From positions 4,469,001 to 4,533,000 of the forward strand of contig OX387199.1 in assembly GCA_947561715.1 (NCBI GenBank): DNA of 64,000 nucleotides, in the 5' to 3' direction. Shown here in pieces: positions 1-64,000 of this stretch. How positions within the stretch are numbered: the stretch's first letter is position 1; every line of letters starts with the position of its first letter. This stretch comes from Ascidia mentula (taxonomy: Eukaryota > Chordata > Ascidiacea > Phlebobranchia > Ascidiidae). A program made the position numbers and the translations under genes. The notes under the pieces were generated by a model, which worked only from the letters and a program-made list of their open reading frames with translations, had not been told where the DNA came from and did no database searches.

Positions 1-463
1 AGAATGTTTTAGGGTTTGTGATCCAAAAAAGGTTAAGAAACAATGTTCTAATGGAAAGTATCGTGTTTCACAAACCCATGCTATTGTTTTTCTTCAAAAC
101 AAACGCAAAAAGAGAATACCCTCGTCACTTTGAACGACAGAAGACCTTGCACGCTATATTTCGCGTCGTGTTTGGCTTTTCAACTTGGTTGCAACCCCTG
201 AATCGTTAGGTTTCATCAACCGCAGTCGGATGTACGCCCAAGTCTTGCCAGAAGTTGTTAGATGTGCCCAAAGAACACTTGTGAACCACAAAAAGAGGTG
301 GACCGTGAAACCCACTGCATCACGGCTCGCTGCAGATGCACTTTGCACCTGCCCCTGTGGTGTCGCAACCTTAGCTGCGTCAATTCTTGCATTGGAACTT
401 AATCTATGCCTATTTCGGTAACCTCGACAGAGATGAACTTGTACATTTATATCGAAAGGAACT

Positions 464-486
464 GTTCGAACCCTCTGCTTTTTTGC
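464..486 (-). repeat. tRNA-like B-box fragment, copy 1
   Basis: On the minus strand this reads GAGGGTTCGAAC, close to the RNA polymerase III B-box consensus GGTTCGAANCC. The same word with its flanks (about 20 bases) recurs at 1768-1787 in the same orientation. The two copies diverge outside this core, so they look like old tRNA-derived SINE fragments rather than a working tRNA; no acceptor stem can be folded. Confidence 0.35.
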
Positions 487-1530
487 ATGCATTTATAGAT
501 GTTGCAAATTGATGTCGCTGATCAAATATGAACAATTGATGATATTAACGCAAAGCATGTAATTCACCTAAAATTTTGCACATGTACACATTTTGTAGGG
601 ATCAATATAGTTTGCATAAGGATTCCCGTTGTTTAAACATTGCTGCGCATCGTGAACAGCAAACTACCGCTATGTTCTTAAGATGCAGTCCATCATGCAA
701 TGCGTGAAGATACAAACCGCCGCGCGCATTCATTGGTTCAATTCTTCCCTGGGTCCTTAAATTTGTTAGCAAACGTCATGGCAACGCACGACGAGATGCC
801 GGTGTCACATGACCAAATCCCATGAGACCCACTTGTCACGGTGTTGGGTCCTTCGCTTCTCCCCAGCGAAACAATGTACCCTGTTCATTTTTGCGCCTAG
901 GAAACCGTTGTCTGTTGCATTAGCACAGCGTTTTCTGTCTGGCAATTCAAATCGTAGCCATATACCTGGACGGGCGTAACTGTTGTCTTTGTAATACGCG
1001 CTTCTTGAAAGTGTACTATGTAAAGTGATGGCAGCGTTTTGAAAACTGTATTGCGATAGTACTCAAGAATGTCTTTTCCCGCATCTAACAGTTCCCACAG
1101 ATGTTTATTTTGCATGGTATTCCATAGATAGACTTTCTGAAACCCACGCTTTACCATTGCACTTTTAAGCAGGAAATGCATTCGTGGTGCAAGATAAGCC
1201 GTGTTTGTGATTCTATCCCTAATAAATTAAATCTTCCACCATCATTGCATATAACAAAAGTCGCTTCGTTGATATTAATGGCAGAAACCGCCGGGGTGCG
1301 CCCTGAGGCTTGGGATACATTAGGTGTCACGAGCGGAGTCATATCAGTTCGCCGCCGGGCATTGCGCAAACCCCAGCGTTCAGTGAATGCGGGATAACGA
1401 GCCCCGCAGTCTGGCACGCCATAAAAACGCCCAACCACGCGGCCGGCGCGTGTTCGGGGTATCGTACAAACGCCGGTGTACAGAGGGTTCGCGTGGTCCA
1501 CGGAGCGCGACGGGCGGTTTGTTTTGCCCG

Positions 1531-1538
1531 TGACGTCA
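1531..1538. promoter_or_regulatory. CRE-type octamer TGACGTCA within a GC-rich island
   Basis: The octamer is the centre of the 12-base palindrome CGTGACGTCACG and lies in the most CpG-rich stretch of the left region (about 1330-1600). TGACGTCA is bound by CREB/ATF dimers and is the core of the C-type Maf element. No transcript is visible beside it, so whether this is a promoter or an enhancer cannot be told. Confidence 0.4.
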
Positions 1539-1767
1539 CGAACACGCGAGTCGGCTCGCCGGTGACGTTCAGGTCGAGGGCGCGCGTCAATTTATGACGC
1601 CAGCGGTGGTTTTGTCTTGCTTATGTTGTTGCATATATGCCACACGGACCAAGGTGCTTTGCACGAAAGCGCGGGTGTTTTTTAAGTTTTATTCTGATTG
1701 TTTGTTGCATGGGAAGGTATAGCGTGCGAGGCAAGCCCCGGATACAAGTTGGAATTTGAGCGGACCG

Positions 1768-1790
1768 GTTCGAACCCTCTGCTTTTTGCT
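1768..1790 (-). repeat. tRNA-like B-box fragment, copy 2
   Basis: Second copy of the element at 464-486, same orientation, with GGGTTCGAACC on the minus strand. The flanks do not fold into a complete cloverleaf. It is best read as a fragment of a tRNA-derived SINE. Confidence 0.35.
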
Positions 1791-2157
1791 GTGTCAAGGA
1801 CGAGGAACTGCTGGTCCTTCGGAATGTGCCCTAGTTCACAGCCGTGCAAAGAGTAGCCGTAAACATATAGGCCCATTCTTACAGAGGTCTGTTTTGTAGG
1901 ATTTGGGCCTTACCTTCTTTGCTAAGTAACTGGTAAAACTACTTTTAGTCATAACAAAGTTATTTCTTTAATTTAATTTGCTCTATTTTATGATAGTTTG
2001 GTTTTATTTGACGCAATATACTTCTTGTTGTTATTACATTGTAAGCTAGTTTGTGGTGACGTTCATGCTGCGGTGCAATTTTGTTTCATTGTATATGGAA
2101 AGTACATAGCCCCTAGCTTGGATTTAATGTTTTGCCGAAATTCCAAAACGTAAATTA

Positions 2158-2189
2158 TTATTTTTTTATTGTTATTATTATTATTATAT
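2158..2189. repeat. TTA/T-rich microsatellite
   Basis: A run of T and TTA units (TTATTATTATTATTATATA type). Simple sequence; no function is suggested by its surroundings. Confidence 0.7.
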
Positions 2190-3711
2190 ATAGCAAAAAT
2201 CATATTGTTTGTCGTAAATTGCAATACCCCGAGAGCTTCATCTAACAAGTCTAATCAATACAGTTTAGCATGGACGAGCTATCCTGCTAGTCAAATGGTT
2301 TTCAACTTGCGATTCTGCATGACGCTCAGTCGTGTCCAGTATTGCACTTTCCTTATTGCAGCATTTGCATGTTTTCGGTGCATGCAGAATTGAAACTGCG
2401 CCACAGCCTCCTTGGCCGTTGCAATGACGCTGGGGTTTCGTATCTTGACGTGCTCAGCCCCCGCCCCCAGTCTAAATGACGCGTATATCGGTTACCACTG
2501 GCGTGAATGGCCGCCACCCAAACATGTTTTTCCGTATATCTCTCGCGTGCAAGCAGCTAGCGGTTTGAGTGTTTATGTACTGGTGCCTGTGTGCGGTTCA
2601 GTGCAAATGCGTTGAAATTATTACTATTATTGGTTATGAGCCGTTCTAAGGTGGGTGTAAAGATCATACAAATGCGCGCTTCGAAAGGCTGTACTTTTAT
2701 GTTGCTAATTCGAGCAGTTCGCCATTCGTTGGGAAACGCGAAAGGTTCGCCGGCAAAGGTTATCAATATATAACTGCGCCCGTTAAACAAACCCTATCGT
2801 CTTTATTAACATAACAAAACCACGGAAAAATTTCAGGTCCTAAATCACATTGCCCACTGCAGTATGTGGTTTGTCATCACCTTTCCACTCGGTACATTGC
2901 ATGTGCGATATCGCAATATAGAGAAAAGGATTGCACACATCTCGAACCTTTAATTGCGGATGGCCAACATTCAAATTACACACGCATATTGACCACCGAC
3001 TTGCCCTTGATGGCTCTGATACAATTAATCGTAAAGGGCAGGAGACGATTTGTGATGCGCACGCGGTAATTAAACCACTACAGGCCCACATTGCTTGCGC
3101 ATAATGGCGACATTGACAAACCTGTTCTTTTGTTGTGCAGATGTATTTAACCGCAAAGCAGCCTTGCATGCATATGTGGAATGTGGGATTAATGTAGGCG
3201 CCGCGGAATGAGGTCTGCTATTGATAGTATGGTTTGATTTATCTTGCGTGGGGGTATCCGCAATTCGTTGTAAATCATCCAGGCTTTTCATCGAAAATTG
3301 CATATACGTATTTGTATGTAAAAAGAATGAAAGCCAAAGGTTATGTACGATCGTGCTTTCCACTACTTGCTCTGTATTTGCCAAGACTATGGCAAGTGAA
3401 AGCATTCTAACGGATTCGGGCTTCAAAGTGGTGCATATGTTTAGTCGGAAAACAAATTCACATTATTCGATTGCTACGCCTGTTTTGTGTGCTTTTATGT
3501 AATAGACTCAAGATGCAAAATATTCTAACCAACTTCAAAACTACTTAAAACCAAGACCTTAAGTGAACCTGAAGAAAAAAAAACTGTAAAGCTTGACTGC
3601 GTTTAAGCTTTCATTTTCTTTTCCAAACGCGCAGAATTCTTCACAGTTTTGTATTTGGTATCGTCAAACACGACATTAGTACACAAATTCAAGCGGAATT
3701 AATTTCTCCCC

Positions 3712-3719
3712 TGACGTCA
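3712..3719. promoter_or_regulatory. CRE-type octamer TGACGTCA
   Basis: An exact TGACGTCA, followed a few bases later by a half-like repeat (CGTCAG). It is one of five such octamers in the first 14 kb. Binding by CREB/ATF or Maf-type bZIP dimers is possible but unproven. Confidence 0.3.
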
Positions 3720-4004
3720 TCGTCAGTTTGTGCTCGGTAGAATCAACTCCGTAAAGCTCAGACTCGCAAAATGTAGTAATTGCTGGTGCACAGTTATGTG
3801 GAGATAGACGTATAAAACAAAACTTTATTTACACGAGCTTTTGCGAGTTCAATATCACTTCATCCTGAATCTCGCAAACTCATGAACGTCATTAAATCTG
3901 CATTCATTTCATGCAGAAACAAGGTGCAGCATGCACAGTGTTTGTTGCCACAGCACTCGAACTTCACGGAGTAGGCGGTTTGTATTTCAACAACTGCTGC
4001 CGTT

Positions 4005-4050
4005 GTGAACCGAGCGAACTGGGTTCGAATCCCGACGCGGCCACCGACCT
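4005..4050 (+). repeat. tRNA-like B-box fragment
   Basis: Contains GGGTTCGAATCCC at 4021-4033, a near-perfect T-arm/B box. Four of five T-stem pairs can form, but I could not fold a matching acceptor stem or D arm upstream, so a functional tRNA is unlikely. Probably a remnant of a tRNA-derived element. Confidence 0.4.
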
Positions 4051-4918
4051 CTGGAAGCTCACTGAAGAATTGATTGAAGATCGACTAAGACAAAGAAATG
4101 AAGGGCCCGCATGCCTTTTTTAGCTGAGCTCAATTCGACTTGTTCGTTTGTCGGCGGATCCCAGCCTGGTTTTCAAGAGGCTGGAATTAAACAAAACTGT
4201 TTTTTTTTCACGTGTTCCAAACACATGTATCATAGGCTCAGTTTATTTTAGGTTTTTCATCCATGTTTTTATACAAGTTTTACGTTCTAAAGAAAGACTA
4301 GAGTCAAATTCCTGTACAGTAGTTACAAACACCAGCACTTTGCAATAAGTGTCCCCAAGGCAAAAACATGATACCAGAAAAAAATGAAGTTCATTTCGTT
4401 TTGCTTGCAGTAACGAGTTATTCCAAAGTATTTCAAGGTGACCAACAGGTTGGAAAAAAAAACTGGGTATTTATTATGCGTTGTTTTCGTCGTCATGTCA
4501 TAGTCATTGTTTCCGAATCAAATAAAATTTGTCAAATCACCTGGTAACGGTTTTTGATTACGCTCGGAATTGAAGACATATGGCTGAGATTTGAGTATGA
4601 TGTTCCAAGCCAATCCCCAGATGGAACCCAACGAGCTGCCACCATAAGTCAGTAATGATTCTGTAGCCTATACATGAAATTCAGTCGCTAATTCTTGAAA
4701 TAAAAAAGGTTACTTAACGAATACGGGTATCCTGTAAAACTATATACAAGTTTATTCATGCACGATTATGTGCATAATTAAAAACCTTTGACAGACACAA
4801 ATTATGCACGCACTAAAAGCAAGCAGCTAATTCGATTCGGTCCGCAGAGCCTGTGCACAGTGGTAACACTTTGTTTTGGACCGGTTATAGTAGGGTGGTT
4901 TGACAACAAGGGCCAGCC

Positions 4919-4928
4919 TGACGTCAGC
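4919..4928 (+). promoter_or_regulatory. Half C-type Maf recognition element (TGACGTCAGC)
   Basis: The core TGACGTCA is followed by GC, matching the 3' part of the C-MARE (TGCTGACGTCAGCA) over ten bases; the 5' GC flank is missing. Maf homodimers and Maf-CNC dimers use such sites. It lies on the large-Maf side of the window, about 12 kb past the 3' end of that gene, so any autoregulatory role is speculative. Confidence 0.3.
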
Positions 4929-7900
4929 CAGGACCCCTCGCTTCGACCACAGGGAAATTTGATCCTGTTCTGGGACAATTCTTTCGTGCAGGCAATCGGC
5001 GGTATAGGGTTTTGTTTTGCTGCAAAATAACAAAACGCGGTTGGAAGTTAACACGCAGACAAGCATTTTCTCTGTCAAACAAGCGTTGACTAGCATTGAT
5101 TAAACATACATAAGTTTTCTGAGATAACAACGGTTTCCAAAGTATTTTGTTCTGCCAAACCCCACAAATGGCATTTGTTTTGGTGTGAGCCATGTTTGTA
5201 AAAAAATTAAGATACAAGCGCATGGTTGTAACTTATTGACAAACGTTACAACAAGATATATTCATTGCCTGTACGCGGCTCGGGCGTTTTCTTGCCTGTC
5301 TGCATCTTAGTTGAGAGAAAATGCTGATTCATTCCAGCCTGCGCCCAGTTCCATTCGGCACTCTGGCCCATTTGCACGCAATGCTACTCTGCAGAGGAAG
5401 GGTAGTTTTTTCAATATGGCGATCTGAGCAATAACTTAATTAAAACTGTATGTTTTGTTACAATGCCAACTATACATTGGTAAATAACTATCCTACGCTT
5501 AAGTTAACTATACAATTTTAAATACAATCAGCTACGCTTGGTTTTATTCGATTTATATCTGACCTTTTGATACAAATCATGTTTGCGCCACCTTAAAACA
5601 TTTCCAACGCTCTTCCACGTTTATTAAAGCAAATGAACAACAAATATTTGTGCAGTAAATCAAATGAAAAAAAATCACCAGATCCTATTTTAAACTGTCT
5701 TGTGCCTTTTTGAAATATCCGGACCTTATGTAACGGTAAAAATAGCCTTATCCGAAGGCCCCCCTCCCCATTCCTCACCACAAAGGCATGCTGTTTCGAA
5801 TTTCCGCCTCAGGTTGCTTGGATACGTTCGCTCAACCGTGACGACCTTGCCTTTGCGACTTTGAAATTCCAACCCAATTTGCACTTTAGTGACGCTCCTA
5901 CAGTTAAGAAAGAATTACCATCAATAAAATACATTGGCATAAATACAATGGAAGTTTAAATTTTTTTGGTTTGTTTGACGCTGTGACAATACAAAGGATT
6001 CGAACATTCGATAACAATGTTTGTTAAATTTTTAAACAAGTAAATTGGCTTGAAAACTTTTCTGCAGCCAACATAAACTCTTCTAATAATCCTAAAACTC
6101 GCGTAATTTTAATTTTTTTTTGACTCGATAAAATACGCTATTATTAATGACAATAAACAAACGTCATCATTGAAGCGGAAGTCGCGAATGTGAATGATAA
6201 TAATGAGAGGTTGTAATTTAGTTCAAAATTTCTCTAAAACCGCAAATACCTCATAGGGAATATACCGTCAAATAAAATAATATCAAACTTTCGTTTTCGT
6301 ATCAACAAATAAAATGTACTTGTTTAGCCTAAAAAAATGACTTCCAATAGCGAGCGAGACGCGGCAATTTCATTGTGTTTTTTGCCATCCGTCTCATCGC
6401 GTTGCGACAAGCCCCCATTTTGTTTTGTCCCAGCGAACAAAATTGCCCAATTCCATCCGCATCGAATTCGCCATTACGGCAACAGGACTACGGCGCTGAC
6501 GAAAAAAGATTGCATATCCTACATCTACGCATTTTTGCGGTTCTTCTCACTCACCTGTTTTACTTGGACGCAAGAAACGACTCCGCTTCAGCCACAGCTT
6601 CTTGGTACTTCACTTGCAAATTGGAAGTCACGATATCTGCAACAAAAAGAAAAATAACTGAAACCAGGTAGTTTTAAACAAACCGACTTGTACAGTAGTC
6701 TGTGTTTTCTTGCACACATATGGATATTGAGAAAAATGTTGAAGTAAAAATTGACGGCCCAAACCGTTTGCAAATATTGTGCTATACTATTGCCGCCAAA
6801 CATAATGTAATTTTCGATAAAGCTGACGATATATCTGACACAAAAGCCTCGCCGCATGGTAGACAAAACTTTGGCAAAATAATGTTAAGTCAGAAACTCT
6901 TCTGCATTGAGAGTTGTACGAAAATATTTGATGTTCATGTAATACAGTTATTGCCCTTCTATTTACCAAACAGATAAAAACGACTAGGAACTTTGGTCAG
7001 TGACAGGCGATTGATCGTGGAGAAATGGAAAAATGCGCAAAAAATGTAAAGGCATCGCAAAAATAGTTACAGTTTTGCTCAGTAACGTCATCGCAAGAAA
7101 ATGTAATTCCGTAAAAAAAAATCGCGGCCAATGGCGGCGGTTAAACAAATGGAAATTAAAATATTTACCGATAAATGTGGTAGGACTGTATACCGGCGTT
7201 TGGGTGAAGCTACACAGGTCGGCCGCCGGCGCAAAAGTCAACCATGCGCAACTTCTGTGCTTTCAGTCACTCATGTGCTTCCACATTCCAAAACGATTTT
7301 GACGGGGTTCCAGTGCGACCGGCGTCAAACACGACGCGAGCTCGTCCCACCTGCAACACACAGACGAGCGTTGTTGTCGTATGCAGCAGAAACCGTATGA
7401 CGATGACACTACAGTCTGATAATATTGTCATTCTCGTTTGTGCAGAATACCTTTCCAAATGTTGGCCTTTTGTGGCACAAACTGCGATAATTTAGTGGTA
7501 CCGCGACATGTCACTAATATTGATCAAAAATTAATCGGCGTTTGATTGAAAATAAGCATTTTTTCATTAGAAACCTAGAAACAAGCACGCTATTGCTTGC
7601 CAACGCCACATAATCATCTGACGCAAAAGATTTTTATGTGGGGTAGGCTAACAATGAAAAACTATTAAGTGTAGCAAATCGATTTTTTGTTTCAACATAA
7701 ATGAACTGCTAATTTTTACAGTTTCGAAACAAGCAAAAGCCCGCAATGTCTTAAAACAACTAATGGCCCTTTATTGGTCAAATCCAATTTTCGTTATTGC
7801 GTGCACTGTTCACGCTATAGCGATTGTGCTCTGACAGAAAACTGCACCAGTGCTAACAGTGTGTGTCTAAATTGCGCAGGTTATTATGCAGCCAACCATA

Positions 7901-7974
7901 CAACAGATTATCTACAGCGCGAAGATTTGAAACGCGGCCAAGCGAAGAATTCGGGCTCCTTGGAGTGGACTCTA

Positions 7975-7982
7975 TGACGTCA
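7975..7982. promoter_or_regulatory. CRE-type octamer TGACGTCA
   Basis: Exact octamer in the gene-free left region. Its flanks do not extend it to a full Maf element. Confidence 0.25.
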
Positions 7983-10900
7983 TGCTGCTTGAACCCACTT
8001 GCATTTGATTGGGTTCAATTTATCCATCAAAACTTATCTGCGCGCGTATTTACGTGAAAACATTAAAATAATTCAAAAATTAAAAACAAAAAAAATCACC
8101 TCTTACACGATACGTTGAATTGTGCGCAGTTGTCAGTTCATGGAGGACAGCAAAGTCTCTTTGAGATTGTGGTAACTCAATGCATTTGGAAAATGCTTAA
8201 TTTAAACTGCGCTCTGCGTGAGATTTAAAGCGTACCTCAAGCGCCTTTTTGTGCGAACGCCAAACCACAATTCACATGACTGCGTTTTGACGTCAATGCG
8301 AATAACCAAGGCAGGTCCGTGCGAATACCTTGAATCTGGTACTGCCACCAATGCACCGCGAAGTTGTTCGGTCGGGCGGAACGTCTGCCACACTTTTAAG
8401 TACAGTCATTCCATGTCGCGATATTTTTCCTTTGATTTTAGAAGCATCCAATCAGTTGTGGACCATAAGACTAAAAAACAGCAAAAAAATAGATGTATGA
8501 CATTGTGCATATTGCATATAGTATGAGGTATATACATTGAATTACAGAAACTTCTTGCGTATTTGCGTAGATATATGTTAAAGACTGAAAACAAAGAAAA
8601 CCTGCAACGTTTTTTGTATTTGATTTTGCCACGTCCTGGTTAGGTATTGCGCCTATTATAAAATCTTGTTCTACTCGCTGGGGCACAGATGTGTTGTCGT
8701 TGTCTATTCAAAACAATCATACAAAAGCTATTATGCAAAACAAAGACGGGTTAACACAGTACAGAATCGACAAAAATATTTTTGAAACATGTGCCCTGAT
8801 TTTCATGAACTTGGCGAGCACCACAAGAAGGCCAGCAGTGCGAAAGTTAGCGTGGTGTTGTTGTTTTAGCATCGACAACTTGTTTTATTTGATACGAAAA
8901 CTTAAGCATCCATGCAATATTCTTAGCCTTGTTTAAAACGCCCAAAAATCCGATCCGCTGTGACAAAATGGCCGAGACGGTCGCCCTTATTCTGTCGACT
9001 ATATACATACAAACAGAAGTGCGACCGAATTCTGCTGTGTCATCTTCGGTTGTGGGCCGATATGTCGGGAATGTTGGTTGAGTAACGAAAATGCCTACAG
9101 TTGTTCAAAGGAAAAAATATTGATAAGGGTTTCACGTGTATTTTTTACTTCAAACAGTAAAATTGTGTTACAAAATGTTGTAAATGTGAGTTTTATTCGT
9201 AAAAGTATATGGTTGATAGGTTTCTAGTGCTTCTTTTGTCACAAGACCCAGAAAAATGCAAATGTAAACACCATTAGATTTAAATTGACAACATTTTATA
9301 ACACAGTTTTTCTTTTATCACAAGGCCCAGAAAAAGATTTTACCAAAGCAGGTAAAATGTAATGGGCAATAAATGTGCAATTAATTAAAATATCCCGAAA
9401 TGTTATTTTTTGTCATTGTTTCTGCTGAATTAAAATCACACTGCCATTGAATATTACCATCAGTTCTACATATCAAAAAAACAATAAAGCGTTTCACTTT
9501 TTACGTTAGTGGACAAAATCAACTTGTGGAGTGACAAATATACCTTTTTGAAAGATCTTCTGTCTGCAACAGCGAATTTCCACTGCGTGTTCACCTGTCA
9601 ATATCTTGTCAAAGGACAAACATCAGTCTTGCGTCTTCTCTATGACTAAAAATAAACAAAAGTATCAAGAAACGTGATATTGGGTACTTGCAGCACAAGT
9701 TGCTCGTTTCCATAGCAATAGTTTCTTAGGTTTAGATTGACATTTTGTACCCGTTCAAAAGCACTCAAAGACAACACAAAATGCGATCCTTCAAAGGAAC
9801 TTTGACTCGTTTTCCGGTGCTGGAATGAAATAATTATTTAGCTTGTTGTCTACGATCTGCGTGGCAATTTCTTTTTGATTTTGTATTTTTGGTTTTCAGG
9901 GACGTAAAAGAAGGAATCATCTCATGAATACAGAATACACATTGTCTAAACCATACAAACTCATAATATGTATATGATATTTCAACATAAAACTCACTGC
10001 AATAGTTTGGATTAAAAGTGAATCCATAGGCTTTTAGTGTAGTATTGATTTTGGTGCGTCATTGGAATGAAAGACTGTGACATATGTGATTTAGATTTCG
10101 GGTGACTTTGAAAAATCATAAAGCGCCTGGAAACTCTAAATAAGAATCAAAAGCAGGCAAGATATTTTTAATATCTGGATATTTATGTGATATTTATATT
10201 CATTATAATTCAACAAACCATTTACATATTGGGTTGACAAGCTTCTTCTACGTAAAGAAAAGTTTAGTGAAATCAACTGGCTATAATAAATCACACCATC
10301 GTTGAGTAATTTCTTCGGTATTGCAGTTGTGTGTTGAAGCCACATATCTGGTCGTTAAACATATGTTACCTGTCTTGTTTCCGTCCTGTGGCAAGACATT
10401 GATCCTGCGGCCTTTGAACGAAAGAGGATTTGTCAATAAACCGCAAAACTATGCTGTGATGCAGAAACTATTTCACGTATAAGCAACTGAGCCAACAGAG
10501 CTTGGTTTATTTCCGTCGTATTACACCCAGTTTGGTACCTTGATGTCTACTGTATATTCACCACAAAGTGGAAGTCTCGTGGGCTAAATTTAGCCTACAA
10601 GATTGTTGTAAGTCACATCATAGCTGCACTGAAGGGCCTACTAGTCCCAAGCAGTGGCTCTGCAGCTTACTATAAGAATGTATCTCGTTTTCCACTGCTC
10701 ACATCGGCAAAAATGTAATAGCGCATATTGCAATTCGAAATTGTCGGGCTCTTAAAGATCAACATGGTCTTTCAACCTCACCCACATTTGTGTGTTTCCT
10801 GGTGTGAAACAGAGCGCATAATTGCGAATGACAAATAAAAGCTATTTTTAATTTCACTGTGTATTTCGTGCAATCATCACCCTAGTGTTGATATAAGGGA

Positions 10901-12734
10901 TCGCGTTTGCTTGCATTCTCTAAATCTTCCGCAGTTTCTACAAAGAAGAGCAACCATCATTCCTTATAGATCCGTCCTCCACGGATGTCTCGCCAAACAA
11001 CTTCGCGACTCTCCACACTTACCGCACGCGGGGGGTGCAAAACGATATTAAGGCTGAGGCCTCAATATTTACCATGCCCGGCAATGAGATCGCGCCACTC
11101 TTTGGTACACATTGTGAGCAGGTTAATGTGGGCCTTGTTGCGAAAGCCGGTAACCTTGTTTGCATCGGATCAACAGTCGTTACGATAACGCTCATGAACT
11201 GGGCTATGGGGTCAACTTAGCCTGTGCTTGCCGAGTGTTGGCTCTGTTCCTTTGGAGAGGTTAACTCCCTAGTGGAGCACACCGTTCTATGCCGCCTTCG
11301 TGCCTTGCAAGAAATTCGTCTGCAAACAACGTGATGTAATGGTAGTTACGCAACGTGTATATATATAAACGCAATAACCTGCCTCGGACTTTAGACCGCA
11401 AGACCCATATTTGGTTGGCTCACTTTGTTAAAGCAATGTTGTATCCAACATGTGCGGTTGTGTAAATGAGAATGCAGAATACATTTTTACCACTTAAGCG
11501 CGTTCGGATTCGATCTAACCGGTATTGGATTGTACAGTTCAGCTCCTAACCAATATAGTGTCCTTGTAATTAGAAACTTTGTTACATCCGCTGAACCCAA
11601 AAGGATGATTTTCTCAACCCAGAGAAATCTTGCGATATTTTCCAACTCAAATTGCAATTTTTTTCATGGGAGTGAAGTATACGATAATTTCGACGAAGAT
11701 ACCGGCATTGGACGTTTCGAAGCATAACCGACATTTTCGTAAAACTGAAATCTGCCCCTTTGATGCTCTGCGATAAAGACAATAAATCGAATTTTGTTTC
11801 GATAGCTTCGTTTACTCGCAAACCAAAAACTGCCGTTTTGTCACCAAATCGCACCAGTAACAAAAAAATTGTGATTTTCTGAGATACCAAATTATTTGAC
11901 AAAGCATACAACTACAACGGCGAGATAATTGAGCAGTCAAACGTTGAACATTGACGTGTGCCAGAGGAACGTTACCCGAGCACAAGCCTGTGCACAAACA
12001 ACACGATTCAAATGCTGCTACTTTGACAACCGATCAAAATCTGGTGACAGCGGGAGGCCCCACAGCGTACGCACGGGATGGCAAGTTCCTGCGACAAAAC
12101 AGGACGACGACGCGATTGCGATAGTCAAAAGCGCCATCAATTGTCGTCGGGACTCGAAGTCGACTGAAAGACGAGATCAGGTTACCGACGTGGGACATAA
12201 GGAGTTGGTAGAAACACACACGCGCAACGATCGGGACTTGGATGGCTGCTTATGATGGGCGGATGTTGCCTCAACGGGTGTATGATACCGGCCGTCTTGC
12301 TTTGGAGCTTCCTTTTTAGTGCTGTAAAGTGCCACAGATACGGTTTGTGTCACTGTGACTGTTGCGTTTGGTTTGGTTTGTTTACTTCTTGTGTGCTTTT
12401 TGTTCTCACATGTTCTCGATGGTGTGGCTTCTCAAACTTTTTTTGTTCTGTGACCCTTTTTAAAAAAATATTTTTCAGTGCGATCTATAACCGTAAAATA
12501 AGCAATTATCCCTACAAAAGCTAATATGTTTTGCGACCTCAAAGTTTTATTTGGCAAACCCAAAGCAGGTCATAGTTTAAAAAGCCCTGCTCTATTAAAA
12601 ATGGTCAGCATTTTACGATTCCTTGGTTTTCGGCTTTTCGAACCTATAGTAACACAGCACGCGCAATGTACAAAGTTGATTGCCGTTAATTGGTTGGAGG
12701 CATTATACTTTTATTGCAATTTTGCCCTTATGGT

Positions 12735-12772
12735 TGATCGTAAGCCACCAGTGTCCAAATCGTAAGCCACCA
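12735..12772 (+). repeat. Short tandem direct repeat
   Basis: The word ATCGTAAGCCACCAGT occurs twice, about 22 bases apart. No other copies were noticed; probably a local duplication. Confidence 0.6.
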
Positions 12773-13970
12773 GTATGTTATTATTGAAATGCAATACTTG
12801 CATCCCAAAGCCTTTGGATATAAATCAAACCCTTTATGTCCAGGTTTATTCCAATTAGGATAAACGTAGTCAACTCCTTTATTGGAAAAAAGTCGAAGAA
12901 ACTCCCTTTTTTTATTTGAAAAGGTGTTGAAAGCGAGTTTTACGCTTTGTGGACATTTCTATTGATTTAGATTTCGTGACACCGTAGTGGGAAAAACATT
13001 AGTGTTCAACCGCCCTTTGGTTTGCAGGTGTTGGCCACTGACCTAAATATTTGACCTCTCTTGCTCGGGTATCGCTTTCGGTTCTCTGGAAACTTTTTGC
13101 AGCCTAAAAAACGTGACAGGCTGTCGGCCGCTATCAACATCGTGACGTAGTTTCGACTTTTTTCTCCACAAATTAAATTTTTAACGTTTAGTTTCTAGAT
13201 TTCTTTCATTTCAGCCGAATTTTAACCCAAATTTAGCTTTTTGCATTGTATTAAGGCAGCACATTACCATGCAATACATTGCTTTCAAATAGAATGACAG
13301 AAAAAAACTAAAACCTAAAATAGATCCTACATTTAGTTACCTTGATTTTCCATTTCCCAAGTGGAGCCTTGCTTTAATAGCTATTCCTGGTAGCGGTGCT
13401 TGTGTGCTGGTTTGTTCAGAGCAGTAAACCTATCAAACCTATTATTCAAAAGCGGCATGCAAATATTACGTCACTCTCCTTCACCACAACAATAAAGGGA
13501 TCGTTTTGCTTTGACCGAATGTCAATACAGGCAAAGGGCAACCTATTTTTGCAGTTACACACCTTGCTATTTCTCAAATTCATTTTAAAATAAGAACAAA
13601 GTCATTTCTTTGTCAATCTATTTCCTCACTTTCGCCACGTTCTTAGCAAGACTTCCTATTGGTTTAAGACCTTCGTTTAACTTGGCTGCGTTTGTGTCCA
13701 AACCTAGAGCAAAGGCTACAATACAACATTAAAGTAGTCCTGTACTTCGGCATGCCAATACTGGACGAACCTCGTTCGAAGCTGAGGGCCACTCGTGGAT
13801 CCTGAAACTTATCAGCACAAAGTTGGAAAAAATCGCGAAAGGTCTGCAAGAGAGACTTGTTTTGGCAAAAATTTTGTGCATAGGATTGGAAATTTTGCTG
13901 GTAAAACACAAACAGATTTTCGGGATTCACACCAGGGATACCAGCCCTGAAGTCGGCTCACACGGGCTCT

Positions 13971-13978
13971 TGACGTCA
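13971..13978. promoter_or_regulatory. CRE-type octamer TGACGTCA
   Basis: Exact octamer within TTGACGTCACGCG, with a second CRE-like word (ATGACGTCGCG) about 20 bases further on. The pairing of two such words makes this the best regulatory candidate in the left region after 1531. Confidence 0.35.
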
Positions 13979-14729
13979 CGCGCCTCTGTGATGACGTCGC
14001 GCCTGGTTTGCCGGGCGTCAGACACTGTTGCGCGCTATGCGATACATAGCGTGCTTACACCTTGTCAGTTAGTGTGTTTAGACGCATGTGTCGCATCGCC
14101 TTGCTTGGCCTCTGGCCTCGTACATTTATTATATCGCGCGAAAGACGGGCTTTGTGGTCTCTTTGCAGCACGATTGACGAAAGCAACTGCAGAAGGCATT
14201 GCAATATCTCGTGCAAAGAATCAATTCATGATGAGCTGGCAGTTGCAAGGTTTTTGCCTCTGCGTCAAAGGGGCGGGTGGCCTTACTCGACAAAATACCT
14301 TGTTACCAAGTTTAAAGGAAGACTTACCAAGCACTGCCCTTGTATAACACCGGAAACTCTTTTCTTACCTTCGTCCTGGCCCAAAGTATTTGCCTGTTAT
14401 GTGGGGGAGAACTCGCGCAATGAATGTAACCTTTCACCACCTAGCACTGCACAAAGAAAGCTGTTTCTTTGGCACGAATACGTAGTTTTTTAAAAACTGT
14501 TATGTTTGAAGACATTTCAGCATGTAAAAGTCTGGAATGGTTACACGAACACAACATTATTGAGCGGCCCTTTACACATTTACGCTCTTACCATTGTGAA
14601 CGGTATGTCTGGGATTTCGACAGTGAAATATCAGTAAAAACGTCGTTCGGCTTGGGCAATGGTTTAGTATGCTTGAACTTATGAATGTAAAACTCTTTGA
14701 AAGCCTAACACGCTCGTCCTCGCTCTCGT

Positions 14730-14802
14730 GTCTTGTTTTGGTCGAGACATTAGCGAGAATGCGACGTGCTCGTCCTTGCTAATGTCTCGACCAAAACAAG
14801 AC
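14730..14802. repeat. Perfect 25-bp inverted repeat with 23-base loop
   Basis: Arms at 14730-14754 and 14778-14802 are exact reverse complements with no mismatch. The loop is 14755-14777. The arms contain TTTTGGTCGAGACATTAGC and its complement. Transcribed from either strand it would form a long perfect hairpin. There are no flanking terminal repeats or target duplications, so it is not an obvious transposon. A small-RNA precursor, a cruciform or a recent snap-back duplication are all possible. Confidence 0.85.
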
Positions 14803-15967
14803 CCGAGTACAGTTTCATCCCAATACGACTACACGTTTAATTCTTGGGACTTTTGTATTTACCGCTTGTTTTGAGAACAACTTGACTACACACCCGAATT
14901 AACCGAAGTATCATAACAATAAGTACAATCTGACTTTGATTTGTATTTTTACCATTGGAACGTCCAACAGCAACCTTTAACATAAAGTTATCGATGAAAT
15001 CGTTTATCACGCATATACCGTACCCATAAGTGACCACACATTACACCTGAACCTTGACCCACCAAATCAATCCCAGCTAACCCCGTTTACCCCGGGGTTC
15101 AAAACATGTTTGTGCGCTCCACGAAATTCCCGCTCACCTCTGTGGGGCTGGAGTTGATTGTGAATCACCTGGGAGATTGTTGTGATGTTTGCAGGCCGAG
15201 CGACAGCACACGCTAGGTTGTGACGTAGTTGTCACCTTCTGACGCGGGAGCAAATATTGTGTATGATTTCGCCTGTATGATTCCGAAGGGGTTGGTATGC
15301 GTTGCGGGGGATGTTTATAATACAGCGGATACATGGGCAATATTGCTGGAGAGTGGAACAAACGGAAAACACAGCGTTTTCTGTCGGTAATATCGGCAAT
15401 CGGTTTAAATTGTTGCAGCAAAATCTGCAATAAAGATGGTTTTGTTTTTGTCGCAAGTATGGGCAACAAGCGTGATAACTACAATATAATGATTTCGTTG
15501 CTTTCTAGTGCAGTGAATCTTAACCTTGACCTTTTTTGGCACCTCTTTGAAATCTCCAACCATTTTTCGCACTCTCTTTTGATATAAATGCCATGAAGTA
15601 TTTTATTTTACCAATCCTAATGATTTAACACACCCCATCAGCAACAACCATGGTTAAGAATCCCTGTTGTAAGTATAAGTTTTAGAATCAAGCTAGCAAC
15701 GCTCAAATGTTTCATGTCATGTTTTCCTTCCTCACTTTCTCAAGTACATCCACGCACTTTTCAGCTCCTAACGGAATTCAATGTAACACACGCTTCACGT
15801 ACATAGATATATCTTTATTGTAAAGAGTTTGGGAATCAAAACAAAAAAATGTTTTACATGAAAAGACCAGAATATGAGCAATCGCTGCACACAGAAAAGT
15901 CCTCAACGTAACGAAAATAAACGAGGCGTCATAGACGTTGCGCCAGAAAGAGACTTTAGTCCCACGT

Positions 15968-15993
15968 GCTCGCACCTCGCACCTCGCACCTCG
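15968..15993 (+). repeat. Tandem CGCACCT heptamer, three copies
   Basis: Three consecutive copies of CGCACCT followed by a partial one. A minisatellite-like stutter with no gene beside it. Confidence 0.7.
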
Positions 15994-17163
15994 AATATTG
16001 TATCATTTATTGGGTTATTACATCACAGTTTGGACAGACCGCATGTACCGACACACTCGCTCTCTTGCAGTAACTTATTTGGGAGGGAAACCAAGCATCT
16101 AAGCGGCTCCTGAACTTGGAGTCTCGACGCAATTGGCAAGATGAGAAAAAAATGCGCACGACAGCACTGGGAAGAGCAAAGACTGGAACGTGAATCAAAC
16201 AACCTTTGGACACAAAGACGGGCGTTTTACATATCGACACGATAGACAGAATGGCACTTCATGAGGAATGGAACATTTGGTGGTTAGAACGGAGTTAACA
16301 CCTACAAGGGTTTACATAGGAACAGTAGCGACTTGACTACTCTCAGGTTTTGTTATTGCGTTATTGGTCGCGGTGAGAGCTTGAAGCATTTCACAACGAG
16401 AAGAACTTGGGGTAAGATTAGAGCGCGAGCTCAAATGCACAAAAACGTATGGGCGCTCAAAATTGCGCGCGTTTGCACGTTTTCTCAACTAATATACTTT
16501 GTATTAACAGAACGAAGTGATGCAACAGTAGCAGTAACTGCGCGGCCGTTAAATTTACGGGCCAAGACATTAAACAAAAGGCATACGTATTAGGGCTTGT
16601 TTCAGTATGATTTTTTCGATACGCTGCAACACGTGTCGTCGCGACATTACGTTCATCCGGACCACGACGCCGGTGCTCCTATAGCGAGGGGACCTAACAA
16701 TGGAAACAGATACCAGGCAAACAATAGCATTGCTGGCGAAAGGATGTCTGTGCGTTGTTTGCGCACCCGCAGCTCGCGCTGCAAAGACGGCACCTCACCG
16801 TTTTTATAGCAGGCAGATGGAAAATCGCACATACGCTCATCAACTCGTGTGGCAAGCGTTTGCCCAAATATTCAATTTCCAGTTGGTGCCGAAAAAGTGC
16901 GATTCGCCGCACGAAGTACAGGGTGTGACCAACAGTACGGGCTTATATTATTATCAACACACACAGGAAAGTTTTTGTTTTTTGAACAGGCGCGGGTGGC
17001 ATGTTGCGCATAGAGTTCATACAAAGTGTTACACCTTACTCATAAAAAAGTCGGCAAAGCCAACGGCGATTTCTCCTTCACCGCCACGTCGCGGTACACA
17101 TGCGTGTTACACACCAGCCATGTATCTTATGTAACCATCCATCAGACTGTGCAAACAGCCGCG

Positions 17164-18984
17164 TTATAACGCTGCCGCCTGTTGGAAGGCCTCGCCGTCG
17201 TTCTTCTTCCTTGCTGCTTCATTTGCCTGCTGCTGTTGCTGCTGATGTTGTTGCTGTTTGAGGAGTTGTTGTTGGTCAAGGATGAATTTTCGTAGGTGCT
17301 CGAATTTGGTTTTGTATTCGTCTCTCTCCTGTGCAATCGAACTCACTTGGTCTTGGAGCTGGCCGAGCTGTAAAACACAAAACCAAACCGTTAAACATAT
17401 CTCGCAAAAGAGCAGACTTAATGTTTTTTGGGTCATCAAGAATTGCGCCACCAACCTGCATTTGCAAAACACTTTTCTCTTTTTCGAGCATGTGCCTTTG
17501 CATGACGCGCTTTGTTCTACAGCTCTGGGCGTAACCCCGGTTCTTGAGAGTTCGGCGTCGCTGTTTTAGTGCGTGTACGTCGTCTTTGCTGCACAAAAAA
17601 GTACATACGTCAGTTTTTGACACAAAGGTGCATAAAATTGAATTTATCTCCATGTCATGCAGGACAAGTTGGGAGCCCGTGTTTAACGTCACTTAATTGC
17701 TATTTACCTTAGGCCTCGTAAACATCGGTTTAGGTCCCTCACGGTCATTTGAGTGAGCTGCTCGTCTGGTAGAGCTGCGATAGCTTCGCCCGGCAAGCCA
17801 TTTATAGATCGGTTTTCAGGTACCGAGCCGGCCGATTTGCTTCGCTGCTTGGCGCTATCAACTACCGCAACGGTGCCTAGAATGCTCTGCATTTTGTTGC
17901 CAGCCAGTTGCGTTTGCGCGGTCTCGCTGGTTAGGTCCAACGTAGCGGATGTAAAGTCCAAGTTGTTGACACACACGGAACCTACATCAGCAAGGCCGTT
18001 TAAGAACATACCGGGGGTGCAAAGAGCTGCGCCCTGACACGGGTTCGCGGTGTTGTACAACGCAGCCGCGCTGTAAAGTGGTGCGCTTTCCAACACACTG
18101 AGGGGATTGCTTGTGGCGAGGGAGGAGAAATTGGTTTGCACGCTTGATTTCTCCGTTCCATTATAACTCATTGGGTTACCAACGTTCGTGATCATCTGAC
18201 CTGGGTTTACAGTACAGTAAGTGGGTTGCAGTTGGGTGGCGGAAAGGGCCGACTGTGTATTTTGGTAAACCATGTTAGCAGCAGCGTCGGTAATTGGTCC
18301 CGGGTCTGAAATCTGCTGAATATTAGCAAGCCACGTCTCAAAAACTTCGTCTTCTCCCGACGAAATGTCGTCAGTGACGTTGAGGCCTGCAAAGTTGGGA
18401 ATCCCTGGAGCAAGCGACGATTGCACTTGCTGCTGTTGCACAGCTTGTCCTTGGGAGAGGTGGACTTTTAAATCTTGAGGCGAAGGCTGGTGTTGTTGCT
18501 CCTGGTGGTCGTCTTGCATTTGCTGTTGCGTGTACCACTTAAGCTCCTCGGCAGTTGGCTTTCGGTCCTGTGGGCTGGGTACTAGGTTAAGCGGAGAATC
18601 AACAACCTCAGGCGTCGCTTGAACATAGCTGTTCACGTCGAGGGCCTGTGACGAGGTGGTGCAAAAGCTTGCCACTACAGACCCGTTGTAGTTTGTGTAA
18701 GCTGGACCGTAACACTTGGACTCATCGAGGGCCCCCACCAGTGTGTTTTCCAGTGATGACATGGCAAAAGGTTCAACAGCGTTTTTGCAATCTTCCTGCA
18801 TGGTCGTAAGATCACAGGCGTTGTTGCTGTTGTTGCTGTTACTGTTGAAGGGACTAGATGATAAAAACGGGTCGCACGGACTCGACTGGTGGCTGAAAAG
18901 TGACGTTTGCTCTTGCATTTCTGAAGAGGGTATGTCTCCGCTTGACAAAATTTCGGACGCGCAGATCATATTAGAGACAACCAT
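17164..18984 (-). CDS. MAF: Large Maf bZIP transcription factor
   Basis: Three coding exons, read right to left: 17708-18984, 17456-17588 and 17164-17367, giving 537 residues. The ATG at 18982-18984 is the first after an in-frame stop. Residues 1 to about 400 are rich in Ser, Asn and Gln with Ser-Pro sites ([10 protein letters not shown]), as expected of an activation domain. The Maf extended homology region ([16 protein letters not shown]) ends at residue 425. The basic region follows ([20 protein letters not shown]), with the Maf-specific NRGYAxSCR. The leucine zipper spans exons 2 and 3, and the tail is a polyglutamine run. Large Mafs bind MARE elements as homo- or heterodimers in the nucleus. 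Introns interrupt the bZIP at residue 426 (phase 2) and after residue 470 (phase 0). Which vertebrate large Maf (MAF, MAFA, MAFB, NRL) is closest cannot be told, since this is probably the single pre-duplication gene. Confidence 0.95.
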
Positions 18985-19619
18985 TCGATCCACTGCTTGG
19001 AAGCCTGTCTTGTGCAGTAAAGGTTTTCAACTTGTTTGTATACAGGGCGTAGGGCGAACCAGGTAGATATCCTAAAAGCATTAATTTTCGGTGTATTTTA
19101 TTCGTGCTCTGCAAAAATAACATTCACAAATTAAGCTGATTGCAGTCTTGAAATTGCTCTGGATTCTCCGTTGCCTCTACAACACGCTGTGAGCAAAACT
19201 CCCAATTGCCGCAGTATAAGTTTGCGCAGGATTGCGCAACATAGCTGCACCTTATGTAACTCGCGCTTGCTCCTGACGTACCCGTTCTATATTACCGTGC
19301 TAACATGACAAGAACTACCAATTTCAACAAATTCTAGAGTCCGGCTTTAATGCATCTGGATGAAACTTACTGCATTCATTCGCTTAAGGCAGGTCTAGGT
19401 CTCGGGCGCGGTTATCAATACAAGCTCCGCCGGCTTGAGCAAACAGCTGACTGTGTGGCACTCAATGCGGCGAAGCCTCGATTTTATTCGCCGCGCAAAC
19501 AGAGAAAGCCGGCTCTCTCGGCCAATGGGAACGGGAAGGGCCTGAATCGCGACGAAAAGAAAGGCGCTTTGATAAACAAGTCAGAATCAGCTGACCGTTC
19601 CTGGAGCTGATCGACGCCT

Positions 19620-19805
19620 CGGCCTTTCTCCTTCCGCAAGCAGCCCGCGTTAAGCCTCAACTGTTTCTTGTCTCCCCCGCGGCTGTCCGAGTCTTTCTCC
19701 CCCTTTTCCTTTTCTCTTTCACTCCTTTTTCTCTTTTCCGCTTTGTTTTCTCTGGCGCAACACAATGTTTGTCATCTCTCTCTTTCTCTACCTGTCTTTT
19801 GTGTG
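19620..19805 (-). promoter_or_regulatory. Polypurine tract upstream of large Maf
   Basis: The plus strand is almost entirely C and T in long runs (TCTTTCTCCCCCTTTTCC and similar), so in the sense of the large Maf gene it is a GA-rich tract 0.6-0.8 kb before the ATG. Such tracts are common in animal promoters as GAGA-type or nucleosome-excluding sequence. No TATA box can be tied to it, so promoter identity is inference. Confidence 0.4.
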
Positions 19806-21879
19806 TAGGCCGCTCGCACCCTGGGCTCACTCTTTGCCCAAACCCGTAATACACTCCCGATTCCATTGCTCAAAATAATGATCGAACTACAACTTTTCAC
19901 CTATGCTATTGGCAGAACCAAATGGCGAAGAAACAACTTTAACCCCGGTTTGTTCAAACAAGCAAAAGCCCACGCGGTGCATGATTATATGAAGTACGCC
20001 GCGCCTTTGTTTAGTATTACTGCGGTTGAAAGAGTGGGAATATACTTCACCAAGAAACCTGCGACAGAGATTGCTTGCTCTACCCGCGTTTGCGGTTATT
20101 GCGACATTTCGGACCAACTATGGGTCCATTGTAGCTCCAACGGGCTGTTCATTAACGCCTGTACTTGTTCAAGCAGACCGTGTTTACCGTAAAGAAAACC
20201 TGTCCTTACAGTTGAACGTCGCCGATCGCGTCAAACACGACTGGTTTGCAAAAGGTGGGACTGACAGATAAATGCCACGGAATTGGCTCATTGCAATCTT
20301 CGTGGTCTATTGGAGATATCTACATTGGAAAATACGTGCTTCGAAAAGTTGAATCAGTCCGTTGCTTCGCAATTGATTAATTCCGTCAGTTGGGAAATTG
20401 CAAGCCCGACAAAAAGTGTCTATATTGCAACATTTGCCCCCGCGCCCCTTAACGCCCTTTCGTTTTTTGATTTATTATTCAATCTGAATTCGATGTCAGC
20501 ATGTTTGGCGATCTTCCAAGAAGCCAACGATCGTTAATTATTGTAGACTCGCCCAACTGGAACAAGTCGACTCGTCGAGCAATCCGTGTAGCTGTGGGCA
20601 CCGCAGTAGCCGAAACCTCTGCCGACCAGACCCACTTTTTGTCCCGTTCGCCCTTGTGATCGCAGTTTTGTTGATTTCACCGGACGGGAAATCAACTTGT
20701 GACCGGTACCTATGTGGTTTCAATCGGCACTTGCGACACAAGGAAGTGTGGAAAGGCGTTTCGTCCGATTTCAATGGAAGGTTGCGTCACAGCGCACACG
20801 CTCGACCGCACGAACCAACTCTTGGGTAATTTTTGACTCGTTTTCCGGCAAATGACGCTTGAAATTACAAAACTTAACGAACAACGATTTGGGTCCTGCT
20901 GCTTGCACATATTTGACACGCATTTTTTGTGGAAGTTAATAATCAACAGACGTAAATTTGTCTAAATTTCTGCGAAATCCAATTGTAAAAAGGACTGTGA
21001 TATTTGCACGGAAGTTACAAAACCAAGCGATCATTATTTGCACGTTCCCCAAAAAAGCACGTATTCGTATCATCATAGCACTTTATTAAACATGCGTTAA
21101 AAGGGCTTTGGGGTTGATTATACAAACGGAAAGATTAGCGCTCAGCGTCCTGCTGCTTAGAGCCTAAAGAGAACTGACGGTCTCGCTGTAAACAACTGCA
21201 TGAAATGAACTCATGAATCAAACTATTGCTCATGCGCCAGGAGCTATTCCCGCTGGCAAAGCGTCAGCAGAAGGCTTTTCTCCCATTGGTAGCAAGAGAC
21301 TCGAAGGGACGACGTTTCTTTGTCGCGCTGGATTTAATGCATTTCACACTCTCCCTGCTTTATTGTCGTGTTGATGTTTTGTTTCTATGAAGCGGGTTGA
21401 GTTAAATATAAACACGTCTTGTATTTTTATTCCATCCGCCTTTTCTCAACACCCATGACTGCGATATTGCATCAGGGCAGATGAAGAGGAACAGTTTTGG
21501 TGGCAATGTCCAATAAAGGCCGCTGCACTGTTGTACAAACTAACCATTTCTTTTTCCGCTTTGCGCCGTAACAATCTCTAAAGTCATTCAGGCATTATTT
21601 ATTTGACGCTGAACGCCCAAAACCAAAACACAGCACCAAAAAATGAGTTGTTTTATGATGATGTCAATAACTTGACTAAACGAAAACGTTGAAAAATACG
21701 ATATATAATAGAAACGGCGTGTTCGAAAATACTATATGAACAGGCGAAAGATTGGGTATTTTGAAAAATGTACGGGTCTGATGATTTTAGAACAGCAGCG
21801 ACATCTAACGGAAAAAGTTTACTTCTCTGTGTGCATATGCCGCCGTCATATACACCCTGACGAAAGACAATCGGTCAAT

Positions 21880-21950
21880 CGCTCGACCCGTATACCAAGA
21901 TGAAAGCCTGATCGGGACTTGTGGCCAGGACATTTTGGGTTCAAATTCCG
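21880..21950 (+). repeat. tRNA-derived SINE fragment (plus)
   Basis: Contains CCTGATCGGGACTTGTGGCC followed by a B box GGTTCAAATTCC at 21938-21949. The same order of words occurs on the minus strand at 22572-22650 with scattered substitutions, which shows a dispersed family rather than chance. Confidence 0.5.
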
Positions 21951-22571
21951 GTGTGATATAAAAAACATTGCTTGCAAAGTTAAATCTCGTAACAGGTCGA
22001 ATTCAAAGTCATTTAACTAACGTCATATGCGGCTTGTCGCAACCCATCACTTTCCAGTGCGACTGGCTGCGATCCTACGGCAGACGGTGATTCTCCTCGA
22101 GGAAATCGCCTTCACTTGGGCGCCTGAATCGATAATCTTTATGGTTTTATCGGTGCCCATACCATTTTATTCTGTTGTATATTGTTCATCTGCGTAGTTT
22201 TGCTTTTTGCGCAAAATACTTTTGATTTTGATCTTGTTTCTGTTTCTGTTTCCACTTGTGGCAGTTGAAAACACTAATGATGCCTTTTCAGGCGAATATG
22301 TTTTTCTCAACAAAACTCAGCTGTTTTTATAATCGTTGTTTCGAACACTGCATAGTAAAATTGCATCGAAACCAATGATGTTTAGTTTTGATTGAGATAT
22401 CTGTTTTTCGCAAATTGTTTTTTGTTTTTATGCGTGTAACACAATTATCATCAAAAGGTCAAGTAGCCACTCCGACTTCTGGCAGATATTCTCAATAGCA
22501 CTAATTGAAATAAACATTTTGTTTAAACCAAACATAGAACCTTTTTTTTATTTTTATTTTATTTTTTTTAC

Positions 22572-22650
22572 TCGACGGGATTTGAACCCAGGACATCCTG
22601 GCCACGAATCTCGATCAGGTTTTCTCCACAGCCTAAAAACAGGTCGGGCG
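22572..22650 (-). repeat. tRNA-derived SINE fragment (minus)
   Basis: Minus-strand partner of the fragment at 21880: CCTGATCGAGATTCGTGGCC, then a B box GGTTCAAATCCC (complement of 22577-22588), then an A/T-rich tail on the 3' side (22540-22571), as expected for a retroposed SINE. Confidence 0.5.
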
Positions 22651-24362
22651 CTTGATCCGAAGTCAAATTAATCCATGCCGCCACCATCCGGATAAGTCTT
22701 CCGAGATTTAAAACTGAATTGTCTTATTTGTGCATTTCTTGTATCTTTAAATGGCGGATTGGTGGGAAGTGTCCTTATTTGTAAAAATTTTGCTTCTTGT
22801 TACATCATCCACATTTTCATCGAATTTTCAGTGATCACGACAAACGAAAATGTGCAAGTGAAAATTTTATCCCGGGCAACACATCCATGATATAGCATTA
22901 AGAAAATATTATTTTCCCCAGGCGCCTATAGGAGACCTAGAAGTATATTTTAATCATATTCTCTTCAGATAATTAAATAAACGTTGTAGGGTTTTACAGT
23001 GTTAAGCCAGCTAGCATGTGAATGTATGGGTTTATCACCCTTTGTTCTAGGAAAAAAGGCACCACTGATACTCAGGAAATAATTTTACTTTTATTAGAAA
23101 AGAAAGTTTTTAGTTTAATGATTTCATTGTTTAAAAAACGTCACAGAAACCAGTAGTTGTATTGCGTAATGTCTTGTGTGCAGCATTGTACAAGTAGGCT
23201 ATTGCATAATCCATTTCTTTTGCAGCATTACACAAGCATTTGCAAGCCCCGTTACCGTATGCATTGGATATTTCGCAACTTCCGACCCACGTGTAAACAT
23301 AGCCTCATAATGTGAACCAAATGATCCATCCATCGAATGTTCTAGAGTAAAGTGATTCATTCAACATCCTGTTCATCATATAAAATATTCTCACATACAT
23401 CTTTATTCTTGTATTAAACTAACCATTCAAATGCTTTTCAGAGATCACACGAGCGATCGACTTCCGTTAGTGTTCCTCCAGAATGTGTTCAACAGTGATT
23501 CGGAGAACCATTCACCTTTCGCACATGTAAATCATTTATATCCGGTTTATATGTAATCTAGATGTGTCCTTGCTGATCTTATCCTGTACCATACTTCTTG
23601 CATTATATTGTTTTAAGCGATTCATTATACCACGCCCACATTATTTAGGCCTTATACAACCAGCTCTCAGTAGGGAGAGCTTAAAAGGCTACTATTCTAA
23701 ACAGTTAACAGATTTCATTACAATCATTATTCGAAGAATTTTCTAAGGTCTGATCACTTCGCAAGATAAGGTAGAAGAAATTATTACAACCCAAGAGACT
23801 TATCCGGGCTAGCGCTATCGAGACACTGCTAAATATCTCTGAGACAATTAGAGTTATTTACAGTTGCGTATTGCCTTCGAGGCAGGTTGTATGAAAGAAC
23901 AACTTTTTCACGGGTTTACGGCGAGGCGCATATTCTAATAAAGCAGCCACGACCTAGAAATGCTGTCAGTGCAAGTGTGGTGTGACACAAGTCCACACAA
24001 ATGTACTACAGATTTCAAAACCCCACTTCATTGAGGAATAGTATAAAATTAACTTTATTGTTACACATTACAAAGTGCTGTACAAAAATATCGCAATATT
24101 TTGATCACGTTGCGGTTTGAAAAATGTGTTAATTTATTATTTTGTTTTCTATGGCAAATGGGTATTTTTTTGGTCTAGTGACGTAATAATGAATAATACT
24201 TGTTGTGTAGGTGGTACACTGATCGTGATGTTTACGTCATAACATGAGCAAAGTGCAACATAAACAAAAAAGTGGATTGGTTTTGTTTTTCAAATTCTGA
24301 CTGAACTCATAAGTACCTATAGATATTAGTAATGTAGTTGTGTTAAAGTTTACATTTGGATT

Positions 24363-27300
24363 ATGGACGAATCTAGCAGGTTAAAAGCGGAAATTGCATA
24401 CTGGTCAAGTAAGTTGTATTTAATAAACTAATAAAGCAACTGTTGAAATGGTGGGTACACAACAGCTTGACATTATTTTCCAGATTTAATAACAACACAC
24501 AAACAGACCCAGCTCGCCAAAGCCCAAAAGTATAGTCGCCAGTCGAAAACATTTAAATGGACAGGAGGCAACAGCAACAGGTAACGTTGGTTTACTCATA
24601 TACAGACAAAACAATTGGTGTGTTCATTCCCTTCCTTAAACATCGAACTATGACACTTGACTGTCTTTTTAAGTAGTAAAACCCGAAGGCCCCAGATTGT
24701 AATTTACAACTTAGAGAACTTTATACCCACAGTAAATTGCCAGGAATGGCAAACTTTTTTTTGTGTGGTAGTAATTAGCATTTTGCTGATTTTTTTGCAT
24801 GGATTATTGGTAAGTTTTCGTAAAACACAGCATTTTTTCCAATTGGGCTGTTAGGTATATTCAACACATTCCAAAAGTACTAACTGTTGTTATTGCCCTT
24901 AGGAAATTTAATGCATCGAATGAAGCATCACTGACATCCACACGAAAGGTAATATATGAGATGTGTAGGACCAAAGTAGTTGGCGATTTGTCTAAAAGGT
25001 GCACATGTTGTCTCCTTTATAACCTTAATGATACTGTATTGTCTTAGAGCTGCTTGTTTCTAATTTATTTATCCCTTTATTTGAGCAGAACAGAAAAAAA
25101 AAACATAATAACATTTTTTTATAAAGATCCATCCAAGCCCGAAAGCCTCACTGTCATACAATCAAAGGACTCCCAATAAACACACAGCCAACGGACACAA
25201 TGCTTCTAAGTACAAGTGGAAACCAAAGCCTGAATGCGCTTCTTCCTCTGCCAACAATTCTATGCATGATGTGGAGGTACAAAGTTGTACCAGAAAACAC
25301 AAATCGGAGAATCTATCTACCTCCCATACTCCAGTAAAAAAGAAAACTTTCCACAAAGATTTCTCTTCCCACTCTGCTTCCAAAAATGAGTCCGACCGCT
25401 ATACATGGTCTAGCAACAAAACCTTGCAAGCAAATGGACATTCAAAGGAAGTAACTCGCACTTGCAGCGCTATAAGAAGTAAACATGTTTGGAGAAGGTA
25501 TGTCTTAACAATATTCATTTTATAATGCTATATGCCTGTGGTTTTTTCAAGTGAAAAAATTCAGTAGCCACCCGCCACCACTGTTATGTGACATATGATA
25601 TGAGGTTGAATTTATATGAAGTTATATTTTATATTTCGAGTGCAAAATAATGTTCGAGAAACTGTTGTTATTGCATCAAACTCCTCCATCACATTGGTGT
25701 TGTCCTTTCAAGAATGTAAAATAAATTTGTCATAATTTCTTGCCGATTGCAAGAGCGTTTTCAAATCACCAGGTTCTCCAGGGATAAAAATTTTGAGAAA
25801 CACTGGTATAGGCTTTGTGTACTACATATTGTGATTGCTCTTTGTATTTTCAGGAGAAGGAGTAGTGAGTCAAAGGCAAAACAATGGCAAACTTCTACGG
25901 CCAATACAACAGTTATGGTTAAAGAAATTATGGGGAAATACAGGTTGAGAAGAGTGCGTTCTAAACCAAAGTAAGGATTATTCACAGGATGAAATAAAAT
26001 AATCAAATACACTGCAATTTTTTTAAAAACTTACTGGGAGTATATCCATTTTAATGTATATACCAGAACTCTTTTGGCATGTGTATAAAATTACTGGATT
26101 TCTGTTTTTTTAGACATATACTTGGTTCTGCAGGTCACTAAATTTTGTTGTTGTTTGTCTGCAGATTATTGAAAAGTGCAAATGTCAGTAAAAACCCTTA
26201 CAAAGTAATCAGAAATTCATCCTCTGCACTATCACCTCATCATGCTAAATCTTCTCCAGTCAGGAGTCACTATCGTCCAAATCATTATCGGGTAAATTTC
26301 AACTGTTGTATTGCTACTTTTCTACAATACTGATTACAATTTCTACTCATTACATACAATTAATAAGCTATTTTTTTTTAACACATTTATTTTTCCGCAG
26401 GATGCTTACAGTTCTAGTCTGCGTTACAAAAGGTATGTATTGGTCGTATTTAACAATCATTTTTGTTTTTAACAAATATAACACACGCAAAATGCTGAGC
26501 TTGGTATTGTAAAAGACAACATCTTGTGCAGATCAAGATACAAACTTGAACTCAGTCACAAAGTGCAAACTCAAACACGCAATCCACGATCAGGCAACAT
26601 TGTCCTCAAAAGAAAACAAACCACACGTAAGTAATTGAGCAAAAAAACTGTTGAACTAAAAAGCTGTTCATTGTCAAAATTTTTTTATTATTGTCTGTTG
26701 ATAAAAACAATGTATGTTTGTGCAGATATTTTTTAAAATATCGTAATATTTATCAGGTAAAGAAAACAGCTTCCACATAAAACAACAATATTTCTACTCA
26801 ACCAAACAGAAACTGGCCAGGTAGGAATTGTTTATTTATAATTTCTTCACGAACTAATATGGAATCTGTTGTTTCAGTCAAGTTTTGCAAAAGAGCCTTC
26901 ATGCAGTTCGACACAAAAATCGCCACAAACTACGCAAAGTCTTTTGCTTGTTCTACAACAGGTATGATGTGTTTCCTCATATAGTTCTTTTAATATGATG
27001 TTTTATAGTGGTTATAGGTGTGTTTTAAAATATGTCTCTTCTAGGTTTGGAAAGTGTAACAGGGGTGACAAGTGTCAATATGTTCATGATCCAGCTAGAG
27101 TTGCTGTTTGTACAAGGTACGCATTATGGGTATAAAACTGTATATGCCTCAAGTCAGTGGTTCCAAACCTTTTTAGCACACAGCTCTCTTTTAATGCTAG
27201 TTTTATGGAAGCACTAGCTGTTTTTGGTCACAGAATGCATGGCAATAAGTTTATATATATTGATAATTTGGTTGACACAGTCATTTTTGTCTTCAAGGTT

Positions 27301-28054
27301 TCTTCGTGGGACTTGCAGAGACACATCCTGCCTGTTTTCACACAAAATTTCAAAGAAAAAGGTTGGTAAATCACGATTTAGCTTACACCTCAAAGCACTG
27401 AACGTAATACTTCAACCAGGTGCCAGTTTGTACTTTCTTCATGCAAGGAAAATGCAGTGCCAAGGAATGTCCGTATCTGCATGTATTTGTTGGTCACAGT
27501 GCAGATGTTTGCACTGCTTTCGCCACCACCGGATACTGCCAAAAAGCTGAGAATGTCAGTTAGGCATTTATATTTTTAAGTCTTTGGTGAACATATAGAC
27601 TTGCACACACATAATTTCCTTTCTCACCCTATGTATTTTTGAAGTGTAAGCAAAAACACATCCGTGTTTGTCCGGAGTTTTACAACAAAGGATCGTGTGC
27701 CAAAGGAGCCAAATGTAGCCTTCCGCACAAATCCAAGAGGTTGTTTGTATGTATGTTATTTGTAATTTCTATTTAGTAAACATTGTAGTTCTTAGGGCCA
27801 ACAAACTAAGAAAAAGAAAATCAACTTTTTCAAGGTAGGTTTTTTCCGTTGATAATACACATAAAACTAAATGGTTTATTTCATGTGCACATGCTGGTCA
27901 AATAATTAACAGGTCTATATTCATCGGTACAAGTGTAAAAAAAAGTTTTGTTATTAGCAAAAGCACATTGAACACTCATCACAAGTCAATGGATGGCTAC
28001 ATAAGTCTTCCAAAAACACAAGCTCTTGTCAAATGCAAACCAGGTACTATTTAA
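24363..28054 (+). CDS. ZC3H3: ZC3H3-like five-CCCH zinc-finger protein
   Basis: Sixteen exons: 24363-24408, 24484-24580, 24903-24948, 25127-25497, 25854-25970, 26165-26291, 26401-26432, 26532-26626, 26757-26820, 26878-26961, 27045-27116, 27298-27361, 27420-27554, 27645-27739, 27796-27834, 27913-28054. All phases agree and the protein is 541 residues. Five CCCH fingers lie at residues 355-374, 382-399, 409-426, 436-455 and 459-478, with spacing C-x7/8-C-x4/5-C-x3-H. The first finger (FGKCNRGDKCQYVHD) and second (VCTRFLRGTC) match ZC3H3. The N-terminal half is basic and low in complexity. ZC3H3 acts in nuclear mRNA 3'-end processing and export in other animals. The protein is shorter than I recall for the vertebrate one. 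The exon-13 donor (GTCAGT) is weak and the last three exons are the least certain part. CPSF30 also has five fingers, but its finger sequences fit less well. Confidence 0.9.
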
Positions 28055-28415
28055 GTTTGAATTATGTACCACCCTAATTTATAAAAATACGAAATCACTA
28101 GTGGTCCAGGACGGACAACAAATTCGAATACAACCACGCCTTGGGAAGAAAAAGTGCCAGGCGTAGGAATGCAGTGGTATAGTATGTATACCTCAAATGT
28201 TATTGTGCCATTTTTTACCATAAGAAGTGTATCAGTGTTGCAAGTGCTTTTAGGTTTGCTTTTTATGGAGACTTTTACAAATAAACAAAACTTATTGCAT
28301 GTGCGATGCGAAAATACAGTTACAAGAAGTGGCAAGTACGCAAGCACTGCAGGGAAGTGTACAGAAAAAAGTATTTACAAATTTTTGGTACAATGATGGT
28401 GGAGTATTGCTTGTG

Positions 28416-29080
28416 TCACCCTGACATTGGGCTTTCAACTAAAGTTTCTCTATCCTGTTTCGAGGTTCCGTTTTTAGAATAATCCACTGTTGAAGAGGAA
28501 ACTACCTTTAGAGGTAATGAAACTTCCTAAAAACAGTTGGTGATATAGTAAACAGAGGCACATTATGCACAGAAATAACAGTCTTTTTAAACAGTTTCTT
28601 ACTCCAGTTCCAGTTGATCCTTTTCCAATGCTTTTCGCAAACTGTTCCAAGTCATTAAATTTCTTTTGGAAGGCCTCCAGTTCAAGCTTCATCCGTTGAT
28701 TTTCTTGTGTGATTCTATCAACCTTACAAAAAACAAAATTTTAAAGAAAACTCATAAATATCTAAACACACCACCAAACTACCTCATTTTGAAGCTGCAC
28801 TCTTTCAATATCCAACTCATCTTTTTGTGTTAGACGCTTTATTCTACACGATGCTGCATATCCACGATTTTTAAGAGTTCTTCTACGCTGCTTTAACCTT
28901 CTGCTTTCCTAAAAACAAAAGAACAATTTTAACTAAAATTATCTTTCTGATATCAGTTGTAACACATTATTTCACCTCCGGAGAGAGACATCTTAAATGT
29001 CGGTTGAGTTCTCGGACACTTAAATTTACAAGTTCATCATCGGTAAATACAACTCCTTTTTGGTCGAGGTCTTTTGGCAT
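28416..29080 (-). CDS. MAFK/MAFG/MAFF: Small Maf bZIP transcription factor
   Basis: Four coding exons, right to left: 28976-29080, 28783-28908, 28603-28722, 28416-28526, giving 153 residues, the usual small-Maf size. It opens MPKDLDQKG, then the extended homology region ([20 protein letters not shown]), the basic region ([20 protein letters not shown]) and a leucine zipper across exons 2-3. There is no activation domain. Small Mafs repress as homodimers and activate with CNC partners (Nrf, Bach) at MARE/antioxidant elements. The intron after residue 77 falls at exactly the same zipper position and phase as the second large-Maf intron. Exon 4 rests on a good donor (GTAAGA) and acceptor. Reading through that donor would instead give a hydrophobic tail unlike small Mafs. 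Stop codon lies 361 bases from the convergent ZC3H3 stop. Confidence 0.95.
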
Positions 29081-30299
29081 GTTTATTCACTTCCTTCACG
29101 GCTCGATATTAAAAAACACACAACTCTTAAGCTTTGGGTAACGAAGCACGTGCGTATTAATATGCACACAGACAACAGCCTTTTAATCATGTAATGGACA
29201 CTGCTTTAATTTTACAGGCATGAGTTAGCGTTTTGCTCGACTATCTTTACTCTAAATATAGAAATGGTTCTTCTTCCCCTACATAACCTTTCTCAGCACA
29301 AAAGACAGCTTAGTCATCACTTTATTCGGCTGGGAAATTCGAGAGAATAACAGCAGAAACAATCCGCGGCGGCACAATATTTTTTGTTTTATCGCGAGAT
29401 TTTACGGAAATACCGTTAATTTGTATTTATTAAGCATGTGTGAACACATATCTGAACCGAAACCATTTGATGACGTCAGAGTTTTGTTCGAAGGTTCGTC
29501 CTTTCGCTGTGGCTACATAATTCCATACCATTGGCAGAAAACGAAAATGCACGATTACAAGCACTGTTGCTTGAAGTGGAAGGTGTTCAACTACATATTA
29601 ATAATTATCCTAGTTGTTTGAATTTCGAAGGTACCATTTGAGAATTGACATTTCCCCCCATTTTAATGGTTCATCATATTGACTATATTTTTATCAAAAA
29701 CAATCCAAGTGGGTAGGTTGGGCTACCGTAATACCTGGGGTTAGAAAGGTTTGGATTTCAATTGCAAAAATTCATGCGTAATCATTGGACGATATTGCGT
29801 AAGCATGTGCATAGGACAATAAGCTGTGTCACCAGAATTTGTTTTGTCGTATTTACAAGGAAAATAACTGTATTATTGACTTGGGCATAACAAAGGCTGA
29901 GTTTTTTTTATACGAACTTCTTATTTATAATTTCATGCTTCAAATAATTCCAATAGCTGGTACGAAAACTTCCCCAATCACAAGTTCTCATATATACCGA
30001 TTGCGTCATAGCTGAAAATTTTTACGTCATTGCATGTTATACTCATCGTTTTATGTTATAATTTTTGTCTGCCTTCATGCTTTCAACTTTAGTTTAACTT
30101 ATTGGTTTTTGCCTTGGGATTTTCTTTGTTTTTATTGTACAGAAAGGTAAACAGTACTTTTTACAACACAAACGAAGCGAGTTTTACAACATATCAACAC
30201 CGGAATGAGGTTTTGTTAAAAGTGACGAAATAAAAGGCAACAAAGTTTTCGCAACCGCTCCAACGGCAATTTGCGCAAAGCAACATTTTACGAAACTAT
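29081..30299. other. Intergenic: small Maf promoter and 3' flank of gene A
   Basis: No exon seen. The right part should carry the small-Maf 5' UTR and promoter, with an E-box GCACGTGC near 29149 and a CRE/Maf-type octamer at 29471. The far end runs to the 3' side of the first acyltransferase gene. Confidence 0.6.
29471..29478. promoter_or_regulatory. CRE/C-MARE-core octamer in the small-Maf promoter region
   Basis: Exact TGACGTCA, 391 bases upstream of the small-Maf start codon. The flanks (GA and GA) do not complete a full MARE. Position in the likely promoter makes it the most plausible working site of this type in the window, for CREB/ATF or bZIP feedback. Confidence 0.4.
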
Positions 30300-33200
30300 T
30301 CACTGCATGCGGGTCTTCAAAAACGACAACTGCTTGTGCCAGCAATCTTCCTGCGCCTTGCAGTGGGCCACCTTCTCACCGCCGCACCTGATTAGAAAGT
30401 CGAATGTGAGTCCAGGTTGAAAGAGTATGTCGCAGTGCGGTGCAAAGGGGGGCTCCAGCATGTGCCCGGCCCGTTCGTAGTGCACGACGTCGTAGTCCGG
30501 ATGCCCAAATCGCTCTAATAGGATGTCGGCTTCCACTGCACTGGCGGAGGCTCCCGCGCATCTGTCATCTCCTCCAGCCATGAACAGAAACGACACGTCG
30601 CGGCGTTCGTAGAATGGAAATACTCCATCGCATGAATCCAGTAATGTTCCAGGCTCTGGGATGTCGTAAAAGCTTTTGATTTCTATAGGTTCGTTTTCGG
30701 GCAACGTGACGTTTTTCTTCAAAGGCATCTGTGGCCAGTACATGTCCTTGTATGAAATACTACCGCACACGGCGTTGATAGTACAGCTGAGCCACACCAA
30801 ACAGCGAATGTCTTCGAGGCAGCTGGCCATCGCCAGAGCGATTTGTGCCCCTTTGCACATCCCGACCAAGCCAATTCCAAGGTCACCATTTACATACGGA
30901 TGTTTCTTCAGGAATTGGACGCCTTTCTCGAAATAGGCAAGATCCAATGTACTTGTGAAGTCCTTCGGTAGCCCCTCCAAGCCGTAGTAGGCGAGGGTTA
31001 GGGATGCGAAGCCGTGTGAGGCGTGAAGAGCGCTCTTGAACTCCAAGACCCCCGGGTAGCCGCCAAATAGGTTAATGATTCCTGCAAAAAGAAAGACGTT
31101 CTCGTTATTGCCCAGGTTATCACAACATGGCAAAGAAACAAAGTCTGTCCATGGCAGTGTATCTTTTTTTCGCAGAAATCGATGAAAATCAATTGTGGTT
31201 GTTGCAAACACGCGACTTTCACAAGCCTTGCATCCGTCATCGGTTATGAAAATACCGCAACAAAACCCCATGGCATCGGCATGCATTTGCGGTCGTTTAA
31301 GTCACACACCGGATGGGTGAACAAGCCGCCGTTGCCGCACGAACTTGTGTGTCAGTCGTCCGTCATCCATTGTGTAGGAAGAGGTGAAAGTGTTGAGTGG
31401 TAAGGGATAATATTTCAAAACTTGAAATTTCGCGGCGTTGTAACAAAATACAAAAGCTGGCACGGAAATGCACGACGTTGGAACCCAAAATAAAACTTGG
31501 GCCCTTTTTCTCACGGCTCCATTGGTGCGTTTTGTTTAGATTTAACGCGGAGGTGAATTTAAATACGGAATAGTTAATTGTTTATACGTCCGTGTTTATT
31601 TAACTGGACTTCATTTATTTGCATCCAAAGGCGAAAAAAGTTACGTCAATACATTTTTTTAACGTTTGCAATATTTGGTGTAACCATAAACGCAATCGAT
31701 ATACTTCAGACCCACATACACGCAATAAAATTCAGTATTTCACTTGCAATAGTGTGGGCTGCAATCATGGCTCATGTAGTGTGTGAAAAAACAGTTTTTA
31801 ACGGCATTTTCATGCCTTGTTGTTTGTGACTCGGTGTGAACAGCTGAAATTCGGTTGACTAAGTAAAACAAAAACCATCAAACTTTTGACGTGGAATTTA
31901 AACGGCGTGCATTGTTCTCCAAAAAAAACCTTCAAAAAGGGCCGTTTTTGCAAACCAAGCGAGAACTGAGCTTTGCGCATCAACCGCACCGGACCAGCAC
32001 ACCAAAATTACCCACGGCCAGCTACGCATCGCTGGGTGTGTCTACACAATGTTCGCGTGACAATAGCAGGTTTTGACAGATTGAGTTCGATGGCGGAGTT
32101 TCCACAGAAAATTTTATTTCTGCAAATTTTTGCAGGCGTAATTTTTATATATTTGACTTGAGAAATCCCCAGGGTAAACCTAAAGTTTAAATTTAAACCT
32201 GGATCAATTTGTTAACTGCGCATTTGAATACAGGGGGGATTTTGAAGGTTAAAAGTAGTTTTTAGATTGAGTGCGCACTTCGCAACTTTATACGAACCTA
32301 AATACAAACGTGGTAAACATGTGAACGTCATTTTATTTACAGAATTTGCTTTTGAGTATGCTTGAGGATAAAAAGCTATATATTTGCATCTGTTATATGC
32401 GCATGCGAATTTTAGGAATAATGGTCACCTTCCGTTTAACTTTCATATATTCAAGAAAAAGTATTTTGCACCAAAACCTTTTGAATTTTCAACACGTATC
32501 ATTACACATTATCCCACTCAAGCCCCCGAAACCGAAACAGTTATTGCCGAGTTTTTCTACAAACCTGGGAAAGGGCCGTCACCGGGGGGTAGGAACAAGA
32601 CACCGTGCAACCCCTGCTCGCGCACTTCGATCCTCCGGACGCCGCTAGCCATGAAGCACCGTTGTATCGATGCTTCGGCAACAAACTGGTCTTTGTTTTC
32701 CTTCAAAATTGTCCTCAGATCTTCAATGTGGTTCACCTTGCGGTCGATGACATAGAAATCGTACACCTTGGGAGCGAGCGCACTTTTTGATGCAAAACGG
32801 AATCCTTCCTGCGAAACAGAAAGTTGTGTTGTGAGATCCAACCACGCAATGTTTACCTAGATCACTATATATGGAAGCCAATATGTTAAAACGCTGCTAC
32901 CTACATTTTGTCAAGTCGGCAATCACTTGGTCCACCGACCAACTCGCATTAAATTTTCACAGTGCAGCCAATTTTACGTTTTTATAAAAACCTTGGCTAT
33001 TTAAAACGCACTGACGATGCAACTTCAAAGAATGTATTTTTAAGGGAAGTTGTGTCATTAGTTTCAATCCCCATGCCGCCTTAATCAATAGCGCTTTTTG
33101 TGGCACACCAATAAGTGTGTAAGTGCATTTTCAGGTGCAGTTTTCTTTTGCAAACGAATATTTCAGATTTCATGGGGCACAAGAATGACGCCCTTAAACT

Positions 33201-35174
33201 AAAATACCAAACCACTGATAGCAGAACATGTGACAAATGTGATGCAATTCGATTATAGGTTTGTTACGAAACAATGGAGACGCGCTCGAACGACGCCCTC
33301 CATGCAACACGCAGTTTTGCCTTTGAACACGCTACGGCTTCGAAGTCGCAAGCCCGCTGTTTTGTAAACTGATGTTTGCGGAAACCAAGAGACCGAAAAT
33401 CAATTAAAAACACGTGTTCTTTATTTTTGCACCTCGCTATATTTTGTCAAAACAATCCCCCCCACTCCCCGATAACAGCAGTTCGCACTAAGTGCAACTT
33501 ACATTTTACCACATTAAACGCCACCTAAAAGTGAAAAGGGAACATACCCTCTCCCTGATAAACCAAAATTTAATCTTTTTTTCATAAGTAAGCGCTGAAA
33601 CGGCGCTTTGAATACACAGTGGTGAATGTAAAAATATGTTTTTCGTATTTGGTGAAACCGACTAAAACATGCCCAGACCCCACGCGTAACCACCACATGA
33701 GTCCAAGGAGCCCCTAATCAGGAGAAAATTTCCCCTGGGTAAAACAATACACCTGCGCAAACACAACGCGTCAGTGTGGATGATTCTCCGGTAATGCGAG
33801 CCGTGCGAAGCGCTTGCAACGTTAAATGTGTGCGCCGTAAATAGTGTTGGAGGTATGCAGTTAGGCTGAAACTACAGCCCGCGAATTTCCCCAATTTTGT
33901 CACTTGATGTTGCAACTTTGCATCCGATCATATATTTTGTTGTGTTTCGAAATAAGAAATTGCTTGTATTAGAAAGTGCCCATGATGCGAAATCGATTTT
34001 TTAAATGTGCATTATTGATGTTTGTTTGAAGCCCCATGCTTCATGGAAAACAGTTATTTTGCATGACCGGGAAACGAGTGACAACGGTGGCAAGGCTACC
34101 AATGTCTGTTTCGCACATATGTCTGTTTTGAACAACGGTCTGAAAAACTGAAATACGTAATTCTGAGCGTAATAACATACCCTTCCTTTTTCAGAAAATC
34201 CGTCCATGGACCAAAACAGTCCCATTGGTTCCACACCGGTGTACGAACCGCCAAGGCAGCAATCTTTACTCAAATCAGCTGTTCCTGTAACAAACAATGT
34301 GCTTAATATATAGGGGAAAAAATTCGTGGCAAATTTTGTGCCACAAAAACACAGTGCAAACATCTGTCTTATTACCTAGCGGAGAAGACAGGTAGATTGC
34401 GAAACTTTCATACACGACGTCTTTCGAGATTTTCACCACGGCATATATTGTCACAACCTTGTTCGCCGGTAAACCTGAAACATTCAAGCACATGTTTATT
34501 TAGACAAGAGCACAATGAATACCCAGCAGGCTTTGTGACATTGCAAGGATTTTTTTCATTGGTTAGCTCAGTTCGTCTTGCATAAACATGATCAAATCGA
34601 GGATTCAAATTTAAATATTAGTCATAACTGGTTCTAAACGTCATAAAAACTAAAATACGCTCTCCAAGTACTACAGGTAAATAATTATTAGGCCGAGCAG
34701 CAGGGAATCATGTAGTTATCGTATACACTGGTTTGTTTGTCGCGGAAACTCCCAACAATGGCACCTGCCGAAAAACATCACGTGCCCCATCGTTTTCGGT
34801 TACTCAAAACCATCTGCAACTCAGCTGCAGTGGCAAAAACCAATCGTTTAACAACACTAGTACGCAAAAATAGCTTTACCCGGGCAATTTTTTCGTTTTG
34901 TATTAATAAAGGGCGCAATACACAGCAATGTGTTTTGTATTGTTTGTTAGTTCTTTGACATCTGTTACATCACATACTTACAAACAATATACAAATGCGC
35001 CAAAGCGGTCATTTGATGATGTTACAGGCCATTTCTTAAACGTTCCATATATTCAAAGATCATAGTCAGCATATTTTACGTATCAAAAAACTTACCCTCA
35101 ACGGTTACATGTATTCTTTCGTCGAACTGACTTGACTTTGGAATAGAAATTCGCGGTAAGCTGATTCTTGTCAT
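30300..35174 (-). CDS. Gene A: BAAT/ACOT acyltransferase-thioesterase, Cys type
   Basis: Five exons, right to left: 35096-35174, 34376-34474, 34181-34284, 32565-32808, 30300-31081; 435 residues. Residues 1-175 form the N-terminal acyl-CoA thioesterase/BAAT domain ([33 protein letters not shown]). Residues 176-435 are the alpha/beta-hydrolase BAAT C-terminal domain. The nucleophile motif is GLVGMCKGA with Cys251; the acid is in GGDDR (347/348) and His382 is in RAGHMLEPP. Human BAAT uses Cys and acyl-CoA thioesterases use Ser at this position, so transfer of an acyl group to an amine acceptor is favoured; substrate unknown. The C-terminus (KTRMQ) is not a PTS1 and no clear signal peptide is seen, so it may be cytosolic. 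Introns are longer than in the rest of the array. It is the most divergent member. Confidence 0.93.
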
Positions 35175-37753
35175 GTTTGTAACAGTCGAAAACAGCTGAT
35201 AAAATCAAAATCTTTATTATCAAAAAGCTGAGAAACATGTCACGTAGTTAATGAATGTTATGCAAACTTGCGCAACATTAGGTCCACTGCAAACTTAGAG
35301 TCAATCACCAAACCAATACCAACTAATAAGAACTAAGTTTCATGCAAATTTCACGATAAACACTTACTACAACAAGTTAGGACACACTGTTGCGCTCGCC
35401 CACAAGCGTATATATAGACTGCAAGAAAAAAATCTCCCGTGCCTTCGCGATGACGTAAGCAACCCCCGGGTAATCCCGCTTGGGTGATGTCGGTGTGCCG
35501 GGAGTTTTACACGGGGAAAAAAGTGTTGGGTAAACACAGAAAGTTCAACCATGGCTCATATTCGGCGGTTTCTGTTTCTATGTTTCTGATAGTTTCTCCA
35601 GTTCAACGTCAAGAAGGCGCGAGATCTGCTTGCGAAACTATAGTGTGTTCTACTATGTCAAATTCTATATGTTTTACAATTTAGAGTGAAGCCTCGTTTT
35701 GTGTGTTAATTGTGTGCCCTTTCTTATTCGAAGAATGCTTTCTGATTTTACTGAACAGCATCGCCTGGAAAGAAATGTTTCAACAAAATCAGCCATATTT
35801 GCAGTCCAAACACTGTAGAACGACGCGAACTGATTTGCATTACCTAATGCACCCGCCCGTGCCACCAAGATTACGCAATCAGTCGCAGGGAATTCGACCT
35901 GTCATACTTTGTAACGTTTTTATACTTTGCTTAAACTTAGTCTTTTGAAACCGCTTACTGCTGCACACTTGTATTTACACCCCGTCTTTCTGACGCCTTC
36001 GCCAGTTAACTCGCTTGCGTTACTTCTTCTAAGTCTCCTTTGTCGCGTAATCGCAGCAATTATCTCTTTGTTTCTGCCTCGACTGTGATGTCTCCGTATA
36101 TATTTGCGACTCTTTCCACAAATAAACATATCTTGGCTTTTGGTTTCATAAATCATAACTTGTGGTCTCACAGATTAGTCCAGATCTCGGTTTAGGTCTC
36201 AAAACCGAACTCTCAAAGACATCCATTACCATCAACAGTACACAAAACGAAATCATTATTCGCATATTAACATTACAAAATCTTAACCTGTGTAAGTCCT
36301 AACTGTCAATAAAAACCAGCATAACTGCTTTTTGTTAAATAGCGGTAAACCTTTTTCTCTCTGTAGCATATATTAAGAACCGAAGATTTTGCTTAAGCTA
36401 TCTTGATCGTTTAATAAGTGGGTTTGGATCAGGCGGGTGCAGTGGAGCTCATACACTTACTGCTGACTTATGGGAGAACAATAACTTTGCTCGCCTGCAG
36501 CCGTTTTCCTTCGCTGCCGCACTGCCGCGACAACTTGTTTAGAAATATAAAAACTGTTCAACCCAGTTTCTGAAGAAGAGTTTTGTTTTTAGTTTACATT
36601 GATTGGGCGGTTACCAATCTTACAATGGTCCTGATGGCGCATGCGCAAGGGGTCTGTGGGAGGCAAAAGGACTATTGGCCGAAATGTCTTTCCGAACTGT
36701 AACGGTTTATTCCGAATGAACAGTTTATCGATAGGTTTGTGGGAATAAATCCCAAGCCGGCGAATAGCTTGTTGAGCTTCAGAAACGATAGCAGTGTTTT
36801 GCTACAGCGATAATATAGAATCAAATTGAACATGCCATAGACTGTAAGACTTATACACTCTTACACTTCTGACTCATTTGGAAATACAAATACACTACGG
36901 CAGATTCCGCTTGTCTGAGAGACGAGTAAACCTGATGATCGATATATGATAACCGAAATCGCAGGAATTTTTTACTGCTATTTCATCAATTGGGCTTTTT
37001 CGGATGGTTCGGACACGAGTTTTTATTCTCTTGGGAAAATATGTAGATTTACGTTGGTTAATTCAATCATACACAAACGAAAGACGTACTGCAAATGTTA
37101 ATTCCAAAACAAAATGCACGTTTGTACTGTAATTAATAGTTTATTCTGGATTAAGTAAAACCATGCAGTAATACTCACAATACAAAAGACAATGCTGCAA
37201 TAACGCCACACAACCACGTATTAGAGGAAGCAGAAGTTTCGTATGTTGATTATTGGGTCAGTACAGTATATGTGCAGTAGTTCGTTGTCCTATCGGTGGG
37301 TTTGGAGCTGCCTATCTGGCCCGGTGAATTGGCCGCATTTTATTGCCGTAATTCACTAAGCTTTTGCTGATTGGCATTAGGCAATCGTACATTAATCACG
37401 ACGTGGCAATTTTGTGACGAAAACATTTCGGTAACGACAAAATAAAACGAGTAAAACTCGATCACTGTAACTAACTCTGTTATTGTTCAACACTCTTTGA
37501 AACAACAATAAAATTTCATACAAATTTTAAAAAAAGCATAGGAAGTATATATAAAATATATGCCATGGTAAAAATAACCTGAGTCGGTTAATAGGTATAA
37601 GGGTAGTAAAGACGATTTCGAAACAATGAGCAACAATAAAACGAAGAGTGGATGAACAAATCAATTGCAATATATAACACTCCGAGTTTATGGGTTTCAC
37701 ATAACGGATCTAACAGCACATGAAGAATATCTTCCCACAATAGCATAGCAATA
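35175..37753. other. Intergenic between genes A and B
   Basis: No gene recognised. The part from 36762 onward is the left end of the 8.46-kb duplicated block and recurs at 45223-46217 with high identity. The remainder (35175-36761) is single copy in this window. A minus-strand open frame at 35920-36171 codes a very basic peptide but lacks family resemblance or partner exons. Confidence 0.65.
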
Positions 37754-40700
37754 TCACAAGTGTGACCGCTTGCCAAGGTTTTTCCTCAGAAATCCAATTT
37801 GTTGCTTCCAGGCATGTTCCTGGGCTTTACAATGGGCAACTGTTTCGCCACCCCAATCAAATAGGGTTTTTGGGACAAATGTACCTTTAACCACAGACAT
37901 CCTGTTATGTGGGATATACGGGGGCTCAAGCAAATGGCCTGCTCCTGGGTATCTTAAAATTTCATAGCTAGGATGCTTGGCAGCTTGCAATAATTTATGT
38001 GCAAGATTAGCGTAGTTTTCAGAGGGTGTGTTCAAATCTGACAAACTTGCCACAAACATGTAGGAGACATCCTTCCTCTCATAAAACTTGATGTTGCTGT
38101 CTTCAGAAGGAGGCACAGTTGTAGAAAATGAAGTGTTGAATGTAGGACATAAATATCTATACGGCACAGCTTTGTTATATGAAAAGGAATCATTCTCCAC
38201 ATCCCACTCATATGGGGGAAATATCTTGTCCTTATACAAGAGTGTTACAAATGTAACATAGCTAACGGCATTTTGCCAAATTACACATCGAACACCCGGC
38301 AAATAAGTAGCCATAGCAAGTCCAATGAACCCCGTGAAAGAAAGGACCATGACGCCAACTCCACAGGCCTTTTCTACTTTTTCTGTCCCAAGCAAAAAGT
38401 TCACAGCTCGCTCAAAATACTCCAAGCGTATTGTGTTGTCACCATCAGAATCAGAAAACAATTTTGGAGTCCCAGGAACACCAAAGAATGCCAGAGCTAA
38501 AGACACAAACCCATGTGAAGCCAGAAGGGAGGCCTTGTAATCCATGGTACCAGGATAACTGCCAAACATGGTGATAAGAGCTGCAAACAGAAATGGTAAT
38601 TTGTTTAAATAATGAACATGTTTGGGTAATGGCATAAACCCACATACATTAGAAAAGGTTGAACTCCGCTAAATATTAACATATTACCTGGAAAAGGACC
38701 TTCCCCCCTTGGAATGAATAACGTTCCATGAATACCATGCTCTTCAACTGTTAAGGGTATCCTTCTCGTACCTGGTGTCATATACAGTCTATTAATTGCA
38801 ATAGATGCCACTTTGTTCTTCGCTAAGGAGTTTCCATCATCCATTTTATGTAATTGAACGGTGTTATCGATTTCACATTGATATACTTCCACAGTCACCA
38901 CTAGTGGAGTGGTGACATCGAGTTTAGCAAAGCTGGCATATGTGTTCTGTACAAATATGTGGTTATATGTACTAATTGGTTAGGATCTGGGTTGTAATGC
39001 CTAATTACAATTAAGACTTTATTGTAATATTTTTAGTTGGTATAAAAATTATCATGGCATTTGGTTTCTGTGCAAAATAAGTACTTTTGTTGCCTTTACT
39101 GGCATGCAGCAAAAATATACATTTCTGAGCAAAATAAGAAGTGCACTGATCCGTACACTTTGAATACAACAACTAAAAAGCATCAACAATACTCAATGCC
39201 CAGGCAAGGAGACAATTTTCCCATGAAGAACTTACCCAGGTTTCATGTGACTGTTGATGGACACTTGGCCAAAATACTACTAATGGTACTATCATGTATG
39301 GACAAAGAAGTATTAGCTACCTTATTTGTAGGTGATGGTTCCATAGACCAAAATATCCCCATTGGCTCTACACCTATGTAGTTTCCACCCAATGCTTCAC
39401 TTGTATCCAACTCGATACTTCCTATTAGTTGTAATTTTCAGTTAATATTTTTCATCGGAAAAATTATTGCATAAATTTACAAAATAATGTGTTTTACGAG
39501 CTTGCAATAACAAAGGTGTAAAATGTGAATCAAATACCGTTTTCATCAGCTTTGTACCGAACCACACATTCAAACAGATTTTTGGTAGCTGGCCTTGTGA
39601 ATGAGTGAAGTGTGTAGATGGTTTGTGGTTGCAACCCTGGAAATGCAATGCATTGTAGCCAACTTTATTTTCTACTATAGGCCGCATCTCACAATTAAAT
39701 CCTAAAAATTGAGATTTAGAAGTCAGAAAACTGAAAATAGGTTTTGACCACCAGGTATCACAATGAATTAAGAATCTGACGCTCTTCTAGTGGAGAACAA
39801 CAAATATACACCTTTTGTTTAAAAAAGATTGTATTTTCTGACGTTTCGCCTGTACGTACGACTAGGCTTCTTCAGAGAATTGTTTCCCATGTTTGGCCGT
39901 TTGACCCATGATCGATGTTGTCCATTGATTTATGCCCCGCTGTGTTTTAGCTGTTACGCCCTTTTGTTTTTTCGTCGCTCAATTTCTTTGCCCTGTGGGT
40001 TCGCTTCGCTACTGTGTTTGTTTTATTCTCTGAAGAAGCCTAGTCGTACGTACAGGCGAAACGTCAGAAAATACAATCTTTTTTAAACAAAAGGTGTATA
40101 TTTGTTGTTCTCCACCAGAAGAGCGTCAGATTCTTAATTCATTTATAAGTCATTTGTCATTGTGCACCTGGTTACAGTTTCTCTTGTTTGCCAAAAACAA
40201 TTGCCGGGTCTGATGACTCATAAAGGGGGACTACTATTGCTGAATAGAAAAAAAATTGATTGCAACTGCATTAAGACAGCACATTGGGGGGGTTTGCAAA
40301 GGATAACTGCTAAATTGTCAGTCCTAGGGGGTGTACAAACAGTTTGGGTAGTTTTTCAGCTACATGTTCAACAGCACCCTCTACCAATTTACTACCTGAC
40401 TAATAACCCTGAAAACCATAGTAAAACTGCCCCAAACACGCTGAAAATCGCCCTGGCAACAGCCTGTTCATCTGCACTCATTCAACCAAAACACTGGCAC
40501 CCATGCATGACCCATTGCATTGTTACATATAATTTTACTCTGTTACGCAGGAGTTTGAGAAGGGCAGAAATACAGAGATGCGGCCTTCAATATGGGGCAA
40601 TTTTCCAGAATCTCAAATTCCCTATTAAATACAAGACACAGGACCTTCATTGGTTACCATGTGAAGTTTTATGCCTGGTTGACCAGCGGTCCCAGAGTTT

Positions 40701-42764
40701 CGGCTGTTTTTGTGACACCACCTAGAGTGCTGTATATGGCCCAGTCAACAGCCTTAAAGCAAGTGTGTGTTATGGATGGGAAGAAGTGCTTTCAAAACAG
40801 AAAGTCATTCATATACGTGCACCACAATATCCTAGAACTTGCAAGGCACCACTCACATGCAGGTACTCATGCCTAATTAAATGGTAATTAGCCAAAATCC
40901 AAAGGCTAGTCAGGTACATGCATATGGTAAAAAATCATACGTGTCTCAAAAACATGAAAACAAGATGAAAGTGATGCCATTAAGTGGCCTGAAAGCACAA
41001 GCCAAGTATGTATTTAATAAAAGTTAATAGCACAGCAACACTAGAAATTATTTACAGACAAGCTAGTGTAAAACAGACCTACAATGTGTTGATGAATTGC
41101 ATCAGTCCTGATGGTCCAAGTGTCTCAGTTTTTCAGTATGAAGCAACATTTGAATGGCAGCGACTGCCCTCTGTGGCAATAAATATAGTGATTAATTTAC
41201 AAAATAATGTTATTTCATTGGTTATGAACATGCAAAATGTTAATTACAGTTAATTCAGGACTTTGACAAGCATGGATTACTGACAAAACACTGCGGTAGG
41301 TGAGAAAGCATGTGTACACAATGCCTTGATGGAAGAGGTACATATCATACAAAGTTTCACACAAATTAAACTTGCAATGCGTTGTGGAATGGTAATGCAA
41401 GGAATACATGCCTGCCATGCAATTTTTTTTTTGCCTGTTAATAGTCCGCGCCCCAAGAATTGACCATAGGATTTATGTGCAAAAATCAGAAAAAAATGGT
41501 TTTGTGCCCACTAGGTGGCAATGAGTGACTGGAGCAGCTTCCAAAGCAGTTTGTGTTCTTCAAAATACATAAGTCTACACACTTTAGGAAAAATTAGACC
41601 TATATTGTGCCATTTTAGAAATCTCATTTTTCCCTTAAGGCCGCATCTCACAATTAAATCCTAAAAATTGAGTTTTAGAAGTCATTTGTCATTGTGCACC
41701 TGGTTAAAGTTTTTCTTGTTTGCCAAAAACAATTGCCGGGTCTGATGACTCATGAAGGGGGACTACTATTGCTGAACAGAAAAAAATTGATTGCAACTGC
41801 ATTAAGACAGCACATTGGGGGCTTTTGCAAAGACTAACTGCTAAATTTTCAGTCCTAGGGGGTGTACAAACAGCCCCGGGGGTCCAAGACAGTTACAAGA
41901 CATCTAATTCTTAATGAATTGTGTAGAGGAGGGTTGGTGGCTTCACTTAATCGCAAATGGAGGGTACTTTCTGTGATTCATTTTTTCACAAAACAAACCT
42001 ACACTTTTTTCTGCTTTTTTGGCCAAAATAATGGCCAACAGAAGGTCAAAATTCCCCCGGTGGAGCAGTTAAAGTAGTTATCTCGATTATAAATTTGGCC
42101 AGAATTCCTAGTCAAGGGTCGGCACTAACAGAAAATCACAAATTGACCATACTTTCTGTGATTCATTTTTCCACAAAATCTACCTCAATATTTGGGTAGT
42201 TTTCCAGCTACATGTTCAACAGCACCCTCTACCAATTTACTACCTGACTAATAAACCTGAAAATCATAGTAAAACTGCCCCAAACACGCTGAAAATCGCC
42301 CTGGCAACAGCCTGTTCATCTGCGCTCATTCAACCAAAACACTGGCGCCTATGCATGACCCATTGCATTGTTACATATAATTTTACTCTGTTATGCAGGA
42401 GTTCAAGAAGGGCATTTCCCAACCGGGAAAGTCTTTTCCATAGAAATACAGAGATTCAAACAGATTTTCGGTAGCTGGCCTTGTGAATGAGTGAATTGTG
42501 TAGATAGTTTGTGGTTGCAACCCTTAAAATGCAATGCATTGTGGCCAACTTTATTTTCTACTATAGAGTAACATGTGAAATAAACACAATCATCAAAAAT
42601 TTTCTAGATTCCGATCATACTCTGAGATTTTGATCACGAAAAAAATCTTCAAAGGTTAGGTAAATATACCTCTAAGAAACTTTACCTCGCACTTTTATGG
42701 ACACCTGGGCATCAGACATGCTCTTCATATCACTACATATTATCGATGGTTGTAGATTATCCAT
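37754..42764 (-). CDS. Gene B: BAAT/ACOT enzyme, Ser type, -SHL terminus
   Basis: Exons, right to left: 42686-42764, 39538-39636, 39321-39421, 38688-38946, 37754-38580; 454 residues. The N-terminal thioesterase domain (LGGNYIGVEPMGIFWSM) is followed by the alpha/beta-hydrolase domain from residue 180. The nucleophile region is GVGVMVLSFTG with Ser260, so the usual G-x-S-x-G has become V-L-S-F-T. The acid lies in SLSDLN and the histidine in YPGAGHLLEPPY. The last residues, RSHL, fit a variant peroxisomal PTS1. Acyl-CoA hydrolysis or acyl transfer in peroxisomes is inferred. Intron 1 is about 3 kb because a repeat block lies in it, carrying a truncated second copy of exon 2 (42454-42565) with no splice donor. 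Gene D is a near-identical copy: the BAAT domains differ at roughly ten positions. Confidence 0.9.
39568..39678. repeat. Direct repeat flanking the inserted block (left copy, within exon 2 of B)
   Basis: This 111-base segment, covering most of exon 2 of gene B and a little of the upstream intron, recurs at 42454-42565. The left copy belongs to the complete exon. It differs at several positions from the right copy, which instead matches gene D. Confidence 0.85.
39679..42453. repeat. 2.8-kb repeat block inserted in intron 1 of gene B
   Basis: Absent from the same intron of gene D. It contains two copies of one repeat: 39679 to about 40590, interrupted by the foldback element, and 41639-42453. 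Both begin GGCCGCATCTCACAATTAAA. Matching parts are 40148-40334 with 41669-41870, and 40345-40560 with 42193-42403. The second copy carries about 315 extra bases at 41875-42190, which themselves include a direct repeat (ACTTTCTGTGATTCATTTTT). No reading frame with a transposase or reverse transcriptase was recognised. Its family is unknown to me. Confidence 0.75.
39762..40143. mobile_element. Foldback/MITE element with 119-bp arms
   Basis: Arms at 39762-39880 and 40025-40143 are reverse complements with one mismatch in 119. The centre is 144 bases and non-coding. It interrupts one copy of the local repeat; the other copy (around 41665) shows the sequence without it, and AAGTCA occurs on both sides of the extra sequence, a possible target duplication. 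Each arm carries CTGAAGAAGCC...GGCGAAACGTC around a GTACGTAC palindrome. The low arm divergence suggests a recent insertion. No transposase, so it would need one in trans. Confidence 0.85.
42454..42565. repeat. Direct repeat flanking the inserted block (right copy, truncated exon 2)
   Basis: Right-hand partner of 39568-39678. It holds the 5' part of exon 2 of gene B but stops before the splice donor, so it is a dead exon fragment in intron 1. Its sequence agrees with gene D exon 2 rather than with the complete exon 2 of B. Confidence 0.85.
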
Positions 42765-43749
42765 ATTTACAAAGATTCCTATGTTGTTAGGTTAAAATAT
42801 GGTTCTAAGAAATGCAATAATTTCAATTATTTGACATGTTTTCAGTTATGTTGAAACAGTACAATAAAACACAAAGGAATTTACAAATGCAAATTGCCAG
42901 CATCAGCTAAAAACAAAACACAGATATAACATTGATCTATATTATTGATGCAATAGACAGATGGATAAACGTTGAAATAAACAGTGCATATTTGAAGGTT
43001 TACAGGAATTCAGGTAAGCATGACTACAGTGCTAATTGTACAATGATTTTGAAGATACAATATTAAAATTTTGTGACATAAAATTGTGATTTGAACCCAG
43101 TCCTTAACATAATAAATTAGCACAACAAATCAAAATTACAAGTAAGAACGCTTCCCTAAATTTATTCTCAAAAAGTCGATCTGGTGTTTCCAGGAATGTT
43201 CCTGAGCCTTGCTGTGAGGAACTGACCGCCCCAACCAATATCATTTTCAGAACTGAAAAATAACCTCTCACAAAAATGTTTCTATGTGGAATGTATGGTG
43301 GTTCTAAGCGATGACCAGCCCCTGGGTATCTAAAACCTTCATAATTGGGATGCTTGGCTAACCGTAGCAACTTATATGCACGATTTATGTATTGTTCAGA
43401 TAGGCAGTTTTTGTGTGACAAACACACAATAAACAAATATGCAACATCTTTTCTATCATAAAACTGTATACTCTTGACTTGAGGGGCAGGCTGCGTCATT
43501 GAAAAGGAAGATTCAAATATTGGAAACAATTTTCTGCTATTTTTGGAAAGATCTTCGTTGGTCCCCATCTTTGATATTTCCCAGTCATGTCCGGTCAAAA
43601 CTAAGTCTTGTAACACAATTTTGCATGGTTAACATGCATCAAAGCATTTTGCAAAACTATACAGCGAACATTAGGTAGATTCGTAGATATGTTGCCATAG
43701 CTAGTACAATAAATCCTGTGTAACTCATGGACGAAATCCCAACACCACA

Positions 43750-44273
43750 CAGGGCTGCCAGATGGTCAAAACACTTGACGGCCAATTTTTTTTTCTCTTA
43801 CGGCCAAAATTCGGCCAAATCACGTTTTTGACATTTTTTTCTCTTACGGCCAAAATTCGGCCAAATCACGTCATAAGTTTGATGATTTCTACAAAAACGA
43901 CTACATAGCCGGAAATAAATTCGTAAATTGTATGTTTAAAACACTGTTATCTATATGCTTATCAGTGGTTTCAAAACCGGTTATGTTGCTAAAACATTAC
44001 GATTACAGCATAATTCTTTACCAACTCAGTCAAGATTAGTTTATGACGTAACAATTTTTCGGAGACATATTTATGACAACACAATCGCCCACAAATCTGT
44101 TGATAACCTGAAACCAGCAATGCATTTTTGGATTTATATAGTACCAAGTGAAATTCGGCCAAATTCGGCCAAATATCTGCCTTACGGCCAAACGATTTTT
44201 TCGCGGCCAGGCCGATTCTCAAACGGCCAAATTTCTGGAATTTGGCCGTGAAGCCGGCCAAATGGCAACCCTG
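43750..44273. mobile_element. hAT-type MITE with 8-bp target duplication
   Basis: Terminal inverted repeats CAGGGCTGCCA (left) and CAGGGTTGCCA (complement of the right end), 524 bases, flanked by ACACCACA at 43742-43749 and again at 44274-44281. An 8-bp duplication and CAGGG termini are hallmarks of the hAT superfamily. The inside has many GGCCAAA words and a tandem repeat of about 50 bases near 43785-43870; no transposase frame. Pseudogene E keeps the empty site, with a single ACACCACA near 49250. Confidence 0.92.
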
Positions 44274-44677
44274 ACACCACACATTCTGTCAACTTTTTCA
44301 GTTTGCAGTAAGAAATTGATGGCATGTTCAAAGTACTCAAGTCTTATTGTCCAATCATCAGCGTCTTTTTAAAGAAACTTGGAAAAATCCAGGTGGAATG
44401 AATGGTCCATGAAGTCCATGTTCTTTGACAGTCAGTGGTATCTGTCTTTTTCCTGGTTTCATATACCATCTATTAATTGTGGTTAAAGCAACTTCGTATT
44501 GGATCAAACAGCCTTCATTTTTTTCAGATTATGAAAATGGGTCAGGTCTTCAATTTCTTGTAGATAAACTTCCTAGGTGACAACCAATTGAGTAGTAACA
44601 TTAAATTTGATAAATCGAACGTGTTCAGTCTGTTTTAAAGTGATATTTTTTCTGATCGTTGAGAAAATGAATGTAAT

Positions 44678-45090
44678 TCATAGGCGCCTAGTCCGAGGGG
44701 GCAGGGGGGCGGCGCCCCCGCATGTTTTTCCAAAAAAAAAACGAGTGGTTATTACACGCGTCTGTCCGCTCCTTGTAACTCGTCGCATTTGTAACGTTCG
44801 AAGAAAAAATACCTAAAAACAATGTGTTTCTTACGCAACGAACAAAAAATATGTTGACCTAGTTTCGCTTGCGTAGCTGACATCGGTTGTTGCAATTTGC
44901 AATGTCAGTCTCCAGTATGATATGCCAACAAGTACGTATTGGTTGTGTCGTAGACCCTTTAGGCTAATACGCCTCATGCATTGAAATTCAAACACAGTTT
45001 TTCGATCCTTGATGACGTTATATCAATAAATTATGACGTCATATAAACATAGCCGCCCCCCCTGGAAAAATGAAAACTAGGCGCCTATGA
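44678..45090. mobile_element. Palindromic-end MITE with TGTAAT target duplication
   Basis: Perfect 15-base terminal inverted repeats (TCATAGGCGCCTAGT) bound a 413-base element, flanked by TGTAAT at 44672-44677 and 45091-45096. The ends are GC-rich (runs of G and C next to the termini) and the centre AT-rich. The corresponding place in unit 2 (about 49350-49365) lacks it. No coding capacity. Superfamily not assigned. Confidence 0.85.
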
Positions 45091-45222
45091 TGTAATGTAT
45101 ACATTTTCTTAGGCACCAGTCCTGTATAACAATATTATCAACAAGTAATGTTATTTGTTCCAGTTTTATAAGAATTTTGGTTGTTTCCACAAGTCAGAAA
45201 ATCACTTACCTTCAATCGTAGT

Positions 45223-48200
45223 GAATAGCTTGTTGAGCTTCAGAAACGATAGCAGTGTTTTGCTACAGCGATAATATAGAATCAAATTGAACATGCCATA
45301 GACTGTAAGACTTTTACACTCTTACACTTCTGACTCATTTGGAAATGCAAATACACTGCGGCTGACTCCACTTGTCTGAGAGACGAGTAAACCGATGATC
45401 GACATATGAAAACTAAAATCGCAGGAATTTTTTATTGCTATTTCATCAATTGGACTTTTTCGGATGGTTCGGAGTTCGGACACGAGTTTATATTCTCTTG
45501 GGAAAATATGTAGATTTACGTTGGTTAATTTAATTATACACAAACGAAAGACGTACTGCAAATGTTAATTCCAAAACAAAATGCACGTTTGTACTGCAAT
45601 TTATAGTTTATTCTGGAATAAGTAAAATCATTCAGTAATACTCACAATACAAAAGACAATGCTGCAATAACGCCACACAACCACGTATTAGAGGAAGCAG
45701 AAGTTTCGTATGTTGATTATTGGGCCAGTACAGTATATGTGCAGTAGTTCGTTGTCCTATCGGTGGGTTTGGAGCTGCCCATCTGGCCCGGTGAATTGAC
45801 CGCATTTTATTGCCGTAATTCACCAAGCCTTTGCTAACTAGCATTAGGCAATCGTACATTAATCACGACGTGGCAATTTTGTGACGAAAACATTTCGGAA
45901 ACGACAAAACAAAACAAATAAAACTTCATCACTGTAACTAACTGTCTTATTGTTCAACACTCTTTGAAACAACAATAAAATTTCAAACAAATTAAATTTC
46001 CCAAAAGCATAGGAAATATGTATAAAATATATGCCAAAATAACTTGAGTCGGTTATAAGATACAAGGGTAGTAACGACGAATTCGAAACAATGAGCAACA
46101 ATAAACGAAGAGTAGACAAACAATTCAATTGCAATATAAAACAATCCAAGTATATGGGTTTCAGATAACAGATTTAACAGCATATGAAGAATATCTTCCC
46201 ACAATAGCATAGCAATATCACAAGTGTGACCGCTTGCCAAGCTTTCTTCTCAGAAACCCAATTTGTTGCTTCCAGGCATGTTCCTGGGCTTTACAATGGG
46301 CAATTGTTTCTCCGCCCCAATCAAATAGGGTTTGGGGGCCAAATGTACCTTTAACCGCAGTCATCCTGTTATGTGGGATATATGGGGGCTCAAGCAAATG
46401 GCCTGCTCCTGGGTATCTTAAAATTTCATAGCTAGGATGCTTGGCAGCTTGCAATAATTTATGTGCAAGATTAGTGTAGTTTTCAGAGGGTGTGTTCAAA
46501 TCTGACAAACTTGCCACAAACATGTAGGAGACATCCTTTCTCTCATAAAACTTGATGTTGCTGTCTTCAGAAGGAGGCACAGTTGTAGAAAATGAAGTGT
46601 TGAATGAAGGACAGAAATATCTATAGGGCACAGCTTTGTTATATGAAAAGGAATCATTCTCCACATCCCACTCATATGGGGGAAATATCTTGTCCTTATA
46701 CAAGAGTGTTACAAATGTAACATAGCTAACGGCATTTTGGCAAATTACACATCGAACACCCGGCAAATAAGTAGCCATAGCAAGTCCAATGAACCCCGTG
46801 AAAGAAAGGACCATGACGCCAACTCCACAGGCCTTTTCTACTTTTTCTGTCCCAAGCAAAAAGTTCACAGCTCGCTCAAAATACTCCAAGCGTATTGTGT
46901 TGTCGCCATCAGAATCAGAAAACAATTTTGGAGTCCCAGGAACACCAAAGAATGCCAGAGCTAAAGACACAAACCCATGTGAAGCCAGAAGGGAGGCCTT
47001 GTAATCCATGGTACCAGGATGACTGCCAAACATAGTGATAAGAGCTGCAAACAGAAATAGAATTTGTTTAATTATTGTACATGTTTGGGTAATGGACACA
47101 TACATTTATTTAAAAAAGTTAAACTCCACAATTTCAGCTCAATTGATTCATTATAATAGTAGATTCATCCACCACTAAATATTAACATATTACCTGGAAA
47201 AGGACCTTCCCCCCTTGGAATGAATAATGTTCCATGAATACCATGCTCTTCAACTGTTAAGGGTATCCTTCTCGTACCTGGTGCCATATACAGTCTATTA
47301 ATTGCAATAGATGCCACTTTGTTCTTGGCCAAGGAGTTTCCATCACCCATTTCATGTAATTGAACGGTGTTATCGATTTCACATTGATATACTTCCACAG
47401 TTACCACTAGTGGAGTGGTGACATCGAGTTTAACAAATCTGGCATATGTGTTCTGTACAAATATGTGGTTATATGTACTAATTAGTTAGGATCTGGGTTG
47501 TAATGCCTAATTACAAGTCTTTAATGTAATATTTTCATTTGGTATATTAATTTTCGTTGTATTTGGTTTGTGTGCAAGATAAGTAAAGATTTGAATACAA
47601 CAACCAGAAATATAACAAATGATACTCAATGCCTAGGTAAGGAGGTAATTTTCTCATAAAGAATTCACCCAGGTTTCATGTGACTATTGGTGGACACGCC
47701 AAAATACTACTTATTGTACTATCATGTATGGACAAAGAAGTATTAGCTACCTTATTTGTAGGTGATGGTTCCATAGACCAAAATATCCCCATTGGCTCTA
47801 CACCTATGTAGTTTCCACCCAATGCTTCACTTGTATCCAACTCGATACTTCCTATTAGTTGTAATTTTCAGTTAATATTTTTCATAAATTTACAAAATAA
47901 AGTGTTTTACAAGCTTACAATAACAAAGGTGTAAAATGTGAATCAAATACCGTTTTCATCAGCTTTGTACTGAACCACACATTCAAACAGATTTTCGGTA
48001 GCTGGCCTTGTGAATGAGTGAATTGTGTAGATAGTTTGTGGTTGCAACCCTTAAAATGCAATGCATTGTGGCCAACTTTATTTTCTACTATAGAGTAACA
48101 TGTGAAATAAACACAATCATCAAAAAATTTCTAGATTCCGATCATACTCTGAGATTTTGATCAAGAAAAAAAATCTTTAAAGGTTAGGTAAATATACCTC

Positions 48201-49488
48201 TAAGAAACTTTACCTTGCACTTTTATTGACACCTGGGCATCAGACATGCTCTTCATATCACTACATATTATCGATGGTTGTAGATTATCCATATTAACAA
48301 AGATTCCTATGTGTTAGGTTAAAATACGGTTCTAAGAAATGCAATAACTTCAATTATTTCACATGTTTTTAGTTATGTTAAAACATTACAATAAAATACA
48401 AAGGAATTTACAAATGCAAATTGCCAGCACCAGCTAAAAACAAAACACAGATATAACATTGATCCATAATATTGATGCAATAGACAGATGAATAAACGTT
48501 GAAATAAACAGTGCATATTTGAAGGTTTACAGGAATTGAGGTATGCATGCCTACAGTGCTGATAGTACAGTGATTTTGAAGATACAATATTGCCACACAA
48601 AATTTTGACTTGAACCCAGTCCTTACATAATAAATTAGCACAACAAATCAAAATTACAAGTAAGAACGTTTCCCTAAATTTCTTCTCAAAAAGTCGATCT
48701 GGGTGTTTCCAGGAATGTTCTTGAGTTTTGTTGTGAGGATCTGACCGCCCCAACCAATAACATTTTCAGAACTAAAAAATTACCTCATACTAGTCATTTT
48801 TCTATGTGGAATGTATGGTGGCTCTAAACTATGACCAGTACCTGGGTATCTAAGAACTTCATAATTGGGATGCTTGTCTAACCGTAGCAACCTTTGTGCA
48901 CGATTTGTGTAATGTTCAGATGGGCAGTTTAGGTCTGCAAACACCAAATAAACAAATATGCAACATCTTTTCCGTCATAAAACTTTATACTATTGGCTTG
49001 AGGGGCAGGCTGTGTCATTGAAAAGGAAGATTAAAATATTGGAAAAAATTTTCTGCTATTTTTGGAAAGATCTTTATTGGTCTTCATCTTCATCTCTGAT
49101 ATTTCCCAGTCAAAACTAGGTCCTTGTAATGCAATTTTGCATGGTCAACATGCATCAAAGCATTTTGCAAAACTACACAGCGAAAATTAGGTAGATATGT
49201 TGCCATAGTTAGTACAATAAATCATGTGCAACTCATGGACGAAACCACAACACCACACATTCTGTGACAAACAATTGAGTAGTAAGATTAAATTTGATAA
49301 ATCGAAGGTGTTCAGTCTGTTTTAAAGTGATATTTTTTCTGATGGTTGAGAATGTAACATGTAATGTGTACATTTTCTTAGGCACCAGTCCTGTATAACA
49401 ATATTATCAACAAGTAATGTTATTTGTTCCAGTTTTATAAGAATTTTGGTTGTTTCCACAAGTCAGAAAATCACTTACCTTCAATCGT
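45223..49488. repeat. Tandem duplication unit 2 (genes D and E)
   Basis: Second copy of the block that starts at 36762. It holds gene D and pseudogene E, and lacks the four insertions of unit 1. It is therefore closer to the ancestral arrangement. Homology to unit 1 stops at about 49488, inside exon 1 of E, beyond which only unit 2 continues. Confidence 0.9.
46218..48292 (-). CDS. Gene D: BAAT/ACOT enzyme, Ser type, -SHL terminus
   Basis: Exons, right to left: 48214-48292, 47951-48049, 47751-47851, 47194-47452, 46218-47044; 454 residues, the same exon lengths as gene B. Catalytic features match B: Ser260 in VMVLSFTG, the acid in SLSDLN, His in PGAGHLLEPPY, C-terminus RSHL. The few differences from B (for example CVICQNA for CVIWQNA, and KGTFGPQTL for KGTFVPKTL) are scattered, not clustered at the active site. 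The exon-2 acceptor is TTTTAAG rather than CAG, weaker but usable. Because its introns are free of insertions, D is likely the better expressed of the pair; that is a guess. Substrate unknown; peroxisomal location inferred from the PTS1-like end. Confidence 0.93.
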
Positions 49489-49557
49489 GATTGATACTGG
49501 AACATCAGACATACTATTCACATTGCTGCAAGTTATTGTTGGCATTAGTACAGACAT
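48654..49557 (-). pseudogene. Pseudogene E of the BAAT/ACOT family
   Basis: Remains on the minus strand: the C-terminal exon (about 48654-49260) with frame changes, fused by a deletion to the beginning of exon 4 (about 49265-49330), then exon 1 at 49479-49557 (ATG, then SMSDVPVSITIEG) with a normal GTAAG donor. Exons 2 and 3 are absent. The region ACACCACACATTCTG near 49250 is the unoccupied target of the MITE seen in pseudogene C. Sister of C by the block duplication; exon 1 is complete here and truncated in C, so E retains the original 5' end. Confidence 0.87.
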
Positions 49558-49896
49558 GCTTTTCAAACGCCTAACCTTATGTACACCTAAATATAAATTA
49601 GAACACAACATTGTACCAGTTTGTGTTGGTAAAAAAAAGTTTTAAATTATAAAATAAATAATCAATCTCTTTGGAGAAATACATGAACTAATACAAGTAC
49701 AATAGTTCAATCAGTAAGGGATTATCTATCACAATAAAAGTCCATGTAAAATCCACACCAATATTAAAAAAAAGTCACAGAAAATTACTGCATATTTTTT
49801 ACAATTGCTTTTGTGTGCATAAAATTCAACACAGTTTTAAGGCAACGGACAATTTTAGTACACAGTCACTTTAATGTTGTTGAAAAATGCCACAGT

Positions 49897-51813
49897 TTAT
49901 AATTTGGAAGTCTTGCTGCTGGCAAGATTTTTTTTCAGAAAATCAATTTGTGGCCCCCAAGATGCCTCCTGTGCTTTGCAGTGCGGTTTTGTGATGCCGC
50001 CCCAGTCCAACAAATACACACCAGCTATAGACGTTATTTTGTTGTGTATGCCAAAAGGTGGTTCAACTAAATGGCCTGCACCTGGGTATCGTAAAATCGT
50101 GAAGTTAGGATGTTTTGCTTCTTTCAAAAGAAACTCTGCCCAGTTCACATAGTGCTCTGAAGGAACACTTTCATCATTGAGACTTGCGATAAACATGTAT
50201 GCAACGTCGTGCTGATTTTGAAAATTAAAAATGTAATCATGGTTATTTATCCACTTGTTTTCTACTTTGTGGCATTTAACTGATTCAAAAAATCCCCGCA
50301 GACGATTTTTACCCGTTACTTCATAGAGGTCTTGGATCATTGGTTTTATGATTTTGTCCTTGCAGTATATTTTACAAGCTGATGGTTGGAAAGTCCCATT
50401 CATCCATATGACACAGGTGACCTTTTGACTGTACTCGGCCAATGCCAATGCAACAGCTGTACTAAAAGATAAACTAAGTATTCCAACACCACGTTGAGCA
50501 TCCACTGATTTATGGTCGGAGAGGAAGTCTACTGCATGTTCAAAATATTCAAGATGCAACTTGTCTTCAGCATTGACAAATATTTCTGTTGGCAATCCTT
50601 CTTCTCCATAAAATGCCAAGGCCATAGTAACAAAACCATGAGAAGATAAAAGTGCTGCCTTAAACTCTAGAGTGCCTGGATAGCCTCCAAAGGTCACAAT
50701 CACACCTATAAAACATACATAATGTCATCATAGAAAATTGCTTTGTGGAAAAGTATGCATGAAACCATTTCTTGAAATAATACAAACATCTTAAACTCCC
50801 AAACCATTTTTTTGGTTTTTAGATTTGAAAAAAGATTAGATTAATTTAGGCTTGTGATAATGTATTAAAATCCCAAAACAGCGATCTGTAGACAGCTCAG
50901 ATCGATTTATTGAGAGAAAAATATATTTCGCCTAAAACGGCGAAATATACTAATTTACTAATCACATTTAGGCTTGTGATTGTTGTTCCATGATACAGTT
51001 TAACTGTAAAGGCAAGATATAATCTTGGTTGTAACCAACATTGAAAATCAATATTTTCAAACCAACCAGGAAAAGGTCCTGGACCGTCAGGAACAAATAA
51101 AGCTCCATGTAACCCATGCTGTTTTACTGAAAGTGGAATCCTCTTTGTTCCTTTGGACAAAAGCCAACGGTGGATACATGCAGAAGTGAGTTTAAAACGT
51201 TTAAGATCTCCGCAATCCTCCTTTAAGGTTACCATCTCCTTAAGACTGCCAACTGCTATGTCATACACCGTAATTGTCACATTCAAGGGGGTAGTCACAT
51301 CAATTTTTACAAATCTTTGGTTTTCATACTGTAAAAGCCAGCAATAGCAAAATTGATTTGAAAAATTCAAAAAGGCAAGTCACTATACCTTGTTACTAAA
51401 AGACTCTTGCATTGACCAAAACAATCCCATAATGTCAACTCCATTATAGGTCCCACCAAGTGATTGGTCCTTCGACAAGTCAATGCAACCTAATTGAATG
51501 ATTGCAAAAACAAAAAAAGATTTTCGCCATTGTAATGCACATGAGAAAAATATGGTCAAGTACTTTTTGTGAAAAATTAGATTGCACCTGTGGAGTCTGT
51601 CTTGTAAAGTGCTAAACTTTCAAACATATTCCCATTATCAATGATAGCATGTCCATGCAATGTCACTATCTTGTCCGGGGGTAAACCTGTGAAGCAGAAA
51701 ACATGGCATGTAAACCTGGTGTTGATTTATGTACTATGTTTTGTACAACCTTGGATTCCAATTTTTATCTTTTCATCACACATACTGTTTGTGGGACAGC
51801 TAATAACAGCCAT
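49897..51813 (-). CDS. Gene F: BAAT/ACOT enzyme with SKL peroxisomal signal
   Basis: Exons, right to left: 51750-51813, 51588-51686, 51389-51489, 51067-51328, 49897-50705; 444 residues. N-terminal domain residues 1-175 ([34 protein letters not shown]), hydrolase domain from 176. The nucleophile is Ser255 in GVGILSLSFSTA, where the two glycines of G-x-S-x-G are replaced by serines. The acid lies in SLNDES and the histidine in [11 protein letters not shown]. The protein ends -TSKL, a canonical PTS1, so a peroxisomal acyl-CoA thioesterase or acyltransferase is expected. Intron 3 is only 60 bases. G is its close tandem copy. Start chosen at the ATG that gives [11 protein letters not shown], a motif shared by G, H and I. 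Confidence 0.93.
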
Positions 51814-52414
51814 GATTTGCCTACTATTTGTATGAGCTAATCCTAGAAAGATGTGAAAAGGTTTTGGAAGTGAGTATGAACATTGCACAGAAATAAGGAT
51901 TGATGCAGTGATACATTGACAAGTATAACATAATTATGAACATTGAGACAACACTTGGGGTTGATTTGTTTCAAATATTTTTAACCTTTGTTTCATTCAT
52001 TAAGCATTTCCAAGCCATTTTAAATCATTCTGGTGATGCATTTCAAAACAAAAAATATACAGTGCTAAATTAGAATCACAATGCTCACCACTGGTTTGCA
52101 CTTTTTATATGAAAACAGGTTAACAACAAGATACACACAGATATGACATCGTAATGCAAAACAGCAGTTGAACTTTTTATATTCATTCATGTTATCCTTT
52201 TTTTTGCAGCCAGAATGCCAATAAAATTGGCAAATATTGTACCATGCACATAAAATGTTCACTACCCATTTGCAATACAATTTGATTGTTTAAAATTTTA
52301 CACCTATTTCACTTACAGCGAACAAGGCAAATAACCTTAAAATGAGGACAATAATCAACACATATATTTGCATCTTTGATCAATATTTTGATGTTAGAAA
52401 ACCAATGTTTTCTT

Positions 52415-52715
52415 TTGAGGAAAGCAATCAATTTGTCGTTTCAAGTGTGGTCTTGACTTCGGCAGTTTGGAATTTTAGTGTCACCCCAACTAAGCATTTG
52501 CTCAACCTTCATTGTGGTCAAACCATTGTGAACATTATGGACAGTTCAAGCAAATGGCCAGTTCCAGCATAGCAACAAATAGAATAGTTTGGATGTTTTC
52601 CAGGAAACTATTCACCTCTATTACTCACTTTATCAATAAACTTCACATCGCCAAGAATATACATGTACTGTATGATAATGTGAATATGCCAACATCTCTG
52701 CTTGCATCAACAGTC
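52415..52715 (-). pseudogene. Remnant J1 of a BAAT/ACOT C-terminal exon
   Basis: Minus-strand pieces read GVGIFTLSYSTCIFLAM (nucleophile region) and, soon after, GKHPNYSI...AGTGHLLEL (histidine region), with stops between and after. About 95 codons between these motifs, including the acid region, are missing. The same internal deletion is present in J2. Truncated at its 5' side by the F/G duplication junction. Confidence 0.75.
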
Positions 52716-52803
52716 TTGTGTACATAAAATTCAACACAGTTTTAAGGCAACGGATACTTTTAGTACACAGTCATTTTAATGTTGTTGAAAAGAAAGCCAC
52801 TGT

Positions 52804-54513
52804 TTATAATTTAGAAGTCTGGTTGCTTGCAAGATTTTTTTTCAGAAAATCAATTTGTGGCCCCCAAGAAGCCTCCTGTGCTTTGCAGTGCGGTTTTGTG
52901 ATGCCGCCCCAGTCCAACAAATACACACCAGCTAAAGACGTTATTTTGTTGTGCATGCCATAAGGTGGTTCAACTAAATGGCCTGCACCTGGGTAACGCA
53001 AAATCATGAAGTTTGGATGTTTTGCTTCTTTCAAAAGAAACTCTGCCCAGTTCACATGGTGCTCTGAAGGAAGAATTTCATCATTAAGACTTGCGATAAA
53101 CATGTATGCAACGTCGTGCTGATTTTGAAAATTAAAAATGTAATCATGGTTATTTATCCACTTGTTTTCTACTTTGTGGCATTTAACTGATTCAAAAAAT
53201 CCCCGCAGACGATTTTTACCCATTACTCCATAGAGGTCTTGGATCATTGGTTTTATGATTTTGTCCTTGTAGTAAATTTTACAAGCTGATGGCTGGAAAG
53301 TCCCATTCATCCATATGACACAGGTGACCTTTTCGCAGTACTCGGCCAATGCCAATGCAACAGCTGTACTAAAAGACAAACTAATTATTCCAACACCATG
53401 TTGAGCATCCACTGATTTATGGTCGGAGAGGAAGTCTACTGCATGTTCAAAATATTCAAGATGCAACTTGTCTTCAGCATTGACAAATATGTCTGTTGGC
53501 AAACCTTCTTCCCCATAAAATGCCAAGGCCATAGTAACAAAACCATGAGAAGATAAAAGTGCTGCCTTAAACTCTAGAGTGCCCGGATAGCTTTTAAAGG
53601 TCACAATCACACCTATAAAACATAATAGCTTTAACAATTTCTTGAAATAATGCAAACATCTTTGAAATAATGATACATTTTAACTATAAAGGCAAGATAT
53701 AATCTTGGTTGTAACCAACATTGAAAATCAATATTTTCAAACCAACCAGGAAAAGGTCCAGGACCGTCAGGAACAAATAAAGCTCCATGTAACCCATGCT
53801 GTTTTACTGAAAGTGGAATCCTCTTTGTTCCTTTGGACAAAAGCCAACGGTGGATACATGCAGAAGTGAGTTTAAAACGTTTAAGATCTCCACAATCCTC
53901 CTTTAAGGTTACCATCTCCTTAAGACTACCAACTGTTATGTCATACACCGTAATTGTCACATTCAAGGGGGTTGTCACATCAATTTTTACAAATCTTTGG
54001 TTTTCATACTGTAAAAGCCAGCAATAGCAAAATTGATTCAAAAAATTCAAAAAGGCAAGTCACTATACCTTGTTACTGAAAGACTCTTGCATTGACCAAA
54101 ACAATCCCATAGGGTCAACTCCATTATACGTCCCACCAAGTGATTGGTCCTTCGACAGGTCAATGCAACCTAATTGAATGATTGCAAAAACAAAAAAAGA
54201 TTAATTTTCACCATTGTAATGCACATGAGAAAAATATGGTCAAGTACTTTTTGTGGAAAACGGCAAGGGTTAACAGTTGTATTGCACCTGTGGAGTCTGT
54301 CTTGTAAAGTGCTAAACTTTCAAACATATTCCCATTATCACTGATAGCATGTCCATGCAATGTCACTATCTTGTCCTGGGGTAAACCTGTGAAGCAGAAA
54401 ACATGGCATGCAAACCTGGTGTTGATTTATGTACTATGTTTTGTACAACCTTGGATTCCAATTTTTATCTTTTCATCACACATACTGTTTGTGGGACAGT
54501 TAATAACAGCCAT
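52804..54513 (-). CDS. Gene G: BAAT/ACOT enzyme with SKL peroxisomal signal
   Basis: Exons, right to left: 54450-54513, 54288-54386, 54069-54169, 53747-54008, 52804-53612; 444 residues, identical exon lengths to gene F. Active-site features are as in F: Ser255 in [10 protein letters not shown], the acid in SLNDEI, His in [11 protein letters not shown], and a C-terminal -TSKL. Differences from F are few (for example TFKSYPG for TFGGYPG, EYCEKV for EYSQKV). The change of GG to KS in that first loop of the hydrolase domain is the most notable, since this loop lies near the oxyanion hole in alpha/beta hydrolases. The intron between exons 4 and 5 is shorter than in F. Probable peroxisomal acyl-CoA enzyme. 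Confidence 0.93.
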
Positions 54514-55119
54514 GATTTGCCTACTATTTGTAAGAGCTAATCCTAGAAAGATGTGAAAAGGTTTTGGAAGTGAGTATGAACATGGCACAGAAATAAGGAT
54601 TGATGCAGTGATACATTGACAAGTATAACATAATTATGAACAGTGAGACAACACTTGGGGTTGATTTGTTTCAAATATTTTTAACCTTTGTTTCATTCTT
54701 TATGCATTTCCAAGCCATTTTAAATCATTCTGGCGATGCATTTCAAAACAAAAAATATACAGTGCTAAATTAGAATCACAATGCTCACCACTGGTTTGCA
54801 TTTTTTAGATGAAAACAGGTTAACAACAAGATACACGCAGATATGACATTATAATGCAAAACAGCAACTTTTATAAACTTTTTATATTCATTCATGTCAT
54901 TCTTTTTTTTGCAGCCAGAATGCCAATAAAATTGGCAAATATTGAACCATGCACACAAAATGTTCTCTACCCATTTGCAGTATAATTTGATTGTTTAAAA
55001 TTTTACACCTATTTCACTTACAACAAACAAGGCAAATAACCTTAAAATGAGGACAATAATCAACACATATATTTGCATCTTTGATCAATATTTTGATGTT
55101 AGAAAACCAATGTTTTCTT

Positions 55120-55530
55120 TGAGGAAAGCAATCAATTTGTCGTCTCAGGTTTGGTCTTGACTTCAGCAGTTTGGAATTTTAGTGTCACCCCAACCAAGGA
55201 ATTGCTCAACCTTCATTGTGGTCAAACCATTGTGAGCGCCATGTACAGTTCAAGCAAATGGCCAGTTCTAGCATCGCAACAAATAGGATAGTTTGGATGT
55301 TTTCCAGCAAACTATTCACCTCTATTACTCACTTTATCAATAAACTCCGCCATTGCCAAGAATATACATGTACTGTATGATATTGTGAATATGCCAACAT
55401 CTCCGCTTGCATCAACTGTCTTACCAAGAAATTGATAAGTTTTTCAAAGTACTCCAGATGAATCTGGCCCATTCTTGGATCTATTGGCAATACCTGAATT
55501 TGTTTGCACTTTGCTTGGTTGTAACCCTGG
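55120..55530 (-). pseudogene. Remnant J2 of a BAAT/ACOT C-terminal exon
   Basis: Sister of J1 but longer at its 5' side: it still reads IHLEYFEKLINFL, matching [12 protein letters not shown] of gene F, then GVGIFTISYSTCIFLAMAEF, then the histidine region. It shares the internal deletion with J1 and has several stops. No N-terminal exons were found upstream. It is the original of which J1 is the truncated copy. Confidence 0.78.
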
Positions 55531-56097
55531 TGAAACAAATAGGAATTTATACCACATTCGACAAAAAAATGAGTATGCAACTTTTACCTATAATTGTGAT
55601 ATATACTCTTTTATCAAACATGTTTTCGAATTGGAAACTGATGTAAGGCATATTTTGTTTAATTACAAATCATTACTGAAAGATTGTTAAAAACTAAGGA
55701 AACACAATTTTTTAATAAACAAACAACATAGATAAATTTACATTCTCTTGTGCTTTTTCATTAAACATGCAGGTAAACATTTTCAACTTAGTAGGTACAT
55801 CAAAAATACTGCAGTTTTCAGCTAACACTTCAAACAGCAAATCCCAACACTACAATGTGTGAAGAAGGGTGGAGTTTAAAACCTCATACCTCAACACATA
55901 TTTAGTTTGAGGTACACATTTAGTTTGTTTGAGGCACACATTTGGTTTGAGGTATGATTTCTCATTTAGTTTGCAACGATTTTAGACAATGACAGACAAC
56001 AAACTATACACAAGCACTTCAGTTGTTGATAATTGCTACAACCTCTTCATTGAGTCAGTTGCAAAATTTTATTAATTACAGTAAAATTGTGACAAAC
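55531..56097. other. Intergenic between J2 and gene H
   Basis: No exon seen. Contains a short imperfect tandem repeat at 55896-55973 built on ACATTTAGTTTGAGGT, about four units. Otherwise AT-rich unique sequence and the 3' flank of gene H. Confidence 0.65.
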
Positions 56098-57869
56098 TTA
56101 CAATTTGCTACCTACAGAATCTTTTAAATTGTCTTCAAGGAATTGTATTTGTTTTCTCCATGAGTGCTCCTGACTTCGACAATGTGGTACAAGTTGACCA
56201 CCCCAATCCATAACCAAAATTTTAATAAATTGAGTTGTCTTGTTCAGTGGTGCATATGGTGGTTCAATCAAATGTCCGGCTCCAGGGTATCGATAGATTT
56301 CATAGTTTGGATGTTTTGCTTGTTTAAGCAGTTTCTCTGCATAGTTAATGTGATGTTCGGATGGTACATTGTCATCTGAGAGTCCAGCAATGAACATATA
56401 TGCAACATCAAATCTATTTTGAAATTTAAATTGGAAACCGTCAGGCATAATTCCTGGTGTGTTTTCACCATCAACAAAACAGGTTTTGTGCTGTCCCCTC
56501 CACACTGATTTTTCCATATCAACATCACTGACTTCCATTGGAATATCTCTTCCTATACTTTGAATTGGACGCACGTTGGGCCTTAAAAGTCCACTGATCC
56601 AAATTACACACTTGATTTGATCACAGTACTCTGTCATAGCAAGTGCAATACATGCACTGAAAGAAACAGAAATCACTCCAACACCGTGCTTTAAAACTTT
56701 TTCTTCTTGAAGTAAGCGGTTAACAGCAGCTTGGAAATAGTCCATTGGCATTGGGTCATCACTAAAGAGTTTAGGAACCTTTGAATCACCATATCCAAAT
56801 ATTGCTATTGTCAATGCTGCAAACCCGTGAGATGCCAATAAAGATGCCTTGTGTTCTATCACGCCTGGTTGTCCACCAAACATCACAATAACTCCTGTAA
56901 AGTTAGATTTGAAATGCAGCAGTAACACCTACGAAAATTGCCTTAATTTTAATTTTATAGATACGATGCTTTAGATAATATTGAGACGTCGAATGGTGAT
57001 CACACATAACCTGCTGTTAATTAGGCCAGCTTTAAAAAGTTGTTAAATATGTTTACACACCTGGATATGGTCCTGGACCAATAGGAACAAACAAAGTACC
57101 AAGAACACCATCTTTTTCAGGTGTTAATTGTATCCGAATTGTATTTTTAGACATAAACCATCTGTTAATAGTGCATGATTGCAACTCCACAACTGAAGTT
57201 TTATTGATTTCTTCTAGGTTTAGTAGTTCAACATCAAACACTTTGATAACCACAGGCAAAGGTGTTGTCACAATAGATTTACTGAATCGTGCATGTGGAT
57301 ACTGTATGAATAAAATTAAAATTTATTGGCATCAATTCTCAAATTAGTGTTTCCAAGTTTTTTGCCTTATTTTGCGTGGACGCCTTCATGGACCAAAATA
57401 TTCCCATTTGATCACATCCAGTGTAGGTGCCTCCCAGTGAGTGGTCTGTAGCCATGTTAATTGCCCCTGTGGAGTCAAATTGAAATCAACAATAGGTTTA
57501 GCAACTTACATTGAATTTTGCACAACAATCAAATATATTGTTGATTAACTGTTTATTGCTGCTGTTCAAGATAAAGTTTTTTCTTCAGTAGGGTTGACGT
57601 ACCGACCTGATTCGCTACTATTGAAAACAGCACAGCTCTCAAACCTTATTCCATTATCAAATACAGCACAAGCATGAATAGTGTGGACATGACAGTCTTG
57701 CAAACCTATATTTTGACAAAGAAGTTTTATAGCAACAGAAATGACTTTTGAAAATACTTAATAAAGAAAGGACAACCAGCGCAAACCAACACTTACCTGA
57801 TATATTAATGGTGATCTTTTCATCTGACATGCTGTCAGTTGGACAGTGTATTTGTGCCTTTGTACTCAT
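56098..57869 (-). CDS. Gene H: BAAT/ACOT enzyme with SKL signal and GC-AG intron
   Basis: Exons, right to left: 57797-57869, 57607-57705, 57366-57466, 57061-57301, 56098-56894; 436 residues. N-terminal domain residues 1-171 (LGGTYTGCDQMGIFWSM), hydrolase domain from 172. Nucleophile Ser249 in GVGVISVSFSAC, acid in GLSDDN, histidine in YPGAGHLIEPPY, C-terminus -GSKL (PTS1). Intron 3 (57302-57365, 64 bases) starts with GC after AATAAG and contains no GT dinucleotide at all, so a GC-AG intron is required; reading through it meets a stop. The exon before it has the usual 101 bases of the family, which supports this border. Gene I is its tandem copy with the same GC donor. Peroxisomal acyl-CoA thioesterase or acyltransferase inferred. 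Confidence 0.93.
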
Positions 57870-58757
57870 TCTGTCTCTTTTCTTCCTTGATTTACATGTG
57901 GGCAAAAAAAAACAGCAAATTACCAAAATGTTACTCCAGCTAATGTTTTTTCTGTTACTGCAGTACAACACATGCAGTTGTAGGCAAACACTCGCCAAAC
58001 TCTGGGGCTTCAGCAAACAAAAGTTAATATTTAACCATTTTATTTCATCTGGTATGCAGAACTTTAGATTTAGATCTAACACCTCTGAATGGCTTACTTC
58101 AGTCTATTATTATTTTCTTGTGCAATAAAGAGGCATGTGAGTGTTTTCCCCTAATGGTGGTATGAAATTACAACCACACATCCCCATTAGGTTTAAAGGC
58201 TAGGAAATTTTGTACTGTTATTACCTGGTTTACATTTTCAAAATATCAACAGGAGTTGTGTTAAATATATATGCAAAACTAATATGTCACTGTTCAGGTT
58301 TGCTGTGAGGAAATAGTAAAAAGTTACACTCTCGCATGATAATTATAATGGGGTAGATATGTCTCAATACAACACTATTCAACGTGCACAAATGATTTTC
58401 AAAAAACATCATATGACACACACAGCAATGACAGGCGTTAAACGCAATCGATTCATTCATATACTGTTCAAAGGTTTTTTTGGGGAAATGTTTTTTGAAT
58501 CTTTATTATTTGTCAAACAGTTTTCAAAAATTTGTACATAATGAATGCCTTCTGTATGGCTCACATAATTTTTCAATTGATTTCAAAATTACTTTGCTGG
58601 ACAAGCCTTTCACCCTCTCAATGGTGGTAAAATTGCTTTCACAAACAAAAAAGCATTTTCTAAAATATATGAAATTATGTGTGTCGTAGTTTGGTAACAC
58701 ATCACAACAAAAGTTAAATACTGTTCAAAGGAAGCATATATAAAAAAAAATTATTAC
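57870..58757. other. Intergenic between genes H and I
   Basis: No gene seen. The part next to H (about 57950-58080) matches the upstream flank of gene I (about 60770-60890), including ACACATGC and CAAACAAAAxGTTAATAT words, so it is probably the shared promoter region of this pair. Confidence 0.6.
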
Positions 58758-60667
58758 TCACAGTTTGCTACCTACAGAACCTACTAAATTTGTTTCAAGG
58801 AATTGTATCTGTTTTTTCCATGAGTGCTCCTGACTTCGACAATGTGGAACATGTTGACCACCCCAATCCACTAACATGATGTTCATAAATTGAGTTTTCT
58901 TGTTCAGTGGTGCGTATGGTGGTTCAATCAAATGTCCAGCTCCAGGGTATCGATAGATTTCATAGTTTGGATGTTTTGCTTGTTTAAGCAGCTTCTCTGC
59001 ATAGTTAATGTGATGTTCGGATGGTACATTTTCATCTGAGAGTCCAGCAATGAACATATATGCAACATCAAATCTATTTTGAAATTTAAATTGGAAACCG
59101 TCAGGCATAATTCCTGGTGTGTTTTCACCATCAACATATCTGAATGTGTGCTGTCCCCTAAACACTGATTTTTCCATGTCAAGATCAAAATTTGTTGGTA
59201 GAATTTCCCTTTCTTTACTTTCAATTGAGCGGTGCCCCGGCCTCAAAAATCCACTAATCCAAACTACACACTTGACCTGCTCACAACACTCAGCCATGGC
59301 AAGAGCAATACTGGCACTAAAAGAGACAGAAATCACTCCAACACCATTTTTTGAAACTTTTTCTTCCTCAAGAAGCCGGTTAATAGCAGCTTGATAATAG
59401 TCCAATTGCAATGGGTCCACTGAAAAATAATTAGGTACACCAAAATCTCCATTTCCAAAAATGGCTATTGTCATTGCTGCGAAACCATGAGATGCCAATA
59501 AAGATGCTTTGTGTTCTATGACGCCTGGTTGACCACCAAACATTACAATGACTCCTGCAATAAGAGTTTTTTAAGTTATTGCATGTAACAGGTAAAAAAT
59601 TACTTTCAACAATACAAGTAAAAGCACAAGTATCATCTGTTTTCCAAAACAATCAACTCAGTTCCTCATGGACAGTATGTTTGTTTCCGAAATGCGATAC
59701 CATAATTCATCTAAATATCCACTAAAATACCTAGTCTAAATGTCTGAAACATAACACTTATTCGTATTGCATTTCACTCACAAATGCAAATAGGGATGAG
59801 ACCTTTTAGGTCGAAACAGTGGCCATCTGTCTGCAGCAATACATCAGAAAAAATATGTTTTTTTATTGAAAGCGAAATAAACAAAGAAACAGCCTGGAAT
59901 TAACTTTACACACCTGGATATGGTCCTGGGCCATCAGGGACAAACAAAGTACCAAGAACACCATCTTTTTCGGGTGTTAATTGTATCCGAAGAGTTTTTT
60001 TGGCCATAAACCATCTGTTAATAGTGCATGATTGCAACTCGAGTACTGAAGTTTTGTTGATTTCTTCTAAAGTTGGTAGTTCAACATCAAACACTTTGAT
60101 AACCACAGGCAAAGGTGTTGTCACAATGGATTTACTGAATCTTGCATGTGGATACTGTATGAATAAAATTATAATTTATTGGCATCAATTCTCAAATTAG
60201 GGTTTCCAATTTTTTTTTGCCTTATTTTGCGTTGAAGCCTTCATAGACCAAAATATTCCCATTTGATCACATCCAGTGTAGGTGCCTCCCAGTGAGTGGT
60301 CTGTAGCCATGTTAATTGCTCCTGTGGTGTCAAATAAAAACCATAAGCAATTTTTTTGAATAATTAAAGCTCTTTATTAACATGCTAAAATTTCTTTTGC
60401 AGAAGCCAAGTGTACCAACCTGAATTGCTGCTTCTGAAAACAGCACAGCTCTCAAACTTTATTCCATTATCAAATACAGCACAAGCATAAATAGTATGGA
60501 CTTGGTATGCCTTCAAACCTACAGTTTTGGAAAAATAAAAATTCTTTTTTTGTTAGGGGGATTCTGAATACATGAAAGTACAGCCAACACTTACCTAAAA
60601 TATTGATGCTAATTTTTTCATCGGACATGCTGTCAGCTGGACAGAGAATTTGTGGTTTGACACTCAT
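58758..60667 (-). CDS. Gene I: BAAT/ACOT enzyme with SKL signal and GC-AG intron
   Basis: Exons, right to left: 60595-60667, 60420-60518, 60221-60321, 59914-60154, 58758-59554; 436 residues, the same exon lengths as H. Hydrolase domain from residue 172 with Ser249 in GVGVISVSFSAS, the acid in GLSDEN, His in YPGAGHLIEPPY, and -GSKL at the end (PTS1). Intron 3 (60155-60220, 66 bases) begins with GC after AATAAG and, as in H, has no GT. The start is the ATG giving CPADSMSDEKI, equivalent to the H start. The H/I pair has diverged more than B/D or F/G, mostly in the region after the nucleophile. It is the 5'-most member of the array on this strand. Confidence 0.93.
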
Positions 60668-61900
60668 TCTGTCTGTATCTTTATTGGATGTGCATTAAAA
60701 CTTTAAATCAGCAACTACATTCACTAAACACTAGTGTGACTGAATAATGTTCAAATAAAGCAGATTTATTTTACTGCAGTGCTCAGCAACACATGCCGGT
60801 CGGCTATGTAAACAAGCTTGGCAAACGGCCTGGGGCTTAAACAAACAAAAAGGTTAATATATAATCAGTTTACTGGTGTTTGTCTAGCATTCATTCTATT
60901 GCAACAGTACACCCCAGAATCTTGCATATGGATGCTGGCAACAGTAAAATTTCAATTTATTGTGACAGTCTACAGTAACCTAGCTTTATCACTGACACCT
61001 AACAGGTTAAGGCAGTAATAATGGTTGCAGCTCACTTAACATTATTGGCCCTAATACTTCTGTCTATCATATTGGCTGTATTGATGATTATATGCTTGCA
61101 CATAAATTGTTTCCAAAAGAGTACTTTGTATGTTAAAATTATAAATCGGGGCAACGCTACCATTAAAATTATTTAATTGTAAATTACAAGTGAATGTTGG
61201 TTAAAAATTTGAGTTGCTTACCTGTGATAGGTAACGAACAATTGCAGACTTGTGTCACATTTTATCAAACTAAAATGTCAGTGTTTGCATTTTCTGAAAA
61301 CTAAATAATGCAAGAATTACTGTAGTCATTGTTATGGCTTTATCAGTCAAGTACTATTGTCCAAATACATTATTTTTTAGCTGACTTGGCAGAAAATAGT
61401 GTTGAAATAACAATGAAAAAAGTGGAAGTACCGCATACAAAATGAAAACAGGTGATACAGCAAAGTTGTAACTAAAAAATTTAAGGTAGAAATGATGAAA
61501 ATTAACAAATTATTTTGGCTCAAATTTCATCAAATAACAAAACAAGTGATTCAGTAGATGGTTGATGTAAAGACGTATTGAACACAACAAAATATAAATG
61601 CAAGGGAACTGCATACACATAGACATGATTATACAGTCATACGCACAATTATAAGCATTTTTTAAGTATTATACATGTAAAATAAGGAGGTGCCAATACA
61701 ACCAAAATGTGCATGGTGAGTACAATGGGGTAAAATGTCCATGCAGCATCTTGATGACAAATGCTTACTCACCTAATTAATTTGTATACATAGTGCATAT
61801 ATATGGAGTGTGTACATGTTAATTGCACTAGCAGATGTGCTATATTGCTAATACAACGCAAAGTATAAAGTCTGCAAATTTTGTTTCCATGATTTCTGTT
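60668..61900. other. Intergenic between gene I and the epimerase gene
   Basis: About 1.2 kb of AT-rich sequence. The left 200 bases share words with the H upstream flank. The rest should hold the 3' UTR of the epimerase gene. No exon, repeat or structural element stood out. Confidence 0.65.
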
Positions 61901-63842
61901 TCAGCAACAGACAAGCTTTTGCGAACCGGTAAAGACTTGGCTTGGTGCCAGCACTTTTCGCTCTGCCACATAACCAGCTTCCACACAAACCATGAGCTTG
62001 TAACCTTCACTATCAAAATCTGACATAGCTGCAGCTTTCTCTGACCAAGGATTCCATAGCACTGGAAAATTGTGGAGAAGTAAATAAACAAAGTAAAACA
62101 AGTAAGTTTATGCAAAATAAGTATATTACTTTATTGAACAATAACTTTTTGGTGGGTATTTCTGCGAAAAAATAGATGCCTATTTGCAATAGTTATGTGC
62201 CGCTCTCTTAACATTTAAATGCCTCTTATACAAACCACATAACATTGTCCAGTGAGGGAAATGACACAGGTTATAATGTGACAATAAAAGTGCATTTTCA
62301 TGCGAAATGGAAAAAGAACGACTACTGAAACTGCCCCATACCATAAGTATATACCACATAATATTACACATTATCAATAGTAAACAAAAGGTTAACACTT
62401 ACCTGTATCAGGCAAATTGCACTTTTCAATTTTTACATTGCCATCAGGTGTGGAAACAAGGTGTCCATCAACATTTCCTGCATTTTTGTAAACTGAATCC
62501 ACATTTTGATCTATCACAATTTCCTTCCGATCCTCTTTCATGTTGTCAACATTTGTGAGCTACGATTAAACAAAATTACATGTGGAGATTAAAACATAGA
62601 CAACTATAATGTTGATTAGTTGAAACAAACAAACAAAAATACTAATTAAAACCATGTTTCTGACAAATATATGTACAAACCAGTACACAAACAATGAAAA
62701 ATATATGCGTAATATATATAGCTTCTTAAAATATGTATTTTTATGCACCATAACCAACCTTGTCATGGTAAAGGCAGCCATGAAACCCAATGACTTTGGT
62801 TTTGCTAATATCAGGAACTTTCAGATATGTGTGTAATAAAGTAGTAAAGTCGAATTCTGTGGATCCAGTGTTGATTATGCTTAATTCTGTTGTCATCTCA
62901 TCTTTTTTAATTGCCACTTTATACTTCAGCATGAAGCTGTAGATAAACATGGACAATCAACAGGTATGAAAACACAACAAATCATATTAGACAGTGTGTG
63001 GAAAATACTTAAATTTGATAGGTAAATGTCAAACAAGCAACAGAATAGTATGTCATCATATATTTAATTCCTGCTGTCACAACCCACCAGTGATTCCACA
63101 TTGCTTTTGTGACATCATTCTCTTTAAGGTAGAACACAATGCTTGCATGATCTGAAGATTCCTGTTCACAAGACGTTGAAAAATACAATGCACAACTTTT
63201 TGCATAAATCTTTTTAAGCAACTGTTAACAAATCAATTCAATTTTGCACAAAAATATTCTAATATGTATGAACAATAAACATGCAAAAAAAAGCATGGAT
63301 AAAACCATAAGGTTCAGGCGCCCAAATCAACAAGCACCAAGTCTACTTTCAGGGACAAACCTGTTTGGATCCCTCTTCCACCGACCACCAAGACGTCCTG
63401 GCAAATCCATGTTGTGGGCCATTTGACCAAGGCCCAAAGTTTGCTGTAAAAACAAAAACTAAATTCAAAAGCAACTCTGAGGCCACATATTTGATAAATA
63501 ATGCCCCATCATAAGTTAACCCCCAGTAATAGTTTGTGACAAACCAGCAATACAGTCGTTAGGTGCCCAAACACGGCTAACGTCCATAGTTTTATCCCAA
63601 GCAATTGTTAATGGCCAAAGTTTCAATCAATAATTACAGTAAAAAATTATGTCTCAGAGCTACTTACGGAACACAACAGGAATTCCTCCGCGAACAGCTT
63701 TTGATCCATCCATTTTGCTGGTTGAGCTTACATAAAGCTTTTCTTTGCCATTGCAAATCCAAGATATAACTGTTGCACCAAAAAGGTGCACTTTAAAACT
63801 ATTATTTTCATCAGTTTTTAATGTTACTATATGGTCAGACAT
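61901..63842 (-). CDS. Glucose-6-phosphate 1-epimerase (hexose-6-phosphate mutarotase)
   Basis: Exons, right to left: 63668-63842, 63361-63443, 63088-63161, 62759-62936, 62403-62559, 61901-62061; 275 residues, typical of the family. It interconverts the alpha and beta anomers of glucose-6-phosphate in the cytosol. The galactose-mutarotase-like fold is shown by GATVISW near residue 25, GGIPVVFPNFGPW and QHGFAR (His70), LLHTYLKV (His146) and CVEAGYV (Glu250). His and Glu at the latter two places are the expected acid-base pair of this fold. The first exon begins at an acceptor (63874), so a 5' exon, coding or not, lies further right, possibly outside the window. ATG 63840-63842 (MSDHIV) gives a normal-length protein. 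It is unrelated to the array and marks its boundary. Confidence 0.92.
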
Positions 63843-64000
63843 AATTTCAGATGATTGCAACGATTCGTAATAACCTGAACAATAACAAAGTGTTAGCATT
63901 ACAAATATTGGTTTTAAAACACTGTTGCCACTCTGTATAAAGTCCGAATGAGTGTTTAATCAATAACCTTCGACATAGCACAGTAACTTCCTTTTTTGAA

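Follow-up and report, generated by a model that had tools for sequence, protein, structure and literature searches.

A large and a small Maf gene linked around a ZC3H3-type gene and sharing a zipper intron position in the tunicate Ascidia mentula

The locus described here raises the question of whether a large and a small Maf gene that lie close together, with leucine zippers interrupted at the same residue, are a relic of the duplication that produced the two Maf classes. Large Mafs act in tissue identity, e.g., that of beta cells, while small Mafs are partners of NRF2 and BACH, and both are well studied. To our knowledge, the origin of the two classes is known from trees alone, and we know of no other animal in which a large and a small Maf are linked. 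In humans, the small Mafs map to 17q25, 22q13 and 7p22, apart from the large Mafs, and the fly genes traffic jam and maf-S are unlinked. In a 64,000-nucleotide stretch of the A. mentula genome (contig OX387199.1, positions 4,469,001 to 4,533,000; hereafter, the window), we confirmed the presence of a linked large and small Maf with one common zipper intron.

Among the matches listed from the open-licence PMC literature, no title or abstract opening reported linked large and small Mafs, a zipper intron common to Maf genes, or MAF, ZC3H3 and small MAF together in one block. A study of AP-1 in Ciona robusta, in its available text, describes a single 'Maf' (KH.C7.294) that lacks robust homologues outside that species (PMC8369891); since synteny, intron and exon are absent from that main text, it provides no test of Maf linkage. 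The available parts of PMC11989980 and PMC9903618 contain nothing on Maf introns or synteny.

Gene models of the two Mafs and the gene between them

The exon structures of both Mafs were predicted from the sequence, by eye and by script. Coordinates below are those of the window.

17708..18984, minus strand: large Maf coding exon 1, covering the N-terminal region and reaching into the extended homology region (frame open up to a GT donor, ending in phase 2)
17589..17707, minus strand: large Maf intron 1 (119 bp, phase 2)
17456..17588, minus strand: large Maf coding exon 2, basic region and zipper start (bZIP_Maf on the spliced protein, 96.9 bits; whole-genome exon match, 60.5 bits)
17368..17455, minus strand: large Maf intron 2, the shared zipper intron (88 bp, phase 0, +114 nt from the LKQ codon)
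17164..17367, minus strand: large Maf coding exon 3, zipper, Gln-rich tail and stop (predicted exon)
26165..27739, plus strand: finger-bearing part of the CCCH gene, nine exons (one open frame across all nine; zf-CCCH, 58.5 bits)
28976..29080, minus strand: small Maf coding exon 1 (predicted exon)
28909..28975, minus strand: small Maf intron 1 (67 bp, phase 0)
28783..28908, minus strand: small Maf coding exon 2, basic region and zipper start (genome exon match; PDB relative MafG)
28723..28782, minus strand: small Maf intron 2, the shared zipper intron (60 bp, phase 0, +114 nt from the LKQ codon)
28603..28722, minus strand: small Maf coding exon 3, zipper (predicted exon)
28527..28602, minus strand: small Maf intron 3 (76 bp, phase 0)
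28416..28526, minus strand: small Maf coding exon 4, short C-terminal tail and stop (open frame from AG acceptor to stop, phase 0)

The large Maf model comprises three coding exons (18984-17164, minus strand) and predicts a protein of 537 aa. Its CDS of 1614 nt is open throughout and both introns are GT/AG, the first in phase 2 within the Ser codon of LRGL-S/KDDV and the second in phase 0 after VLQMQ. The Pfam bZIP_Maf match begins at residue 406, and the best PDB relative is MafA (97.1 bits vs. 82.6 for MafG). The protein carries the extended homology region and a bZIP with the large-Maf signature, as seen in the profile, the PDB ranking and the tree split (100/98); its long N-terminal region did not match the Pfam N-terminal Maf domain at E up to 1. 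The small Maf model has four coding exons (29080-28416, minus strand), an open CDS of 462 nt and a predicted product of 153 aa, with three GT/AG introns, all in phase 0, of which intron 1 follows LSPE and intron 2 follows QLQNE. Here bZIP_Maf matched from residue 12 (95.7 bits), the best PDB relative was MafG (122.2 bits vs. 88.5 for MafB), and the extended homology region and bZIP are present without an N-terminal activation region.

Judged by these predicted proteins, the two genes are a large Maf and a small Maf of a tunicate. The former resembles the vertebrate large Mafs (MAFA, MAFB, MAF and NRL) in its extended homology and bZIP region and its long N-terminal region, yet two introns cut its conserved block, whereas the coding regions of human MAFA and MAFB are intronless. 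The latter, like vertebrate MAFF, MAFG and MAFK, has no long N-terminal region, but differs from them in being linked to a large Maf and in having a zipper intron as well as a fourth coding exon.

The coding ends of the two Mafs (18984 and 28416) leave 9431 bp between them, in which one gene was recognized. As the initial annotation had reported, the Mafs share a strand, lie 9.4 kb apart and enclose a gene that it called ZC3H3. We found this to be a CCCH gene with a finger-bearing part of nine exons; the whole gene probably extends from about 25.1 to about 28.2 kb. It scored 58.5 bits against zf-CCCH, two stretches passing alone and five fingers being counted by eye, and its nearest solved relative was CPSF4 (58.3 bits). 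A genome search returned it as the sole strong locus of its kind. Its tandem CCCH fingers follow a basic N-terminal region, as for ZC3H3, and it is a putative ZC3H3, so named from this architecture and from the first reading. In humans, MAFA and ZC3H3 are apparently neighbours as well, because one long methylation region is annotated to both in the available text of PMC13121032, and the tunicate large Maf likewise sits beside a ZC3H3-type gene. The human 8q24 block is given as running from ZC3H3 to DGAT1 in the available text of a second paper, which names MAFA once and leaves the MAFA-ZC3H3 order inexplicit (PMC9741223).

Position of the zipper intron

Intron offsets were counted from the codon for L in LKQRRRT. 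The introns of the large Maf fall at -19 and +114 nt, and those of the small Maf at -12, +114 and +234 nt. The second introns of both genes thus occupy the same codon boundary in phase 0, at a point where the protein alignment is gap-free, in agreement with the earlier claim that they interrupt the same zipper residue. The first introns also lie as originally described, seven bases apart, in phase 2 after LRGL and in phase 0 after LSPE. We do not accept the weight laid on this proximity: the position is not shared as observed, and since sliding by 7 nt with a change of phase would have to be assumed over an ungapped alignment, we rejected the near-coincidence as evidence of homology.

With two introns placed at random in each gene, an exact coincidence of at least one intron has a chance of 1.5% at any site, 3.0% after G and 2.5% after AG. 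Among 20 other bZIP domains found in the genome, no intron was seen at the Maf site; 16 of them pass that site unbroken, continuing for 32 residues or more beyond the conserved Arg, and the remaining four, read as far as their breaks, are interrupted earlier, 5, 11, 12 and 13 residues past it. The same position in both Mafs is an observation, and descent of the intron from a common ancestor is supported by it. The 20 domains include those of a CNC gene (L018, nearest to NRF2) and a BACH gene (L017, nearest to BACH1), which are NFE2-type relatives of Maf; MAF and NFE2 were derived from a single protein according to the available text of a bZIP study (PMC4736632).

Age of the duplication and genomic context

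Over the Maf block, the large and small tunicate Mafs are 44% identical, while the large Maf is 65% identical to MafA and 63% to MafB, and the small Maf 61% to MafG (comparison sequences being those of the solved structures). Because the identity of each tunicate gene to its vertebrate counterpart exceeds that to the neighbouring Maf by 17-21 points, the duplication predates the split of tunicates and vertebrates. A five-row tree likewise separated the tunicate small Maf and MafG from the tunicate large Maf and MafA/MafB (support 100/98), with long tunicate branches (0.66 and 0.56), the large Maf being flagged as a long branch of unsure place. By these comparisons the pair is not a recent duplication, and the available text of the bZIP study places the large/small split before bilaterian cladogenesis (PMC4736632).

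No Maf genes other than these two were found in the genome of 195.8 Mb, and their bZIP exons lie 11.3 kb apart. As linkage markers we used five genes from the human large- and small-Maf regions. Four lie off contig C52 (TMEM184-type on C2/C72, KDELR on C67, NDRG on C70 and CYC1 on C1) and one, BOP1, lies on it, about 8.9 Mb away. As C52 makes up 12% of the genome, one of five is chance level, and the markers therefore neither support nor exclude shared ancestry. Among outgroup Mafs sought in host-contaminated prokaryote assemblies, none of 56 pattern matches was confirmed as a relative. In the available text of a survey whose authors caution on sampling, 95% of the block novelties that the bilaterian ancestor possessed are reported lost in tunicates, vs. 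84% in vertebrates (PMC8851819), so that survival of a Maf block would be unexpected a priori.

Origin of the arrangement

In the origin that we propose, a single ancestral Maf gene lay beside a ZC3H3-type gene and already had the zipper intron, 20 residues past the conserved Cys-Arg of its basic region. A tandem duplication there, older than the split of tunicates and vertebrates and probably of stem-bilaterian date, would have yielded the large Maf, with its long N-terminal region, and the small Maf, a short dimer partner. The trio would have been kept together in this lineage and its MAFA-ZC3H3 half seemingly by vertebrates, and the block may be held together by regulatory elements that lie within the ZC3H3-type gene or close to it. 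Taken whole, this account of a tandem duplication beside a ZC3H3-type gene with the trio retained here strikes us as evenly poised between right and wrong. The further claim, that the locus is the surviving site of a stem-bilaterian duplication where the Mafs flank ZC3H3 as in the ancestor, with the zipper intron as founding mark and vertebrate MAFA-ZC3H3 as the other half of the block, is tentative, and we would sooner doubt than assert it. The initial annotation had supposed a local tandem duplication of an intron-bearing ancestor, the copies staying linked ever since. The exact sharing of the zipper intron, unseen in the other bZIP domains read, supports an ancestor that bore this intron; continuous linkage is plausible only, and a relic tandem pair is the best, if unproven, reading.

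The linkage could also be secondary: the intron would come from the common Maf ancestor, the genes would have separated, and a tunicate rearrangement would have rejoined the small Maf to the large Maf-ZC3H3-type pair. The fact that large and small Mafs lie apart in vertebrates and flies favours this scenario, as does the single marker out of five on C52. The extensive loss of ancient gene blocks from tunicate genomes points the same way (PMC8851819). However, an accidental re-meeting is improbable (a chance of 0.00012 for one named gene pair within 12 kb under uniform placement), and linked bZIP pairs form a pattern here, with three, the Maf pair included, within 20.5 kb vs. 0.04 expected from 21 loci; we consider such a rearrangement unlikely, though a real contender. 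It is improbable that the intron was inserted in parallel at one spot in two independent genes, with the linkage a separate matter. The first introns, 7 nt apart, suggest that introns may arise or move in that stretch, and a coincidence of 1.5-3.0% is not negligible, but exact position and phase over an ungapped alignment, and the lack of such an intron in the other bZIP domains read, argue otherwise.

Alternatively, present-day co-regulation may hold the three genes together whatever their origin, with enhancers common to both Mafs located inside or close to the ZC3H3-type gene. In the available text of the respective papers, the long methylation region annotated to MAFA/ZC3H3 differs between human alpha and beta cells (PMC13121032), and conserved non-coding elements are found across the vertebrate WWOX-MAF locus (PMC2745767). 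Against this, the Maf recognition element TGCTGASTCAGCA was absent from the whole window at up to 2 mismatches (0 found vs. 1.2 expected by chance). Co-regulation is compatible with the proposed tandem duplication; counted just for the case in which the linkage had a different origin, it is quite improbable. Close linkage and the long tunicate branches would fit a duplication that took place locally and recently in tunicates, the copies then diverging fast, but this is very improbable, as it is contradicted by the tree, which places one tunicate gene on each side of the class split, and by the greater identity of each Maf to its vertebrate counterpart.

Should the tandem origin hold, the linked pair and its shared intron would place the origin of the Maf classes at one locus, and the order Maf, ZC3H3, Maf would serve as a checkable synteny mark. 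The MAFA-ZC3H3 tie would then look older than vertebrates, and an ancient block would have survived in tunicates despite the reported loss of most such blocks (available text of PMC8851819).

At a distance of 20.2 kb, a C/EBP gene and a divergent C/EBP gene form another linked pair in this genome, and FOS (contig C2) and an ATF3-like gene (L013, contig C67, labelled by eye) lie on different contigs; both pairs are of the same reported age class as the Mafs. The linked C/EBP pair favours the relic reading of the Maf pair, as does the apparent human MAFA-ZC3H3 adjacency, and the separation of FOS from the ATF3-like gene speaks against it. The divergent C/EBP looks like C/EBP-gamma by one motif. 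CEBPA and CEBPG are linked in vertebrates, including humans, and are likewise an ancient pair of bZIP paralogues that is still linked.

Two Maf genes and the CCCH gene between them

As the initial annotation had described, the large and small Maf genes share a strand and lie 9.4 kb apart: both are on the minus strand, 9431 bp separate their coding ends, and both predicted coding regions are complete. They and the gene between them were modeled as follows.

18984-17708, 17588-17456, 17367-17164, minus: large Maf, three predicted coding exons, 537 residues
26165-27739, plus: CCCH zinc-finger gene, nine exons spliceable in a single open frame
29080-28976, 28908-28783, 28722-28603, 28526-28416, minus: small Maf, four predicted coding exons, 153 residues

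The introns measure 119 and 88 bp in the large Maf (both GT/AG) and 67, 60 and 76 bp in the small Maf, and no unusual feature was seen in either protein. The large and small Maf scored 96.9 and 95.7 bits, respectively, against Pfam bZIP_Maf (cut-off 22). The large Maf is closest to MafA (97.1 bits; MafG, 82.6 bits) and the small Maf to MafG (122.2 bits; MafB, 88.5 bits). Across the genome (195.8 Mb, 79 contigs), Maf identity was reached at two places: a MafG query gave these two alone, and a family search gave four matches, of which the remaining two were labeled by eye as JUN and FOS.

The CCCH gene carries five fingers, counted by eye; among solved relatives, CPSF4 is the nearest (58.3 bits). 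The genome has no second strong locus of this type, and one weak further match lies on contig C70 (26.6 bits). An upstream open frame (25112-25522) without a Pfam match is probably part of it. Its earlier name, ZC3H3, agrees with the architecture, and the gene is a putative ZC3H3.

The zipper intron

Counting from the first base of the L codon in LKQRRRT, we placed the large Maf introns at -19 and +114 nt and those of the small Maf at -12, +114 and +234 nt. The second introns, within the leucine zipper, coincide in position and phase, bearing out the original observation. The first introns show the seven-base offset and the phase difference that had been noted, and were rejected as a shared position. 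With two random introns per gene and 268 sites, the probability of at least one exact coincidence is 1.5%, or 3.0% and 2.5% when sites are restricted to those after G and after AG; these odds alone are suggestive, not overwhelming.

Genome searches with PF03131, PF00170 and PF07716 identified at least 21 distinct bZIP loci, both Mafs counted, and 20 non-Maf domains were compared, among them a CNC gene closest to NRF2, a BACH gene closest to BACH1 and a CREB-like locus supplying two bZIP exons. In 16 of the 20, the open frame continues unbroken for 32 residues or more beyond the conserved Arg (placed by script, in some rows a few residues too early, with the outcome unchanged), a run that includes the Maf intron site at residue 20. 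In the other four, the frame breaks before this site, at 5, 11, 12 and 13 residues, as read by eye from GT sites in the broken exon only, the BACH donor being weak. This census strengthens the case drawn from the +114 coincidence, and the zipper intron is likely ancestral and common to both Mafs.

Two CREB-type bZIP exons (L005 and L006, G000:C71:6235330-6235957) lie ~500 bp apart on one strand, each terminating in its own stop, a layout similar to that of the alternative DNA-binding exons in vertebrate CREM.

Age of the duplication and origin of the linkage

The two tunicate Mafs are identical at 37 of 85 residues (44%) in an ungapped block, whereas in the Maf block the large Maf matches MafA at 54 of 83 (65%) and the small Maf matches MafG at 52 of 85 (61%). 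Crosswise identities are 53% (large Maf, MafG) and 52% (small Maf, MafB), so part of the low 44% comes from rapid evolution of the two tunicate genes. A tree of five rows, in which the tunicate large Maf is flagged as a long branch, separates the small Maf and MafG from the large Maf, MafA and MafB (support 100/98). Judged from these sequence comparisons, the class-wise identities and the tree split together indicate that the duplication is older than the tunicate-vertebrate split. One study has large and small MAF emerging after the cnidarian-bilaterian split, as one of four bZIP family duplications preceding bilaterian cladogenesis (PMC4736632).

It had been proposed that the pair arose by tandem duplication of an intron-bearing ancestor and stayed linked. 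This proposal is supported in part: a shared ancestral intron is likely, +114 being found in both genes, and the odds that the two genes still keep their first tandem arrangement are about even. The chance of one named gene pair falling within 12 kb is 0.00012, and three pairs lie within 20.5 kb among 21 bZIP loci, Mafs included, where 0.04 are expected. One of these is a C/EBP pair:

G000:C70:5348517-5368888, opposite strands: C/EBP and divergent C/EBP (L016, L022), 20.2 kb apart

The former scores 73.5 bits to C/EBP-beta; the latter (51.1 bits) carries an NNVAVKKSR motif that we take to denote C/EBP-gamma, and no intron was seen in the bZIP domain of either. In human, CEBPA and CEBPG adjoin each other. 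The pair thus appears to be another bZIP duplication, reported to belong to the age class of the Mafs, that survives linked in this genome, which makes retained Maf linkage more credible. Counting against such a pattern, FOS (contig C2) and an ATF3-like gene (L013, C67, labeled by eye), the third duplication of this class, lie on different contigs; for the fourth, PAR/NFIL3, only one PAR-like domain was recognised in the genome. Also against original linkage, human small Mafs lie at separate places and fly Maf genes are unlinked. Block loss counts against it as well: PMC8851819 reports that, of the novel blocks present in the bilaterian ancestor, tunicates lost 95% and vertebrates 84%, figures about which its authors warn on grounds of sampling. 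Comparing human alpha and beta cells, PMC13121032 reports a single long region of differential methylation that is annotated to MAFA/ZC3H3, implying that these genes are neighbours in human; if the middle gene is ZC3H3, its linkage to the large Maf would predate the tunicate-vertebrate split. Conserved elements span the vertebrate WWOX-MAF locus, according to PMC2745767, which sets another large Maf within a regulatory block.

Five linkage markers, picked from the surroundings of Maf genes in human, yielded no signal when placed genome-wide.

C2 and C72: TMEM184-type
C67: KDELR
C70: NDRG
C1: CYC1
C52 (the contig of the Maf pair), 8.9 Mb away: BOP1

The value of the finding lies in the precise prediction it makes for other genomes.

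Two further groupings were observed: a bZIP gene pair 17.1 kb apart on opposite strands (L023 and L024, G000:C71:4250465-4267751) and two bZIP domains that share a strand and are separated by 51 kb (L010 and L011, G000:C67:19716607-19768079).

Other features of the window and genome

A tandem array of BAAT/acyl-CoA thioesterase-like genes occupies 30303-59570 on the minus strand. Eight of its open frames match BAAT_C, some very alike over the stretches compared.

30303-31301, minus: open frame matching BAAT_C
37757-38668, minus: open frame matching BAAT_C
43107-43628, minus: open frame matching BAAT_C, partial
46221-47105, minus: open frame matching BAAT_C
49900-50724, minus: open frame matching BAAT_C
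52807-53679, minus: open frame matching BAAT_C
56101-56928, minus: open frame matching BAAT_C
58761-59570, minus: open frame matching BAAT_C

Near the window end, 63663-63959 (minus) weakly resembles a piece of an aldose-1-epimerase-like gene, below the Pfam cut-off.

A 16-base sequence that we take to be the spliced leader of Ciona occurs 2157 times genome-wide (1091 forward, 1066 reverse), its reversed control 0 times, which favors a tunicate source, as had been assumed in the initial annotation. Part of these occurrences form a tandem array with ~720 bp spacing; this Ciona-type array covers at least G000:C1:15239666-15297871, its copies commonly spaced 719-720 bp apart.
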